Below, piece after piece: positions 1-39,760 of a stretch of DNA of 39,760 nt. Position 1 is the stretch's first letter, and every line of letters starts with the position of its first letter. This DNA is from a virus, in IMG/VR virus record IMGVR_UViG_3300025133_000269, positions 1-39,760 of that record; one strand, given 5' to 3'. Both the position numbers and the translations under genes were made by a program. Below the pieces are notes generated by a model. That model was given only the letters and a program-made list of their open reading frames with translations, was not told the origin of the DNA and made no database searches.

Positions 1-157
1 AAATTACTCTAACCACCTCCCAGTAATGGGGATAACTGCACCCTCCTCTGTTGTGCTGTTTTAATCTTCGTGATAGATTTTTAGATTTTCCAATTTTAAT
101 ACAATCTGTCCACGATTTATTTACAATAAAATATACACATGCCATGTTCATTAGAGA
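1..157. other. Non-coding stretch at left edge
   Basis: No convincing gene is seen in these first bases, which lie just beyond the 3' end of the minus-strand gene ending at 158. Read on the minus strand it contains two purine-rich SD-like strings (AGGAGGG near 42-48 and GGGAGGTGG near 20-28), so the next minus-strand gene may start just outside the window. The same place also carries GGTGGTTAGAG, a string common in tRNA D-arms, but the rest of such a tRNA would lie off the edge. Neither reading can be decided here. Confidence 0.4.
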
Positions 158-427
158 TCAACCAAAAAGCAATTTTTTTGTTTTATTCCCAATCACACCA
201 GGGTTGCCAACCACACGAACAGTGCGACCATCTGCCAACTGCACTTTTGAAAATTGTTGTGCATCATGTAACCCATCAGGTAGTCTTCCAGAAGCGTGAA
301 GTGCTGCCGCATCTTCATCAGGAACTACCGATACAACGTGACTCGGATTAATAATAATTTCTCGTAGAAAGACTCGTTCTTTTTGCTGAATCACTTCTAC
401 TAAATTAATCATTCTCACTTTTCTCAT
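158..427 (-). CDS. Small FlbD-like phage protein
   Basis: An 89-residue protein of unknown role. From residue 6 on (MINLVEV) it has the layout of small FlbD-like/phage beta-rich proteins: a hydrophobic strand, then REIIINPSHVVSVVPD, then a strand pair KVQLADGRTVRVVGNP. This resemblance is by pattern only. The start is uncertain: ATG at 427 overlaps the upstream gene by 23 bases, while ATG at 412 (MINLVEV) overlaps by 8 and fits the family-like N terminus better; neither has a strong SD. It is the last gene of the operon coming from 1369. Confidence 0.65.
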   Translation of the reverse strand: MRKVRMINLVEVIQQKERVFLREIIINPSHVVSVVPDEDAAALHASGRLPDGLHDAQQFSKVQLADGRTVRVVGNPGVIGNKTKKLLFG

Positions 428-767
428 CTACAATATTCTCCGCTGAAACTTCTTGGGTGTTGCTGCTTGGTGTTGGCATCAATCCCTCGGGAGGCATTCC
501 AGACTTTAAATCCACCTCTGCTTTAGCAAACCCCTGAATGATATTAGAATACTCTACAAGTTTTTGATCCACCTTCGCCAAGTCTTGACGCAACGTATCA
601 ATAGAACCTAGTGCCTCGGAATGGCACCCGGTTAACATATGGGTTCTCGCTTCTAAGAAGTGCCTTCCCGCTTCCGGGTACTCTATATCATAAAGATTTC
701 TTAACATTTGCGCCATTGTTTTAGGTAAATCTTCATATTCAATTTGATAACTAATTGTAACTTTCAT
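405..767 (-). CDS. Hypothetical protein, 120 aa
   Basis: No family recognised. The first third starts with a beta strand (MKVTISYQIEYEDLP) and is followed by long helical stretches (roughly residues 15-85) and a polar, acidic, probably disordered tail of about 35 residues. The start ATG overlaps the stop of the upstream gene as ATGA, so the two are probably translationally coupled, and an AGGAAA lies 8-10 bases upstream. Probably soluble; no signal peptide or membrane segment. Confidence 0.7.
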   Translation of the reverse strand: MKVTISYQIEYEDLPKTMAQMLRNLYDIEYPEAGRHFLEARTHMLTGCHSEALGSIDTLRQDLAKVDQKLVEYSNIIQGFAKAEVDLKSGMPPEGLMPTPSSNTQEVSAENIVDEKSEND

Positions 768-1369
768 ACATATTTTCCTTTTTTATCTGGTTTTTTTAAT
801 TGTCTTTCTTCTACTGCTACAGGGTTTGATTCCCCAAAGAGTAAAACTAAATAACACTTTGCGCCTTTGGCATGACTAATAATCACTTGCTTGCTATTCA
901 AGACCATCGCTAGGCGGTTGGATCTACGAGGGTTATAACGATCACTTCTAAACTGAACCTTTGTCCCATCGGGGAATTTGGGGTCAGCGGTCCAATTTCT
1001 CCATACACCTTCCGCATATTTGTTTTCAGACATTTTCTTATAGCGGTGAAGTGGGGGCACATAATCTTCTCGTTCTAAAATATTACGTGCTATATCTGAA
1101 AAATAAGAAGTTCGGGTATAGTATTCTGCTATAACCCTCGCTTTTTTTTGGTCGTATCGCCGATAAGTGTCCACCCATTTTTTAAGTTTTTCTTTTTCCT
1201 GGGGTGAAAAACGAGATTGAATTTTATTAAAAGTGGCGAGTTGTCTTTCCGACAAAGATGATCGCTTAATGTATTGATCCTTGATGGACTCTAAAAAACC
1301 TTTGCTCCAATCATCTAAAAGCGGTTCGCACAAGAGTAAATCTATTTTTTCAGGTAATTTCTCAATCAT
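764..1369 (-). CDS. Hypothetical protein, 201 aa, first gene after a consensus promoter
   Basis: Function not recognised. The N-terminal half is helical and includes a segment around residues 36-55 (SSLSERQLATFNKIQSRFS) typical of small helical modules in phage hypothetical proteins; the C-terminal third (about residues 130-195) is beta-rich and could be an SH3-like barrel. Basic overall at the C terminus. A TTGACA-17-TATAAT promoter lies directly upstream, with only 9 bases between the -10 box and the ATG and no Shine-Dalgarno, so this gene may be translated from a leaderless transcript. It heads a three-gene operon with the two genes downstream. Confidence 0.72.
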   Translation of the reverse strand: MIEKLPEKIDLLLCEPLLDDWSKGFLESIKDQYIKRSSLSERQLATFNKIQSRFSPQEKEKLKKWVDTYRRYDQKKARVIAEYYTRTSYFSDIARNILEREDYVPPLHRYKKMSENKYAEGVWRNWTADPKFPDGTKVQFRSDRYNPRRSNRLAMVLNSKQVIISHAKGAKCYLVLLFGESNPVAVEERQLKKPDKKGKYV

Positions 1370-1378
1370 GGTAAAATA

Positions 1379-1407
1379 ATTATAAATTCTTTACTAATGA
1401 ATGTCAA
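1379..1407 (-). promoter_or_regulatory. Consensus sigma-70 promoter, probably leaderless
   Basis: On the minus strand TTGACA (1407-1402), a 17-bp spacer and TATAAT (1384-1379): a perfect match to the bacterial sigma-70 consensus. It overlaps the stop region of the gene ending at 1409. The ATG of the next gene is 9 bases after the -10 box, so the expected transcription start is 2-3 bases before the ATG. Confidence 0.8.
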
Positions 1408-1408
1408 C

Positions 1409-1696
1409 CTATTTTAGAAGAAGATTGGCGATATAGGTGAGAAACCCTCCCCCAAACGCAGAAAAGATTAACCAAATTATCTTAGAATCAGAATTTCTAG
1501 TGTTTTCGACCACTTTTAATCGAGAGTATAAACCCTGATCCGGTTCATAAAGTGCATCACTAATCTTAGTTAATTCTTCTTTCATGGATTGCTGGTTTTC
1601 TTTGATATTATCAATCCCATCAATAATTTTTCCTTCTAAGAATTGAACCCTGGTAGCGAGTTCGTAAATGTTTAAAGGTTCATTCTGGTTATTCAT
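1409..1696 (-). CDS. Coiled-coil protein with C-terminal membrane segment, holin-like (XhlA-type)
   Basis: A 95-residue protein: about 70 residues of charged helix, predicted coiled coil (LATRVQFLEGKIIDGIDNIK, then KEELTKISDALY), and one C-terminal transmembrane helix (IIWLIFSAFGGGFLTYIANL) ending in a lysine. This arrangement resembles XhlA-type membrane-associated lysis proteins and small phage membrane proteins in general. A zinc amidase is encoded at 4453-5232 in the same direction, which suits a lysis role, but that is inference; a single C-terminal anchor is also found in other phage membrane proteins. It starts 15 bases after groEL without a clear SD. Confidence 0.65.
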   Translation of the reverse strand: MNNQNEPLNIYELATRVQFLEGKIIDGIDNIKENQQSMKEELTKISDALYEPDQGLYSRLKVVENTRNSDSKIIWLIFSAFGGGFLTYIANLLLK

Positions 1697-1710
1697 ACTA
1701 TAAATAGGGC

Positions 1711-3291
1711 TTATTTGTCGATTGGTTCCTCAACAATCGCATGATCAGTTAACAATAATGTCGATGCAGCAGAAGCAGCATTTTCTAAAGCACACCTCAC
1801 AACCTTAGAGGGGTCAATGATTCCATAAGTAAACATATTGACTATTTCTCCAGTGGCAACATTGATGCCCGATTCGATATTGGTGTGGGTTTCTACTTTC
1901 TCTAAGTATATATCTGCTGATAGTCCAGCATTTTGAAGCATTTTTCTAAAAGGTTCCTTAGATGCTTCTTTAATAATTTCTACACCAACAGACTGTTCTT
2001 TATTGGCACCTTCTACTTCTAAATTTTTCATAATCCTTAAAAGAGTAGCAGACCCGCCAGCAATAATACCTTCATCAAGTGCAGAATTGACTGCCTCTAA
2101 AGCGTCTTCAACACGATGCTTCTTTTCTGTCATTTCTACTTCAGTCAGTCCACCTACTTTAATAATCGCAATCGCAGACGCAAGGCGCGTTATGCTTTCT
2201 TGAATCTTCTCGCACTTGGATAGGGAGGGTTCTTCTTCTAACTCACGCTTGAGAAGATTAATTCGCCTTTCCACCGCGTCATCATCTTGATTACCCCCCA
2301 CAATAGTTGTATGAAACTTAGAAGACTCAACAGTCTCTGCGGTTCCTAAGTGTTCTAACGTAACATTTCGTAAGGACACCCCACATTCACGAGAAATAAA
2401 TTTAGCACCTACTGAGATAGCAAGATCAAAAAGGATGCTGCGGCGTTCTTCGCCGTATCGGGGTGCCTTAATGCCCGCAACTTTCATGGTGCCTTTCATA
2501 GCATTCATAATCATAGCAGCAAGTGCCTGCCCTGAAATATCTTCTGCCACAATAATAAATGGGCGACCGTCTCGGGCAGCAATCTCCAACACTGGCAAAA
2601 CTTCATCAATACTTGTGATTGCCCTATCAGTTACTAAAATTAAACAATCATCGTGGCGTAGTGTACCTCTACGTTCATCTGTAATAAACGAAGTCGCAAG
2701 TAAACCTGAATCAAAACGGAACCCCTCAGAAAACTCCAAACTCGTTTCATTTGATTTCGCCTCTTGAATAGTTATTGCACCATCTTTACCCACAGCATCA
2801 ACAGCATTTCCAATTAATGCCCCGATTCCCTCATCTCCATTGGCAGAAATAGTTGCAATTTGCTCAATTTCTTCTTTAGATGAAATAGGTTTGGACTTTT
2901 CTTTAATCTTTTGAACCACTTCAGCAACTGCCAAATCAATACCTCGTTTAATTTCTATAGGGGAGACACCTGCCACTAAATGCGATTGAGATTTTTCTAA
3001 AATTGCTCGTGCAAATATAGTGGAGGTTGTAGTGCCATCACCAGCAGTAGCATTTGTTTCCTCACTCGCTTGTTTAATAATTTGTGCCCCTAGGTTTTCA
3101 AAAGGATCTTCAAAGTCAACAAACTTTGCAACTGTCACCCCATCTTTAGTGATCAAGGGTTTGGTATTGTGCCCTTTAATAATAACATTTCTGCCGCGAG
3201 GACCCAAAGTTGCCCCCACTGCATCAGCAAGTTTATTGACGCCATTCATTATTTTTTCATTAAGTTTTCTGCCCGATTCATATTGTTTCAT
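1711..3291 (-). CDS. groEL: Chaperonin GroEL (60 kDa)
   Basis: A 526-residue group I chaperonin that would form the ATP-driven folding ring in the host cytoplasm, probably to fold phage proteins such as the capsid. Diagnostic features: ATLGPRGRNVII (27-38), TKDGVTVAK with Asp50 (D52 in E. coli), AGDGTTTST (83-91, with the Asp87 equivalent) and RVEDAL carrying the D398 equivalent; the apical and C-terminal equatorial domains are full length. The usual Gly-Gly-Met tail is missing; the protein ends EEPIDK. SD GGAGAGG sits 7 bases before the ATG and two tandem sigma-70 promoters lie upstream, so it can be expressed on its own. No groES lies next to it; a GroES-like gene is at 21431-21748. Confidence 0.97.
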   Translation of the reverse strand: MKQYESGRKLNEKIMNGVNKLADAVGATLGPRGRNVIIKGHNTKPLITKDGVTVAKFVDFEDPFENLGAQIIKQASEETNATAGDGTTTSTIFARAILEKSQSHLVAGVSPIEIKRGIDLAVAEVVQKIKEKSKPISSKEEIEQIATISANGDEGIGALIGNAVDAVGKDGAITIQEAKSNETSLEFSEGFRFDSGLLATSFITDERRGTLRHDDCLILVTDRAITSIDEVLPVLEIAARDGRPFIIVAEDISGQALAAMIMNAMKGTMKVAGIKAPRYGEERRSILFDLAISVGAKFISRECGVSLRNVTLEHLGTAETVESSKFHTTIVGGNQDDDAVERRINLLKRELEEEPSLSKCEKIQESITRLASAIAIIKVGGLTEVEMTEKKHRVEDALEAVNSALDEGIIAGGSATLLRIMKNLEVEGANKEQSVGVEIIKEASKEPFRKMLQNAGLSADIYLEKVETHTNIESGINVATGEIVNMFTYGIIDPSKVVRCALENAASAASTLLLTDHAIVEEPIDK

Positions 3292-3317
3292 TAATTAACC
3301 TCTCCAAAGTAATAAAA

Positions 3318-3347
3318 ATATTAACACACCTATAAAAGAAATGTCAA
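3318..3347 (-). promoter_or_regulatory. groEL promoter P1 (proximal)
   Basis: Minus strand TTGACA (3347-3342), 18-bp spacer, TAATAT (3323-3318). The predicted transcript start leaves a leader of about 20 bases that includes the GGAGAGG ribosome site of groEL. Confidence 0.7.
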
Positions 3348-3355
3348 TCTTTTTT

Positions 3356-3383
3356 ATTATAAAAACGGTGAAAAAATCGTCAA
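3356..3383 (-). promoter_or_regulatory. groEL promoter P2 (distal)
   Basis: Minus strand TTGACG (3383-3378), 16-bp spacer, TATAAT (3361-3356). It lies in the 97-base gap between the nuclease-like gene and groEL, directly upstream of the second promoter. No inverted repeat of the CIRCE type was seen. Confidence 0.65.
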
Positions 3384-3388
3384 GGGTA

Positions 3389-4456
3389 TTATTTGCCCAA
3401 TAATTTAATTGAACTAGCAAATGGGCGCGACTCCCACTTTACACGTATCTTGAACCAATAGGTTTGTTTACCTGTGGGACTTATACCATAAAATTTAAGT
3501 GCGGCGGTTTGCTGCTCTTTTCCCTTGATCTCTACGAAATCAACTTCTTCTACGATTATATCATCGCGAGATAAAGATTTGGCAATCTCACTATGCATGG
3601 GGTCTTGAATGTCTGCTGAATAACCCCCCTCACTCCCTCTCCCTGTTGCTACTATATAATAAGGCATATTTAATTTACTAGCACGAATCCAGTCTCTGCG
3701 GAGGTGTAATTTCAATTGACGCTGATATAGTGTCTGGGTCATGTAGTCTACCATTCTATCTCGGATGACGCGCAGCACTCTTATTCCATAGAAATACAGA
3801 CTATGTATAAATTCAGGGTCTGCGCCCGACTCCTGTAAACTCTTAATAAGGGTGTCCCGCGAATTGTCGGTCCCATCTAATAACTCTGCTCTATATTTAG
3901 GAAATTTACGGGCAAGTTTTATCAATTCACGCGCCTTTATAACCTCCAAACCTTTCTTGGCATACTCAGGCACCCCTGGATTGGCAAACGCTATACCGCC
4001 AGTTTTTTTGCTTGTAGATTTAGCAGAAACACCCAAGAAACTATTATTACCAAATTTTAATAAAACATCGGCGGGGTTCTTGTTACCCGGAGGGTATTGT
4101 GGTAAGGGGGCAATCGCACGCTGTAGAGCGCCCGCTGTGCCAGTCCAGATCACATTTGTTGGGGTTCCATAATCATTCGCCTGCGCCCATTCTATTACTG
4201 CATCTGCCATCGCCCATGCTCTTTCATTTTGTGTGTCGAAAATCTCGTCAGTAAGGTTCGCCTCGTCCTTCAGAGAATAAATTTTATCATTTACTGCTTG
4301 CGCTCCACCGATTTCGCCAACTTGATTCAATCCACTCTCTTCCGCGAGATACCAACACAATAAGACTTCATTAAGTGCACCTTCTTTTGCCTCCGATTTT
4401 TTCTCATAAAGGGGGAGCATTTCTTCAATCATCTTTTCCAATTCGTTCAAATTCAT
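3389..4456 (-). CDS. Possible PD-(D/E)XK-type nuclease, 355 aa
   Basis: Function not firmly known. The centre has a candidate nuclease core: NKNPADVLLKFG with Asp130 on a strand, then FLGVSAKST with Ser144-x-Lys146 about 15 residues later, which follows the D...(E/Q/S)xK pattern of PD-(D/E)XK enzymes, with Ser in the usual acidic position. The flanks are helical and basic (QRQLKLHLRRDWIRASK), suiting nucleic-acid binding. The start ATG overlaps the amidase stop as ATGA, so it is coupled to the lysis/protease operon. It could instead be a structural or host-takeover protein with a fortuitous motif. Confidence 0.6.
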   Translation of the reverse strand: MNLNELEKMIEEMLPLYEKKSEAKEGALNEVLLCWYLAEESGLNQVGEIGGAQAVNDKIYSLKDEANLTDEIFDTQNERAWAMADAVIEWAQANDYGTPTNVIWTGTAGALQRAIAPLPQYPPGNKNPADVLLKFGNNSFLGVSAKSTSKKTGGIAFANPGVPEYAKKGLEVIKARELIKLARKFPKYRAELLDGTDNSRDTLIKSLQESGADPEFIHSLYFYGIRVLRVIRDRMVDYMTQTLYQRQLKLHLRRDWIRASKLNMPYYIVATGRGSEGGYSADIQDPMHSEIAKSLSRDDIIVEEVDFVEIKGKEQQTAALKFYGISPTGKQTYWFKIRVKWESRPFASSIKLLGK

Positions 4457-5232
4457 TTGATTACCTCATCAATCTTAAATCCCGCACAATCAATCTTTCT
4501 CTTGGTGATGTGATAATGATTCACCACACCCTTAAATGTTCCTGAGCAGGCGTCTTTATAAATAGTTTTAATAAGTTGATCGTTCTCTCTTGGAACCTCC
4601 AAGGGTATATCGTATATTTTATTTAGTGCTTTTGCTAATGCGGCAAACGCCTGCTGCTGAACTGGATAAAATCCCAGGTGGGGTTCAAGTGTTCTACCGT
4701 GAACCTTAGAATCAGATAACACAGGGCGCTTGCCAAATTGCTTCTGAACATAAGTTTTTTGATATCGCGGATAATATGCATTAGAAATCTCAACCCCGAT
4801 ACTTGTGTTGTTGACTTTTCTATTCCCGGCGTGGTATCCAATATGATTGGTGTCCATAATCTGATAAATGGTTCCATCGTTATCAATCAAGAAGTGTACG
4901 GAAAGTTTGCGTTTTGTAAGAACTTTAAAACAACTTTTTGAGGAGAGGCATACATCCCAATGTGCCACGAACATTGTAGAAGTACGCTCATTTTTAACTT
5001 TTTTATAACAATCCGAAGGAAGTTTTAACCCCGATGGGTCTTCGTAAGTAATTACCTTATCCCATTTAATCTGTTGTGGTTTTCCATTACAAATAATATA
5101 TTTAAAGGTGTGGTCTTTCTCTAGATGGCGCTCGATCTTCGTTGCATCCTTTTCTATCTCTTGAAGGCGAAATTGATGACTGGGTTGCTTCAACGAAATA
5201 CAAGCACGAATAAGACTATCAAATAATTTCAT
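4453..5232 (-). CDS. N-acetylmuramoyl-L-alanine amidase (zinc endolysin)
   Basis: Predicted to cut the amide bond between N-acetylmuramic acid and L-alanine in peptidoglycan during lysis. The Amidase_2/PGRP-type catalytic domain runs from about residue 85: AHWDV with His91 (first Zn ligand), the substrate-loop GYHAGN (132-137), SIGVEISNAY, and NHYHITKRKIDCAGF with His241 and Cys249, eight residues apart like His122 and Cys130 of T7 lysozyme. An 85-residue N-terminal extension of unknown role is present. No signal peptide, so it would need a holin. The start is ATG at 5232 (MKLFDS), preceded by GGGGA; an in-frame TTG two codons earlier is less likely. Overlaps the ClpP-like gene by 14 bases. 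Confidence 0.9.
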   Translation of the reverse strand: MKLFDSLIRACISLKQPSHQFRLQEIEKDATKIERHLEKDHTFKYIICNGKPQQIKWDKVITYEDPSGLKLPSDCYKKVKNERTSTMFVAHWDVCLSSKSCFKVLTKRKLSVHFLIDNDGTIYQIMDTNHIGYHAGNRKVNNTSIGVEISNAYYPRYQKTYVQKQFGKRPVLSDSKVHGRTLEPHLGFYPVQQQAFAALAKALNKIYDIPLEVPRENDQLIKTIYKDACSGTFKGVVNHYHITKRKIDCAGFKIDEVIK

Positions 5233-5872
5233 CTGCAATTCCCCACTTTAATGCCTGAGTAGCATCAAAATAAGTATCTGACTTTTTTCTAAAAATTGCT
5301 TTTAATTGCCGTGAAGACATATTTGAGTTTTCAGTAAGTGCCTCAATATACTTAGACTGATACCATTTAACCTCTTGAAGATTGTTTTCCAACTGCTTGA
5401 TTGATCCAAAATCCCCACCAGAAATCGAATGAAGCATTAGACGAGTATACTTACCAATTTTACGCTTTCCTTTGGTGCCCGCTGCTAAAAGAAGAATACC
5501 TGCGGACATTACCTTGCCTACGCCCACGGTGTGGATCTCGCTCGTTTCTTTGATTTGTCGGAGAACATCAACAACACCAAACATTTCTTGAACGTGCCCG
5601 CCCTCTGTGGAAACAAGCATCTCTATAGGTTTTATTACTTGAGATTCGTCACCAGAATTATCTAACTTTTCTTGATCCATTAAGTTAATAGAGTATAAAT
5701 GTGATATAAGGGTTCTACAGTTATCTTCATTTACTTCTCCATATAATCCAACCATTCGCGCTTCATCAGCAAGCATGGACATTAAATCCTGGGGTGTGGA
5801 GGGGTCTTTAACTTCTTCTGCTGGTTTTTGGATATCCTCAGTCTCATTATTGATAAATTTCAAATTTTCCAT
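5219..5872 (-). CDS. ClpP-like serine protease
   Basis: A 217-residue S14 (ClpP) family peptidase. The fold is followed by IEMLVSTEGGHV, the nucleophile region GVGKVMSAGILLLAAGTKGKR with Ser123, TRLMLHSISGG with His148, and KSDTYFDATQALKWGIAD with Asp199 as candidate third residue. The acidic N-terminal 40 residues are extra. In phages such enzymes act either as capsid maturation proteases or as Clp-like proteases working with host ATPases; no capsid genes are visible nearby and it sits in an operon with the amidase, so which applies is open. GGAGAG lies just before the ATG, unusually close. Confidence 0.88.
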   Translation of the reverse strand: MENLKFINNETEDIQKPAEEVKDPSTPQDLMSMLADEARMVGLYGEVNEDNCRTLISHLYSINLMDQEKLDNSGDESQVIKPIEMLVSTEGGHVQEMFGVVDVLRQIKETSEIHTVGVGKVMSAGILLLAAGTKGKRKIGKYTRLMLHSISGGDFGSIKQLENNLQEVKWYQSKYIEALTENSNMSSRQLKAIFRKKSDTYFDATQALKWGIADEII

Positions 5873-6122
5873 CTCTCCATATAATATTGGTTTCGTTCTT
5901 TATATAACTATCTATAATACTTAAATAGTGTATCCAATCTTTATGTAACCGCTGACTATTCTTAGATTTTTTAAAACAAAGTTGAAGAATGGAATTTATC
6001 AAAAATGCTTTCTGACAATTTATTACATTATCAGCATATTGAATCGCGCCCTTTTGTTTTAAAAGATTGAGGATATACTCGCTCCTTTTTTCGTCAGACC
6101 ATTCATATAGTGGAGAACTCAC
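5847..6122 (-). CDS. Hypothetical protein, 91 aa
   Basis: Small, largely helical, basic protein with no recognised motif. The start is GTG at 6122, which overlaps the previous stop as GTGA, with AGGAAAG upstream; an ATG start is not available. It overlaps the ClpP-like gene by 26 bases. Expression is therefore most likely coupled to the neighbours. Contains two cysteines not arranged as a metal site. Confidence 0.6.
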   Translation of the reverse strand: MSSPLYEWSDEKRSEYILNLLKQKGAIQYADNVINCQKAFLINSILQLCFKKSKNSQRLHKDWIHYLSIIDSYIKNETNIIWRDGKFEIYQ

Positions 6123-6511
6123 TTATCATACTTTCCTTTCTTATATATATGTGTCAGTCTCTCCATCATACCCGACCAGTCCCGATCTTCTAAGTGCCAT
6201 TTATAATGCTCGGGGTATTCTTCTAAGAATTTCGCAACAGTATCTTTTTTCCACTCAATAAAGTTTTCGTCTAGCGTGTTGCGCAAAGTTTTCGCACTTT
6301 CAGGATCAAGTTCGTGAAGAACCTTGTAACACATTTGGTCTATAAAAGAAATTTGATGAACGGCGCTGCCGATCAACATTAAACAATCATCGGAACGCCT
6401 CATAACAAAATCAGACATCTCCATAAACGCTTTATACGATCCTACAAGCATTCGCAAAATATAACCAGCGAAAAAAGATAAGATGATCACTAACCAAACT
6501 TTTTCTTGCAT
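6119..6511 (-). CDS. Membrane-anchored hypothetical protein, 130 aa
   Basis: One N-terminal hydrophobic helix (VWLVIILSFFAGYILRMLV, residues 5-23) followed by a mostly helical, charged domain of about 105 residues that would face the cytoplasm or periplasm. No family recognised. A TTGACA promoter lies immediately upstream with the -10 box 6 bases from the ATG and no SD, so the mRNA may start at the AUG. It is the first gene of the operon leading through the ClpP-like protease and amidase; a spanin- or holin-like part in lysis is possible but unproven. Confidence 0.65.
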   Translation of the reverse strand: MQEKVWLVIILSFFAGYILRMLVGSYKAFMEMSDFVMRRSDDCLMLIGSAVHQISFIDQMCYKVLHELDPESAKTLRNTLDENFIEWKKDTVAKFLEEYPEHYKWHLEDRDWSGMMERLTHIYKKGKYDK

Positions 6512-6517
6512 ACCACA

Positions 6518-6546
6518 AGATTAATACAAGTGTGGGAAAATGTCAA
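6518..6546 (-). promoter_or_regulatory. Sigma-70 type promoter, probably leaderless
   Basis: Minus strand TTGACA (6546-6541), 17-bp spacer, TAATCT (6523-6518); the -35 is perfect, the -10 weaker. Six bases separate the -10 from the ATG at 6511, so transcription should begin at or next to the A of the start codon. It follows an intrinsic terminator directly. Confidence 0.6.
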
Positions 6547-6558
6547 ATGTTTTAATAG

Positions 6559-6587
6559 AAAAAAATTAGTTGATAGAGGATATCAAC
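6559..6587 (-). terminator. Intrinsic terminator (second of two)
   Basis: On the minus strand a 7-bp stem GTTGATA/TATCAAC with a 5-base loop, then TAA and seven T (6565-6559). It lies downstream of the hairpin at 6643-6680 and just upstream of the promoter for the next operon. Confidence 0.7.
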
Positions 6588-6642
6588 AATTCTGAAGGGC
6601 AATAAGAAAACCTAAAGAAGTTAACATCACCCCCAAATGAAA

Positions 6643-6680
6643 ACCGAAAGAGAAATAAACTAAACTATTTCTCTTTCGGT
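6643..6680 (-). terminator. Perfect 15-bp hairpin, probable terminator
   Basis: Arms 6643-6657 and 6666-6680 are perfectly complementary (ACCGAAAGAGAAATA), with an 8-base loop. On the minus strand the stem is followed by TTTCATTT, a broken U-tract. It lies 48 bases after the stop of the acidic protein gene and with the next hairpin forms a tandem terminator. The 216-base gap 6512-6727 holds only these two hairpins and a promoter. Confidence 0.65.
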
Positions 6681-6727
6681 CCATCTATGTTCTTCAGAGG
6701 GGAAAATATGACCTAAAGGATAAAAGA

Positions 6728-7456
6728 TTATTTTTTAGATTCTTTTAAAAGTCGATTAATAACTTTTTTATAAATTTTATTTTTAAGATTTTTTATTTGT
6801 ATTTGCTTGTTTTCAACCAGATCAATGTTCAAACCAGCAAGAGCAGATTCATAAAGATCCTCCTGCATGGGTTCTTCTTCAACCTCGGCATCCATAGCAA
6901 TTTCTTCGTCGCCCATGTCGGCAGACATTTCAAGTTCCGCATCTACTTCTTCTGGTGCTTCGTCAGATCCGCCTTCGTCGCCCATCGCAGCGCGGAGTTT
7001 ATCTGCTAGTGCAATAATGTCTCGCGCCTCATCATCCGTGAGGGTTACTTCATCTTCCATCGCAACATCATCTGCTTCAAGTTCATCACGTTCGCGATCT
7101 GCTTCAGAATCCATATCGCTTAGTTCATCTTCCGTAGCATCGCGTTCATCTTCCGCTTTCGATTCTTTTTTAACAAAATCATCGCCGTCATGGGTGTCGG
7201 ATTTGTCGTCGCTGCGCATACCGTGACCACTATCATCGATGTCTCCGTCAGCACCTTGATCACCTGCGGTTTCATCATCGTCATGATCGCCGGGGTGAGA
7301 TTTTGACTTCATCCCTGGGTGCCATGATCCTTTCTTTTCCGAAAGTGGGGCGTATTTTGTTGAAATGAACGAGTCGCTCAGTGCGTCAACACTGGCAAGT
7401 TTCATCATCCTACGAATGGTATTCTCATTTAAGAGTGCGTTCTTATTTTTTGACAT
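6728..7456 (-). CDS. Highly acidic protein, 242 aa, possible scaffold or structural protein
   Basis: A very acidic central region (about residues 50-195, dense in Asp/Glu with Met, Ala and Ser, probably disordered) lies between a conserved-looking N-terminal helix (LLNENTIRRMMKLASVDALS) and a basic C-terminal helix (NLKNKIYKKVINRLLKESKK). Similar layouts occur in T4-like marine phage proteins of unknown role and in prohead core/scaffold proteins; the assignment is inference. The start is ATG at 7456, with AAGGAG 9 bases upstream; an in-frame ATG at 7516 would add a hydrophobic leader but lacks an SD. It is followed by tandem terminators, so it ends its transcription unit. Confidence 0.75.
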   Translation of the reverse strand: MSKNKNALLNENTIRRMMKLASVDALSDSFISTKYAPLSEKKGSWHPGMKSKSHPGDHDDDETAGDQGADGDIDDSGHGMRSDDKSDTHDGDDFVKKESKAEDERDATEDELSDMDSEADRERDELEADDVAMEDEVTLTDDEARDIIALADKLRAAMGDEGGSDEAPEEVDAELEMSADMGDEEIAMDAEVEEEPMQEDLYESALAGLNIDLVENKQIQIKNLKNKIYKKVINRLLKESKK

Positions 7457-7522
7457 TATATTTTCTCCTTTAGGTCGTATAAAAATAATACAAAATAAAT
7501 AGTATTTAAACCACAAAAACGA

Positions 7523-7837
7523 CTATTCTAAAATGTTTAGAGTGCTTTTTCCTCGAATCTTCATCTTTTTTAACGCAGCAGACTCAATTTGTTTAATGCG
7601 CGAGGGCGTAAGATTCAAACGTTTTCCCACTTCTTGTAGGATCATTTTATTATTTTTCACGACTGCCACCGCAGTACAGTTTAGATCATCAGGATAATCT
7701 ATCCACAATCGACATTCTTTATTGGGGCATTCAACTTGAAATTTTGCGCATAAACTATAACATTTTGAACCCGTTAATTGTTTATAATCACGCGGTCGCG
7801 TTGGGGACTTTTCAAAACTAGAAGTAGGGCGTTTCAT
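7523..7837 (-). CDS. Sigma-70 region 4-like HTH protein with cysteine cluster
   Basis: A 104-residue protein. The C-terminal part (about residues 65-95; MILQEVGKRLNLTPSRIKQIE then SAALKKMK) matches sigma-70 region 4, the helix-turn-helix that recognises the -35 element. The N-terminal half has Cys26, Cys30, Cys37, Cys42 and Cys54, including CPNKEC, and may bind zinc. Regions 2 and 3 are missing, so it cannot act as a complete sigma factor. It may be a phage transcription regulator, for example a coactivator or sigma appropriator. The start overlaps the upstream stop as ATGA, coupling it to a ribbon-helix-helix-like gene. Confidence 0.75.
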   Translation of the reverse strand: MKRPTSSFEKSPTRPRDYKQLTGSKCYSLCAKFQVECPNKECRLWIDYPDDLNCTAVAVVKNNKMILQEVGKRLNLTPSRIKQIESAALKKMKIRGKSTLNILE

Positions 7838-8154
7838 AATTCGGGATGCTCACTTTCTAAAATGTCAAATATATTTTCCACCTCATCATCATCTAACGCA
7901 AAGAGATTTTTAGTAGATTTAGATTGATGGACACCTTTTATAACCTTCTTTCTTTGAGGGATATTGTGAATCCCGTTTTTCGATTTAAAGATATTAAGAT
8001 AATTCATCAGGTTCTCGTCTTTTTCTAAATATCCAGTCATGACAGCACGAAAAAAATTTGCTTGTGTCAAACCATCATAGTGGAGGCGAATTTTGAAATC
8101 TTCTTTTTGACGTTCCTCAACCGTGAAGATAATCTTTTTAGTTTTATTATTCAT
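7834..8154 (-). CDS. Ribbon-helix-helix-like protein, 106 aa
   Basis: Begins with a basic beta strand (KKIIFTVEE) followed by two helices (KEDFKIRLHYDGL and QANFFRAVMTGYLEK), the order of a ribbon-helix-helix DNA-binding domain; the remaining 60 residues are polar with an acidic C terminus. The DNA-binding role is by fold pattern only. ATG overlaps the stop of the methylase gene (TAATG), and its own stop overlaps the next start (ATGA), so methylase, this protein and the sigma-like protein form a coupled trio. Confidence 0.6.
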   Translation of the reverse strand: MNNKTKKIIFTVEERQKEDFKIRLHYDGLTQANFFRAVMTGYLEKDENLMNYLNIFKSKNGIHNIPQRKKVIKGVHQSKSTKNLFALDDDEVENIFDILESEHPEL

Positions 8155-8645
8155 TACCGTATGAGAGTGCTAACTCTAGGACCCCCCACCCACTTAAATC
8201 GCCGCCTATCAAAAACCACCACAGCAGACGGAAAAGGTGCTGCATTTTGCTTATTCATTCCATTACCAAACTTCAAGCGCCCCTTAACAAAATAAATTGA
8301 ATCTGCTTCAGTCATAATATAGTCATGCCAATATTTTGTATCAGTTCGGGCGGGGATCAACATTACAACTATAGCGTTGTGGTTAATAGATTCATCGTGT
8401 GCCTTTTTAACCCACGCTTTAATATTGCCATAAGGGGGATTAACAAATACTGTTTCATCCTTCCATGACTGTAACAATCCATCATCTTGACTAGTATAAT
8501 ACTTTGAGCATTTTGCACTCGATGCAGTACAACACGGGTCAAGGGTAAATTTAAATTGATTATTTAATTTATCATAAAAATCCTGGGGTGTTTCCCATTC
8601 ATTTGATTTTGAACTAAACATTAGATTTTGTGTTTGCGTATCCAT
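8154..8645 (-). CDS. Phage DNA N6-adenine methyltransferase (Dam family)
   Basis: A 163-residue class I SAM-dependent methyltransferase of the phage Dam type. Visible: NEWETPQDFYDKLN at the N terminus, FTLDPCC (33-39), and VFVNPPYGN with the catalytic NPPY motif (69-72); IVVMLIPARTDTKYWH and the C-terminal PFPSAVVVFDR are also typical. It would methylate adenine in phage DNA, giving protection from restriction or a regulatory mark. The target sequence cannot be read from the protein and no partner endonuclease is adjacent. AGAGG lies 6 bases before the ATG, inside the end of the upstream gene. Confidence 0.9.
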   Translation of the reverse strand: MDTQTQNLMFSSKSNEWETPQDFYDKLNNQFKFTLDPCCTASSAKCSKYYTSQDDGLLQSWKDETVFVNPPYGNIKAWVKKAHDESINHNAIVVMLIPARTDTKYWHDYIMTEADSIYFVKGRLKFGNGMNKQNAAPFPSAVVVFDRRRFKWVGGPRVSTLIR

Positions 8646-8889
8646 CTTTAACCTCTTTAATTATTTTTTGTGCCTGGTTCCAACAATCTGGACAATAAAG
8701 TCGCACTTCATCTTTTTGACGATTCACAACAACATTCCATGTCATCACCATTTCTCTATCTTTTTTATCAAAACTTTTGTTGCATGTCAAGCAAAAATCA
8801 GAAAGTTTATTAAATAATCCCATTTTTTTAGAAAATTCTTTTTGGGAATTTTGTTGTGCAGTTCGTTTTAATTTTCTTTTTAAACTCAT
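8614..8889 (-). CDS. Zinc-ribbon protein, 91 aa
   Basis: Basic N terminus (about 22 residues rich in Lys/Arg), then a zinc ribbon with two CxxC knuckles, Cys33-x2-Cys36 and Cys66-x2-Cys69, separated by a beta hairpin (WNVVVNRQKDEVRLYC). Role unknown; such small ribbons bind nucleic acids or partner proteins. SD GAGGGGGTGATG precedes the start. Its last 32 bases overlap the methylase gene. Confidence 0.7.
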   Translation of the reverse strand: MSLKRKLKRTAQQNSQKEFSKKMGLFNKLSDFCLTCNKSFDKKDREMVMTWNVVVNRQKDEVRLYCPDCWNQAQKIIKEVKDGYANTKSNV

Positions 8890-8892
8890 ACA

Positions 8893-9936
8893 TCACCCCC
8901 TCAAGAGAATATGAGTGGCGCTTTCAGTAATGCCAGAGGCAGTTTGCCGTATAAAAAACGCTTTATTTTGTAACTCTTTTATATCTCTTACACCACTATA
9001 TGAAAATCCTGAGCGAATCCCTACTACAAGATCTTCTATAATGTTCTTTACCGAACCTCGGTAGGGAATAGAGGTAGAGATTCCTTCTCGTGAAGATACT
9101 TCCCCCTTCCACTTCATTTGTGCTTCTGATGATGCCATTCCTTGATAAATTTTAACCTTGCCCCCCTCCGAGTCAAAAATTTCACCAGGGGATTCATCGG
9201 TGCCCGCTAACAGGGAACCAAGCATTACAAAATCAGCACCTGCCGCTAACGCCTTTACAATATCCCCTGAAGTTTTAATACCTCCATCGGCAATTAATAA
9301 AGCGCGTTTACCTTCATTTGCTTGTGCGCAATCTATTATCGCTTGCAAACCAGGTACACCGTGACCAGTTTTTAAACGAGTGGAGCAAATGCTTCCGCCG
9401 CCGATTCCAACTTTAATGCTGTCTGCTCCCCAATTACACAAATCGGCAAATGCTCTTTGAGTCGCGACATTCCCAACCATAAAATGAACATGAGAAAAAT
9501 CTCTTTTCAAAAATCCAAGTGCCTCTTTAGTTAAAATATGATGGGCATGGGCAATATCTAAACAGATAATAGATACTCCAAGTTTTATTAATTCTTGTGC
9601 CCTCTCATAATAATCTCCAGTTACACCTACTGCCCCCCCAACAAATACTCCTTTTGTGGTGCGCCGTTTTTTGAGGGCGGTACGAACAATCTTTGTTTGT
9701 TCTTCAATAGTATTATAGCGATGAATGATTCCCAACCCTCCACACTCGTGCATTGTCTGCGCCATTGATCCTTCGGTAACTGTATCCATTGGGGCAGACA
9801 GTATAGGGACTTTTAAATAATGTGGCGCAATCAAATTGCCAATCTCTACTTCACTTCGAGAGCGAATATCACTAAAACGTGGACTTAACAAAACATCTTC
9901 GTAAGTAAGTCCGGTATTTTGAGGCAAACATTTCAT
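8893..9936 (-). CDS. IMP dehydrogenase / GMP reductase family protein without CBS domains
   Basis: A 347-residue TIM-barrel enzyme acting in guanine nucleotide interconversion. Markers: GLTYEDVLLSP (9-19), PILSAPMDTVTE, the cysteine loop KVGIGGGSICST with catalytic Cys184, ADGGIKTSGDIVKALAAGADFVMLGS for phosphate binding, and KIYQGMASSEAQ followed by IPYRGSV. The CBS pair of ordinary IMPDH is absent, and the length equals that of E. coli GMP reductase, but the C-terminal SGITES tail is more IMPDH-like, so the direction (IMP to XMP or GMP to IMP) cannot be settled. Sits 2 bases after the dUTPase gene; part of a nucleotide-supply set. Confidence 0.88.
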   Translation of the reverse strand: MKCLPQNTGLTYEDVLLSPRFSDIRSRSEVEIGNLIAPHYLKVPILSAPMDTVTEGSMAQTMHECGGLGIIHRYNTIEEQTKIVRTALKKRRTTKGVFVGGAVGVTGDYYERAQELIKLGVSIICLDIAHAHHILTKEALGFLKRDFSHVHFMVGNVATQRAFADLCNWGADSIKVGIGGGSICSTRLKTGHGVPGLQAIIDCAQANEGKRALLIADGGIKTSGDIVKALAAGADFVMLGSLLAGTDESPGEIFDSEGGKVKIYQGMASSEAQMKWKGEVSSREGISTSIPYRGSVKNIIEDLVVGIRSGFSYSGVRDIKELQNKAFFIRQTASGITESATHILLRG

Positions 9937-9938
9937 TT

Positions 9939-10433
9939 TTATCTCTCTTTATCAGTGGAACCAAGTGCGCCGTCGCCACGTTCAGACATAGTAATTGGAT
10001 ACCAATCATAAAGATTGCCGCTACCTGTCTCAACTGCCCTAAAGTGAACTACGGGGATCATTATTGCTTGCGCTATTTTTTCGCCTGGGTGGATCGTTTG
10101 TGCTCTAGTCCCAATGTTGTGGAGATTAACAAAGACTTCCCCGTCATAACCACTATCCACAACACAAGCACCAACAAGTAATGATCTTTTATAAGCAATA
10201 CTGGAGCGATTTTTAATTTCCAGCATATACCCGTGTGGGACACCAAAGCGATAACCTGTAGAAAATAATTTACTTTCCCCTGGTTCTAAAGTTAGTGCAT
10301 CTCTCTCCTGGTCTACAAGAGGGATAACGCCTTTTGGGGGAGGGTTAAAAAATAAATCCAAACCCGCATCACTTGGGTTTGCACGTTGAGGGGGTATAGC
10401 ACTCTCTCTTACTTTTGTATATTCTATAATCAT
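9939..10433 (-). CDS. dut: dUTP diphosphatase (dUTPase)
   Basis: Hydrolyses dUTP to dUMP and pyrophosphate, keeping uracil out of phage DNA and feeding dTMP synthesis. All five trimeric dUTPase motifs are present: I SDAGLDLFF (21-29), II EIKNRSSIA (72-80), III VVDSGYDGEVFVNLHN (91-106), IV GEKIAQAIMIP (117-127) and V RGDGALGSTD (152-161). About 24 residues lie between IV and V, somewhat more than usual. Motif II has NRSS in place of the common PRSG. AGGAAAG lies upstream; only single-base gaps separate it from its neighbours. Confidence 0.95.
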   Translation of the reverse strand: MIIEYTKVRESAIPPQRANPSDAGLDLFFNPPPKGVIPLVDQERDALTLEPGESKLFSTGYRFGVPHGYMLEIKNRSSIAYKRSLLVGACVVDSGYDGEVFVNLHNIGTRAQTIHPGEKIAQAIMIPVVHFRAVETGSGNLYDWYPITMSERGDGALGSTDKER

Positions 10434-10434
10434 C

Positions 10435-10689
10435 TTATTTATCTTTCCTTTTATATTTTGGACTTTTAAACCTTAACCACGAACGGTAAAAGTTGCCCTG
10501 TGAATCGCATTTGTTATAATGCATTACATCCCACCCAATATTAATATAATCAACGACAACTGAGTAATCCTCTTTCATGTATTCGTTCTGGGTAAATGTT
10601 AAATTAATCTCTTTCCCTTTTATAAAATCTTTCTCATGCCATTTTTCTCGTAGCACTCGATTAATCATCTCTTGTATCTCGCCTTTCAT
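10435..10689 (-). CDS. Hypothetical protein, 84 aa
   Basis: Not recognised. A helix at the N terminus (IQEMINRVLREKWHEKDF) is followed by beta strands with alternating hydrophobic residues (EINLTF, YSVVVDYINIGWDVMHY) and a basic tail. Tightly packed between the dUTPase gene and another small gene, so it belongs to the dnaE-dut operon. No membrane segment. Confidence 0.6.
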   Translation of the reverse strand: MKGEIQEMINRVLREKWHEKDFIKGKEINLTFTQNEYMKEDYSVVVDYINIGWDVMHYNKCDSQGNFYRSWLRFKSPKYKRKDK

Positions 10690-10691
10690 CT

Positions 10692-10919
10692 TTATGTAAA
10701 ATCCCTTTCACAATAATAAATGAGTCTGTGATCATTTGAAAGAGGATCTACAATATATCCACTATCTTTAATCTTATATTTCTGCCTACCTAATCTATTA
10801 GCATATTCACTTGCTCGCTTAATAAGGTAATCAGTTACACTATTGCTTGCTTCATATTCCACTTCATCATTTGAAATTATTAAATTAAATATTTTCAATG
10901 TATCATCTTCTATCTTCAT
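10692..10919 (-). CDS. Hypothetical protein, 75 aa
   Basis: Small mixed alpha/beta protein, not recognised. AGGATAAAAAG precedes the ATG, a good ribosome site. It begins 4 bases after the dnaE stop and is probably co-transcribed with it. Confidence 0.6.
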   Translation of the reverse strand: MKIEDDTLKIFNLIISNDEVEYEASNSVTDYLIKRASEYANRLGRQKYKIKDSGYIVDPLSNDHRLIYYCERDFT

Positions 10920-10923
10920 CTTT

Positions 10924-13900
10924 TTATCCTATCATCTTGAAATTAAAAACGCCCCTACAAGAAAACCCCCACGTTTCATCATAATCTAGTTTAGCAACAT
11001 ATGGTCGGTTAACAAAAACTTCATCAGTCGGTTTTACCCCCCAACATTTAATCTTTGTTGACTGAGATGAATCATCAACGACATCGATAATCCAATAATC
11101 TTTTCCCCGCTTAGTTTTTTTGGGTATGATTATACGGGGTATAAACCATGACAACTTCAAAGAAGTGTCATATTCACTAATCGACTTTACCTGGTGGTAA
11201 CAAAGACGCTCTTTTACCTTACTATCCAGAACTAACTCAAATGGAAATAATCCCGTTAATTCAATAATATTTTTAACTTTTTCCTCGTGAGAAAAATCAG
11301 GTTCAGAAGCATATTCTGTAATATTCTCCATCAATTTTTTAACAGTTTTAGGGCGATTCTTTGCAACTGATAACCAAAGATGCCTACAGTGCTTAAAACG
11401 ATCATCAACAATAGAATCACATGCCCCAGAACGTACTAGCACATCTAGCGCCTTCTTGTTTAATTTTGCATATGCAATTTTCTCATTAAACAATAATTCT
11501 TCCATTGAGTTAAAAGGGCGATTCTCAATAATCTGTTGCATCGCCTTTTCCCCAAGACCCTTGATGGATGTTAAGGGTTGCAAAAGTTTGCCAGATTTTG
11601 ATATTTCCCAAACCTTCCCCGATTTATTGATGTCCACTTCATCGATTTTATAACCCATATTTTTTGCGATATTTAACGCTTTTTCTTTACGTGTATCGGG
11701 TTCCTTATTTAAAAATGATGCCAACCACTCAGAGGGATAATAATTTAATAACCACGCGCACTGGAAAGATAACATGCTATATCCTACAGCATGTGATTTA
11801 TTGAACCCGTATCCTGAGAAATATTCAAACGTTTGCCAAAGTTTCTCAGCGTCTTTCTTGGTTATGCCTTTTTCATAGCACCCATCTATAAATTTTGTAT
11901 GGATTTTAACTTTTGCATCATTTCCTTTGCCGGTTCCTTTTTTAGTAAGAAGTTTGCGTAAAAGATTACCCTCGTCTAGTGTAATATTTTTACCTAAACG
12001 ATGAGCAAGAATAGCAATTTGCTCCTGAAATATTAAAAATCCATAAGTTTCTTGAGTTACTTCTTCCACAATGGGGTGTAAATACTTAATATATTGGGGA
12101 TTCTTTTTTGCCTCGATATAATCCTTGTCCACTCCTGCCGACAAAGGTCCGGGGCGGAAGATAGAAGTAATTGCGGCAATATCAATTAAACTGGTCGGTT
12201 GTGCCCTTTGGCAAAACTTTTGAGCGCCTGGTTCCGTAAATTGAAAAACGCCCGCCCACCGACCACTGTGAAATATATTTTTGTAAATCTCTGTATTTCC
12301 TACGTCTAAAATATTTGGGTGCAGATTTTTATCATAGTATTTTTTAATATCAGCAAATTCAGGATTAGCAATATTGTGGTGGCGCTTTAGAATAAGGGCA
12401 ATCGCATCCTCAATCATACGCAGAGTGCCTAAACCTAGAATATCAAACTTAATAAATCCCATCGGTTCTAGGTGACGAACATGTTGCCCCTCAGTCCATG
12501 GGGTCTGTCGCACACCACCTGAATAGATTAGAGGCATATATTTATTTAAATTTTCGCCCACCACAACTCCACCAGCATGTCTAGAACAAGATCTGGTTTG
12601 CCCTTTAAGGACCGTCACATGTGTTTTAATGCGGGGATATTTCTCTAAAAAGTCGTTAAGGGAACTACTGTACTTCATTAGTTCATCAAATGTTGGATCA
12701 TAAATCCCCGCTTTGATTCCGCGATCTTTTTTGGCAAGAGGGATAGTTTCAGAATACATTTTTTTTGTAACCGTGTTGACCTCTATAAAGGGTACATCAT
12801 AAAACTTTGCAATATCTTTAATTAAAGATCGCATTTGTAGTGTGTTCCAGTTAGAAATAGGGACTACACAATCATCCCCCCATTCTTTAATGAGTTCTGC
12901 CTTTAACGCCATAGGGTCGGAGACATCATAATCAATATCAGGATAGTCTGTAGCATCGGATCGTAAAAATCGAGAAAATAAAAGATCATACTCAATTGGA
13001 TCAACCTGCGTTATACCTAAAGCATATGCCACCAAACTTCCACCGGCAGATCCTCGTGCTGGTCCGCTTAGTTGAGAAAGTCTCGCCTTATCAGCGATTG
13101 CCTTCATAGTAAGGAAGTATTTACTAAATCCTCTATCTTTAATAATCTTCAATTCCCTCTCAAGTCTTTCACTATATTCTGGAAGATTTAAAGAATTATC
13201 TATGGATGCCAAACCTGACCGTGACGCTTGAGACAACGCCTCATCTTCGGTCATTCCCTCTTTCACCACAAATGATGGCAATCGTACAGTGTTATCAGGG
13301 TAAAAGGTTTCAATGCGATTATGTGCAATATCATAAGTGCGCGTAATAGAGTCCTTAATTATATTATCGTCATACGCAATATTTGCTTTCTGCGAATATC
13401 TCTGATATGATTCCCACATCTGCTCTCCGTTTTTTGGATAAAGTTCGTACCCAACTTCTTCCACTGATGCGGGCAAGTCTCCTGCCAGTGCGCCGATACC
13501 AGGTCTTAATCGTTTATATAAGGAGCGATCTTTCCAAACTTCAGGGGAGTAATAATGTGAATCGCTAGTAGAAATCAACTCTACTCCATATTCATCACAA
13601 ACCTTTATTATATATTGATTAAGTTGGTGTTGATCCTGATGATCAATCCACTGCAACTCTCCGTACCATCTATCTCCAAAAATCTCTACCATCTTTTCAG
13701 TAGTTTCACGCATAGCATTAAGAACAGCATCGGTGCCATTGTCCTTATTCGCCCAATAATTACCTGCATAAATACCACCCAAACATGCGGAAGATGCAAT
13801 AACGCCTTCATTGTATTTCTTAAGTAAGTCATAATCAATTCTAGGAAAACGATAAAAGTTTCCTGGTTTAAAAGACTGGGAAATCAAATTAAAGATATTG

Positions 13901-14322
13901 TTCAACCCAATTTGGTTCTGTGCAAGTAATATCAAATGAGATCTTTTATTAATCTTATCTTTGTTGTTTTTAGTTTCCGATTCATCTTCAACTGAAAATC
14001 CAGATCCCGCGTCGTCTTTTTTACGTTTTTTAGATGCTTTATATTCTTCATAAGTTTGCGCCCATTCTTGAAGCGACGGTATAAAATATGCCTCTACACC
14101 ATAAATTGGTTTAAAGTTCTTGCCTTCTTTTTCCATTGATTTGGCATGTAATACCTGATATGCTAAACCATTACAATTGCCATGATCTGTTAAGGCGAGC
14201 GCATTAGAACCATTTTCATAAGCAAAGTCCATATGCTGCTGTGGAAATCCAATTGCATCGAAGGGGGAACCCGCAGTAGAGTGGGCATGAAGACCGACGA
14301 ACGGAATAGAAGACTTAATCAT
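10924..14322 (-). CDS. dnaE: DNA polymerase III alpha subunit (family C, DnaE-type)
   Basis: A 1132-residue family C replicative polymerase. N-terminal PHP domain: HAHS (12-15), LTDHGN, GVEAYF, SHLILLAQN, SACLGG and TSDSHYY, so every metal ligand class appears present and the domain may be an active 3'-5' exonuclease. Polymerase core: GPARGSAGGSLVAYALG, the catalytic PDIDYD pair and FDILGLGTL with the third Asp. C-terminal part: GLGEKAMQQII (helix-hairpin-helix) and an OB-fold-like RGKDYWIIDVVDD. Length is near E. coli DnaE. A TTGACT-17-TAATAT promoter ends 6 bases before the ATG with no properly spaced SD, predicting a leaderless mRNA. No separate epsilon-type exonuclease was found in the window. 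Confidence 0.97.
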   Translation of the reverse strand: MIKSSIPFVGLHAHSTAGSPFDAIGFPQQHMDFAYENGSNALALTDHGNCNGLAYQVLHAKSMEKEGKNFKPIYGVEAYFIPSLQEWAQTYEEYKASKKRKKDDAGSGFSVEDESETKNNKDKINKRSHLILLAQNQIGLNNIFNLISQSFKPGNFYRFPRIDYDLLKKYNEGVIASSACLGGIYAGNYWANKDNGTDAVLNAMRETTEKMVEIFGDRWYGELQWIDHQDQHQLNQYIIKVCDEYGVELISTSDSHYYSPEVWKDRSLYKRLRPGIGALAGDLPASVEEVGYELYPKNGEQMWESYQRYSQKANIAYDDNIIKDSITRTYDIAHNRIETFYPDNTVRLPSFVVKEGMTEDEALSQASRSGLASIDNSLNLPEYSERLERELKIIKDRGFSKYFLTMKAIADKARLSQLSGPARGSAGGSLVAYALGITQVDPIEYDLLFSRFLRSDATDYPDIDYDVSDPMALKAELIKEWGDDCVVPISNWNTLQMRSLIKDIAKFYDVPFIEVNTVTKKMYSETIPLAKKDRGIKAGIYDPTFDELMKYSSSLNDFLEKYPRIKTHVTVLKGQTRSCSRHAGGVVVGENLNKYMPLIYSGGVRQTPWTEGQHVRHLEPMGFIKFDILGLGTLRMIEDAIALILKRHHNIANPEFADIKKYYDKNLHPNILDVGNTEIYKNIFHSGRWAGVFQFTEPGAQKFCQRAQPTSLIDIAAITSIFRPGPLSAGVDKDYIEAKKNPQYIKYLHPIVEEVTQETYGFLIFQEQIAILAHRLGKNITLDEGNLLRKLLTKKGTGKGNDAKVKIHTKFIDGCYEKGITKKDAEKLWQTFEYFSGYGFNKSHAVGYSMLSFQCAWLLNYYPSEWLASFLNKEPDTRKEKALNIAKNMGYKIDEVDINKSGKVWEISKSGKLLQPLTSIKGLGEKAMQQIIENRPFNSMEELLFNEKIAYAKLNKKALDVLVRSGACDSIVDDRFKHCRHLWLSVAKNRPKTVKKLMENITEYASEPDFSHEEKVKNIIELTGLFPFELVLDSKVKERLCYHQVKSISEYDTSLKLSWFIPRIIIPKKTKRGKDYWIIDVVDDSSQSTKIKCWGVKPTDEVFVNRPYVAKLDYDETWGFSCRGVFNFKMIG

Positions 14323-14328
14323 GCCTCT

Positions 14329-14357
14329 ATATTACCTGAATATGTTGCTTAAGTCAA
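14329..14357 (-). promoter_or_regulatory. dnaE promoter, probably leaderless
   Basis: Minus strand TTGACT (14357-14352), 17-bp spacer, TAATAT (14334-14329). Six bases (AGAGGC) separate the -10 from the ATG at 14322; AGAGG is too close to the ATG for normal SD use, and the predicted transcript starts at or beside the AUG. It drives dnaE and the small genes, dUTPase and later genes behind it. Confidence 0.7.
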
Positions 14358-14361
14358 CTAA

Positions 14362-14622
14362 TTAAGTCACATTTTTAATAGTTAATAAATAAATTTCTCG
14401 CATCTCTTTTGCATAATCGTCTTGTTTGTTTTCAAAATATTCCATCATTCGCGATTTAAAGTAAGATGCATAAAGGGTATAAACCTCTTGCTGACCTTCG
14501 ATTTTCGCTTTTTCTAGTTTATCAGCAATTTCTGCTTCGGTCACATTAGGGGGAATAGCACCAGTCTCAGGTTTTTCCAAAACAGAATCGTCTTGGGTGG
14601 CAGGTTTTTTAGTTCGCGGCAT
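14362..14622 (-). CDS. Hypothetical protein, 86 aa
   Basis: A polar, Pro/Thr/Lys-rich N terminus (about 30 residues) followed by a long amphipathic helix region (TEAEIADKLEKAKIEGQQEV onward). Function unknown. SD GAGGAG lies 8-10 bases before the ATG. It is transcribed divergently from the plus-strand fibre gene at 14690, with 67 bases between them. Confidence 0.65.
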   Translation of the reverse strand: MPRTKKPATQDDSVLEKPETGAIPPNVTEAEIADKLEKAKIEGQQEVYTLYASYFKSRMMEYFENKQDDYAKEMREIYLLTIKNVT

Positions 14623-14647
14623 TTAAATCACTCCTCAGTTCTTTTTA

Positions 14648-14655
14648 TATAAATA
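14648..14655 (+). promoter_or_regulatory. T4-type late promoter motif TATAAATA
   Basis: A perfect TATAAATA octamer, the consensus of T4 late promoters, 34 bases before the plus-strand fibre gene and within the divergent gap 14623-14689. T4 late promoters need only this -10-like element plus gp55/gp33-type factors. As an AT-rich 8-mer it can occur by chance; the position before a virion-type gene is the support. Confidence 0.4.
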
Positions 14656-14689
14656 TCCTTTAACCCCAAAAAAAACTATTTAATATATT

Positions 14690-15112
14690 ATGGGGTTCGG
14701 TGGAGGATTTAGTTCTGGTGGTCGTAAGGGTGGACTGACGGTTGTAAGTGGTGCGCATGGCCAAGTGTTAAGATTCCATCAAGGCAAAAAAGCAGTTATT
14801 GGCAGTAACGATTTTACAGTAGATAATGACACGGGGCAGATTGGTCTTACCGGATCAATAAATTTAAAAGGAGATTTTTCACACTCTGGGAGTATCACTC
14901 CCGAAAATAACGAAGAGTTGGGAAATACCGAACAAAAGTATTCGAACGTCCATACCGACAATATCTCTACATCCAACCTTTACACAGGCGATCTTCATAT
15001 GAAAAATGAGCGAGGTGACTGGACCCTCTTTGAAGAACGAGAACACCTCACAGTTAAAAATAACCTGACGGGTGAAGAATTCAAATTGATGCTAGAAAAA
15101 ATTAAAAAATAA
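14690..15112 (+). CDS. Small tail fibre/virion protein with shared C-terminal domain, 140 aa
   Basis: Glycine-rich N terminus (MGFGGGFSSGGRKGG) then a beta-rich repeat-like stretch (SNDFTVDNDTGQIGLTGSIN) and a C-terminal module from about residue 95: YTGDLHMKNERGDWTLFEE, then TVKNNLTGEEFKL. The same module ends the next gene (657 aa), so the two probably assemble into the same or alternative fibres, the shared end perhaps being a folding or attachment domain. No SD is visible before the ATG. One of only two plus-strand genes in the window. Confidence 0.75.
   Translation: MGFGGGFSSGGRKGGLTVVSGAHGQVLRFHQGKKAVIGSNDFTVDNDTGQIGLTGSINLKGDFSHSGSITPENNEELGNTEQKYSNVHTDNISTSNLYTGDLHMKNERGDWTLFEEREHLTVKNNLTGEEFKLMLEKIKK
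14980..15109 (+). repeat. C-terminal fibre module, copy 1
   Basis: Encodes YTGDLHMKNERGDWTLFEE and about 25 further residues. It is similar in DNA and closely similar in protein to 17145-17271 at the end of the next fibre gene. The DNA differences are mostly at third codon positions, so this is an old duplication kept by selection. Confidence 0.7.
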
Positions 15113-15164
15113 TTTTTTTTTATTCCAAACAAGACCAGTGCTTACATTCTTTTTGCACCTTTTT

Positions 15165-15183
15165 TGCCTCATGTTATGAGGCA
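15165..15183 (+). other. 8-bp hairpin in fibre gene leader
   Basis: TGCCTCAT-GTT-ATGAGGCA, a perfect stem with a 3-base loop, preceded by six T on the plus strand and not followed by a T-tract, so it is not a normal plus-strand terminator. It lies in the 188-base gap between the two fibre genes. Confidence 0.55.
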
Positions 15184-15217
15184 TATGATTAATTAAATAC
15201 TAGTTATCAGGACCAAG

Positions 15218-15252
15218 GGTGGTAAATTCTCGCAAGAGAAAATTTGACCACC
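15218..15252 (+). other. Long bulged hairpin with GCAA tetraloop upstream of the 657-aa fibre gene
   Basis: GGTGGTAAATTCTC-GCAA-GAGAAAATTTGACCACC folds into about 13 base pairs interrupted by a 2-base and a 1-base bulge, capped by the GNRA-type loop GCAA (15232-15235). The 3' arm runs into CCTGA (15251-15255), which could instead pair with TCAGG at about 15208-15212, giving two competing structures. It would lie in the 5' leader of the next gene if transcription starts upstream. No known riboswitch class was recognised. The rest of 15113-15300 holds no gene. Confidence 0.6.
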
Positions 15253-15300
15253 TGACGTACAAATGGGTAAACTAATTTTATCCATAGAGGAGAAATAAAT

Positions 15301-17274
15301 ATGGTAGATATATATAGACCCGGTATTCTGGGTACAACAGGTTCATTCGGATCAATTCAATGGACAAATGGGGTTTCGGGGAGCACTCAATATGAAATTA
15401 TGGATGTGTCCAGAAATCTTGCGAACCTTGGAACTGTAAGTGGTTCAGGTGCATCGACAGCAGGTAGTTATTCAACTGATAATACGGTTACTGGTGGGTC
15501 CTTGACGGACGGCACGGCAACTATGAGCGCAGGTGCTATTTCAGGTGTCACAACTATGAGTGGTTCAGGAACATCCCACGCTGGTAGTTATACGACTATT
15601 GGCGCGGTTACAGGTGGAAGTCTAACTGACGGTACTGCTACAATTAGTAGTGGTGCTGCGAGTGGTCTTACGACTGTTGGTTCGTCCGGTGCTGCAACGC
15701 TTGATACTGGCGCTAATGGTTCATCTTTTGGTGGTGATTTGAGTTTCGTTACAGGTTCTGCTACTGGTGATTTCACGATTTCTGGTAACTTATATGTTAA
15801 TGGGACAACCACACAAGTTGATACTGATAATCTTAATGTGAAAGATAAAAACATCTTAATCAATGATGGTGGTGCTGCTGCTAGTGCTGGCGGTGCTGGT
15901 ATTGACGTTGAGGAAGATGGTATTGTTTCTGGTTACATGAAAGTTTCATCTGATCGTGGTGCATGGGAAATGAAAGCACCAGATAATGCTGGTGTTCTTA
16001 CGATGGATATTGATGCAACAAAAACTATTACAGTTGCTGGTGCATTAAATATTGAAGCGGATTCAATTATCAATCAAGACCTTACAACTGATGCAAGTGT
16101 AACTTTTGCTGGTCTGGATAACTCTAGTGGTAATATTACTAACGCTGGATCTATTGCTGGTGCAGCAAGTATTGATGGTACTGGTGATTTAACAATGGGA
16201 AGTATCACAATGACAGGATTCTCTGTTGATACTGCTGGTGCTTTGACTGGTTCGTCGCTCACTTCAACAACCACACTAGATGCAGCAGGACTATCATCTT
16301 TGGATGGTGGTATTGATGTTAATAGTTCAAACTTTACAGTTTCGACTGCTGGTGCAGTAGTTGCCGCATCTTTAAATAATTCTAGCGGTGGTATTACTAA
16401 CGCTGGATCTATTGCTGGTGCAGCAAGTATTGATGGTACTGGTGATTTAACAATGGGAAGTATCACAATGACAGGATTTTCTGTTGATGCTGATGGTGAC
16501 ACATCTGCTAAATCCCTTACTTCAACAAGCACACTTGATGTTTCAGGACTAGCATCTTTAGATGGTGGTATTGATGTTAATGGTTCAAACTTTACAGTTT
16601 CAACTGCTGGTGCGGTAACGATGATGGGATCTCTTGATGTTGATAGTACAGCAAATATCCAAGGTGCTCTCACTCTGCAAAACAACTTTTTGTTTAGTGG
16701 TGAAAGCACTTACGTGGATACTATTCTAGACGAAGACGACATGGCGTCTAATGATGAGAATGGTCTTGCAACGCAACAATCAATTAAGGCATATGTTGAT
16801 TCACAAGTTGGTGATTCTTCATTAAGTGGTTCTGGTGATTCTGGTACTTTTGTTATCGATCTCGATAGTCAAGTATTGTCTGTAATCGGTACTGCAAATG
16901 AAGTTGACACTGTTGCTTCAGGGCAACAACTTCAAATCGGTCTTCCGAGTGATGTTACTATTGGTAATGATCTTACGGTAACGACGGATTTAGTAGTTGG
17001 CGGTGATTCTACTTTAGGTGACTTAAGCAGTGATAGTCTCACTGTTAATGCATCTCTTGCAAGTTCCCTTATTTGGGATACCGACAGTACATATAATATC
17101 GGTTCAAGTACTGCAAAATTGGCGGCAGTTTATGCTAACAATGTATACACGGGCGATTTTCATATGAAGAATGAGCGCGGTGATTGGACTCTTTTCGAGG
17201 AATCGGATCATATTAGAATACGCAACAACACAACTGGTCAAGAATTTAAATTGGACATGTCTCCAATTAAATAA
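15301..17274 (+). CDS. Repetitive tail fibre-like virion protein, 657 aa
   Basis: Composition is Gly/Ser/Thr/Ala/Asp-rich with almost no Cys or aromatic residues, typical of trimeric beta-structured phage fibres. Order: short N-terminal part, two SLTDGTATxSxGA repeats (about residues 50-125), a module GDFTISGNLYVNGTTTQVDT plus NLNVKDKNILINDGG, two 86-residue tandem repeats (272-443), EDDMASNDENGLATQQSIKAYVDSQV-type fibre motif (read in two parts), and the C-terminal YTGDFHMKNERGDWTLFEE module shared with the gene at 14690. It likely forms a distal fibre. AGAGGAG lies 9 bases before the ATG. It ends at an intrinsic terminator. Confidence 0.85.
   Translation: MVDIYRPGILGTTGSFGSIQWTNGVSGSTQYEIMDVSRNLANLGTVSGSGASTAGSYSTDNTVTGGSLTDGTATMSAGAISGVTTMSGSGTSHAGSYTTIGAVTGGSLTDGTATISSGAASGLTTVGSSGAATLDTGANGSSFGGDLSFVTGSATGDFTISGNLYVNGTTTQVDTDNLNVKDKNILINDGGAAASAGGAGIDVEEDGIVSGYMKVSSDRGAWEMKAPDNAGVLTMDIDATKTITVAGALNIEADSIINQDLTTDASVTFAGLDNSSGNITNAGSIAGAASIDGTGDLTMGSITMTGFSVDTAGALTGSSLTSTTTLDAAGLSSLDGGIDVNSSNFTVSTAGAVVAASLNNSSGGITNAGSIAGAASIDGTGDLTMGSITMTGFSVDADGDTSAKSLTSTSTLDVSGLASLDGGIDVNGSNFTVSTAGAVTMMGSLDVDSTANIQGALTLQNNFLFSGESTYVDTILDEDDMASNDENGLATQQSIKAYVDSQVGDSSLSGSGDSGTFVIDLDSQVLSVIGTANEVDTVASGQQLQIGLPSDVTIGNDLTVTTDLVVGGDSTLGDLSSDSLTVNASLASSLIWDTDSTYNIGSSTAKLAAVYANNVYTGDFHMKNERGDWTLFEESDHIRIRNNTTGQEFKLDMSPIK
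16114..16629 (+). repeat. Tandem direct repeat, two units of 258 bp
   Basis: Unit 1 is 16114-16371, unit 2 16372-16629, each 86 codons. The core 16135-16230 / 16393-16488 is identical over 96 bases apart from one synonymous C/T change, while the rest of the units has diverged more. The nearly identical core suggests recent duplication or gene conversion. Confidence 0.85.
17145..17271 (+). repeat. C-terminal fibre module, copy 2
   Basis: Encodes YTGDFHMKNERGDWTLFEE and the terminal NNTTGQEFKLD region; it is the counterpart of 14980-15109. Confidence 0.7.
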
Positions 17275-17302
17275 TTGTTGACTCTTTGAGTTAATTTAAA
17301 GT

Positions 17303-17339
17303 CCTCGTCCGGTCTTTGATCGGGCGGGGCATTTTTTTT
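17303..17339 (+). terminator. Intrinsic terminator after the fibre cassette
   Basis: Plus strand stem 17303-17314 with 17318-17329 (CCTCGTCCGGTC / GATCGGGCGGGG), 12 pairs including three G-U, a TTT loop, then CA and eight T. It separates the plus-strand fibre genes from the converging minus-strand gene that ends at 17338. Confidence 0.85.
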
Positions 17340-17541
17340 AATAGAGTTTTTTGGATCGCACCATCACAACACTACTTTTAAAGGGTTGCTTTTTTTTATC
17401 TATAAATGCACGAGGACCGGCGTGTAAAAAAGGTTTAGGTTCAATAATATAATAGCAAGAACGATCATCATCCAAAATAAAAACTACTTCTTCCTCTTGG
17501 TTTTCTCTTAAAAGTTTTTCTATCATATGTTTAACTTTCAT
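17338..17541 (-). CDS. Hypothetical protein, 67 aa
   Basis: Small protein with an N-terminal helix (KVKHMIEKLLRENQEEE) followed by strands (VVFILDDD, SSVVMVRS); not recognised. The start overlaps the upstream stop as ATGA. It is the last gene of the minus-strand operon and converges on the fibre genes. Confidence 0.6.
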   Translation of the reverse strand: MKVKHMIEKLLRENQEEEVVFILDDDRSCYYIIEPKPFLHAGPRAFIDKKKQPFKSSVVMVRSKKLY

Positions 17542-17837
17542 AAAAAATACCCCAAAACAAAAGAAAGGGATGCTAGGGTAAAAAAGTTAGTCCACAGCAA
17601 AAATTTTAATAATCTATTGCGCTGCCGCATCATATCAACAAACTCTGTAATTGTATCGTCCTGTTTCAAAATTAAATTTTCTTCTATGTTCTCCATTCTC
17701 TCTTTAAAAAAGGGATTAAGTTTTTCTATAACTTCGTTTCCTATTAAATCCCGTTCTTTTTTTCTTAATTCCTGCTCTGCTCTATGTCTTAAATTTGTTG
17801 CTGTTTGAAAATCTCTGCTAAATCCACCTTGTGGCAT
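17538..17837 (-). CDS. Coiled-coil protein with C-terminal membrane segment, 99 aa
   Basis: Starts at ATG 17837 (MPQGGFSRDF), which overlaps the upstream stop as TAATG and has GGAGGGAGTAGGA before it; an in-frame TTG nine codons earlier is less likely. A long charged helix (about residues 12-78) precedes one transmembrane segment (FLLWTNFFTLASLSFVLGYF) at the very C terminus. This is the same layout as the protein at 1409-1696. Membrane function unknown; holin or membrane-attachment roles are possible. Confidence 0.65.
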   Translation of the reverse strand: MPQGGFSRDFQTATNLRHRAEQELRKKERDLIGNEVIEKLNPFFKERMENIEENLILKQDDTITEFVDMMRQRNRLLKFLLWTNFFTLASLSFVLGYFL

Positions 17838-18250
17838 TATCCTACTCCCTCCGATCCCGTCCAATTATGCAATAATTCACCAGAGTCAATAGTGGTCATA
17901 CCTGCTATTACTGAGGCGGTGGCATTATAAGATGATCCACTATCAACTCGCAAATAAACACTAGTAATTCTCCAATCTGCCGAATAAGATTCTTGATTTG
18001 CCAAAACTAAATAATTAGATCCGTTCACCCCGTTTGCAGCAAATCCAATCCGTAAATTCACCTCAGTTGTGCCATCATCCAATCCGGTGTTCTTAATAGT
18101 AATAAAGCGACTTACATTGGGCAAACTAATCTGAATAACGCTCCCGTCTACGGGCACATCGATAGAGGAAGTAAGAAACGGTTTACCGCTTGTCTGGTAT
18201 GATCCTACATTTCCAAGACCTGCTCTATAATCAAAATATTTTGTTACCAT
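17837..18250 (-). CDS. Probable virion surface/decoration protein, 137 aa
   Basis: Beta-rich, Gly/Ser/Asn-rich protein beginning MVTKYFDYRAGLGNVGSYQ and with segments VIQISLPNVSRFITIKNTG, LRIGFAANGVNGSNYLVL and ADWRITSVYLRV. This pattern is shared by small structural proteins of marine T4-like phages, as I recall them, and suits a capsid decoration or fibre-associated protein. Exact location in the virion is unknown. GGAG precedes the ATG; a 29-base gap separates it from the nucleotidyltransferase-like gene. Confidence 0.65.
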   Translation of the reverse strand: MVTKYFDYRAGLGNVGSYQTSGKPFLTSSIDVPVDGSVIQISLPNVSRFITIKNTGLDDGTTEVNLRIGFAANGVNGSNYLVLANQESYSADWRITSVYLRVDSGSSYNATASVIAGMTTIDSGELLHNWTGSEGVG

Positions 18251-18279
18251 TAAATCTCCTACCTTAAATAGTTTATCTC

Positions 18280-19212
18280 TCAGTCTTCTTCTTCCGCTAT
18301 TTTATTCCATTTTCCCGCATTAAGTAATTTTAATTTGGGGTATTTTAAAATTTGAGATTCTTCAGAGGATAAAAATCTTTTCCAACCTTCCCAGGTATCG
18401 ATTTCATAGTACCAGGACATTTCTACCATATTAAACATTTCTTTTTCTATATTCTTAAATATATAATCAAATGTAAAAAATCGCCCTGAATTTCTTTCCT
18501 CTAAGGGGAGGGTTTTAGTTATGTATTTTCCATTTTTTCGTTCATTTTCGGGTTGTGAAGGATCAAATTTACCTGTAGCGTTTCTCCAAAAAAATAATAT
18601 CAATTCTCCTAAGTGCTTTTTCTCAAATGCAAAACCTACTTTCTTTCCGTCTAAAATACTTTCACCCTTGTCAGTTAAAACAAAAAAATTTCCATCCATA
18701 GTGAGCATGTTTCTATATGCCCTCAAGTGTTGAGATGGATATACACTCATGGGAAAACAAACATAATATTTATCTGGTTCGATCCATTTGCTCAGAGAGC
18801 GGGAAACTTTTTTTGCTATTTTTGCTCCATAAAGAACTCCCCATACTTGTGAATCTCGAACTCCCTCATCTTTAGGACTACACTCCACATAATAAATAGG
18901 AATTTGCTTCCTGCTTTGAGAGGGAAATACATCGTGCTTTCTGCTAATCCACACAGGGTCTTGGACGATCTCCCCTAGGCGATGCTTAATCAACGGTTGA
19001 ATCTTGGGGGGGCATACTACCCATATTGTTTCGCACCCCACTGTAGCGCATTCTAATATCGCCCTTTCAATTGCTAAAAAATTTGGGGCGATAGGCATTA
19101 AACAATCACGCCAAGGTAAATTAAAATCTCCACCTTTGTCTAATAACGAAATAATGCCCGCAAGGTGGTATGAATCCTTTTTAGAGATATTTGGAGAGCA
19201 CTTTTCTGGCAT
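18280..19212 (-). CDS. Nucleotidyltransferase-like (GT-A fold) protein, 310 aa
   Basis: The N terminus resembles a sugar-nucleotide transferase: HLAGIISLLDKGGDF, then PWRDCLMPIAPNFLAIERAI and ECATVGCETIWVVCPP, i.e. a strand, a loop and a helix leading to an activating-residue region as in NTP-transferases, although the classic GxGxR-P loop is not kept. Later RDSQVWGVLYGAKIAKK and YYVCFPMSVYP fit the second half of such enzymes. With the cupin at 20347 and phosphomannomutase at 26279 it could supply the GDP-mannose-forming step; this is inference. Overlaps the upstream gene by 32 bases. Confidence 0.6.
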   Translation of the reverse strand: MPEKCSPNISKKDSYHLAGIISLLDKGGDFNLPWRDCLMPIAPNFLAIERAILECATVGCETIWVVCPPKIQPLIKHRLGEIVQDPVWISRKHDVFPSQSRKQIPIYYVECSPKDEGVRDSQVWGVLYGAKIAKKVSRSLSKWIEPDKYYVCFPMSVYPSQHLRAYRNMLTMDGNFFVLTDKGESILDGKKVGFAFEKKHLGELILFFWRNATGKFDPSQPENERKNGKYITKTLPLEERNSGRFFTFDYIFKNIEKEMFNMVEMSWYYEIDTWEGWKRFLSSEESQILKYPKLKLLNAGKWNKIAEEED

Positions 19213-20014
19213 TTGAGTCCACTGAAGGTAAATTTATTATATCAGTTAGGGGGTCATAATTAAAAATTATTCTGTCGGTTGTTTTGTATTTTCTTAACTT
19301 GGGAACAATTTCACGGTGATCATGTTCTAACCGAATGGCATAATATTTATACTTGGTTTTATCTTTTTGATCTCTGCCGTTGCGTGTTCCTCGAATGCCC
19401 GCTTGTTTCATCATATATAGAGTTTTGAAGCGGGAGTTTATAGTTGAATATTCCATAGAGTCTATTTGTTCTTTTGTTAAATGAGAAATTGAAACTGCAT
19501 CTTTAAGTTTATGATTGCCGTCCACCCGATCAGTATAATAAAAAATTATCTTGCTTACAAAAGAATCTTGCCCGTCAATAATTTCATGGGAATGTTTCAT
19601 ACCGCTCCTAACATTAAACCAGTCGCGTACCTCATATAAGTTATCTTGGGCATTTGTAGGACATGAAGGAATCCCACTCACATTATAATCATCAAAGACG
19701 ACAATCTTATTTGCCCGTAATTTATATTTCCGTGCTCGCTTTGTAAAAATATTCAAATGTGCATCTTCAATGCGGATTGAGTCAATCTTATCAGCATAAA
19801 TTACATTACCACTCAGTGATAACGCATAATAAAGACATCTCCATAAATCAACTTGAGTATGTTTTTTTTCTAAAAAATATATATCTGGTTCTATCTTTGT
19901 GGGGAGAAGAATACGTGTATATACAAGAGTAAAATCGTTCTGGGTGCAATATATAAGAGCATCCAAAGATGCTCCAATAACTATTTGTCCTTGTTGATTA
20001 TTATTATTTCGCAA
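19181..20014 (-). CDS. Hypothetical protein, possible Rossmann-like N terminus, 277 aa
   Basis: Not recognised. The start of the reading frame is a TTG (20014) or ATT slightly upstream; no ATG lies near, and no SD is visible. After a short Asn/Gln-rich start comes GQIVIGASLDALIYCTQNDF, which resembles a degenerate nucleotide-binding Rossmann beta-alpha-beta turn. The rest is mixed alpha/beta and basic at the C terminus (KYKYYAIRLEHDHREIVPKL). It sits immediately before the nucleotidyltransferase-like gene and shares 32 bases with it, so it may serve the same sugar or nucleotide pathway. Confidence 0.6.
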   Translation of the reverse strand: MRNNNNQQGQIVIGASLDALIYCTQNDFTLVYTRILLPTKIEPDIYFLEKKHTQVDLWRCLYYALSLSGNVIYADKIDSIRIEDAHLNIFTKRARKYKLRANKIVVFDDYNVSGIPSCPTNAQDNLYEVRDWFNVRSGMKHSHEIIDGQDSFVSKIIFYYTDRVDGNHKLKDAVSISHLTKEQIDSMEYSTINSRFKTLYMMKQAGIRGTRNGRDQKDKTKYKYYAIRLEHDHREIVPKLRKYKTTDRIIFNYDPLTDIINLPSVDSNARKVLSKYL

Positions 20015-20060
20015 AATACTACAAATAAAATAAGGGCGATTAAGACCCTATATTTTAATT

Positions 20061-20360
20061 CTAATTCCATAAGAGGGGAGCAAGTCTTTTTTGAATAGTG
20101 TCTGCTATTTGGTTATTAAGGATAGTTACTTCCCTCAACTCACTTAAAATAAATTCTCTACTTTCGGGATAGGAGTTCTCCACCAATAGACGGAGTGCTT
20201 CTGCCCTGCCACATGATTCATCAAAATCTTTTCTAATATCCTGAATCATCTCTTGCTTAACGGGATCACCATCAATAAGTTCAGTGGCATCTCTTATCCT
20301 TTCCGAAGAATGTAAAAATTCTGTCACTAATGTAACAAATCCTATATCAAGTTCTTCCAT
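20061..20360 (-). CDS. Hypothetical helical protein, 99 aa
   Basis: All-helical, acidic (MEELDIGFVTLVTEFLHSSE onward), no family recognised. Three in-frame ATG codons are possible (20372, 20366, 20360); 20360 is preferred because AGGA lies at the right distance before it. It overlaps the end of the cupin gene and is probably co-expressed with it. Confidence 0.6.
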   Translation of the reverse strand: MEELDIGFVTLVTEFLHSSERIRDATELIDGDPVKQEMIQDIRKDFDESCGRAEALRLLVENSYPESREFILSELREVTILNNQIADTIQKRLAPLLWN

Positions 20361-20700
20361 AATCATCCTCATATCTTGTTATATCGTCTTCGCCAAAGTA
20401 TTCTCCCATCTGCACCTCTACAAATATAAGGGGATTATCGCCACCACATTCAATTCGATGTTTGGACTCGCGAGGAATAAAAAAGCAGCGACCCGCATAA
20501 GCATCAAGATATTGATCTTCTAAAATCACTTTGCCCGTGCCAGAAACAACAGTCCACACCTCAGTACGTTTATGATGAGATTGATAACTTAAGCGGCATC
20601 CGGGGTTGACAATAATCTCTTTTAATTTATAAAGTTTTCTATCTTCTAGTACCTCATAAGTTCCCCAAGGGCGATCTTCAATTTTTTTATCTTTTGCCAT
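20347..20700 (-). CDS. Mannose-6-phosphate isomerase, cupin type (ManC C-terminal-like)
   Basis: A 117-residue single-domain cupin matching the isomerase half of type II PMI/GMP enzymes: RPWGTYEVLED, then YKLKEIIVNPGCRLSYQSHH with the metal-binding histidines, KRTEVWTVVSGTG, GRCFFIPRESKHRIE, and the C-terminal FVEVQMGEYFGEDDI and RYEDDYGR. It would convert fructose-6-phosphate and mannose-6-phosphate. The usual N-terminal guanylyltransferase half is absent here; the transferase-like gene at 18280 may take its place. A TATAAT lies 9 bases before the ATG but no -35 matches; AGGTGG overlaps that spacing. Confidence 0.88.
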   Translation of the reverse strand: MAKDKKIEDRPWGTYEVLEDRKLYKLKEIIVNPGCRLSYQSHHKRTEVWTVVSGTGKVILEDQYLDAYAGRCFFIPRESKHRIECGGDNPLIFVEVQMGEYFGEDDITRYEDDYGRT

Positions 20701-20736
20701 GTTCCACCTATTATAACTAAAAAATAATTAGAGTAT

Positions 20737-21441
20737 TTATTTCAATCTTTTTAGTGCTGACCTGACTGCATCAAGCGCATGTTGCTTCCGCATCGCGTCG
20801 TGCCTACTTTTGACCTTCATAGTTCGAGTGAGTTCCAGCATTTCCCTCAACTTTGCCTTTTTGCTTCCGATGGTACTCCAATAAACATCATCAGCATCAA
20901 TTACCGAAATATTTTGCCACGGACCTGCCCAGGGTTCCCTAATCGCTTTGCCGGATTTATCGTATGCTTTAATAAACATTTCTCTCTTATCTCCATCTCC
21001 TAAAACTTTACCATGAATAAAAGAATCTTGGTTAAATTCTGCTGCCAACCCCGCTGCAAGATTAAATAAATCTTGATTGCTTCGTTGCACATCTGGACGT
21101 TTCTCATCCCAAATTATAATAGAGTTCTCTTTAACGTTGACAGAATCACCACCTTCTTCTTCGGGATCTTCTACATACCCAGACTGAGGCATTTTTGTCC
21201 ACGGAAACCCCGCTTCCCTTACGTGACTTTCAAGTTCCTTTTGCCTTTTTAAATTTTTACCCTTGGTCGTGCCACCGCGAAAAGCACTAATCATTACAAA
21301 AGGAACTTTATCGACTTCTATTTTTTTCTTTACTCTCCCGAAGTTCGCTTCTGTTAAAGGTTCAGGTTGCACTAAAAGAATTGAGTTTTTTTCTTTTTGC
21401 AATTCCTCTGCTACGATATTTTTAATGTCCTTAAGTTTCAT
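20737..21441 (-). CDS. Hypothetical protein, 234 aa, DUF3293-like pattern
   Basis: Starts at ATG 21441 (MKLKDIKNIV) with GGAGG 9 bases upstream; an in-frame start further up is unlikely. Middle section: VPFVMISAFRGGTTKGKN, RQKELESHVREAGFP, ENSIIIWDEK and LAAEFNQDSFIHGK, which recalls DUF3293-type proteins (strand, N-x-x-R turn, helix, Gln/Ser at the end). The C terminus is a basic helix (MKVKSRHDAMRKQHALDAVR). Biochemical role unknown. It overlaps the GroES-like gene by 11 bases. Confidence 0.65.
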   Translation of the reverse strand: MKLKDIKNIVAEELQKEKNSILLVQPEPLTEANFGRVKKKIEVDKVPFVMISAFRGGTTKGKNLKRQKELESHVREAGFPWTKMPQSGYVEDPEEEGGDSVNVKENSIIIWDEKRPDVQRSNQDLFNLAAGLAAEFNQDSFIHGKVLGDGDKREMFIKAYDKSGKAIREPWAGPWQNISVIDADDVYWSTIGSKKAKLREMLELTRTMKVKSRHDAMRKQHALDAVRSALKRLK

Positions 21442-21748
21442 ATTTACCCTCCATCGGTGCAATAATTCCAACAATATGATTTTGGTGTATTATTGAATAT
21501 TTACTATCCCCTATAAGTATATCCTCAATCATTGATTGGTCCACCACAAGTATAACTTCACTCTCTACATCAAATAATTCTTCATAAATACCTAAGCAAT
21601 CAGAAGCGCATGAGAGGAAGCGAACAGGGATATACCGACCTCCTGATTTTTTTTTATATTCCTCTGGGAGTTCTATTAACGAATCTCTCTCTTTGGGGAT
21701 CTCAAACGCTTCGACTAAAAGATATTTATTAATTGGTGTAAAAAGCAT
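21431..21748 (-). CDS. GroES-like co-chaperonin candidate
   Basis: A 105-residue protein with the outline of a 10-kDa co-chaperonin: an N-terminal strand FTPINKYLLVEAFEI, a polar mobile-loop-like stretch (about residues 18-40), a strand with VRFLSCASDC, VILVVDQSMIEDI and the closing KYSIIHQNHIVGII, which parallels the GroES ending (EVLIMSESDILAIV). Sequence identity to GroES itself is low, and T4 gp31 shows that phage co-chaperonins can be very divergent. The groEL gene at 1711 has no neighbouring groES, which makes a remote partner attractive. GAGGAA precedes the ATG. Confidence 0.6.
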   Translation of the reverse strand: MLFTPINKYLLVEAFEIPKERDSLIELPEEYKKKSGGRYIPVRFLSCASDCLGIYEELFDVESEVILVVDQSMIEDILIGDSKYSIIHQNHIVGIIAPMEGKYET

Positions 21749-21752
21749 CTAT

Positions 21753-22004
21753 TTATAATTCCTCTTTGGCAATTTCTACTAGAGAAGAAAGATCGTCCAA
21801 ATCTAATTGAGATTTAACCGCATTATATGCTTTTTTAGTCAACGAAATTTCGTCATTAGTTAACCATTCATTTTCAATATATTCTTTGCGTAGTTCTTTG
21901 CGTTGTTCCTGATAAGGTGTGATCGCAGAATCAATTGCCTTATAAGATTTAATTAATCGTAAAACGTGTTTCTTTTTTTCTGGTGTTATTGCTATGGTTG
22001 CCAT
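21753..22004 (-). CDS. Hypothetical helical protein, 83 aa
   Basis: Three helices, highly charged (EKKKHVLRLIKSYKAIDSAI, YQEQRKELRKEYIENEWLT, SLTKKAYNAVKSQLDLDDL). The layout recalls small DNA-associated helical proteins such as GapR-type coiled coils but no motif is decisive. Strong SD AGGAGG before the ATG. It sits between the ribonucleotide reductase and the GroES-like gene. Confidence 0.65.
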   Translation of the reverse strand: MATIAITPEKKKHVLRLIKSYKAIDSAITPYQEQRKELRKEYIENEWLTNDEISLTKKAYNAVKSQLDLDDLSSLVEIAKEEL

Positions 22005-22015
22005 GAACCCTCCTA

Positions 22016-23878
22016 CTAAATGTATTTTACCTCACATGCGCCTCCAGCGCAAGCAATTTCTCCACTTAAATTTGTATTATCTTCGTTTTCAATAATTTTA
22101 GTTAAGTCTATTTCTTTTAATTTTTCTAGCATCCTTTTGTACTCTACTTCAGTACATTCTTCAAATGGGGGTTGTTTATAGATGCCGCCGTGATATGGCA
22201 AAACTGACAACCCATTATAAAATTTACGATTTTTCCACATCCACTCCCCAGTATCTCCCCACTCAAATTCTTTTAAAGATATGGTAGCGGAAATATTATG
22301 AGTATTGTTTCCCCGTTTATGACCCGCCTTTATCCAATTTTGAGAAAACCATTTAACTCTTTCTAATAAAGAAGTGGAGGTTTCCGTTCGCAGAACTGCT
22401 CCAAGAGGTGCCTCCTGGGGAATGGCAATAACTGCGGTGTCGTGAGGTCTAAAATACTCGTCTTCCACTAATTCAGGGTGGTTAATCGCAAGATAATGAT
22501 AAATATCTTCATTTTTACCTACACGAATTCGACGAATATAATATTGAGAGTGCCATGCATGGATGCCGCTTGAGCAACCCAATACAAGAGATGACGTACC
22601 ACTAGGTTTAATGGTTGTCACACGCGAGGCGGTATTAATTCCTAGCAACTTTGCCGCTCGCTCATTTTCAATAGTAGCAACCTGTGCTGCCGCAACCATG
22701 TCCATTTGATGCGTTTTTCCACTTGCAAGACCAGTTAACCCAATGCCCAAAAGTGCCTCTCGTTCGGTAGTCCTTCTCCAAATAGGGCGCAAATAATGAA
22801 AATCAGTATAAGATGCTTGCAGGGTGCCAATAAATGCTGCTGCACGTACACGTTCATTTAAATCCTCCTGTGAGGTGATATTGGAAGTGTTTACTTCGCA
22901 TAAATTACAAAACTGAAAAGGTCTTAATCCGATCTCACAACAAGGGTTGGTTCCCCATTCTTTATCATTAGTGAAATAGATTCCTGGTTCTCCTGCGTTA
23001 GAATTTTGTATCCTGTCCCAAAGTTTCATAAAAAAGGTCTTATCTGCACGATGACGCACCAATACCGCACTATTATTTGCTCGTGCTCTTTGGGGATTTT
23101 TTTCCCACCAATTTGAAGTTTTACATGCAATCATCTCTTCATCGTCAGCAGAAAAAAGTGAAATAAGAGCAGCACGACGGATGCCACCAGCAAGGACAGC
23201 ATCAGCGATATAGCAAACAATATCGTGTACTTCAATGGGTTCTAATTGATCTCCGTTTTCTTTTTCATTTAAAATAGATCTTATCTGACTAATGCAGACT
23301 CTTAACGGTTCAGGTCCCGGTGCTTTACCGCCCGATGTTACAAGTTTTGCTCCCTTGGGTCTAATATCTGAAAAATCAAATTGAATAGTAGAGGTGCCCT
23401 CAAAGTATGAACGCATCAAAACTTTAACTGCATCTGCCCAACCTTCGATTGAATCCCCAATCAAAAACCTTCGTCGGCGGTCGGAGCGCGGTTTTCTAAT
23501 CTCGGGGAGATTTTGCACATGATGTTTCTGCACTGAAAATCCGATGCCGGTTCCACCCAACAATAAAAATAATATTTCGCTAAATGCCCTCCAATCGTCA
23601 ACAGGCAAATATCCGCAATTGTAAACTCTATTGGGACTAATTTCAATAGGTTTGCCCCCAAACTGTAGTGAGCGCATTGAGGGCAATACCTTTTTGTCGT
23701 GTACAAACTGATAAGCATCTTCAATCTGTTTTTCTAAATGGGGGAATTTTTTTAAATGCATCTTTTTATTTCTGTTAACTAACTCCTCCCATGTTTCCCT
23801 TCTGCCTAAGTCCTTATCATATTTAGCGTATTTCATAAAAACTGTAATATCGGATAAAATTTGTTGTGATAGATCCAT
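22016..23878 (-). CDS. Ribonucleotide reductase, class II (adenosylcobalamin-dependent), monomeric type
   Basis: Reduces ribonucleotides to deoxyribonucleotides for phage DNA synthesis, using B12 to make the thiyl radical and so independent of oxygen and of a NrdB subunit. Visible: RVYNCGYLPVDD (one redox Cys), LLLGGTGIGFSVQ, GGKAPGPEPL, GTNPCCEIGLRPFQFCNLCEV with the NPC active-site Cys and Glu, IKPSGTSSLVLG, and the C-terminal redox pair CAGGACE. At 620 residues it is shorter than Lactobacillus RTPR (about 739). No nrdB-like gene is in the window. ATG overlaps the helicase stop as TAATG. Confidence 0.93.
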   Translation of the reverse strand: MDLSQQILSDITVFMKYAKYDKDLGRRETWEELVNRNKKMHLKKFPHLEKQIEDAYQFVHDKKVLPSMRSLQFGGKPIEISPNRVYNCGYLPVDDWRAFSEILFLLLGGTGIGFSVQKHHVQNLPEIRKPRSDRRRRFLIGDSIEGWADAVKVLMRSYFEGTSTIQFDFSDIRPKGAKLVTSGGKAPGPEPLRVCISQIRSILNEKENGDQLEPIEVHDIVCYIADAVLAGGIRRAALISLFSADDEEMIACKTSNWWEKNPQRARANNSAVLVRHRADKTFFMKLWDRIQNSNAGEPGIYFTNDKEWGTNPCCEIGLRPFQFCNLCEVNTSNITSQEDLNERVRAAAFIGTLQASYTDFHYLRPIWRRTTEREALLGIGLTGLASGKTHQMDMVAAAQVATIENERAAKLLGINTASRVTTIKPSGTSSLVLGCSSGIHAWHSQYYIRRIRVGKNEDIYHYLAINHPELVEDEYFRPHDTAVIAIPQEAPLGAVLRTETSTSLLERVKWFSQNWIKAGHKRGNNTHNISATISLKEFEWGDTGEWMWKNRKFYNGLSVLPYHGGIYKQPPFEECTEVEYKRMLEKLKEIDLTKIIENEDNTNLSGEIACAGGACEVKYI

Positions 23879-25257
23879 TATGTCGTTGCCCCTTTGTCTA
23901 TAAATTTTTTATATTTTTTCAACATGAATTTCTGCTTTTCTTCTTGAGATAGTGACGGGGTTATGTTATCACCTTTACTATATTGTTCTATGACTTTGAT
24001 ATCCACATTAGATGGGTCCATAAATATTGAATAGACCAGACCATCTGGTCCGTTTCTATTTTTTGCGATATAAATTCTACCGCCATTTGTTTGTTTGTCT
24101 TCAGTTGTACGAGAAACTGAAAAAATAAAATCTGCTATAAAGCATTTATTAAACGCCTCGGAAATACTCTGCATTGTGATAATTTCAGACTCTAATCCAG
24201 AGCGATTAGTTTGTGATGCGGTCCACCCTGCTACATTGTATTCTTGCATAATTGCTCGCAATTCTTCATAAATGCTTTCTAGTTCTTCCCGCTTCTCTTT
24301 GCGATAGGAGGTAGTTCGCAACAAATCTGCGTAATCTACAATAATCATGTCAGGTTTAAAGGCACCCGTTTGAGTTAATTTAGTAAGATGGGCGCGGATT
24401 GTGTTAGTGGAAGCAGTTTTTGTAGGATACTCTTTAACGATCAACTTTCCTTCTAGTTCTTGAACCTGTTTCCAAATTTCATCTTTATGTTGGTTGAGTG
24501 TGCTAAGAGGAAATCCTGTAAGGCACGAATCATATCGTCGTGCCACCACAGTATCAGATAACTCTAGGGTGTAATGCACAACATTCATCCCGCGCTTCAG
24601 TGCTTCAACACCTAAATGCACTAAAACCATAGACTTGCCACACCCTGTGGGTGCAATAACAACCCCCATTTCTTTTCTACCAGCGCCACCATTTATTATA
24701 TCATCAATTTTTGACCAACCAGTAGAGATGGTACTACGATTTATAAGTTCGTATCGTTTCTCAAAATCAGAGATGAATTTATATCCCTCATTAGACTCTG
24801 CGCCTGCTTTGAGGGCATCATTAATAAGTTTGGAGATTTCGTCAAAAGAAGAATTTTGCAACAAGGAAGTAGACCTGATCATCGCTTCTCTTAATTTTTG
24901 TTTTCTGCAAAAGTCTAATGCCTTATCTTTAACATATCCCGAATTCGCAAGAATATCCATTGACGATAAAGCACGCGCATAATAATCTCGTACTTGCTTT
25001 TGTAAAACTTCATTCTCATCTGAGATGTCAGATTTGAGAATCGTCTTCATGGTTTCATATGAGGGGTGAGCAGTGTAACGTTTCTTATATTCAAATATCT
25101 TCGTGATGAAAACTTGAAGATATTTAAATTCTAAAAATTCTGTGTTTAAGACCTCAAGCATCCGATCCGAAAACTCTCGATCATCTAAAATTAAAAATGT
25201 TAATTCTTCCTGAAAAGATTTTCCGAACTTAGAAAAAGAAACGTTACTGTTGGACAT
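23878..25257 (-). CDS. Replicative DNA helicase, DnaB/T4 gp41 type
   Basis: A 459-residue RecA-fold hexameric helicase for fork unwinding. N-terminal helical domain about 1-165, linker, then RecA-like domain: TGWSKIDDIINGG, Walker A APTGCGKSM (Lys208), HYTLELS, Walker B DMIIVDYADLL (Asp308), TASQTNR sensor and IAKNRNGPDG (arginine-finger region). The start is taken as ATG 25257 (MSNSNVSF) because AGAGG ends 5 bases upstream; the longer frame begins with GTG. A TTGACC-17-TATATT promoter lies upstream. Followed by ribonucleotide reductase with a TAATG overlap. Confidence 0.93.
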   Translation of the reverse strand: MSNSNVSFSKFGKSFQEELTFLILDDREFSDRMLEVLNTEFLEFKYLQVFITKIFEYKKRYTAHPSYETMKTILKSDISDENEVLQKQVRDYYARALSSMDILANSGYVKDKALDFCRKQKLREAMIRSTSLLQNSSFDEISKLINDALKAGAESNEGYKFISDFEKRYELINRSTISTGWSKIDDIINGGAGRKEMGVVIAPTGCGKSMVLVHLGVEALKRGMNVVHYTLELSDTVVARRYDSCLTGFPLSTLNQHKDEIWKQVQELEGKLIVKEYPTKTASTNTIRAHLTKLTQTGAFKPDMIIVDYADLLRTTSYRKEKREELESIYEELRAIMQEYNVAGWTASQTNRSGLESEIITMQSISEAFNKCFIADFIFSVSRTTEDKQTNGGRIYIAKNRNGPDGLVYSIFMDPSNVDIKVIEQYSKGDNITPSLSQEEKQKFMLKKYKKFIDKGATT

Positions 25258-25280
25258 TTGCACCTCTGTAGAGTGGAGTA

Positions 25281-25309
25281 AATATACCCCATAAAAACCT
25301 TCCGGTCAA
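25281..25309 (-). promoter_or_regulatory. Helicase promoter
   Basis: Minus strand TTGACC (25309-25304), 17-bp spacer, TATATT (25286-25281), overlapping the stop of the exonuclease gene. The predicted leader is about 17 bases and includes the AGAGG ribosome site, so this one is not leaderless. Confidence 0.65.
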
Positions 25310-26286
25310 TCATTTTTTTTAGTAGTTGATATTATTGATCTAAATTTTTGAAACATAATTTCCCAATCAAAATTAATTAATCCGTCTTGAGTCAGCATTT
25401 TCATAAATTCAGTATGATTAAAATAAGGAACATGAGATTTAATAGTCTCTCTTATTTCCTTAGTAACAATATAGGATATTTCTGGAGTGTATAATTGCAT
25501 CAAAGCATAATTTAATTCTACTTTCTTTTTTGACGCTAGAATCGAAGAATACACTTTATTTTTTTCTAGATTATCTTCGCATTTGTTAAATATACCGTCT
25601 AAAGTAAGTGTGCTCGATGCGCTCAATTCAGGGAAATTCTTGACCAATGTTTTTAATCCCACACCCCTGACCCCTTCAATATTATCAGATTTATCACCAT
25701 CGATGGCACGAGCAATTGCAAAATTAGTGGGATGAATACTGTATTGCTCTACTACCCTACTTTCGTTTAAAATATCCTTTTGTCCTTTAGGTTTGGGTCT
25801 ATAGAGGATGGTAGTGCTATTGCACAATTGAATAAAGTCTTTATCCGATGAAACAATAATTTTTATTTTTTCTTCTAAATCCTTTAATCCACAGATATAA
25901 CCAATTACATCATCTGCTTCAACATCCTCAACCATAAATTGCATAACGGGAGTCGCATTGAGATAATCTATTGTTTTCTTGATCTGGGTATATTTATTTT
26001 GAGATTCTTCTGAGGAGGAAAGTCCGTTGTATGCCCTGTTAAGTTTGAGGGGTTTTCGACCCTCTTTATATTGCTTCAGTAAAGTGCGGCGTTTTTTTGA
26101 ACCGCCACTCCCGTCCCATACTACTATTATTTGGTGTGGCGCTGTTTCTCTTATTAATTTTTGCAAGGTCTTTAGAAACCCTCGCGTTCCACCAATTGGA
26201 AATCCACCTGCTCCAATTGAAGGGTCCATCACATAATTTCGGATGAAAGTGTTCATAGCATCCACGATGAGAATTTTATTAGTCAT
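25306..26286 (-). CDS. 5'-3' exonuclease / RNase H (FEN/Pol I N-terminal type)
   Basis: A 326-residue flap/5' nuclease like T4 RNase H, expected to remove RNA primers and flaps. Acidic metal ligands appear in order: ILIVDAMNTFIR (Asp9), VVWDGSGGSKKRR (Asp near 60), VEDVEADDVIGY, VSSDKDFIQL and DGDKSDNIEGVRGVG, the last being the helix-hairpin-helix. It supplies the 5' nuclease activity missing from the short family A polymerase. The start is ATG 26286 (MTNKILIV), overlapping the phosphomannomutase stop by 8 bases; a TTG four codons upstream is less likely. Confidence 0.93.
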   Translation of the reverse strand: MTNKILIVDAMNTFIRNYVMDPSIGAGGFPIGGTRGFLKTLQKLIRETAPHQIIVVWDGSGGSKKRRTLLKQYKEGRKPLKLNRAYNGLSSSEESQNKYTQIKKTIDYLNATPVMQFMVEDVEADDVIGYICGLKDLEEKIKIIVSSDKDFIQLCNSTTILYRPKPKGQKDILNESRVVEQYSIHPTNFAIARAIDGDKSDNIEGVRGVGLKTLVKNFPELSASSTLTLDGIFNKCEDNLEKNKVYSSILASKKKVELNYALMQLYTPEISYIVTKEIRETIKSHVPYFNHTEFMKMLTQDGLINFDWEIMFQKFRSIISTTKKND

Positions 26287-27094
26287 TGGTGTTCGCAATC
26301 CTAGTAATAATTTTTTCTACTAACTCCATAGTCTCTTGAGGTCCACTTGTTTGGAACGCGCAATTGGGGTTAGTTTTATTGATACTGTCATATAGCGGTT
26401 TATCATTTCCATTTTTATTTAAGCATCGATCACCAATAAACCACACTTTTTCATTCTCCCTATAGTGAGTTAATGCATAACGCTTATCCCAACCATGGGG
26501 ATAAATGTCAATTGATGTATTGCCCCCTATACTAAATGTTAACTTATCCGCCAATTTTTTAGTTCCAATTAATTTCTCGCACGCATTTATCCGAATATTC
26601 ATTTCTTTATCGGTTTTACAAAACAGATCCCGATCAACGTGATTAGCATCCCGACCGACTGGGCACCAATTAACCATCGAACCTCGATAAGAAATAAAGT
26701 TCCCTGTCAATACGTGATCATGGGCGTAAGACGAAAGCGCGTAATGATACTGCTGTGCTGTTAATTCATTTATTAGAGAGCGATATAAATCCTTTCCGAT
26801 AAATTCTCTCATATCTAAAGAAAACACCTTTTCCCATTTTTCATTTTCCCAAACGTATTTCTGTGTGCCGTTACAGGGCATGATAATTAAATCTCGTAAC
26901 CACAATTCGTTGTAGTGATTAAACATATACCCACATTGTTCCCTAATATATTCAAAGGGACTACCAGAAACAATCCCAATAGATGCATAGTTAGATAACA
27001 ATCCCAAGGCATCAACCATTTCTTGATTCATCGATTTACGCGGAGGGGTAAGTGTCCCGTCCATATCAAATAAAACTACATTCTTCATATTCAT
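26279..27094 (-). CDS. Phosphomannomutase, eukaryote-type HAD (PMM family)
   Basis: Interconverts mannose-6-phosphate and mannose-1-phosphate. It is a HAD-superfamily enzyme of the PMM1/PMM2 type, not the usual bacterial alpha-phosphohexomutase. Motifs: LFDMDGTLTPPR (nucleophile Asp and the next Asp), GIVSGSPFEYIREQ, the cap FISYRGSMVNWCPVGRD, then KLTFSIGGNTSIDIYPHGWD and KRYAL, and WFIGDRCLNKNGNDKPLYD. The PMM-specific GWDKRY and GND parts are clear. The start is ATG 27094 or 27088; upstream TTG starts are ignored. It sits between recA and the exonuclease; a hairpin separates it from recA. Confidence 0.92.
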   Translation of the reverse strand: MNMKNVVLFDMDGTLTPPRKSMNQEMVDALGLLSNYASIGIVSGSPFEYIREQCGYMFNHYNELWLRDLIIMPCNGTQKYVWENEKWEKVFSLDMREFIGKDLYRSLINELTAQQYHYALSSYAHDHVLTGNFISYRGSMVNWCPVGRDANHVDRDLFCKTDKEMNIRINACEKLIGTKKLADKLTFSIGGNTSIDIYPHGWDKRYALTHYRENEKVWFIGDRCLNKNGNDKPLYDSINKTNPNCAFQTSGPQETMELVEKIITRIANTND

Positions 27095-27102
27095 TATCCA
27101 AT

Positions 27103-27127
27103 GGAGGGCACCCCGCAAGGTGCCCCC
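27103..27127 (-). other. GC-rich intercistronic hairpin between recA and phosphomannomutase
   Basis: GGGCACC/GGTGCCC (27106-27112 with 27119-27125), extended on the RNA by a G-U and a G-C pair, with a 6-base loop. There is no T-tract on either side, so it is not a standard terminator; its 3' arm ends about 9 bases before the next ATG and could limit ribosome access or protect upstream mRNA. Confidence 0.5.
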
Positions 27128-27138
27128 ACATTAATTTA

Positions 27139-28257
27139 TTACCGAGACGCAGATTTAGAAGTGCCCTCATCTGATTCATAGAAGTTGGAAGCATCCACCT
27201 CTCTAGCATCAAATTTTCTAATAACTTCTTCATCCATAATATCTAAAACTATTTGTTTAAACTTATCATCTTTCTTTACTAAATCCCCAAATTGAGATCC
27301 AGTAAATTTTTTATCATACCCCTCCAGTTTAAACCAAGCACCTGCATTTGTCAATCGATTTGATGGTTTTATTGCGTCTAACCAACTTTCTTCATCGAGG
27401 ATACCAATTTTTTCATGATCGCCCCAAATGATTTTAAAATCACAAGTGCGACCCTCCGTACCGTACCTAGATTTTTTAAGTTTTGCCTTAACCAAAGTAC
27501 CAATTCGATAACCTTTATCATCTTCTACAAAAGTCTTAGATGAATTGGAGCGAGTTAACCAAATTCTTAAAGAATAATTATATATCGCTGCCATGCCCCC
27601 CGGTGTAAAATAGGGGTCTAATTTCTGTTCCCAAATGTTACTTGTAATTTTCGTCTTCAGTTGATTAAGCACTAAAAAAGTTGATTGAGAATCCCCAATA
27701 GGTTGTACCAACTTTGCCAAACCCTTTGATAATACCCTTGGTCTAACTGCCATTGAAGATTGAGGATTAAAATCCCCCTCTACATCAGATTTGGAAGGCG
27801 TATTTGCTAAAGAGTCCCAGATAAAGAGAAACTTTTCGCCTGTAACTAAACAACTTTCAATCATTTCCAACACCTGTTCAACCCATTGTGCCTGAAGATA
27901 TATTACCCCATTTTCCGAAGTAATATCGCAACCAGAGTTTTCTAAAAATGCTGGATCTTGAGCATTCTCTGAGTCAAAGTAGATTACTTTAATGCCCATT
28001 TTTTGAGCATTCGCAGCGAGTTGTGCTGCCATGTAAGACTTGCCGGAAGCACTTAATCCAGCAATTTCCGTGATTTTTCCCACTGGGATACCAGCAAGTT
28101 TTCCACGACATATAATTGAATCTAAATAGCGAGAACCCGTTGAGATCCACTCTTTCACTTCAGTGGGATTTTCTGCCTCAAGGGTATGGGCAATATTTCT
28201 ACCTGCTTTTTTATTTAACATCTTCGCAATATCGGAAGATGATATTTTTCCTGTCAT
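27139..28257 (-). CDS. RecA/UvsX recombinase
   Basis: A 372-residue strand-exchange ATPase for recombination-dependent replication and repair. Walker A GLSASGKS (67-74), YFDSENA, Walker B FLFIWDSL (143-150), the L1-region PSKSDVEGDFNPQSSMAVR and FLVLNQLKTKI are typical of UvsX-like phage RecA proteins; a KKSRYGTEG segment follows later in the domain. The C-terminal 90 residues form an acidic tail. GGAG lies upstream in a very AT-rich leader. It follows a strong terminator behind the ssDNA-binding protein gene, so it probably has its own promoter, which I could not pin down. Confidence 0.95.
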   Translation of the reverse strand: MTGKISSSDIAKMLNKKAGRNIAHTLEAENPTEVKEWISTGSRYLDSIICRGKLAGIPVGKITEIAGLSASGKSYMAAQLAANAQKMGIKVIYFDSENAQDPAFLENSGCDITSENGVIYLQAQWVEQVLEMIESCLVTGEKFLFIWDSLANTPSKSDVEGDFNPQSSMAVRPRVLSKGLAKLVQPIGDSQSTFLVLNQLKTKITSNIWEQKLDPYFTPGGMAAIYNYSLRIWLTRSNSSKTFVEDDKGYRIGTLVKAKLKKSRYGTEGRTCDFKIIWGDHEKIGILDEESWLDAIKPSNRLTNAGAWFKLEGYDKKFTGSQFGDLVKKDDKFKQIVLDIMDEEVIRKFDAREVDASNFYESDEGTSKSASR

Positions 28258-28307
28258 ATAATATTTTCTCCTAAATTTATATTTTTTATTTTATTCATTT
28301 CATTTGT

Positions 28308-28348
28308 TAAAAAAAAAGACCACCATCACGTTAATGACAGTGGTCTTT
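28308..28348 (-). terminator. Strong intrinsic terminator after the ssDNA-binding protein gene
   Basis: On the minus strand AAAGACCAC (28348-28340) pairs with GTGGTCTTT (28323-28315), with further internal pairing to a small TAAC loop, then a continuous U-run (28314-28309). It lies 30 bases after the stop at 28378 and would uncouple the SSB gene from recA. The gap 28258-28377 holds this terminator and an AT-rich leader only. Confidence 0.85.
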
Positions 28349-28377
28349 GATCATTGTATATATTCTACCTAAATTTC

Positions 28378-29109
28378 TTAAGCAGTTAATTCCTGAATTG
28401 CAGCATCAACAGTGCTGATGACAGAGGTATCTTCAAGAGGACCCGTAGACGGACTCAGAAAGGATTCAAGAATTGCCTTTAAATCTGAAAAAGATTTTTG
28501 CTGAAACTGCTCATCAATATTAGGAATATTTTTGAGTGCTGCTGCAATTTCCTTTTTCGACGTTAATAGTGCCGATGACTTACGCTTGGGAACCAAGTTC
28601 GTTTGCGGATAAGCACCTTTAGTCTTTGGTAACGTATATGTAAGTGACAGGTCAACACCCTCATCTACATGAGTAATATCACCATAATCGGGATTAAGAA
28701 CAAGTCCAAGAAGATTCTCGTAAATTGTCTTTCCGTATCCCCACAGACGTACACCTGCCGCTTCTTCACCACGTACAATTACTGGTGAGAAGAAACGTTG
28801 GCGAACAAAAAGTGACTTTGCCATCTTTTTACTCTCCGATGATTCTTCTTGCCAAAGTGAACTTGCAAATTCACAAATGGGGCAATTATCGCCAAATTGT
28901 CGTTTGGGACAAAGAACGCCCCCTCGTGCGCCTTCTCCTAAATTATAATGAAAATGGAACACCTTAAATGGATCACCATCAGCGGTCGGTACAATACGAA
29001 TATCTTGTTCACCTTCCATTGGTTTCCAGAAGGTGCCATCTCTTTTGGATTTTCCTCCGTCTTCTAGTTCTTGAAGTTTTGCCTTCATTTTTGCTAAATC
29101 TAATGCCAT
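28378..29109 (-). CDS. Single-stranded DNA-binding protein, T4 gp32-like
   Basis: A 243-residue gp32-type SSB that coats single strands at the fork and interacts with helicase, recombinase and polymerase. N-terminal basic helix (MALDLAKMKAKLQELEDGGK), then the OB-fold: FWKPMEGEQDIRIVP, zinc site from HFHYN (His52/54), Cys67, Cys76 and Cys79 (the last three in LCPKRQFGDNCPIC), and FVRQRFFSPVIVRG. The C terminus has a moderately acidic tail. Zinc ligand order His-Cys-Cys-Cys equals gp32. Followed by a strong terminator, which fits high, separate expression. AGGAGA lies upstream. Confidence 0.9.
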   Translation of the reverse strand: MALDLAKMKAKLQELEDGGKSKRDGTFWKPMEGEQDIRIVPTADGDPFKVFHFHYNLGEGARGGVLCPKRQFGDNCPICEFASSLWQEESSESKKMAKSLFVRQRFFSPVIVRGEEAAGVRLWGYGKTIYENLLGLVLNPDYGDITHVDEGVDLSLTYTLPKTKGAYPQTNLVPKRKSSALLTSKKEIAAALKNIPNIDEQFQQKSFSDLKAILESFLSPSTGPLEDTSVISTVDAAIQELTA

Positions 29110-29170
29110 ATCGTTTTTTTCTCCTAGTTTATTTTAAGGTAAAGTCAGTAACTATCCTGACCCTCCAGAT

Positions 29171-30001
29171 TTATTGTTGTATTATTGACGTACTTTGAAT
29201 ACAATACAAATAATTTTGTTCATAATTCGTTTCATATACGCCATATGTTACCCTCTTGATAACTTCTTTTTTCTTATTAATATTATTTTTTATATCCGAT
29301 AAAAGAGACTGATTTGATTCAATTTCTGCTTTATCATAAGCATAATAGTAATCCATATCCGACACATTGTCAAGAGAAAAAAACAAATTTTCTTCTCCTG
29401 CTTCTAAATCGCAAATGCCAAATGTAGATATTCTCACGCCTACAGGTTTTTGATCAAATGTATTAAATAACGGGTCATTATTTTTATAAACATTAATCAT
29501 ATGAAGGGTCGAAACAATTGTTTCATTAATATTATTATAATAATCCCTAATTGGCAAACCCCCCAAAATTCTCTCAATTTCTGAATTAGAGACGAGGATT
29601 AAATTGTAGAATAATCCAGACCGCGCATATTGTTGAAAAACTCCATAACTCATAGATTCTAATTTAGACTGAGTTTCATTCAAGAGCGATAATTCAGGTC
29701 GAATATACAAAACAGTAATTTGGTTCTTTTTTAAGGATTCTAAAATCCTCAAAGCATAAGAACTCACTTTTCCGCCGCCCGCCATCACAAAAAGAACATC
29801 ACCTGTGATACCCTTCAAAAAAGAACGCGGAGAGGGTAATTTTTGTTCATAATCTTCCAATTTTTCATAAGTTCTTAGAGGGAAGTTACCCTTACCCTTC
29901 TTTAACCCCACATCAAATTTATAGCAAGAATACTGAGGGTATTGAGAAAAGAGATCTACAATCTTACATCCAGCATTTCCTAGTCCAATAACAGTTGTCA
30001 T
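29171..30001 (-). CDS. FtsZ/tubulin-superfamily GTPase-like protein, 276 aa
   Basis: Resembles the GTP-binding domain of FtsZ/tubulins. IGLGNAGCKIVDLF (5-18) fits the T1 glycine loop at the start of the fold; DVLFVMAGGGKVSSYALRI (68-86) sits where FtsZ has the GGGTGTG signature, but reads GGGKVSS; QITVLYIRPEL matches the strand after it; and YNLILVSNSEIERILGG followed by IRDYYNNINE fits the T6 loop and H6/H7 helix of FtsZ (DTLIVIPNDRLL...DAF). A short domain follows with no clear catalytic T7 acidic residue. It may form filaments, like PhuZ, or have lost GTPase activity. The start overlaps the polymerase stop as ATGA and has GGAGATAAA before it. Confidence 0.7.
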   Translation of the reverse strand: MTTVIGLGNAGCKIVDLFSQYPQYSCYKFDVGLKKGKGNFPLRTYEKLEDYEQKLPSPRSFLKGITGDVLFVMAGGGKVSSYALRILESLKKNQITVLYIRPELSLLNETQSKLESMSYGVFQQYARSGLFYNLILVSNSEIERILGGLPIRDYYNNINETIVSTLHMINVYKNNDPLFNTFDQKPVGVRISTFGICDLEAGEENLFFSLDNVSDMDYYYAYDKAEIESNQSLLSDIKNNINKKKEVIKRVTYGVYETNYEQNYLYCIQSTSIIQQ

Positions 30002-31182
30002 TTTATCTCCATCATATTTCCGAAATTTAAACCAATTTTTTTATTAACCTTGAAGATCCCCAATTCAGTTGCCTCGAATGTCTTAATGAGATCGGGGAGT
30101 ATGCACTTGTCTTCTTGCGAGAAATCTATCAACATGCTATCGTGTATCAATGCTGTTATTTGGGATTTTCTATTTTTTAATAATTTGTTTACCTCTATTG
30201 CTCGTCGGAGAAATATATCAGAAGTTGTGCTTTGAATCAAGAAATTAATTGCATGAAATTTATCGCATTTTATTTTTCTTCCAAAGGGGTTTGTGATACT
30301 CTCACCATCCCAATATTTATTCAATAATTCATCTCGACTATAAACCCGATTAGATAAGTGGTCTTGGGATTCTAAATTATATAACCAAGCGAATATGCGC
30401 TTTTTGGCGTCATCTCGGGAGATTTTGCCACCATAAACATTTTCCACATTCCATGCATGGATATCCTCTGATGGTTGCTCCATATCATTTAATGCTAAAA
30501 GACATCGCAATTCTGCGCCGTTAAAATCAACCTCAACAAAGAAATCATTGTTGGGAACAACAATAGACCTAAAATCTTTATCTAAAGTTAGCATCGGAAA
30601 AGATTGTTTCTTCGTTGTTAATCTGCCGGTAATAGTTCCGAACAAATTATAAGAAACATGGGAAGGTATTTGAGTCATCTTCTCTCTAAATCGCCTCGTT
30701 TTATATTTTTGCATTTGGTTATTTAATTCTGAGATTTTTAAGTTTAATCTATTGTTTTGTATATCTAATAAGAGTTTTCTCAACTCCAATAGAAAATTAT
30801 AATTGCTGGGTTTATCAAAATTACTTAAAACATATTCTATTATCTTACATTTCGTCCCAAAATATTGTATGAGGAATGATTCAGGCACCAAATCATAAAA
30901 ACAATAATCTGCTGCTTTTACTTTGGCACATTGAAAAGACTTAATATATGAATTGTGATATTTCTTTGCTTCTTCCCACTGGTCTTTTAAATGTGAAGGG
31001 CATATCTCATCGATAGTTCTTCCTTGTAAATATAAATTAGCATATTGTATTTGATCACCTTCGTGATCCGTGTTATAATCCCAAGAACCACTAAGAGTTT
31101 CATAATCAGGGTTGTTTATTATTTTATCATTTACGATAATTGACTTACAATTCGATTTATTATCAATAGAGTGAAAAATCAT
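29998..31182 (-). CDS. Minimal family A DNA polymerase, 394 aa
   Basis: Polymerase domain of the Pol I/T7 family. Motif A FVEVDFNGAELRCL (Asp219), motif B RDDAKKRIFAWLYN (Arg256, Lys260; Tyr kept, final Gly replaced by Asn), NPFGRKIKCDKFHAINFLIQ and motif C ALIHDSMLID (Asp349, with HDS in place of HDE). Residues 1-170 contain neither a 3'-5' exonuclease nor a 5' nuclease domain. With its thumb-like helical stretch it is far shorter than T7 or Pol I. A perfect TTGACA-17-TATAAT promoter ends 7 bases before the ATG. Its stop overlaps the FtsZ-like start, coupling the two. Confidence 0.92.
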   Translation of the reverse strand: MIFHSIDNKSNCKSIIVNDKIINNPDYETLSGSWDYNTDHEGDQIQYANLYLQGRTIDEICPSHLKDQWEEAKKYHNSYIKSFQCAKVKAADYCFYDLVPESFLIQYFGTKCKIIEYVLSNFDKPSNYNFLLELRKLLLDIQNNRLNLKISELNNQMQKYKTRRFREKMTQIPSHVSYNLFGTITGRLTTKKQSFPMLTLDKDFRSIVVPNNDFFVEVDFNGAELRCLLALNDMEQPSEDIHAWNVENVYGGKISRDDAKKRIFAWLYNLESQDHLSNRVYSRDELLNKYWDGESITNPFGRKIKCDKFHAINFLIQSTTSDIFLRRAIEVNKLLKNRKSQITALIHDSMLIDFSQEDKCILPDLIKTFEATELGIFKVNKKIGLNFGNMMEIK

Positions 31183-31189
31183 GTTCTAA

Positions 31190-31218
31190 ATTATATCAGA
31201 ATGATCAGTGAGTGTCAA
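31190..31218 (-). promoter_or_regulatory. Consensus sigma-70 promoter of the family A polymerase, probably leaderless
   Basis: Minus strand TTGACA (31218-31213), 17-bp spacer, TATAAT (31195-31190): perfect consensus. Seven bases lie between the -10 and the ATG at 31182, without SD, so the transcript should begin at or one base before the AUG. It overlaps the end of the upstream 693-aa gene region. Confidence 0.85.
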
Positions 31219-33296
31219 CTAAATTTTTGAAACTGTTCAGTGAGATATTTTAAAGAGGCACCTTCACCGCTTTGACGAAAAAGGGTGACTGTATTATAAA
31301 TAATCTCTTCCAGTTTATCAGGTTTGATTCTGTTTTTATCCTCCACCCCTTTCATTTCTCCATATAACCGAATCCAAAATTCCCTATCCCCATATTTTTC
31401 ATTTATAATATTTCTAGATAGTTGTTCCCTTTGTACTGTACGTCGTTTCGTAAGGGGTGTTGATGTTCCACATTTTACACTCTCAGTCAAAAAAACAGTT
31501 GGGCGACTAGAAGTATAGGAATAATAAAATTGTGTTAACATTTCTTTTAACATGTCTACATCCACTCTGTACCCCAAATTATATCGTGCATCAATGAAAT
31601 TTTTATAAGACATTGGTTTGGGCAACGTGTCATATAATTCTAATTGCTTATCATAATTGCTAATTGTGCGTTGATAAATTTTTAGTTCTTCTTCATATTT
31701 TTTGTATAAAGGTTCATACACAAAGGTACGATAGTCTGTATATTTTTGTTGCTGAATAGTAATATCATCACGTTCCCTATAATATCTATTAAACCTTTCA
31801 ATGGTGGATGTGGGTTGCTGGACGGCGTTGGATAGGTGGATAGATAAATTGGGGGCAGTAATATAAATTTCATTATCTCTAGTTAGATGCCATCGGCGTG
31901 GGGGTTGGGTCACGATGGCATCATTTAATCCATTCGCCATAAAATCATCAAAAGACAGATATTTCCAAATGAAAATAGATGAATCCCGAGGTGCAAAAAA
32001 CTCCTCTACTTGACGGTTCTGATTAACATCTAATGAATGTGCTGCGGTCCCACCTTGAGAATCCGAAAAAGAATTTTCAACACCTATCACAAGTGCCCCA
32101 ATTGTTCCACCTACGGGTCGCAAATACTGAACGTTTCGGGCAGCGGATTGACGTATGGTGCGACTTGATCGACCGCCAGTCGATGAAAGTTTCAAAAAAA
32201 GTTTTGTTGCTCGTCCGGTGCCTAATAGATTATCAACCATATAGTTAAATTTGTTGACGATGTTTCCTTGCACTTCCGCACTGCCCGCTCGCACACCTGC
32301 ACCAAATTTTTGATTTTGAGGATTGGTATATCCCCCCAGAATATAATAAGGATCAGATGGATCTTGAGGTCTTATTACAACCATCTCTACTGTATCCCCC
32401 GGTGCCCACGGACTTTGCAATTCAGGACTTGCCACATCAGGTAATTCAAAAACAGGTGCTTGGGGTTCGCTCAACTCTAGTCTTTTAGGTTTCTTGGGAT
32501 AGGCACTCATATACTCCTGCATTTGAGGGGATTGCACATCAGCAATAAGGCGACCGGGATAATTTTTATCTAACTTAAATCCAAATTCTTCCGCAGTTCT
32601 TGCATAACACTCAAAGTTTATATTTTTTATAAAATGGTTATATTTGTCTGAGTCGTTGCCATGTGAATCGTCTGATAATTCGATCATCAACCCAGAGGAT
32701 TGAGGAGAACAAAAAGAAGATTTAATAAAACTAGAAAAAGTTATAGGAATGTTTCCTTCGCTATATCTAATAAATCTATAAAACAACTTAACAAAACTTC
32801 TGAAGTCTACAAGTTGGGTATCACGCTTTTCTTGGGTCATAAAATTATCCACGAACAAACGAAAGACCCCATCTAAATAATTATTGTAGTTTACAGCAAC
32901 TGATGTCCATGCAGATTTTGTTTCCAAGAATTGGAATGGAGTACCAGCAGTTTGACGTTTGTTTAGAAACGTATACTTTTCTTTAAAAGCATTAAAGGCG
33001 TCTACAACAAAATCTAATGCAAAAGAGTTGGGACCTCCTGGTAATTGCTTTAGATATTTTTCTCTGGCAATAATCGCATATCCACGTTCATCGAGTTTGC
33101 CAAAATAGTGTTTATTTTTATCATACCAAAGATCAAAAGGTGACGGAATGGTAATGACGGGATAAGTGGTATCATTATATTTCTTTCTTTGGGTAAACAT
33201 GGCGAAAGAAGATAAATTATTTTCCCCTAAAGGTTCTTTTTCTGCCTCGTAATCTTCTAAGGAGATATCTTCCAATTCTCTTTCTGAGTCTGCCAT
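31215..33296 (-). CDS. Large hypothetical protein, likely virion/tail-associated, 693 aa
   Basis: Family not recognised. An acidic N terminus (about 25 residues) leads to a helical and mixed domain (residues 40-260); a Pro-rich linker (about 265-310: LSEPQAPVFELPDVASPELQ) leads to a section with WAPGDTVEMVVIRPQDP and GGYTNPQNQKFGAGVRAG, and the last 200 residues are helical with coiled-coil character (YEEELKIYQRTISNYDKQLEL). The operon is the tail/baseplate one and the gene directly follows the hub-like gene, so a baseplate or tail role is inferred. No SD is visible before the ATG (AGATATT). Confidence 0.75.
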   Translation of the reverse strand: MADSERELEDISLEDYEAEKEPLGENNLSSFAMFTQRKKYNDTTYPVITIPSPFDLWYDKNKHYFGKLDERGYAIIAREKYLKQLPGGPNSFALDFVVDAFNAFKEKYTFLNKRQTAGTPFQFLETKSAWTSVAVNYNNYLDGVFRLFVDNFMTQEKRDTQLVDFRSFVKLFYRFIRYSEGNIPITFSSFIKSSFCSPQSSGLMIELSDDSHGNDSDKYNHFIKNINFECYARTAEEFGFKLDKNYPGRLIADVQSPQMQEYMSAYPKKPKRLELSEPQAPVFELPDVASPELQSPWAPGDTVEMVVIRPQDPSDPYYILGGYTNPQNQKFGAGVRAGSAEVQGNIVNKFNYMVDNLLGTGRATKLFLKLSSTGGRSSRTIRQSAARNVQYLRPVGGTIGALVIGVENSFSDSQGGTAAHSLDVNQNRQVEEFFAPRDSSIFIWKYLSFDDFMANGLNDAIVTQPPRRWHLTRDNEIYITAPNLSIHLSNAVQQPTSTIERFNRYYRERDDITIQQQKYTDYRTFVYEPLYKKYEEELKIYQRTISNYDKQLELYDTLPKPMSYKNFIDARYNLGYRVDVDMLKEMLTQFYYSYTSSRPTVFLTESVKCGTSTPLTKRRTVQREQLSRNIINEKYGDREFWIRLYGEMKGVEDKNRIKPDKLEEIIYNTVTLFRQSGEGASLKYLTEQFQKFS

Positions 33297-33311
33297 AATA
33301 TCTAATTAGTT

Positions 33312-35966
33312 TTAGGCATTTTCTTTTTGATTTAAAATCCTAATATCCCTTAAGTCTAGTTCGGCGGTCGTTGTAAGAGCAGTTGAGAAAATTCCGCTGC
33401 TCATAGCGTTGGTGACATTTACAACCCTATAGTACCCACCAATACCCAAATCATATCTGAAATCAACTCCAGTGGGGGACGTTGGTGTGCCATATGTGTC
33501 AATCGATCCTAGTCCAATGCCACGAGGATCTAAATATATCAACATGCCAGGTTTAAAGATGGGATTCCCAAAAATTTCAACTTGAGCATCATACTTATTT
33601 TGAAACAACAAGTTCTTTCGCGTGGGTTCTGCGCCAGATGCTAATGCTGCTTCTAACTTCCCTGGAATGTTTGTCCTGCTAAAAGATACCGACTTTAAAA
33701 TTCCATGCTGACCGCCGATGTAATAATGGGGAATATCGTTATTAATATTAAAGGCACTATTCCCCTTATGTTTTGCAAGAAAGTCAGAACTCGATCCCAT
33801 AGTATAGAGATATATCCATTCGGTCTGTTTAATAGTCGCAGAACCTTTTTTCCCTCCTGCTTTTTGGCGCATATTCCTTAACAACCCCTCCACATTTATT
33901 CTTTCTTTGGGGAAATTATAGGATTTTTGCCAATACTGATTAAGTTTGGAATCCTTATCCACTCGCACACTTTGAACTCTAGTTACAAAGGAGCGCGTAG
34001 GGTTTAGGGGTCCGAAACGGGTAGGAGATAATACGTTATTTAATAACTTAGAGCATAAATCTCGCAAAAAACTTCTAAGAGTATAATTTGTTAAACCTTG
34101 TTTAATGACATTATCAAAAAACCACGCATTAAAATAATTAAAAGAAACGGGAATATCTGCCATCGCCATATTGATGCTCTCTTTTGTGACAGGATTATAA
34201 TATACAAAAGGTCCAAGAACCATTTTTATCTCTTTATAAACGCGCTCATCATTAATTTGGTCTTTGCCGTCTATTTTATTATTCTTGGTCAAAGGGCGCT
34301 TATAGATTATATCAAATACTGCGTCTATTAAATCCCCTAAATAAAAATAATGTATTCTCCTAGTTCCGTTTTTGTCTAAAATTTTAAATTTCGGTTTATA
34401 TTTGGCATCCTTTTTAGTTGGTGTTTTTTTTTCTAGAGAGGGTCCAAGTGCCCCCCATTTGCCTTCACCAGACCCAGTTTTTCTTGCTGCGTTTTTTACT
34501 ACCTTACCAATTCTTTCGATATCAAGTGATCGTTCCGCACCATATATCTCTTGAAACTCCTCAGTTTTGAGTCGCACATGTTGGGCGACTGATTTTTTCA
34601 ACCGTTCTTTATCCCTAGCAGAAACATTAGCGTCATTTAAACTGGGTTCGATTGTCTTTTCTGCTTGGTCTTTTTCTCTTTTTTGAAGATCCTTCATATC
34701 TTTTTTATTTTTTGCCGCCCCTTGTAAGACTGTAAGGTACTCATTGAAGGCGGTGGATGGTAAATCTATATATTTCACTTTCCCGTCTGAATTAGGGGTG
34801 GGATTTGCAATATTGCTCCTCAATCCAGTTAAAAGTCTCTTGTATGCAATTGCCCTGGATTCAGATATATTGGATTTTAATTTTTTGTTTAAGGATTTAA
34901 GTTCTTCGTTTATTTTTTCAATTTCCTTGTCTACATTAGTATTGCTGCTTCGTGCTTCGCCAAAGGTCAATTCCGCGTATCGAGATTGTTGCTCTTTTGC
35001 TTTTGTATCTTTTGCTTTCTCCTGCATTTGTTTTTTCTTAGATAATAAAGATTTTTTAGATGCCTCGTATGAGTCTCTTGTTTTTTTATCTATCTCATTT
35101 TCGTTGGCGGGGTCGATGTATAATAGGTCCGTGCGTGTTGAGAGTAGCATTCCCTCAATTCTTGCGGCAAACTTTATATTAACTGTAATCGATGCGTCTC
35201 CTGAGTCTATGTCAATGCTGTGATCTAAGTTTTGTAGAATGTATGTGCGCTCTAAAAGTTGCAGATCTTCTTCTATATCTTTTAAATTTAAATTATTACC
35301 GGGGTCATGGGGTAATTCCCACCCTATTACCATTTTTATACTTTTTTTGAAATCATCAATATTAGATACGGTGGGTTGATCCCAGAACTCGGAAGATTGC
35401 TGAGTAATTTTTTTGCCAGTGATTTCTTCGGGGTTTAGCAATTCAGCAAACGCAATTCCGTGTCCCCCGCTATCCCTTAATTTAAAAAGTGCTTCAAAAC
35501 TATTAAATTTTAAAGAAATATCCCCAGAAAAAGATACCCCGACATTAAAGGGGTTGGTGCCTGTGTCATTCCAATTTACACTCATCAATCCTACATCTGA
35601 CCCACGTCCTAATGCACTATCAGTTATAGAATCAACTGTTGTAAACCTGGTAAAAGGAAATTCGATGTTTTTTTCTGTCTTGCCGTCAGATAAAGTCTTA
35701 TATAGGCGGAACTTGGGCACCAATGAAGATAGTTGTGCTGTAGTCGCAGAATGAAGGGAGTTTGCCCCTTTTCCATATAGGCGATTAGAGGTAATAGAGG
35801 GAAATCTATCAAGCAGTTGAATAAAGTTGCGATATTTGACAGGTTCATCCTTTTTGCCATCTTTTGGTCTAGTCTTATTATTAAAAACCTTTATAAAATC
35901 CCACAAAAATGCCTGGTCATCAAACTGTACTTCTTCTGCTGATGCTTCTTCTTCTTTAGTAACCAT
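33312..35966 (-). CDS. Large baseplate hub-like protein, 884 aa
   Basis: The C-terminal 130 residues (KYDAQVEIFGNPIFKPGMLI, YLDPRGIG, IGGYYRVVNVTNAMSSGIFS, TALTTTAEL) have the pattern of phage hub/late-control D-type domains, where one domain ends in a beta barrel carrying FxPGxxI and GYYxVxxVxH-like strands. The first 260 residues are also beta-rich (VGVSFSGDISLKFNSFEALF). Between them, about residues 290-530, lies a long Lys/Glu/Gln-rich helical insertion (DKEIEKINEELKSLNKKLKS) likely forming coiled coils. A gp27/gp44-type hub role is inferred from these and from the position behind tape measure and LysM genes. No strong SD. Confidence 0.75.
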   Translation of the reverse strand: MVTKEEEASAEEVQFDDQAFLWDFIKVFNNKTRPKDGKKDEPVKYRNFIQLLDRFPSITSNRLYGKGANSLHSATTAQLSSLVPKFRLYKTLSDGKTEKNIEFPFTRFTTVDSITDSALGRGSDVGLMSVNWNDTGTNPFNVGVSFSGDISLKFNSFEALFKLRDSGGHGIAFAELLNPEEITGKKITQQSSEFWDQPTVSNIDDFKKSIKMVIGWELPHDPGNNLNLKDIEEDLQLLERTYILQNLDHSIDIDSGDASITVNIKFAARIEGMLLSTRTDLLYIDPANENEIDKKTRDSYEASKKSLLSKKKQMQEKAKDTKAKEQQSRYAELTFGEARSSNTNVDKEIEKINEELKSLNKKLKSNISESRAIAYKRLLTGLRSNIANPTPNSDGKVKYIDLPSTAFNEYLTVLQGAAKNKKDMKDLQKREKDQAEKTIEPSLNDANVSARDKERLKKSVAQHVRLKTEEFQEIYGAERSLDIERIGKVVKNAARKTGSGEGKWGALGPSLEKKTPTKKDAKYKPKFKILDKNGTRRIHYFYLGDLIDAVFDIIYKRPLTKNNKIDGKDQINDERVYKEIKMVLGPFVYYNPVTKESINMAMADIPVSFNYFNAWFFDNVIKQGLTNYTLRSFLRDLCSKLLNNVLSPTRFGPLNPTRSFVTRVQSVRVDKDSKLNQYWQKSYNFPKERINVEGLLRNMRQKAGGKKGSATIKQTEWIYLYTMGSSSDFLAKHKGNSAFNINNDIPHYYIGGQHGILKSVSFSRTNIPGKLEAALASGAEPTRKNLLFQNKYDAQVEIFGNPIFKPGMLIYLDPRGIGLGSIDTYGTPTSPTGVDFRYDLGIGGYYRVVNVTNAMSSGIFSTALTTTAELDLRDIRILNQKENA

Positions 35967-36294
35967 AATATTCTAAAACTTTTTCTAGGGGGTTTGGAAT
36001 TAAAACCTTATCCCCAATTGTTAAACTTGCTTCCGATGGTTTTTGATTAAACCATGCAATCACCCACCACAATTCTGGTTTGTTGTAATACTTAGAGGCA
36101 TATTTCCAATATCTATCGCCCATTTTCCATGTCTCGCGAACAACACTTAAAGATGCAATTTCGGACGAAGTAGGATAACGTAAATCGCCAGTATTAAATT
36201 GCTCAACGAAGTTTATTTTTCTCTTGTCAAAGATACTATCATAAGCATCATCTGTATTTGCAAAAATTTGTCTGGTTAGGTATCGTGAAGTCAT
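35956..36294 (-). CDS. Baseplate wedge protein, gp53-like with LysM domain, 112 aa
   Basis: Short N-terminal arm (TRQIFANTDDAYDSIFDKRK), then FVEQFNTGDLRYPTSSE and a LysM-type module: VVRETWKMGDRYWKYASKYY, PELWWVIAWFNQKPSE, LTIGDKVLIPNPLEKVL. This is the pattern of T4 gp53 and LysM-type tail proteins, which help baseplate assembly at the cell end of the tail. The start is ATG 36294, 4 bases after the upstream stop, with AAAGGGAT before it; an in-frame ATG 60 codons upstream would read through the end of the neighbouring gene and is rejected. Confidence 0.88.
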   Translation of the reverse strand: MTSRYLTRQIFANTDDAYDSIFDKRKINFVEQFNTGDLRYPTSSEIASLSVVRETWKMGDRYWKYASKYYNKPELWWVIAWFNQKPSEASLTIGDKVLIPNPLEKVLEYYGY

Positions 36295-36298
36295 AATA

Positions 36299-37168
36299 TT
36301 ATCCCTTTCCGTTTGATTTTGTAATTGCTTCGGCGTTTGCCTCTTGGGTTTCAGGAGGAGATTCATCGGAAAATACATTTGCCGCCCCACCGCGAGGTGT
36401 CGTGCTGGCAGTTGTCTTTCCCATCGCCGCGCCTTTCGTACCATAAGGAAAAGAGGGATTGAGTGGAACTGTTTTTCCATTATTGGATAATTTCCACCCT
36501 AGCATTTCTTCATGTATTACTGTTAAGTTAAGAGATATTTCATACCCTTTGGGATAAATATTTAATCCATCTTGAAAAACCCCCAAATCAATTTTGGGTG
36601 AAAATTGAACACCACCAATGTACCCCATAATTCCCCGTTCTTTAGCATCACCCTCCCCGGAACCAGCAGAAATCCAATTTAAAAATTTAATTTTTACCAA
36701 TGGACCCCCCATCATATGTCCGGTGCTATCTGCACCATCTTGTGATAATGCATCCATAACCGGATATTGCATTTGTTCTAGGAGACTTAATTTGCCTAAA
36801 TTTACTTCCGCTTCAGCGAAATTTGCTGCCATCACATCAATCCCCACGATGATATTTCTCCGTGTTCTTTGATAATTAACAATTGGGTCCATTCTCCCAA
36901 ACACCTCAGTGGCATTCCACTGCTGGGAATAGTTATCTGTAAATGATGTAATCGCTGCTTTAAATGCTACCGATTGATCAGAAGGAAGATGATATATTTC
37001 AACAAATTGAGATAAATTATTTGCCAAGGAATCACTCTGGAAGTCACCGTGATAAAAGCGTAAATCGTTACTTGACCCACCGTTCAAAAAACGCATGGGA
37101 ACATCGGGCGTGTCTCGTCCCGGTTTTTTTTTCTTGGGAACTTTCTTTTTGGGTTTATTTTCTGCCAT
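36299..37168 (-). CDS. Baseplate/tail tube junction protein, 289 aa
   Basis: A Lys/Pro-rich basic N terminus (ENKPKKKVPKKKKPGRD), then a beta-rich domain with AFKAAITSFTDNYSQQWNAT followed by EVFGRMDPIVNYQRTRRNII, a pattern common in T4-like marine phages in tail tube/baseplate connector proteins; a second domain (GYIGGVQFSPKIDLGVFQDG, YEISLNLTVIHEEMLGW) resembles tube-fold strands. C-terminal 60 residues are low complexity (GAAMGKTTASTTPRGG) and probably flexible. Position between tape measure and LysM gene supports a gp48/gp54-type role. AGGAGA precedes the ATG. Confidence 0.75.
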   Translation of the reverse strand: MAENKPKKKVPKKKKPGRDTPDVPMRFLNGGSSNDLRFYHGDFQSDSLANNLSQFVEIYHLPSDQSVAFKAAITSFTDNYSQQWNATEVFGRMDPIVNYQRTRRNIIVGIDVMAANFAEAEVNLGKLSLLEQMQYPVMDALSQDGADSTGHMMGGPLVKIKFLNWISAGSGEGDAKERGIMGYIGGVQFSPKIDLGVFQDGLNIYPKGYEISLNLTVIHEEMLGWKLSNNGKTVPLNPSFPYGTKGAAMGKTTASTTPRGGAANVFSDESPPETQEANAEAITKSNGKG

Positions 37169-37179
37169 TTGTTTATCTC

Positions 37180-39681
37180 CTATGTGTTACTTGTTGGAAC
37201 TCCTGCGAGGGTGTTGCCATTATTTATCGCCTTGGCGACCACCTTAGACAGTATGCGCTCATCCCCTACTTGCACGGCTACGTTGAATACAGGTTGTAAT
37301 TTTTCTGAAGTGTTTCCTGTCATTTTTCCCATTGTGGAAGTGATACTTGCCGTTTGTGCGTTTGTGGCAGTTGCCGTGGGAGTTATGCGCGGAGGAACAA
37401 GTGCTGGTCGTGATGGACGTGGAGAGTTAACAGGTGCCGTCGTAGGATTTGAGGGGAGAATCTCGACATTATTAGATCCATCTGGTAACAAGGGAATTAT
37501 GTGGGGCACTAATAGATTTTGAACGTCTTTATCTCCGGCCAACATCCTACCCAACCACTCACCTGCACCCGCGCCAAGAATGCTTGTGGCGATTGCCAAT
37601 GGACCCCCCACACTACCAATCATGCCCGCGCCAAGACCACCAACAACACCACCAAGTAAACCACCGCCCGCCGTTAACAATGCAGACGCTTTTTGCCTTT
37701 TAGATAATTTAGTATTGCTTAATATGTTGGATGCTTCTACGCCACTAAATAAAGCAGCGCCAATTGGACCGGCGAATCGACCGATTCCTTTAGCAACAGC
37801 GCCAAAAATTTTACGCACACTGGGAAATACTTTGCCAGCAATTCTGGACGCGCCTCTTGCGACGGTGCCATATCCAGACTTGGTGGCACTCAATGCCTTT
37901 CCAGCACCACTCTTGATACCGCCCCATGCTTTGCCAGCACCACTCTTGATGCCGCCCCATCCCTTGGTGAAGAACTTCTTCGCCCCGCCAAAAAATTTCT
38001 TAGCGCCACCAAGAACCTTTTTAGACATGAATAATGCCCCTATTGAGGCAAGAACTGTCCAAACAGAATTCAAAGGCGAAAGAAGAGAAATAACAGTATT
38101 TTTTAGATCAACGACTGCTTCGGTTCCTGCTACCCATGCATATGTATTTTGTAGGTTAGTTGCTGTATCAATCAGCGCTCCATATGTCGTACCTGCCAAC
38201 TTGCCTGCTTTGACGAAATCGTTCATTAACTTTTTATTCTTGGTTAATCCATCTGCCTGTTTTTTAAGTGCAGGAAGGACATGTTCTATTGATGTGTTTT
38301 TAAACGCTTCATTTCCCGCCACAAGTCTCTCTTGGATAGAAACAGTTTTGGTCATCGCATCTTCAAGATTTACTTCAGACTTAGCGGCACTCGCCTTTTT
38401 CTCTAAATCCTCCAACCCTTCTGCTGCGCCACCGAACATCCTCCTAACGGCACCATCATCTACACCTAAAATTTGAGCAAGGGATTTAATTTCAAAACGA
38501 CCCATTGTATCAATGGACTTGCCTGATGCGGCAAGACTGGCTTGCATAATTTGGATTCTTTCTTCTTCACTCGCATTTAATAACTCAACACTATTAAGTT
38601 GAGTACCGAACATGGCGTTTAATTGAGAAGTTTTCTGGGCAGCACTTTCAAAAGTATCAAACCCTGCCGCCACACCTAACAGTTCATCAATACTGGCACC
38701 TGTATTTTTAGATTGTAGCGCAAGTCCCTTAAAGACCTTTTCCATCGCGCTGCCGTGTGCTGCCAAGCGTGGTGCGGCACTAGCAAACCCTTGAACCATC
38801 TGCGATGGAGCAATACCAATACCTTTAGCAGTTTTAACAAGGTTCGCTTGTAAAGTAAGTGCTTGTTCATTAGACATTCCAAGGGTCTTGGTGCCCATTT
38901 CTAAGAGTTTTGTGGTGTCTTCAACGCTAACACCCAAGGTTGTAAATTTTAAAACAGTTTTGGTCAATTCTTCTCGGGAGAATTTATCCATGCGAGTAAA
39001 ATCTGACATTCCCGTACCAAGTGATTGAATTGCGCCCGCTGTGGCTTCACTTGTAATGCCGAAACTTCGGAGTTCGCGTTGGGTGTGGATGAGGTTGCCT
39101 GTAAAGTCACCGGACAATCCAGAACTTCGCTGTAAACTGGTGGAAAGTTGATCAATCTTTTTTGCTTGCGTTTTGGCAGTCTCAAAATTTAATAATCCGC
39201 GTTCTAATCCACCAAATTTTTCTGCCGCAGTGGAGGCACTGTTGGATACGCCGTCTATGGCAGTATTTAATTCCTTGGCGATCTTTGCCGCTTTTTTCGC
39301 GCCTTGTACAAATTTTGATGATTTAAATCTCCCCCAGGCGCTCACCTGCTTTTCAAGATTTTCTAACTGTTCTTCTTGTACTTCGAGAAGATCTTCTTGT
39401 ATTTTTTTTTCTTTTTTGAGTGCGAGAATCTTATCCTTCTCTAACTTAGAAGTCTCTTTTATTTTTTTATTATACTCCTCAATTGCATCTCTGCGTTCTT
39501 GGTGAAGTGCCTGCTGTTCTTTAAGATTCTCTAGAACTTCATCAGCAGTTTTCGTCTTGGGATCAAGATCAATGCCACCGGAACCTGTGGAATCAGATGA
39601 ATCACCCTTCATCGCTGCTTTTAATTGGTTTGTTAGCGCACGTAATGCTTGTTCAAGTTGTTTACTATCGCCGCTTGCCAT
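37180..39681 (-). CDS. Tail tape measure protein, 833 aa
   Basis: Sets tail length and is injected or acts at the membrane. N-terminal acidic/low-complexity region, then coiled coil (about 60-110), a long alanine-rich helical section (about 140-470: GFASAAPRLAAHGSAMEKVF, KSLAQILGVDDGAVRRMFGG), hydrophobic segments (VWTVLASIGALFMS), a Gly/Lys-rich repeat (WGGIKSGAGKA, near residues 575-600) and a Gly-rich hydrophobic segment (LLGGVVGGLGAGMIGSVGG) with a Thr/Ala/Pro-rich tail. Its place upstream of baseplate genes and its composition are typical. AGGACT is upstream of the ATG; the upstream end of the module is off the window. Confidence 0.87.
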   Translation of the reverse strand: MASGDSKQLEQALRALTNQLKAAMKGDSSDSTGSGGIDLDPKTKTADEVLENLKEQQALHQERRDAIEEYNKKIKETSKLEKDKILALKKEKKIQEDLLEVQEEQLENLEKQVSAWGRFKSSKFVQGAKKAAKIAKELNTAIDGVSNSASTAAEKFGGLERGLLNFETAKTQAKKIDQLSTSLQRSSGLSGDFTGNLIHTQRELRSFGITSEATAGAIQSLGTGMSDFTRMDKFSREELTKTVLKFTTLGVSVEDTTKLLEMGTKTLGMSNEQALTLQANLVKTAKGIGIAPSQMVQGFASAAPRLAAHGSAMEKVFKGLALQSKNTGASIDELLGVAAGFDTFESAAQKTSQLNAMFGTQLNSVELLNASEEERIQIMQASLAASGKSIDTMGRFEIKSLAQILGVDDGAVRRMFGGAAEGLEDLEKKASAAKSEVNLEDAMTKTVSIQERLVAGNEAFKNTSIEHVLPALKKQADGLTKNKKLMNDFVKAGKLAGTTYGALIDTATNLQNTYAWVAGTEAVVDLKNTVISLLSPLNSVWTVLASIGALFMSKKVLGGAKKFFGGAKKFFTKGWGGIKSGAGKAWGGIKSGAGKALSATKSGYGTVARGASRIAGKVFPSVRKIFGAVAKGIGRFAGPIGAALFSGVEASNILSNTKLSKRQKASALLTAGGGLLGGVVGGLGAGMIGSVGGPLAIATSILGAGAGEWLGRMLAGDKDVQNLLVPHIIPLLPDGSNNVEILPSNPTTAPVNSPRPSRPALVPPRITPTATATNAQTASITSTMGKMTGNTSEKLQPVFNVAVQVGDERILSKVVAKAINNGNTLAGVPTSNT
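37900..37960 (-). repeat. 33-bp tandem repeat in the tape measure gene
   Basis: Two near-identical copies (37900-37927 and 37933-37960, period 33 bp, one base differing in the core) encode WGGIKSGAGKA twice; protein-level echoes of this motif continue on both sides. It is in frame. Confidence 0.75.
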
Positions 39682-39699
39682 ATCAGAGTCCTACTTTAA

Positions 39700-39760
39700 T
39701 TAAATAGTGGCGAAAGATAAAATGAGTGAGCGTCTAATAGCGCGGATCTCTTGATTGCTT
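39700..39760 (-). CDS. Possible C-terminal end of an upstream tail gene, partial
   Basis: One minus-strand frame is open from the window edge to a TAA at 39702-39700 and encodes about 19 residues (SNQEIRAIRRSLILSFATI). The composition is plausible for the end of a tail-module gene and leaves an 18-base gap to the tape measure ATG, but another frame is open equally far. Too short to assign. Confidence 0.3.
   Translation of the reverse strand, partial: SNQEIRAIRRSLILSFATI

Follow-up and report, generated by a model that had tools for sequence, protein, structure and literature searches.

A strand-flipped, separately terminated pair of viral fibre genes with a shared end domain is fixed rather than mobile

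Two adjacent fibre-type genes run on the plus strand of a viral genome fragment whose other genes lie on the minus strand, and both end in the same short C-terminal module. Do they form a mobile cassette or a settled part of the genome, and what might the shared end be for? The fragment is virus record IMGVR_UViG_3300025133_000269 (one strand, positions 1 to 39,760); "the window" below means this whole stretch of 39,760 bases. A preliminary description saw in the pair a separable host-range cassette, possibly gained or inverted as a unit, with its own possible late promoter motif, hairpin leader and intrinsic terminator and with the module as a common tip or docking domain. The feature is real and tidy, a strand-flipped, separately terminated fibre gene pair with a shared end domain, and it is fixed rather than mobile.

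Both open reading frames (ORFs) lie where first described (Table 1), and their starts and ends are backed by homologues. To the left are genes for DNA polymerase III alpha (10924-14322) and an 86-residue protein, to the right a set of small genes, all on the minus strand; most other plus-strand ORFs of the window overlap ORFs on the minus strand for which family or relative matches exist. A relative contig of 156,635 bases (G002) is likewise nearly all minus-strand, except for the gene pair and a few other ORFs. Because G002 encodes a tail sheath, a gp23-type head protein, a portal and a terminase, seen in that contig and not in the window fragment, we regard the group as distant T4-superfamily-like myoviruses. 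Searched as a whole gene against known phages, gene 1 has no relative; of the six records obtained with gene 2, five match an internal segment and the sixth a C-terminal piece, and residues 479-571 of gene 2 match phrog_18186 (baseplate wedge subunit). Elsewhere the window holds a Cpn60/TCP-1 family chaperonin gene (1711-3291), with a G002 counterpart at 76% identity, and a dehydrogenase-like gene (8893-9936; phrog_9582, E 8.5e-100) that has a match in the relative L006 and none in L002, L004, L005 and L009, though their contigs hold neighbouring genes. G002 also carries a long run of genes (L018 6945-19999 and L019 1-7576) whose N-terminal sequences, by eye, resemble sugar-nucleotide and glycan enzymes.

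Table 1. Coordinates of the gene pair and its associated features in the window
Feature	Position	Strand	Remarks
TATAAATA, late-promoter-like motif	14648..14655	+	42 nt from motif start to gene 1 ATG; candidate
ACTATTTA, candidate promoter motif of gene 1	14675..14682	+	ACTANTTA in 7/7 loci
Gene 1 (P0001)	14690..15112	+	140-aa short fibre-type protein with C-terminal module; homologues in 7/7 distinct relative contigs
Module in gene 1	14981..15109	+	residues 98-140; AF2 pLDDT 88-97 per 10-residue block, four predicted beta strands
ACTAGTTA, candidate promoter motif of gene 2	15199..15206	+	exact ACTANTTA in 5/7 loci; the other 2 differ at one position
Leader hairpin of gene 2 mRNA	15217..15253	+	fold z -2.4 in window
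Gene 2 (P0002)	15301..17274	+	long fibre, 657 aa: about 50 conserved residues at the N-terminus, a highly variable middle and the module at the C-terminus
Tandem duplication in gene 2 stem	16118..16617	+	242 nt, period 258 nt (86 codons), 88% identical
Module in gene 2	17146..17271	+	residues 616-657; BLASTP match to gene 1 copy
Intrinsic terminator after gene 2	17303..17337	+	hairpin 17303-17329 plus T-run

A scan of viral contigs with gene 1 returned 10 loci, corresponding to 7 distinct contigs once L003, L007 and L008, copies of L002 and L006, were left out of the counts. The pair occupies the same place in the same orientation in all seven, five of which show both flanks, and the order polymerase, 86-residue gene, gene 1, gene 2, right-hand genes is kept as far as each contig reaches, at polymerase identities to the window of 68-86%. 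The 86-residue gene was not found in L010, whose contig begins inside gene 1; in L004 the right neighbour of gene 1 is a lectin gene, and gene 2 falls past the contig end. When strands were counted from mechanical ORF calls of at least 100 residues, both immediate neighbours were opposite-strand in 7 of the 8 group contigs, the window being one of the eight; L010, the remaining one, lacks its left side. With a 60-residue cut-off a downstream plus-strand ORF appears in three of the eight; we took these ORFs as spurious because they overlap conserved minus-strand genes. Outside the group, module genes agree in strand with both neighbours at 43 of 46 distinct scorable loci (70-residue cut-off); three loci have one neighbour opposite and none has both. 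Given that module genes elsewhere run with their neighbours, the simplest account makes the inversion a derived state of the group, and the gene orders compared here indicate an inversion that is probably derived, old and fixed since before the group diversified. Inversion as a unit, as first proposed, thus stands as to the probably derived plus orientation and fails as to a unit that moves or flips, all relatives being alike. Titles and abstracts of openly licensed papers yielded no description of a fixed fibre inversion.

Transcription signals accompany both genes. The late promoter motif first proposed upstream of gene 1, TATAAATA, is kept in 6 of 7 loci, L011 having AATAAATA, but is not enriched in the window (6 found versus 4.4 expected). 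A better candidate for a promoter motif is ACTANTTA: in G002 it is found 33 times on the sense strand versus 10.6 expected and three times on the other strand versus 6.7 expected, one of these three being gene 1's own copy, and ACTATTTA is the most enriched upstream octamer of that contig (11 genes versus 0.87 expected). The window's three plus-strand copies of ACTANTTA all lie within 14357-15206, and two of these precede the two genes of the pair by 15 and 102 nt; the motif shows no clear excess in the window as a whole (6 minus-strand copies versus 4.1 expected, 3 plus-strand copies versus 2.7). The proposed hairpin leader of gene 2 was recovered; the leader fold z is -3.6 and -2.7 in two of six relatives and a weak -0.5 to -1.0 in the other four. 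It gave no clean alignment across relatives, hence no covariation is claimed, and Rfam returned no match in the window or the six loci. The proposed intrinsic terminator is conserved in 7/7 group loci with compensatory changes: 94% of cells are paired among the seven sequences and 6 of 12 pairs have changed on both sides, compared with 36-56% paired when the alignment was slid by 1-3 columns as a control. A fixed flip in which both genes carry the group's sense-strand motif makes a useful case of a unit held backwards in a nearly one-strand genome.

The shared end, first put at roughly 45 residues, spans about 42 (BLASTP between the two proteins, E 1e-23), of which about 29 of 42 are identical over YTGD...IK by hand count on the BLASTP alignment. 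The 15 group copies have N, Y, GD, H, NERG, WT, EE, NN, TG and K invariant, and in each of the eight records searched exactly two module matches were found, namely the adjacent pair. A profile-guided scan placed 80 of 87 confirmed stretches at no fewer than 75 loci, 10 from the group and at least 65 others; removal of 8 near-duplicates from 65 leaves at least 57 distinct outside loci, which are not 57 phages because L131 and L152 fall on the same contig. That contig, of 149,878 bases, represents one phage with two separate module-gene pairs. Among the outside loci listed, the module sits 0-24 residues from the stop wherever the stop is included, as it does at 0-1 residues in both window proteins. 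Twenty-seven of the 57 distinct outside loci listed have two module genes, in 25 cases on the same strand and separated by no more than 510 nt; 17 have a single module gene well inside the locus and 13 have one near or cut by a contig edge. In L127 and L132 a nearly bare-module protein of 79 residues directly follows a longer module-ended fibre, and Marine virus AG-345-D19 has an adjacent module-gene pair of 465 and 697 residues. The module occurs in cyanopodoviruses, in cyanomyoviruses and in contigs of up to 281 kb; by record name, 51 of 58 named relatives are cyanophages, in which it ends large proteins annotated as structural or hypothetical. No fitting model was found in Pfam (92 module rows) or NCBIfam (58 rows), and no description of the module by title or abstract in openly licensed papers. 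An NCBIfam beta-lactamase model that hit one of the 58 rows at E 0.006 was dismissed as chance. As judged from these searches, the module is widespread, always terminal, often paired, and without a fitting Pfam or NCBIfam model or a solved structure found. We consider the domain itself the most useful result, as it now has a sequence definition with about 90 aligned members.

Two AF2 runs give the module end as a confident four-stranded all-beta fold (pLDDT near 90). Foldseek against the PDB gave no match for the module at E 0.001 or better, VIA-align gave nothing above Z 3.1 and no convincing fold, and among predicted viral structures only one unnamed protein and one Synechococcus phage structural protein came near E 0.001. 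In gene 2, mean pairwise identity by 25-residue block across seven group members is 0.43 for the first 25 residues, 0.01-0.36 for the middle, which is nearly unalignable among group members, and 0.63-0.82 for the two main blocks of the module, where conservation along the protein peaks. A small, conserved, C-terminal, all-beta end therefore fits a fibre-closing or trimer-nucleating domain, and we lean, with somewhat better than even confidence, towards a native fixed fibre locus in which the module serves as such an end domain. We posit that an uncultivated T4-superfamily-like group of myoviruses carries the pair as a fibre locus of its own, native and transcribed separately; the orientation of the locus would go back to a single event in the group ancestor, a flip or construction on the opposite strand, and have been fixed since. 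The N-terminus of gene 2 probably attaches the long fibre to the virion, its repetitive, fast-changing stem and middle would carry whatever binds the host, and the C-terminal module would close the fibre, gene 1 being a short protein with the same end domain. The four strands could nucleate or lock a trimer at the C-terminus, foldon-like, in the slot that the S74 chaperone takes in other fibres; both this trimerisation role and the placement of the two proteins in the virion are inferred from sequence and model. A bolder extension, which we offer only tentatively, is that the module could be a fibre-closing (foldon-like) domain not defined before, widespread among environmental phages and standing in for the S74 chaperone in the same slot. 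Phages would keep it in pairs, with one copy at the end of a long fibre and another on a shorter protein; the shortest of these, the 79-residue form, could work in trans, capping trimers or joining them as a partner. Distal fibre ends decide both folding and host binding, and the cyanophage-type fibre end is structurally unresolved; the clean definition, the confident four-strand model and natural cases of S74 in the slot make the module's role testable.

The module might instead be a tip whose receptor is some feature that many hosts share, with genes 1 and 2 as two adhesins of related binding, as its distal C-terminal position and the two copies per record would allow. We think this unlikely. 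No other segment of gene 2 is as conserved as the module, which moreover extends across cyanopodoviruses, cyanomyoviruses and contigs of very different size, whereas a host-specific tip should vary most. The distal position implied by the common tip of the preliminary description is supported; a role of the module in specificity is not. The conservation pattern would be equally expected for a tip that binds a surface feature common to many hosts.

Less probable again is that the module docks another adhesin, for which the gp38-like arrangement offers a parallel and the laminin-G lectins encoded at the locus offer candidates. These lectin genes lie on the minus strand and encode about 250-290 residues (PF13385 in 8 of 9 tested); they separate gene 1 from gene 2 in L006 (two genes), L009 (two) and L010 (three), so that in those relatives the two fibre genes do not form a single transcription unit, and at least two, one cut by the contig end, directly follow gene 1 in L004. 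The window, L002 and L011 have none, however, the single lectin gene of L005 lies outside the pair, between the polymerase and the 86-residue gene, and a lectin profile matches just 4 of 65 listed outside loci (L110/L111 and L147/L169, two near-copy pairs); the module is far more widespread than the lectins it would dock. The lectin genes (L004:6838-8164, L006:7813-9470, L009:8349-10020, L010:160-2558, L005:6647-7462) have in common a short Gly-rich N-terminus (e.g. MGSLVFRIAGSGGG) followed by differing lectin domains, and mostly lie tail to tail against the 3' end of gene 1.

A mobile or invertible host-range cassette, the reading from which we set out, is now very improbable. Strand opposition to all flanking genes, a terminator of its own and a gene 1 whose similarity pattern departs from the backbone would all suit it, but place and orientation are identical in all relatives, no second orientation was seen in the window and the 7 relative contigs, and no inverted repeats frame the pair within 14200-17800, where only short or internal inverted pairs occur. 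Among the window proteins scanned, which represent part of the ORFs, no invertase gene was found. Variation is piecemeal: as sequence comparison has it, the locus changes gene by gene and the pair does not vary as a unit. Window gene 1 is 77% identical to that of L004, 72% to that of L002 and 52% to that of L006, yet L006 is the best match for 15 of 18 neighbouring genes (6728-20700, the two genes of the pair excluded; 57-86% identical). Its polymerase is 86% identical to the window's, versus 73% for L004, and it also gives the best match for gene 2 as the backbone's nearest relative. The three genes best matched elsewhere are 6728-7516 (cut by the contig end in L006), 10435-10689 and the 86-residue gene beside gene 1. 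This pattern suggests that gene 1 was replaced in one lineage, a claim limited to similarity because a gene 1 tree with the window and L006 constrained together was not rejected (p-AU 0.279). Gene 1 of L009 (L009:7809-8348) has about 43 extra residues after its first nine. Present-day mobility is contradicted, then, while an old inversion or relocation remains likely. Least probable of all is a recent tandem duplication within the window phage, to which the 115-nt direct repeat (14974-15088/17139-17253, 72%) might point, since each module type has its own residues and the module tree splits the group's gene 1 type (8 rows) from its gene 2 type (7 rows), by one change and with support of only 65/85.

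How does a native fixed fibre locus with a putative fibre-closing module compare with known systems? The G segment of Mu and the C segment of P1 are invertible fibre cassettes, and the window pair resembles them in having fibre genes in inverted orientation; unlike them, it is without flanking inverted repeats and occurs in one orientation only. Peptidase S74 (PF13884) is likewise a C-terminal domain of fibre-type proteins, with an SDxxLK motif for Ser-Lys autocleavage. The window module is shorter, all-beta in the model, and has Gly in place of the S74 Ser: the two copies read GDLHMK and GDFHMK at the place of that motif, and Gly precedes Asp in 15/15 group modules. PF13884 had no match in the window record, P0001, P0002 or 92 module rows, and was detected in 6 of 48 records searched, none of them among the seven group records (window included). 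In L157, L159 and L165 (L159 and L165 being near copies) the module fibre is followed immediately by a gene with an S74 domain, and no second module, at its end, and in L113 the second gene has, by eye, an N-terminus resembling that of module-bearing second genes and a different end; different end pieces therefore fill the same gene slot. Homology of the module to S74 was set aside, a T5 fibre lead-in reaching just E 2 and PF12219 matching weakly in 8 of 92 rows, and we keep it as a resemblance.

Closer counterparts are the fibre ends of cyanophages. A profile search of the PDB gave one significant chain, fibre gp28 of cyanophage P-SCSP1u (8I4M, E 1.2e-14), which matches at residues 999-1078 of 1079 over profile positions 5-75 of 78 and so places the module C-terminally, hence distally, as in both window genes. 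In the passages of PMC10575957 that concern it, gp28 has its N-terminus resolved as a tail fibre and its distal part unresolved. With gp28, PRQG_00038 of P-GSP1 and AIX26892.1 of Synechococcus phage ACG-2014i, the window module shares its profile and its position at the last residues; after the first-strand NE the cyanophage versions are longer by about 9 residues, and the window has two module genes, on the strand opposite to their neighbours. Adjacent pairs that act on the distal end of a fibre are known as well, as described for Alteromonas phages A5 and V22 in the relevant parts of PMC10579305 and for Pam3 gp24/gp25 in those of PMC9608196. The partner in those accounts is a separate chaperone protein, whereas in the window both genes carry the same end domain.
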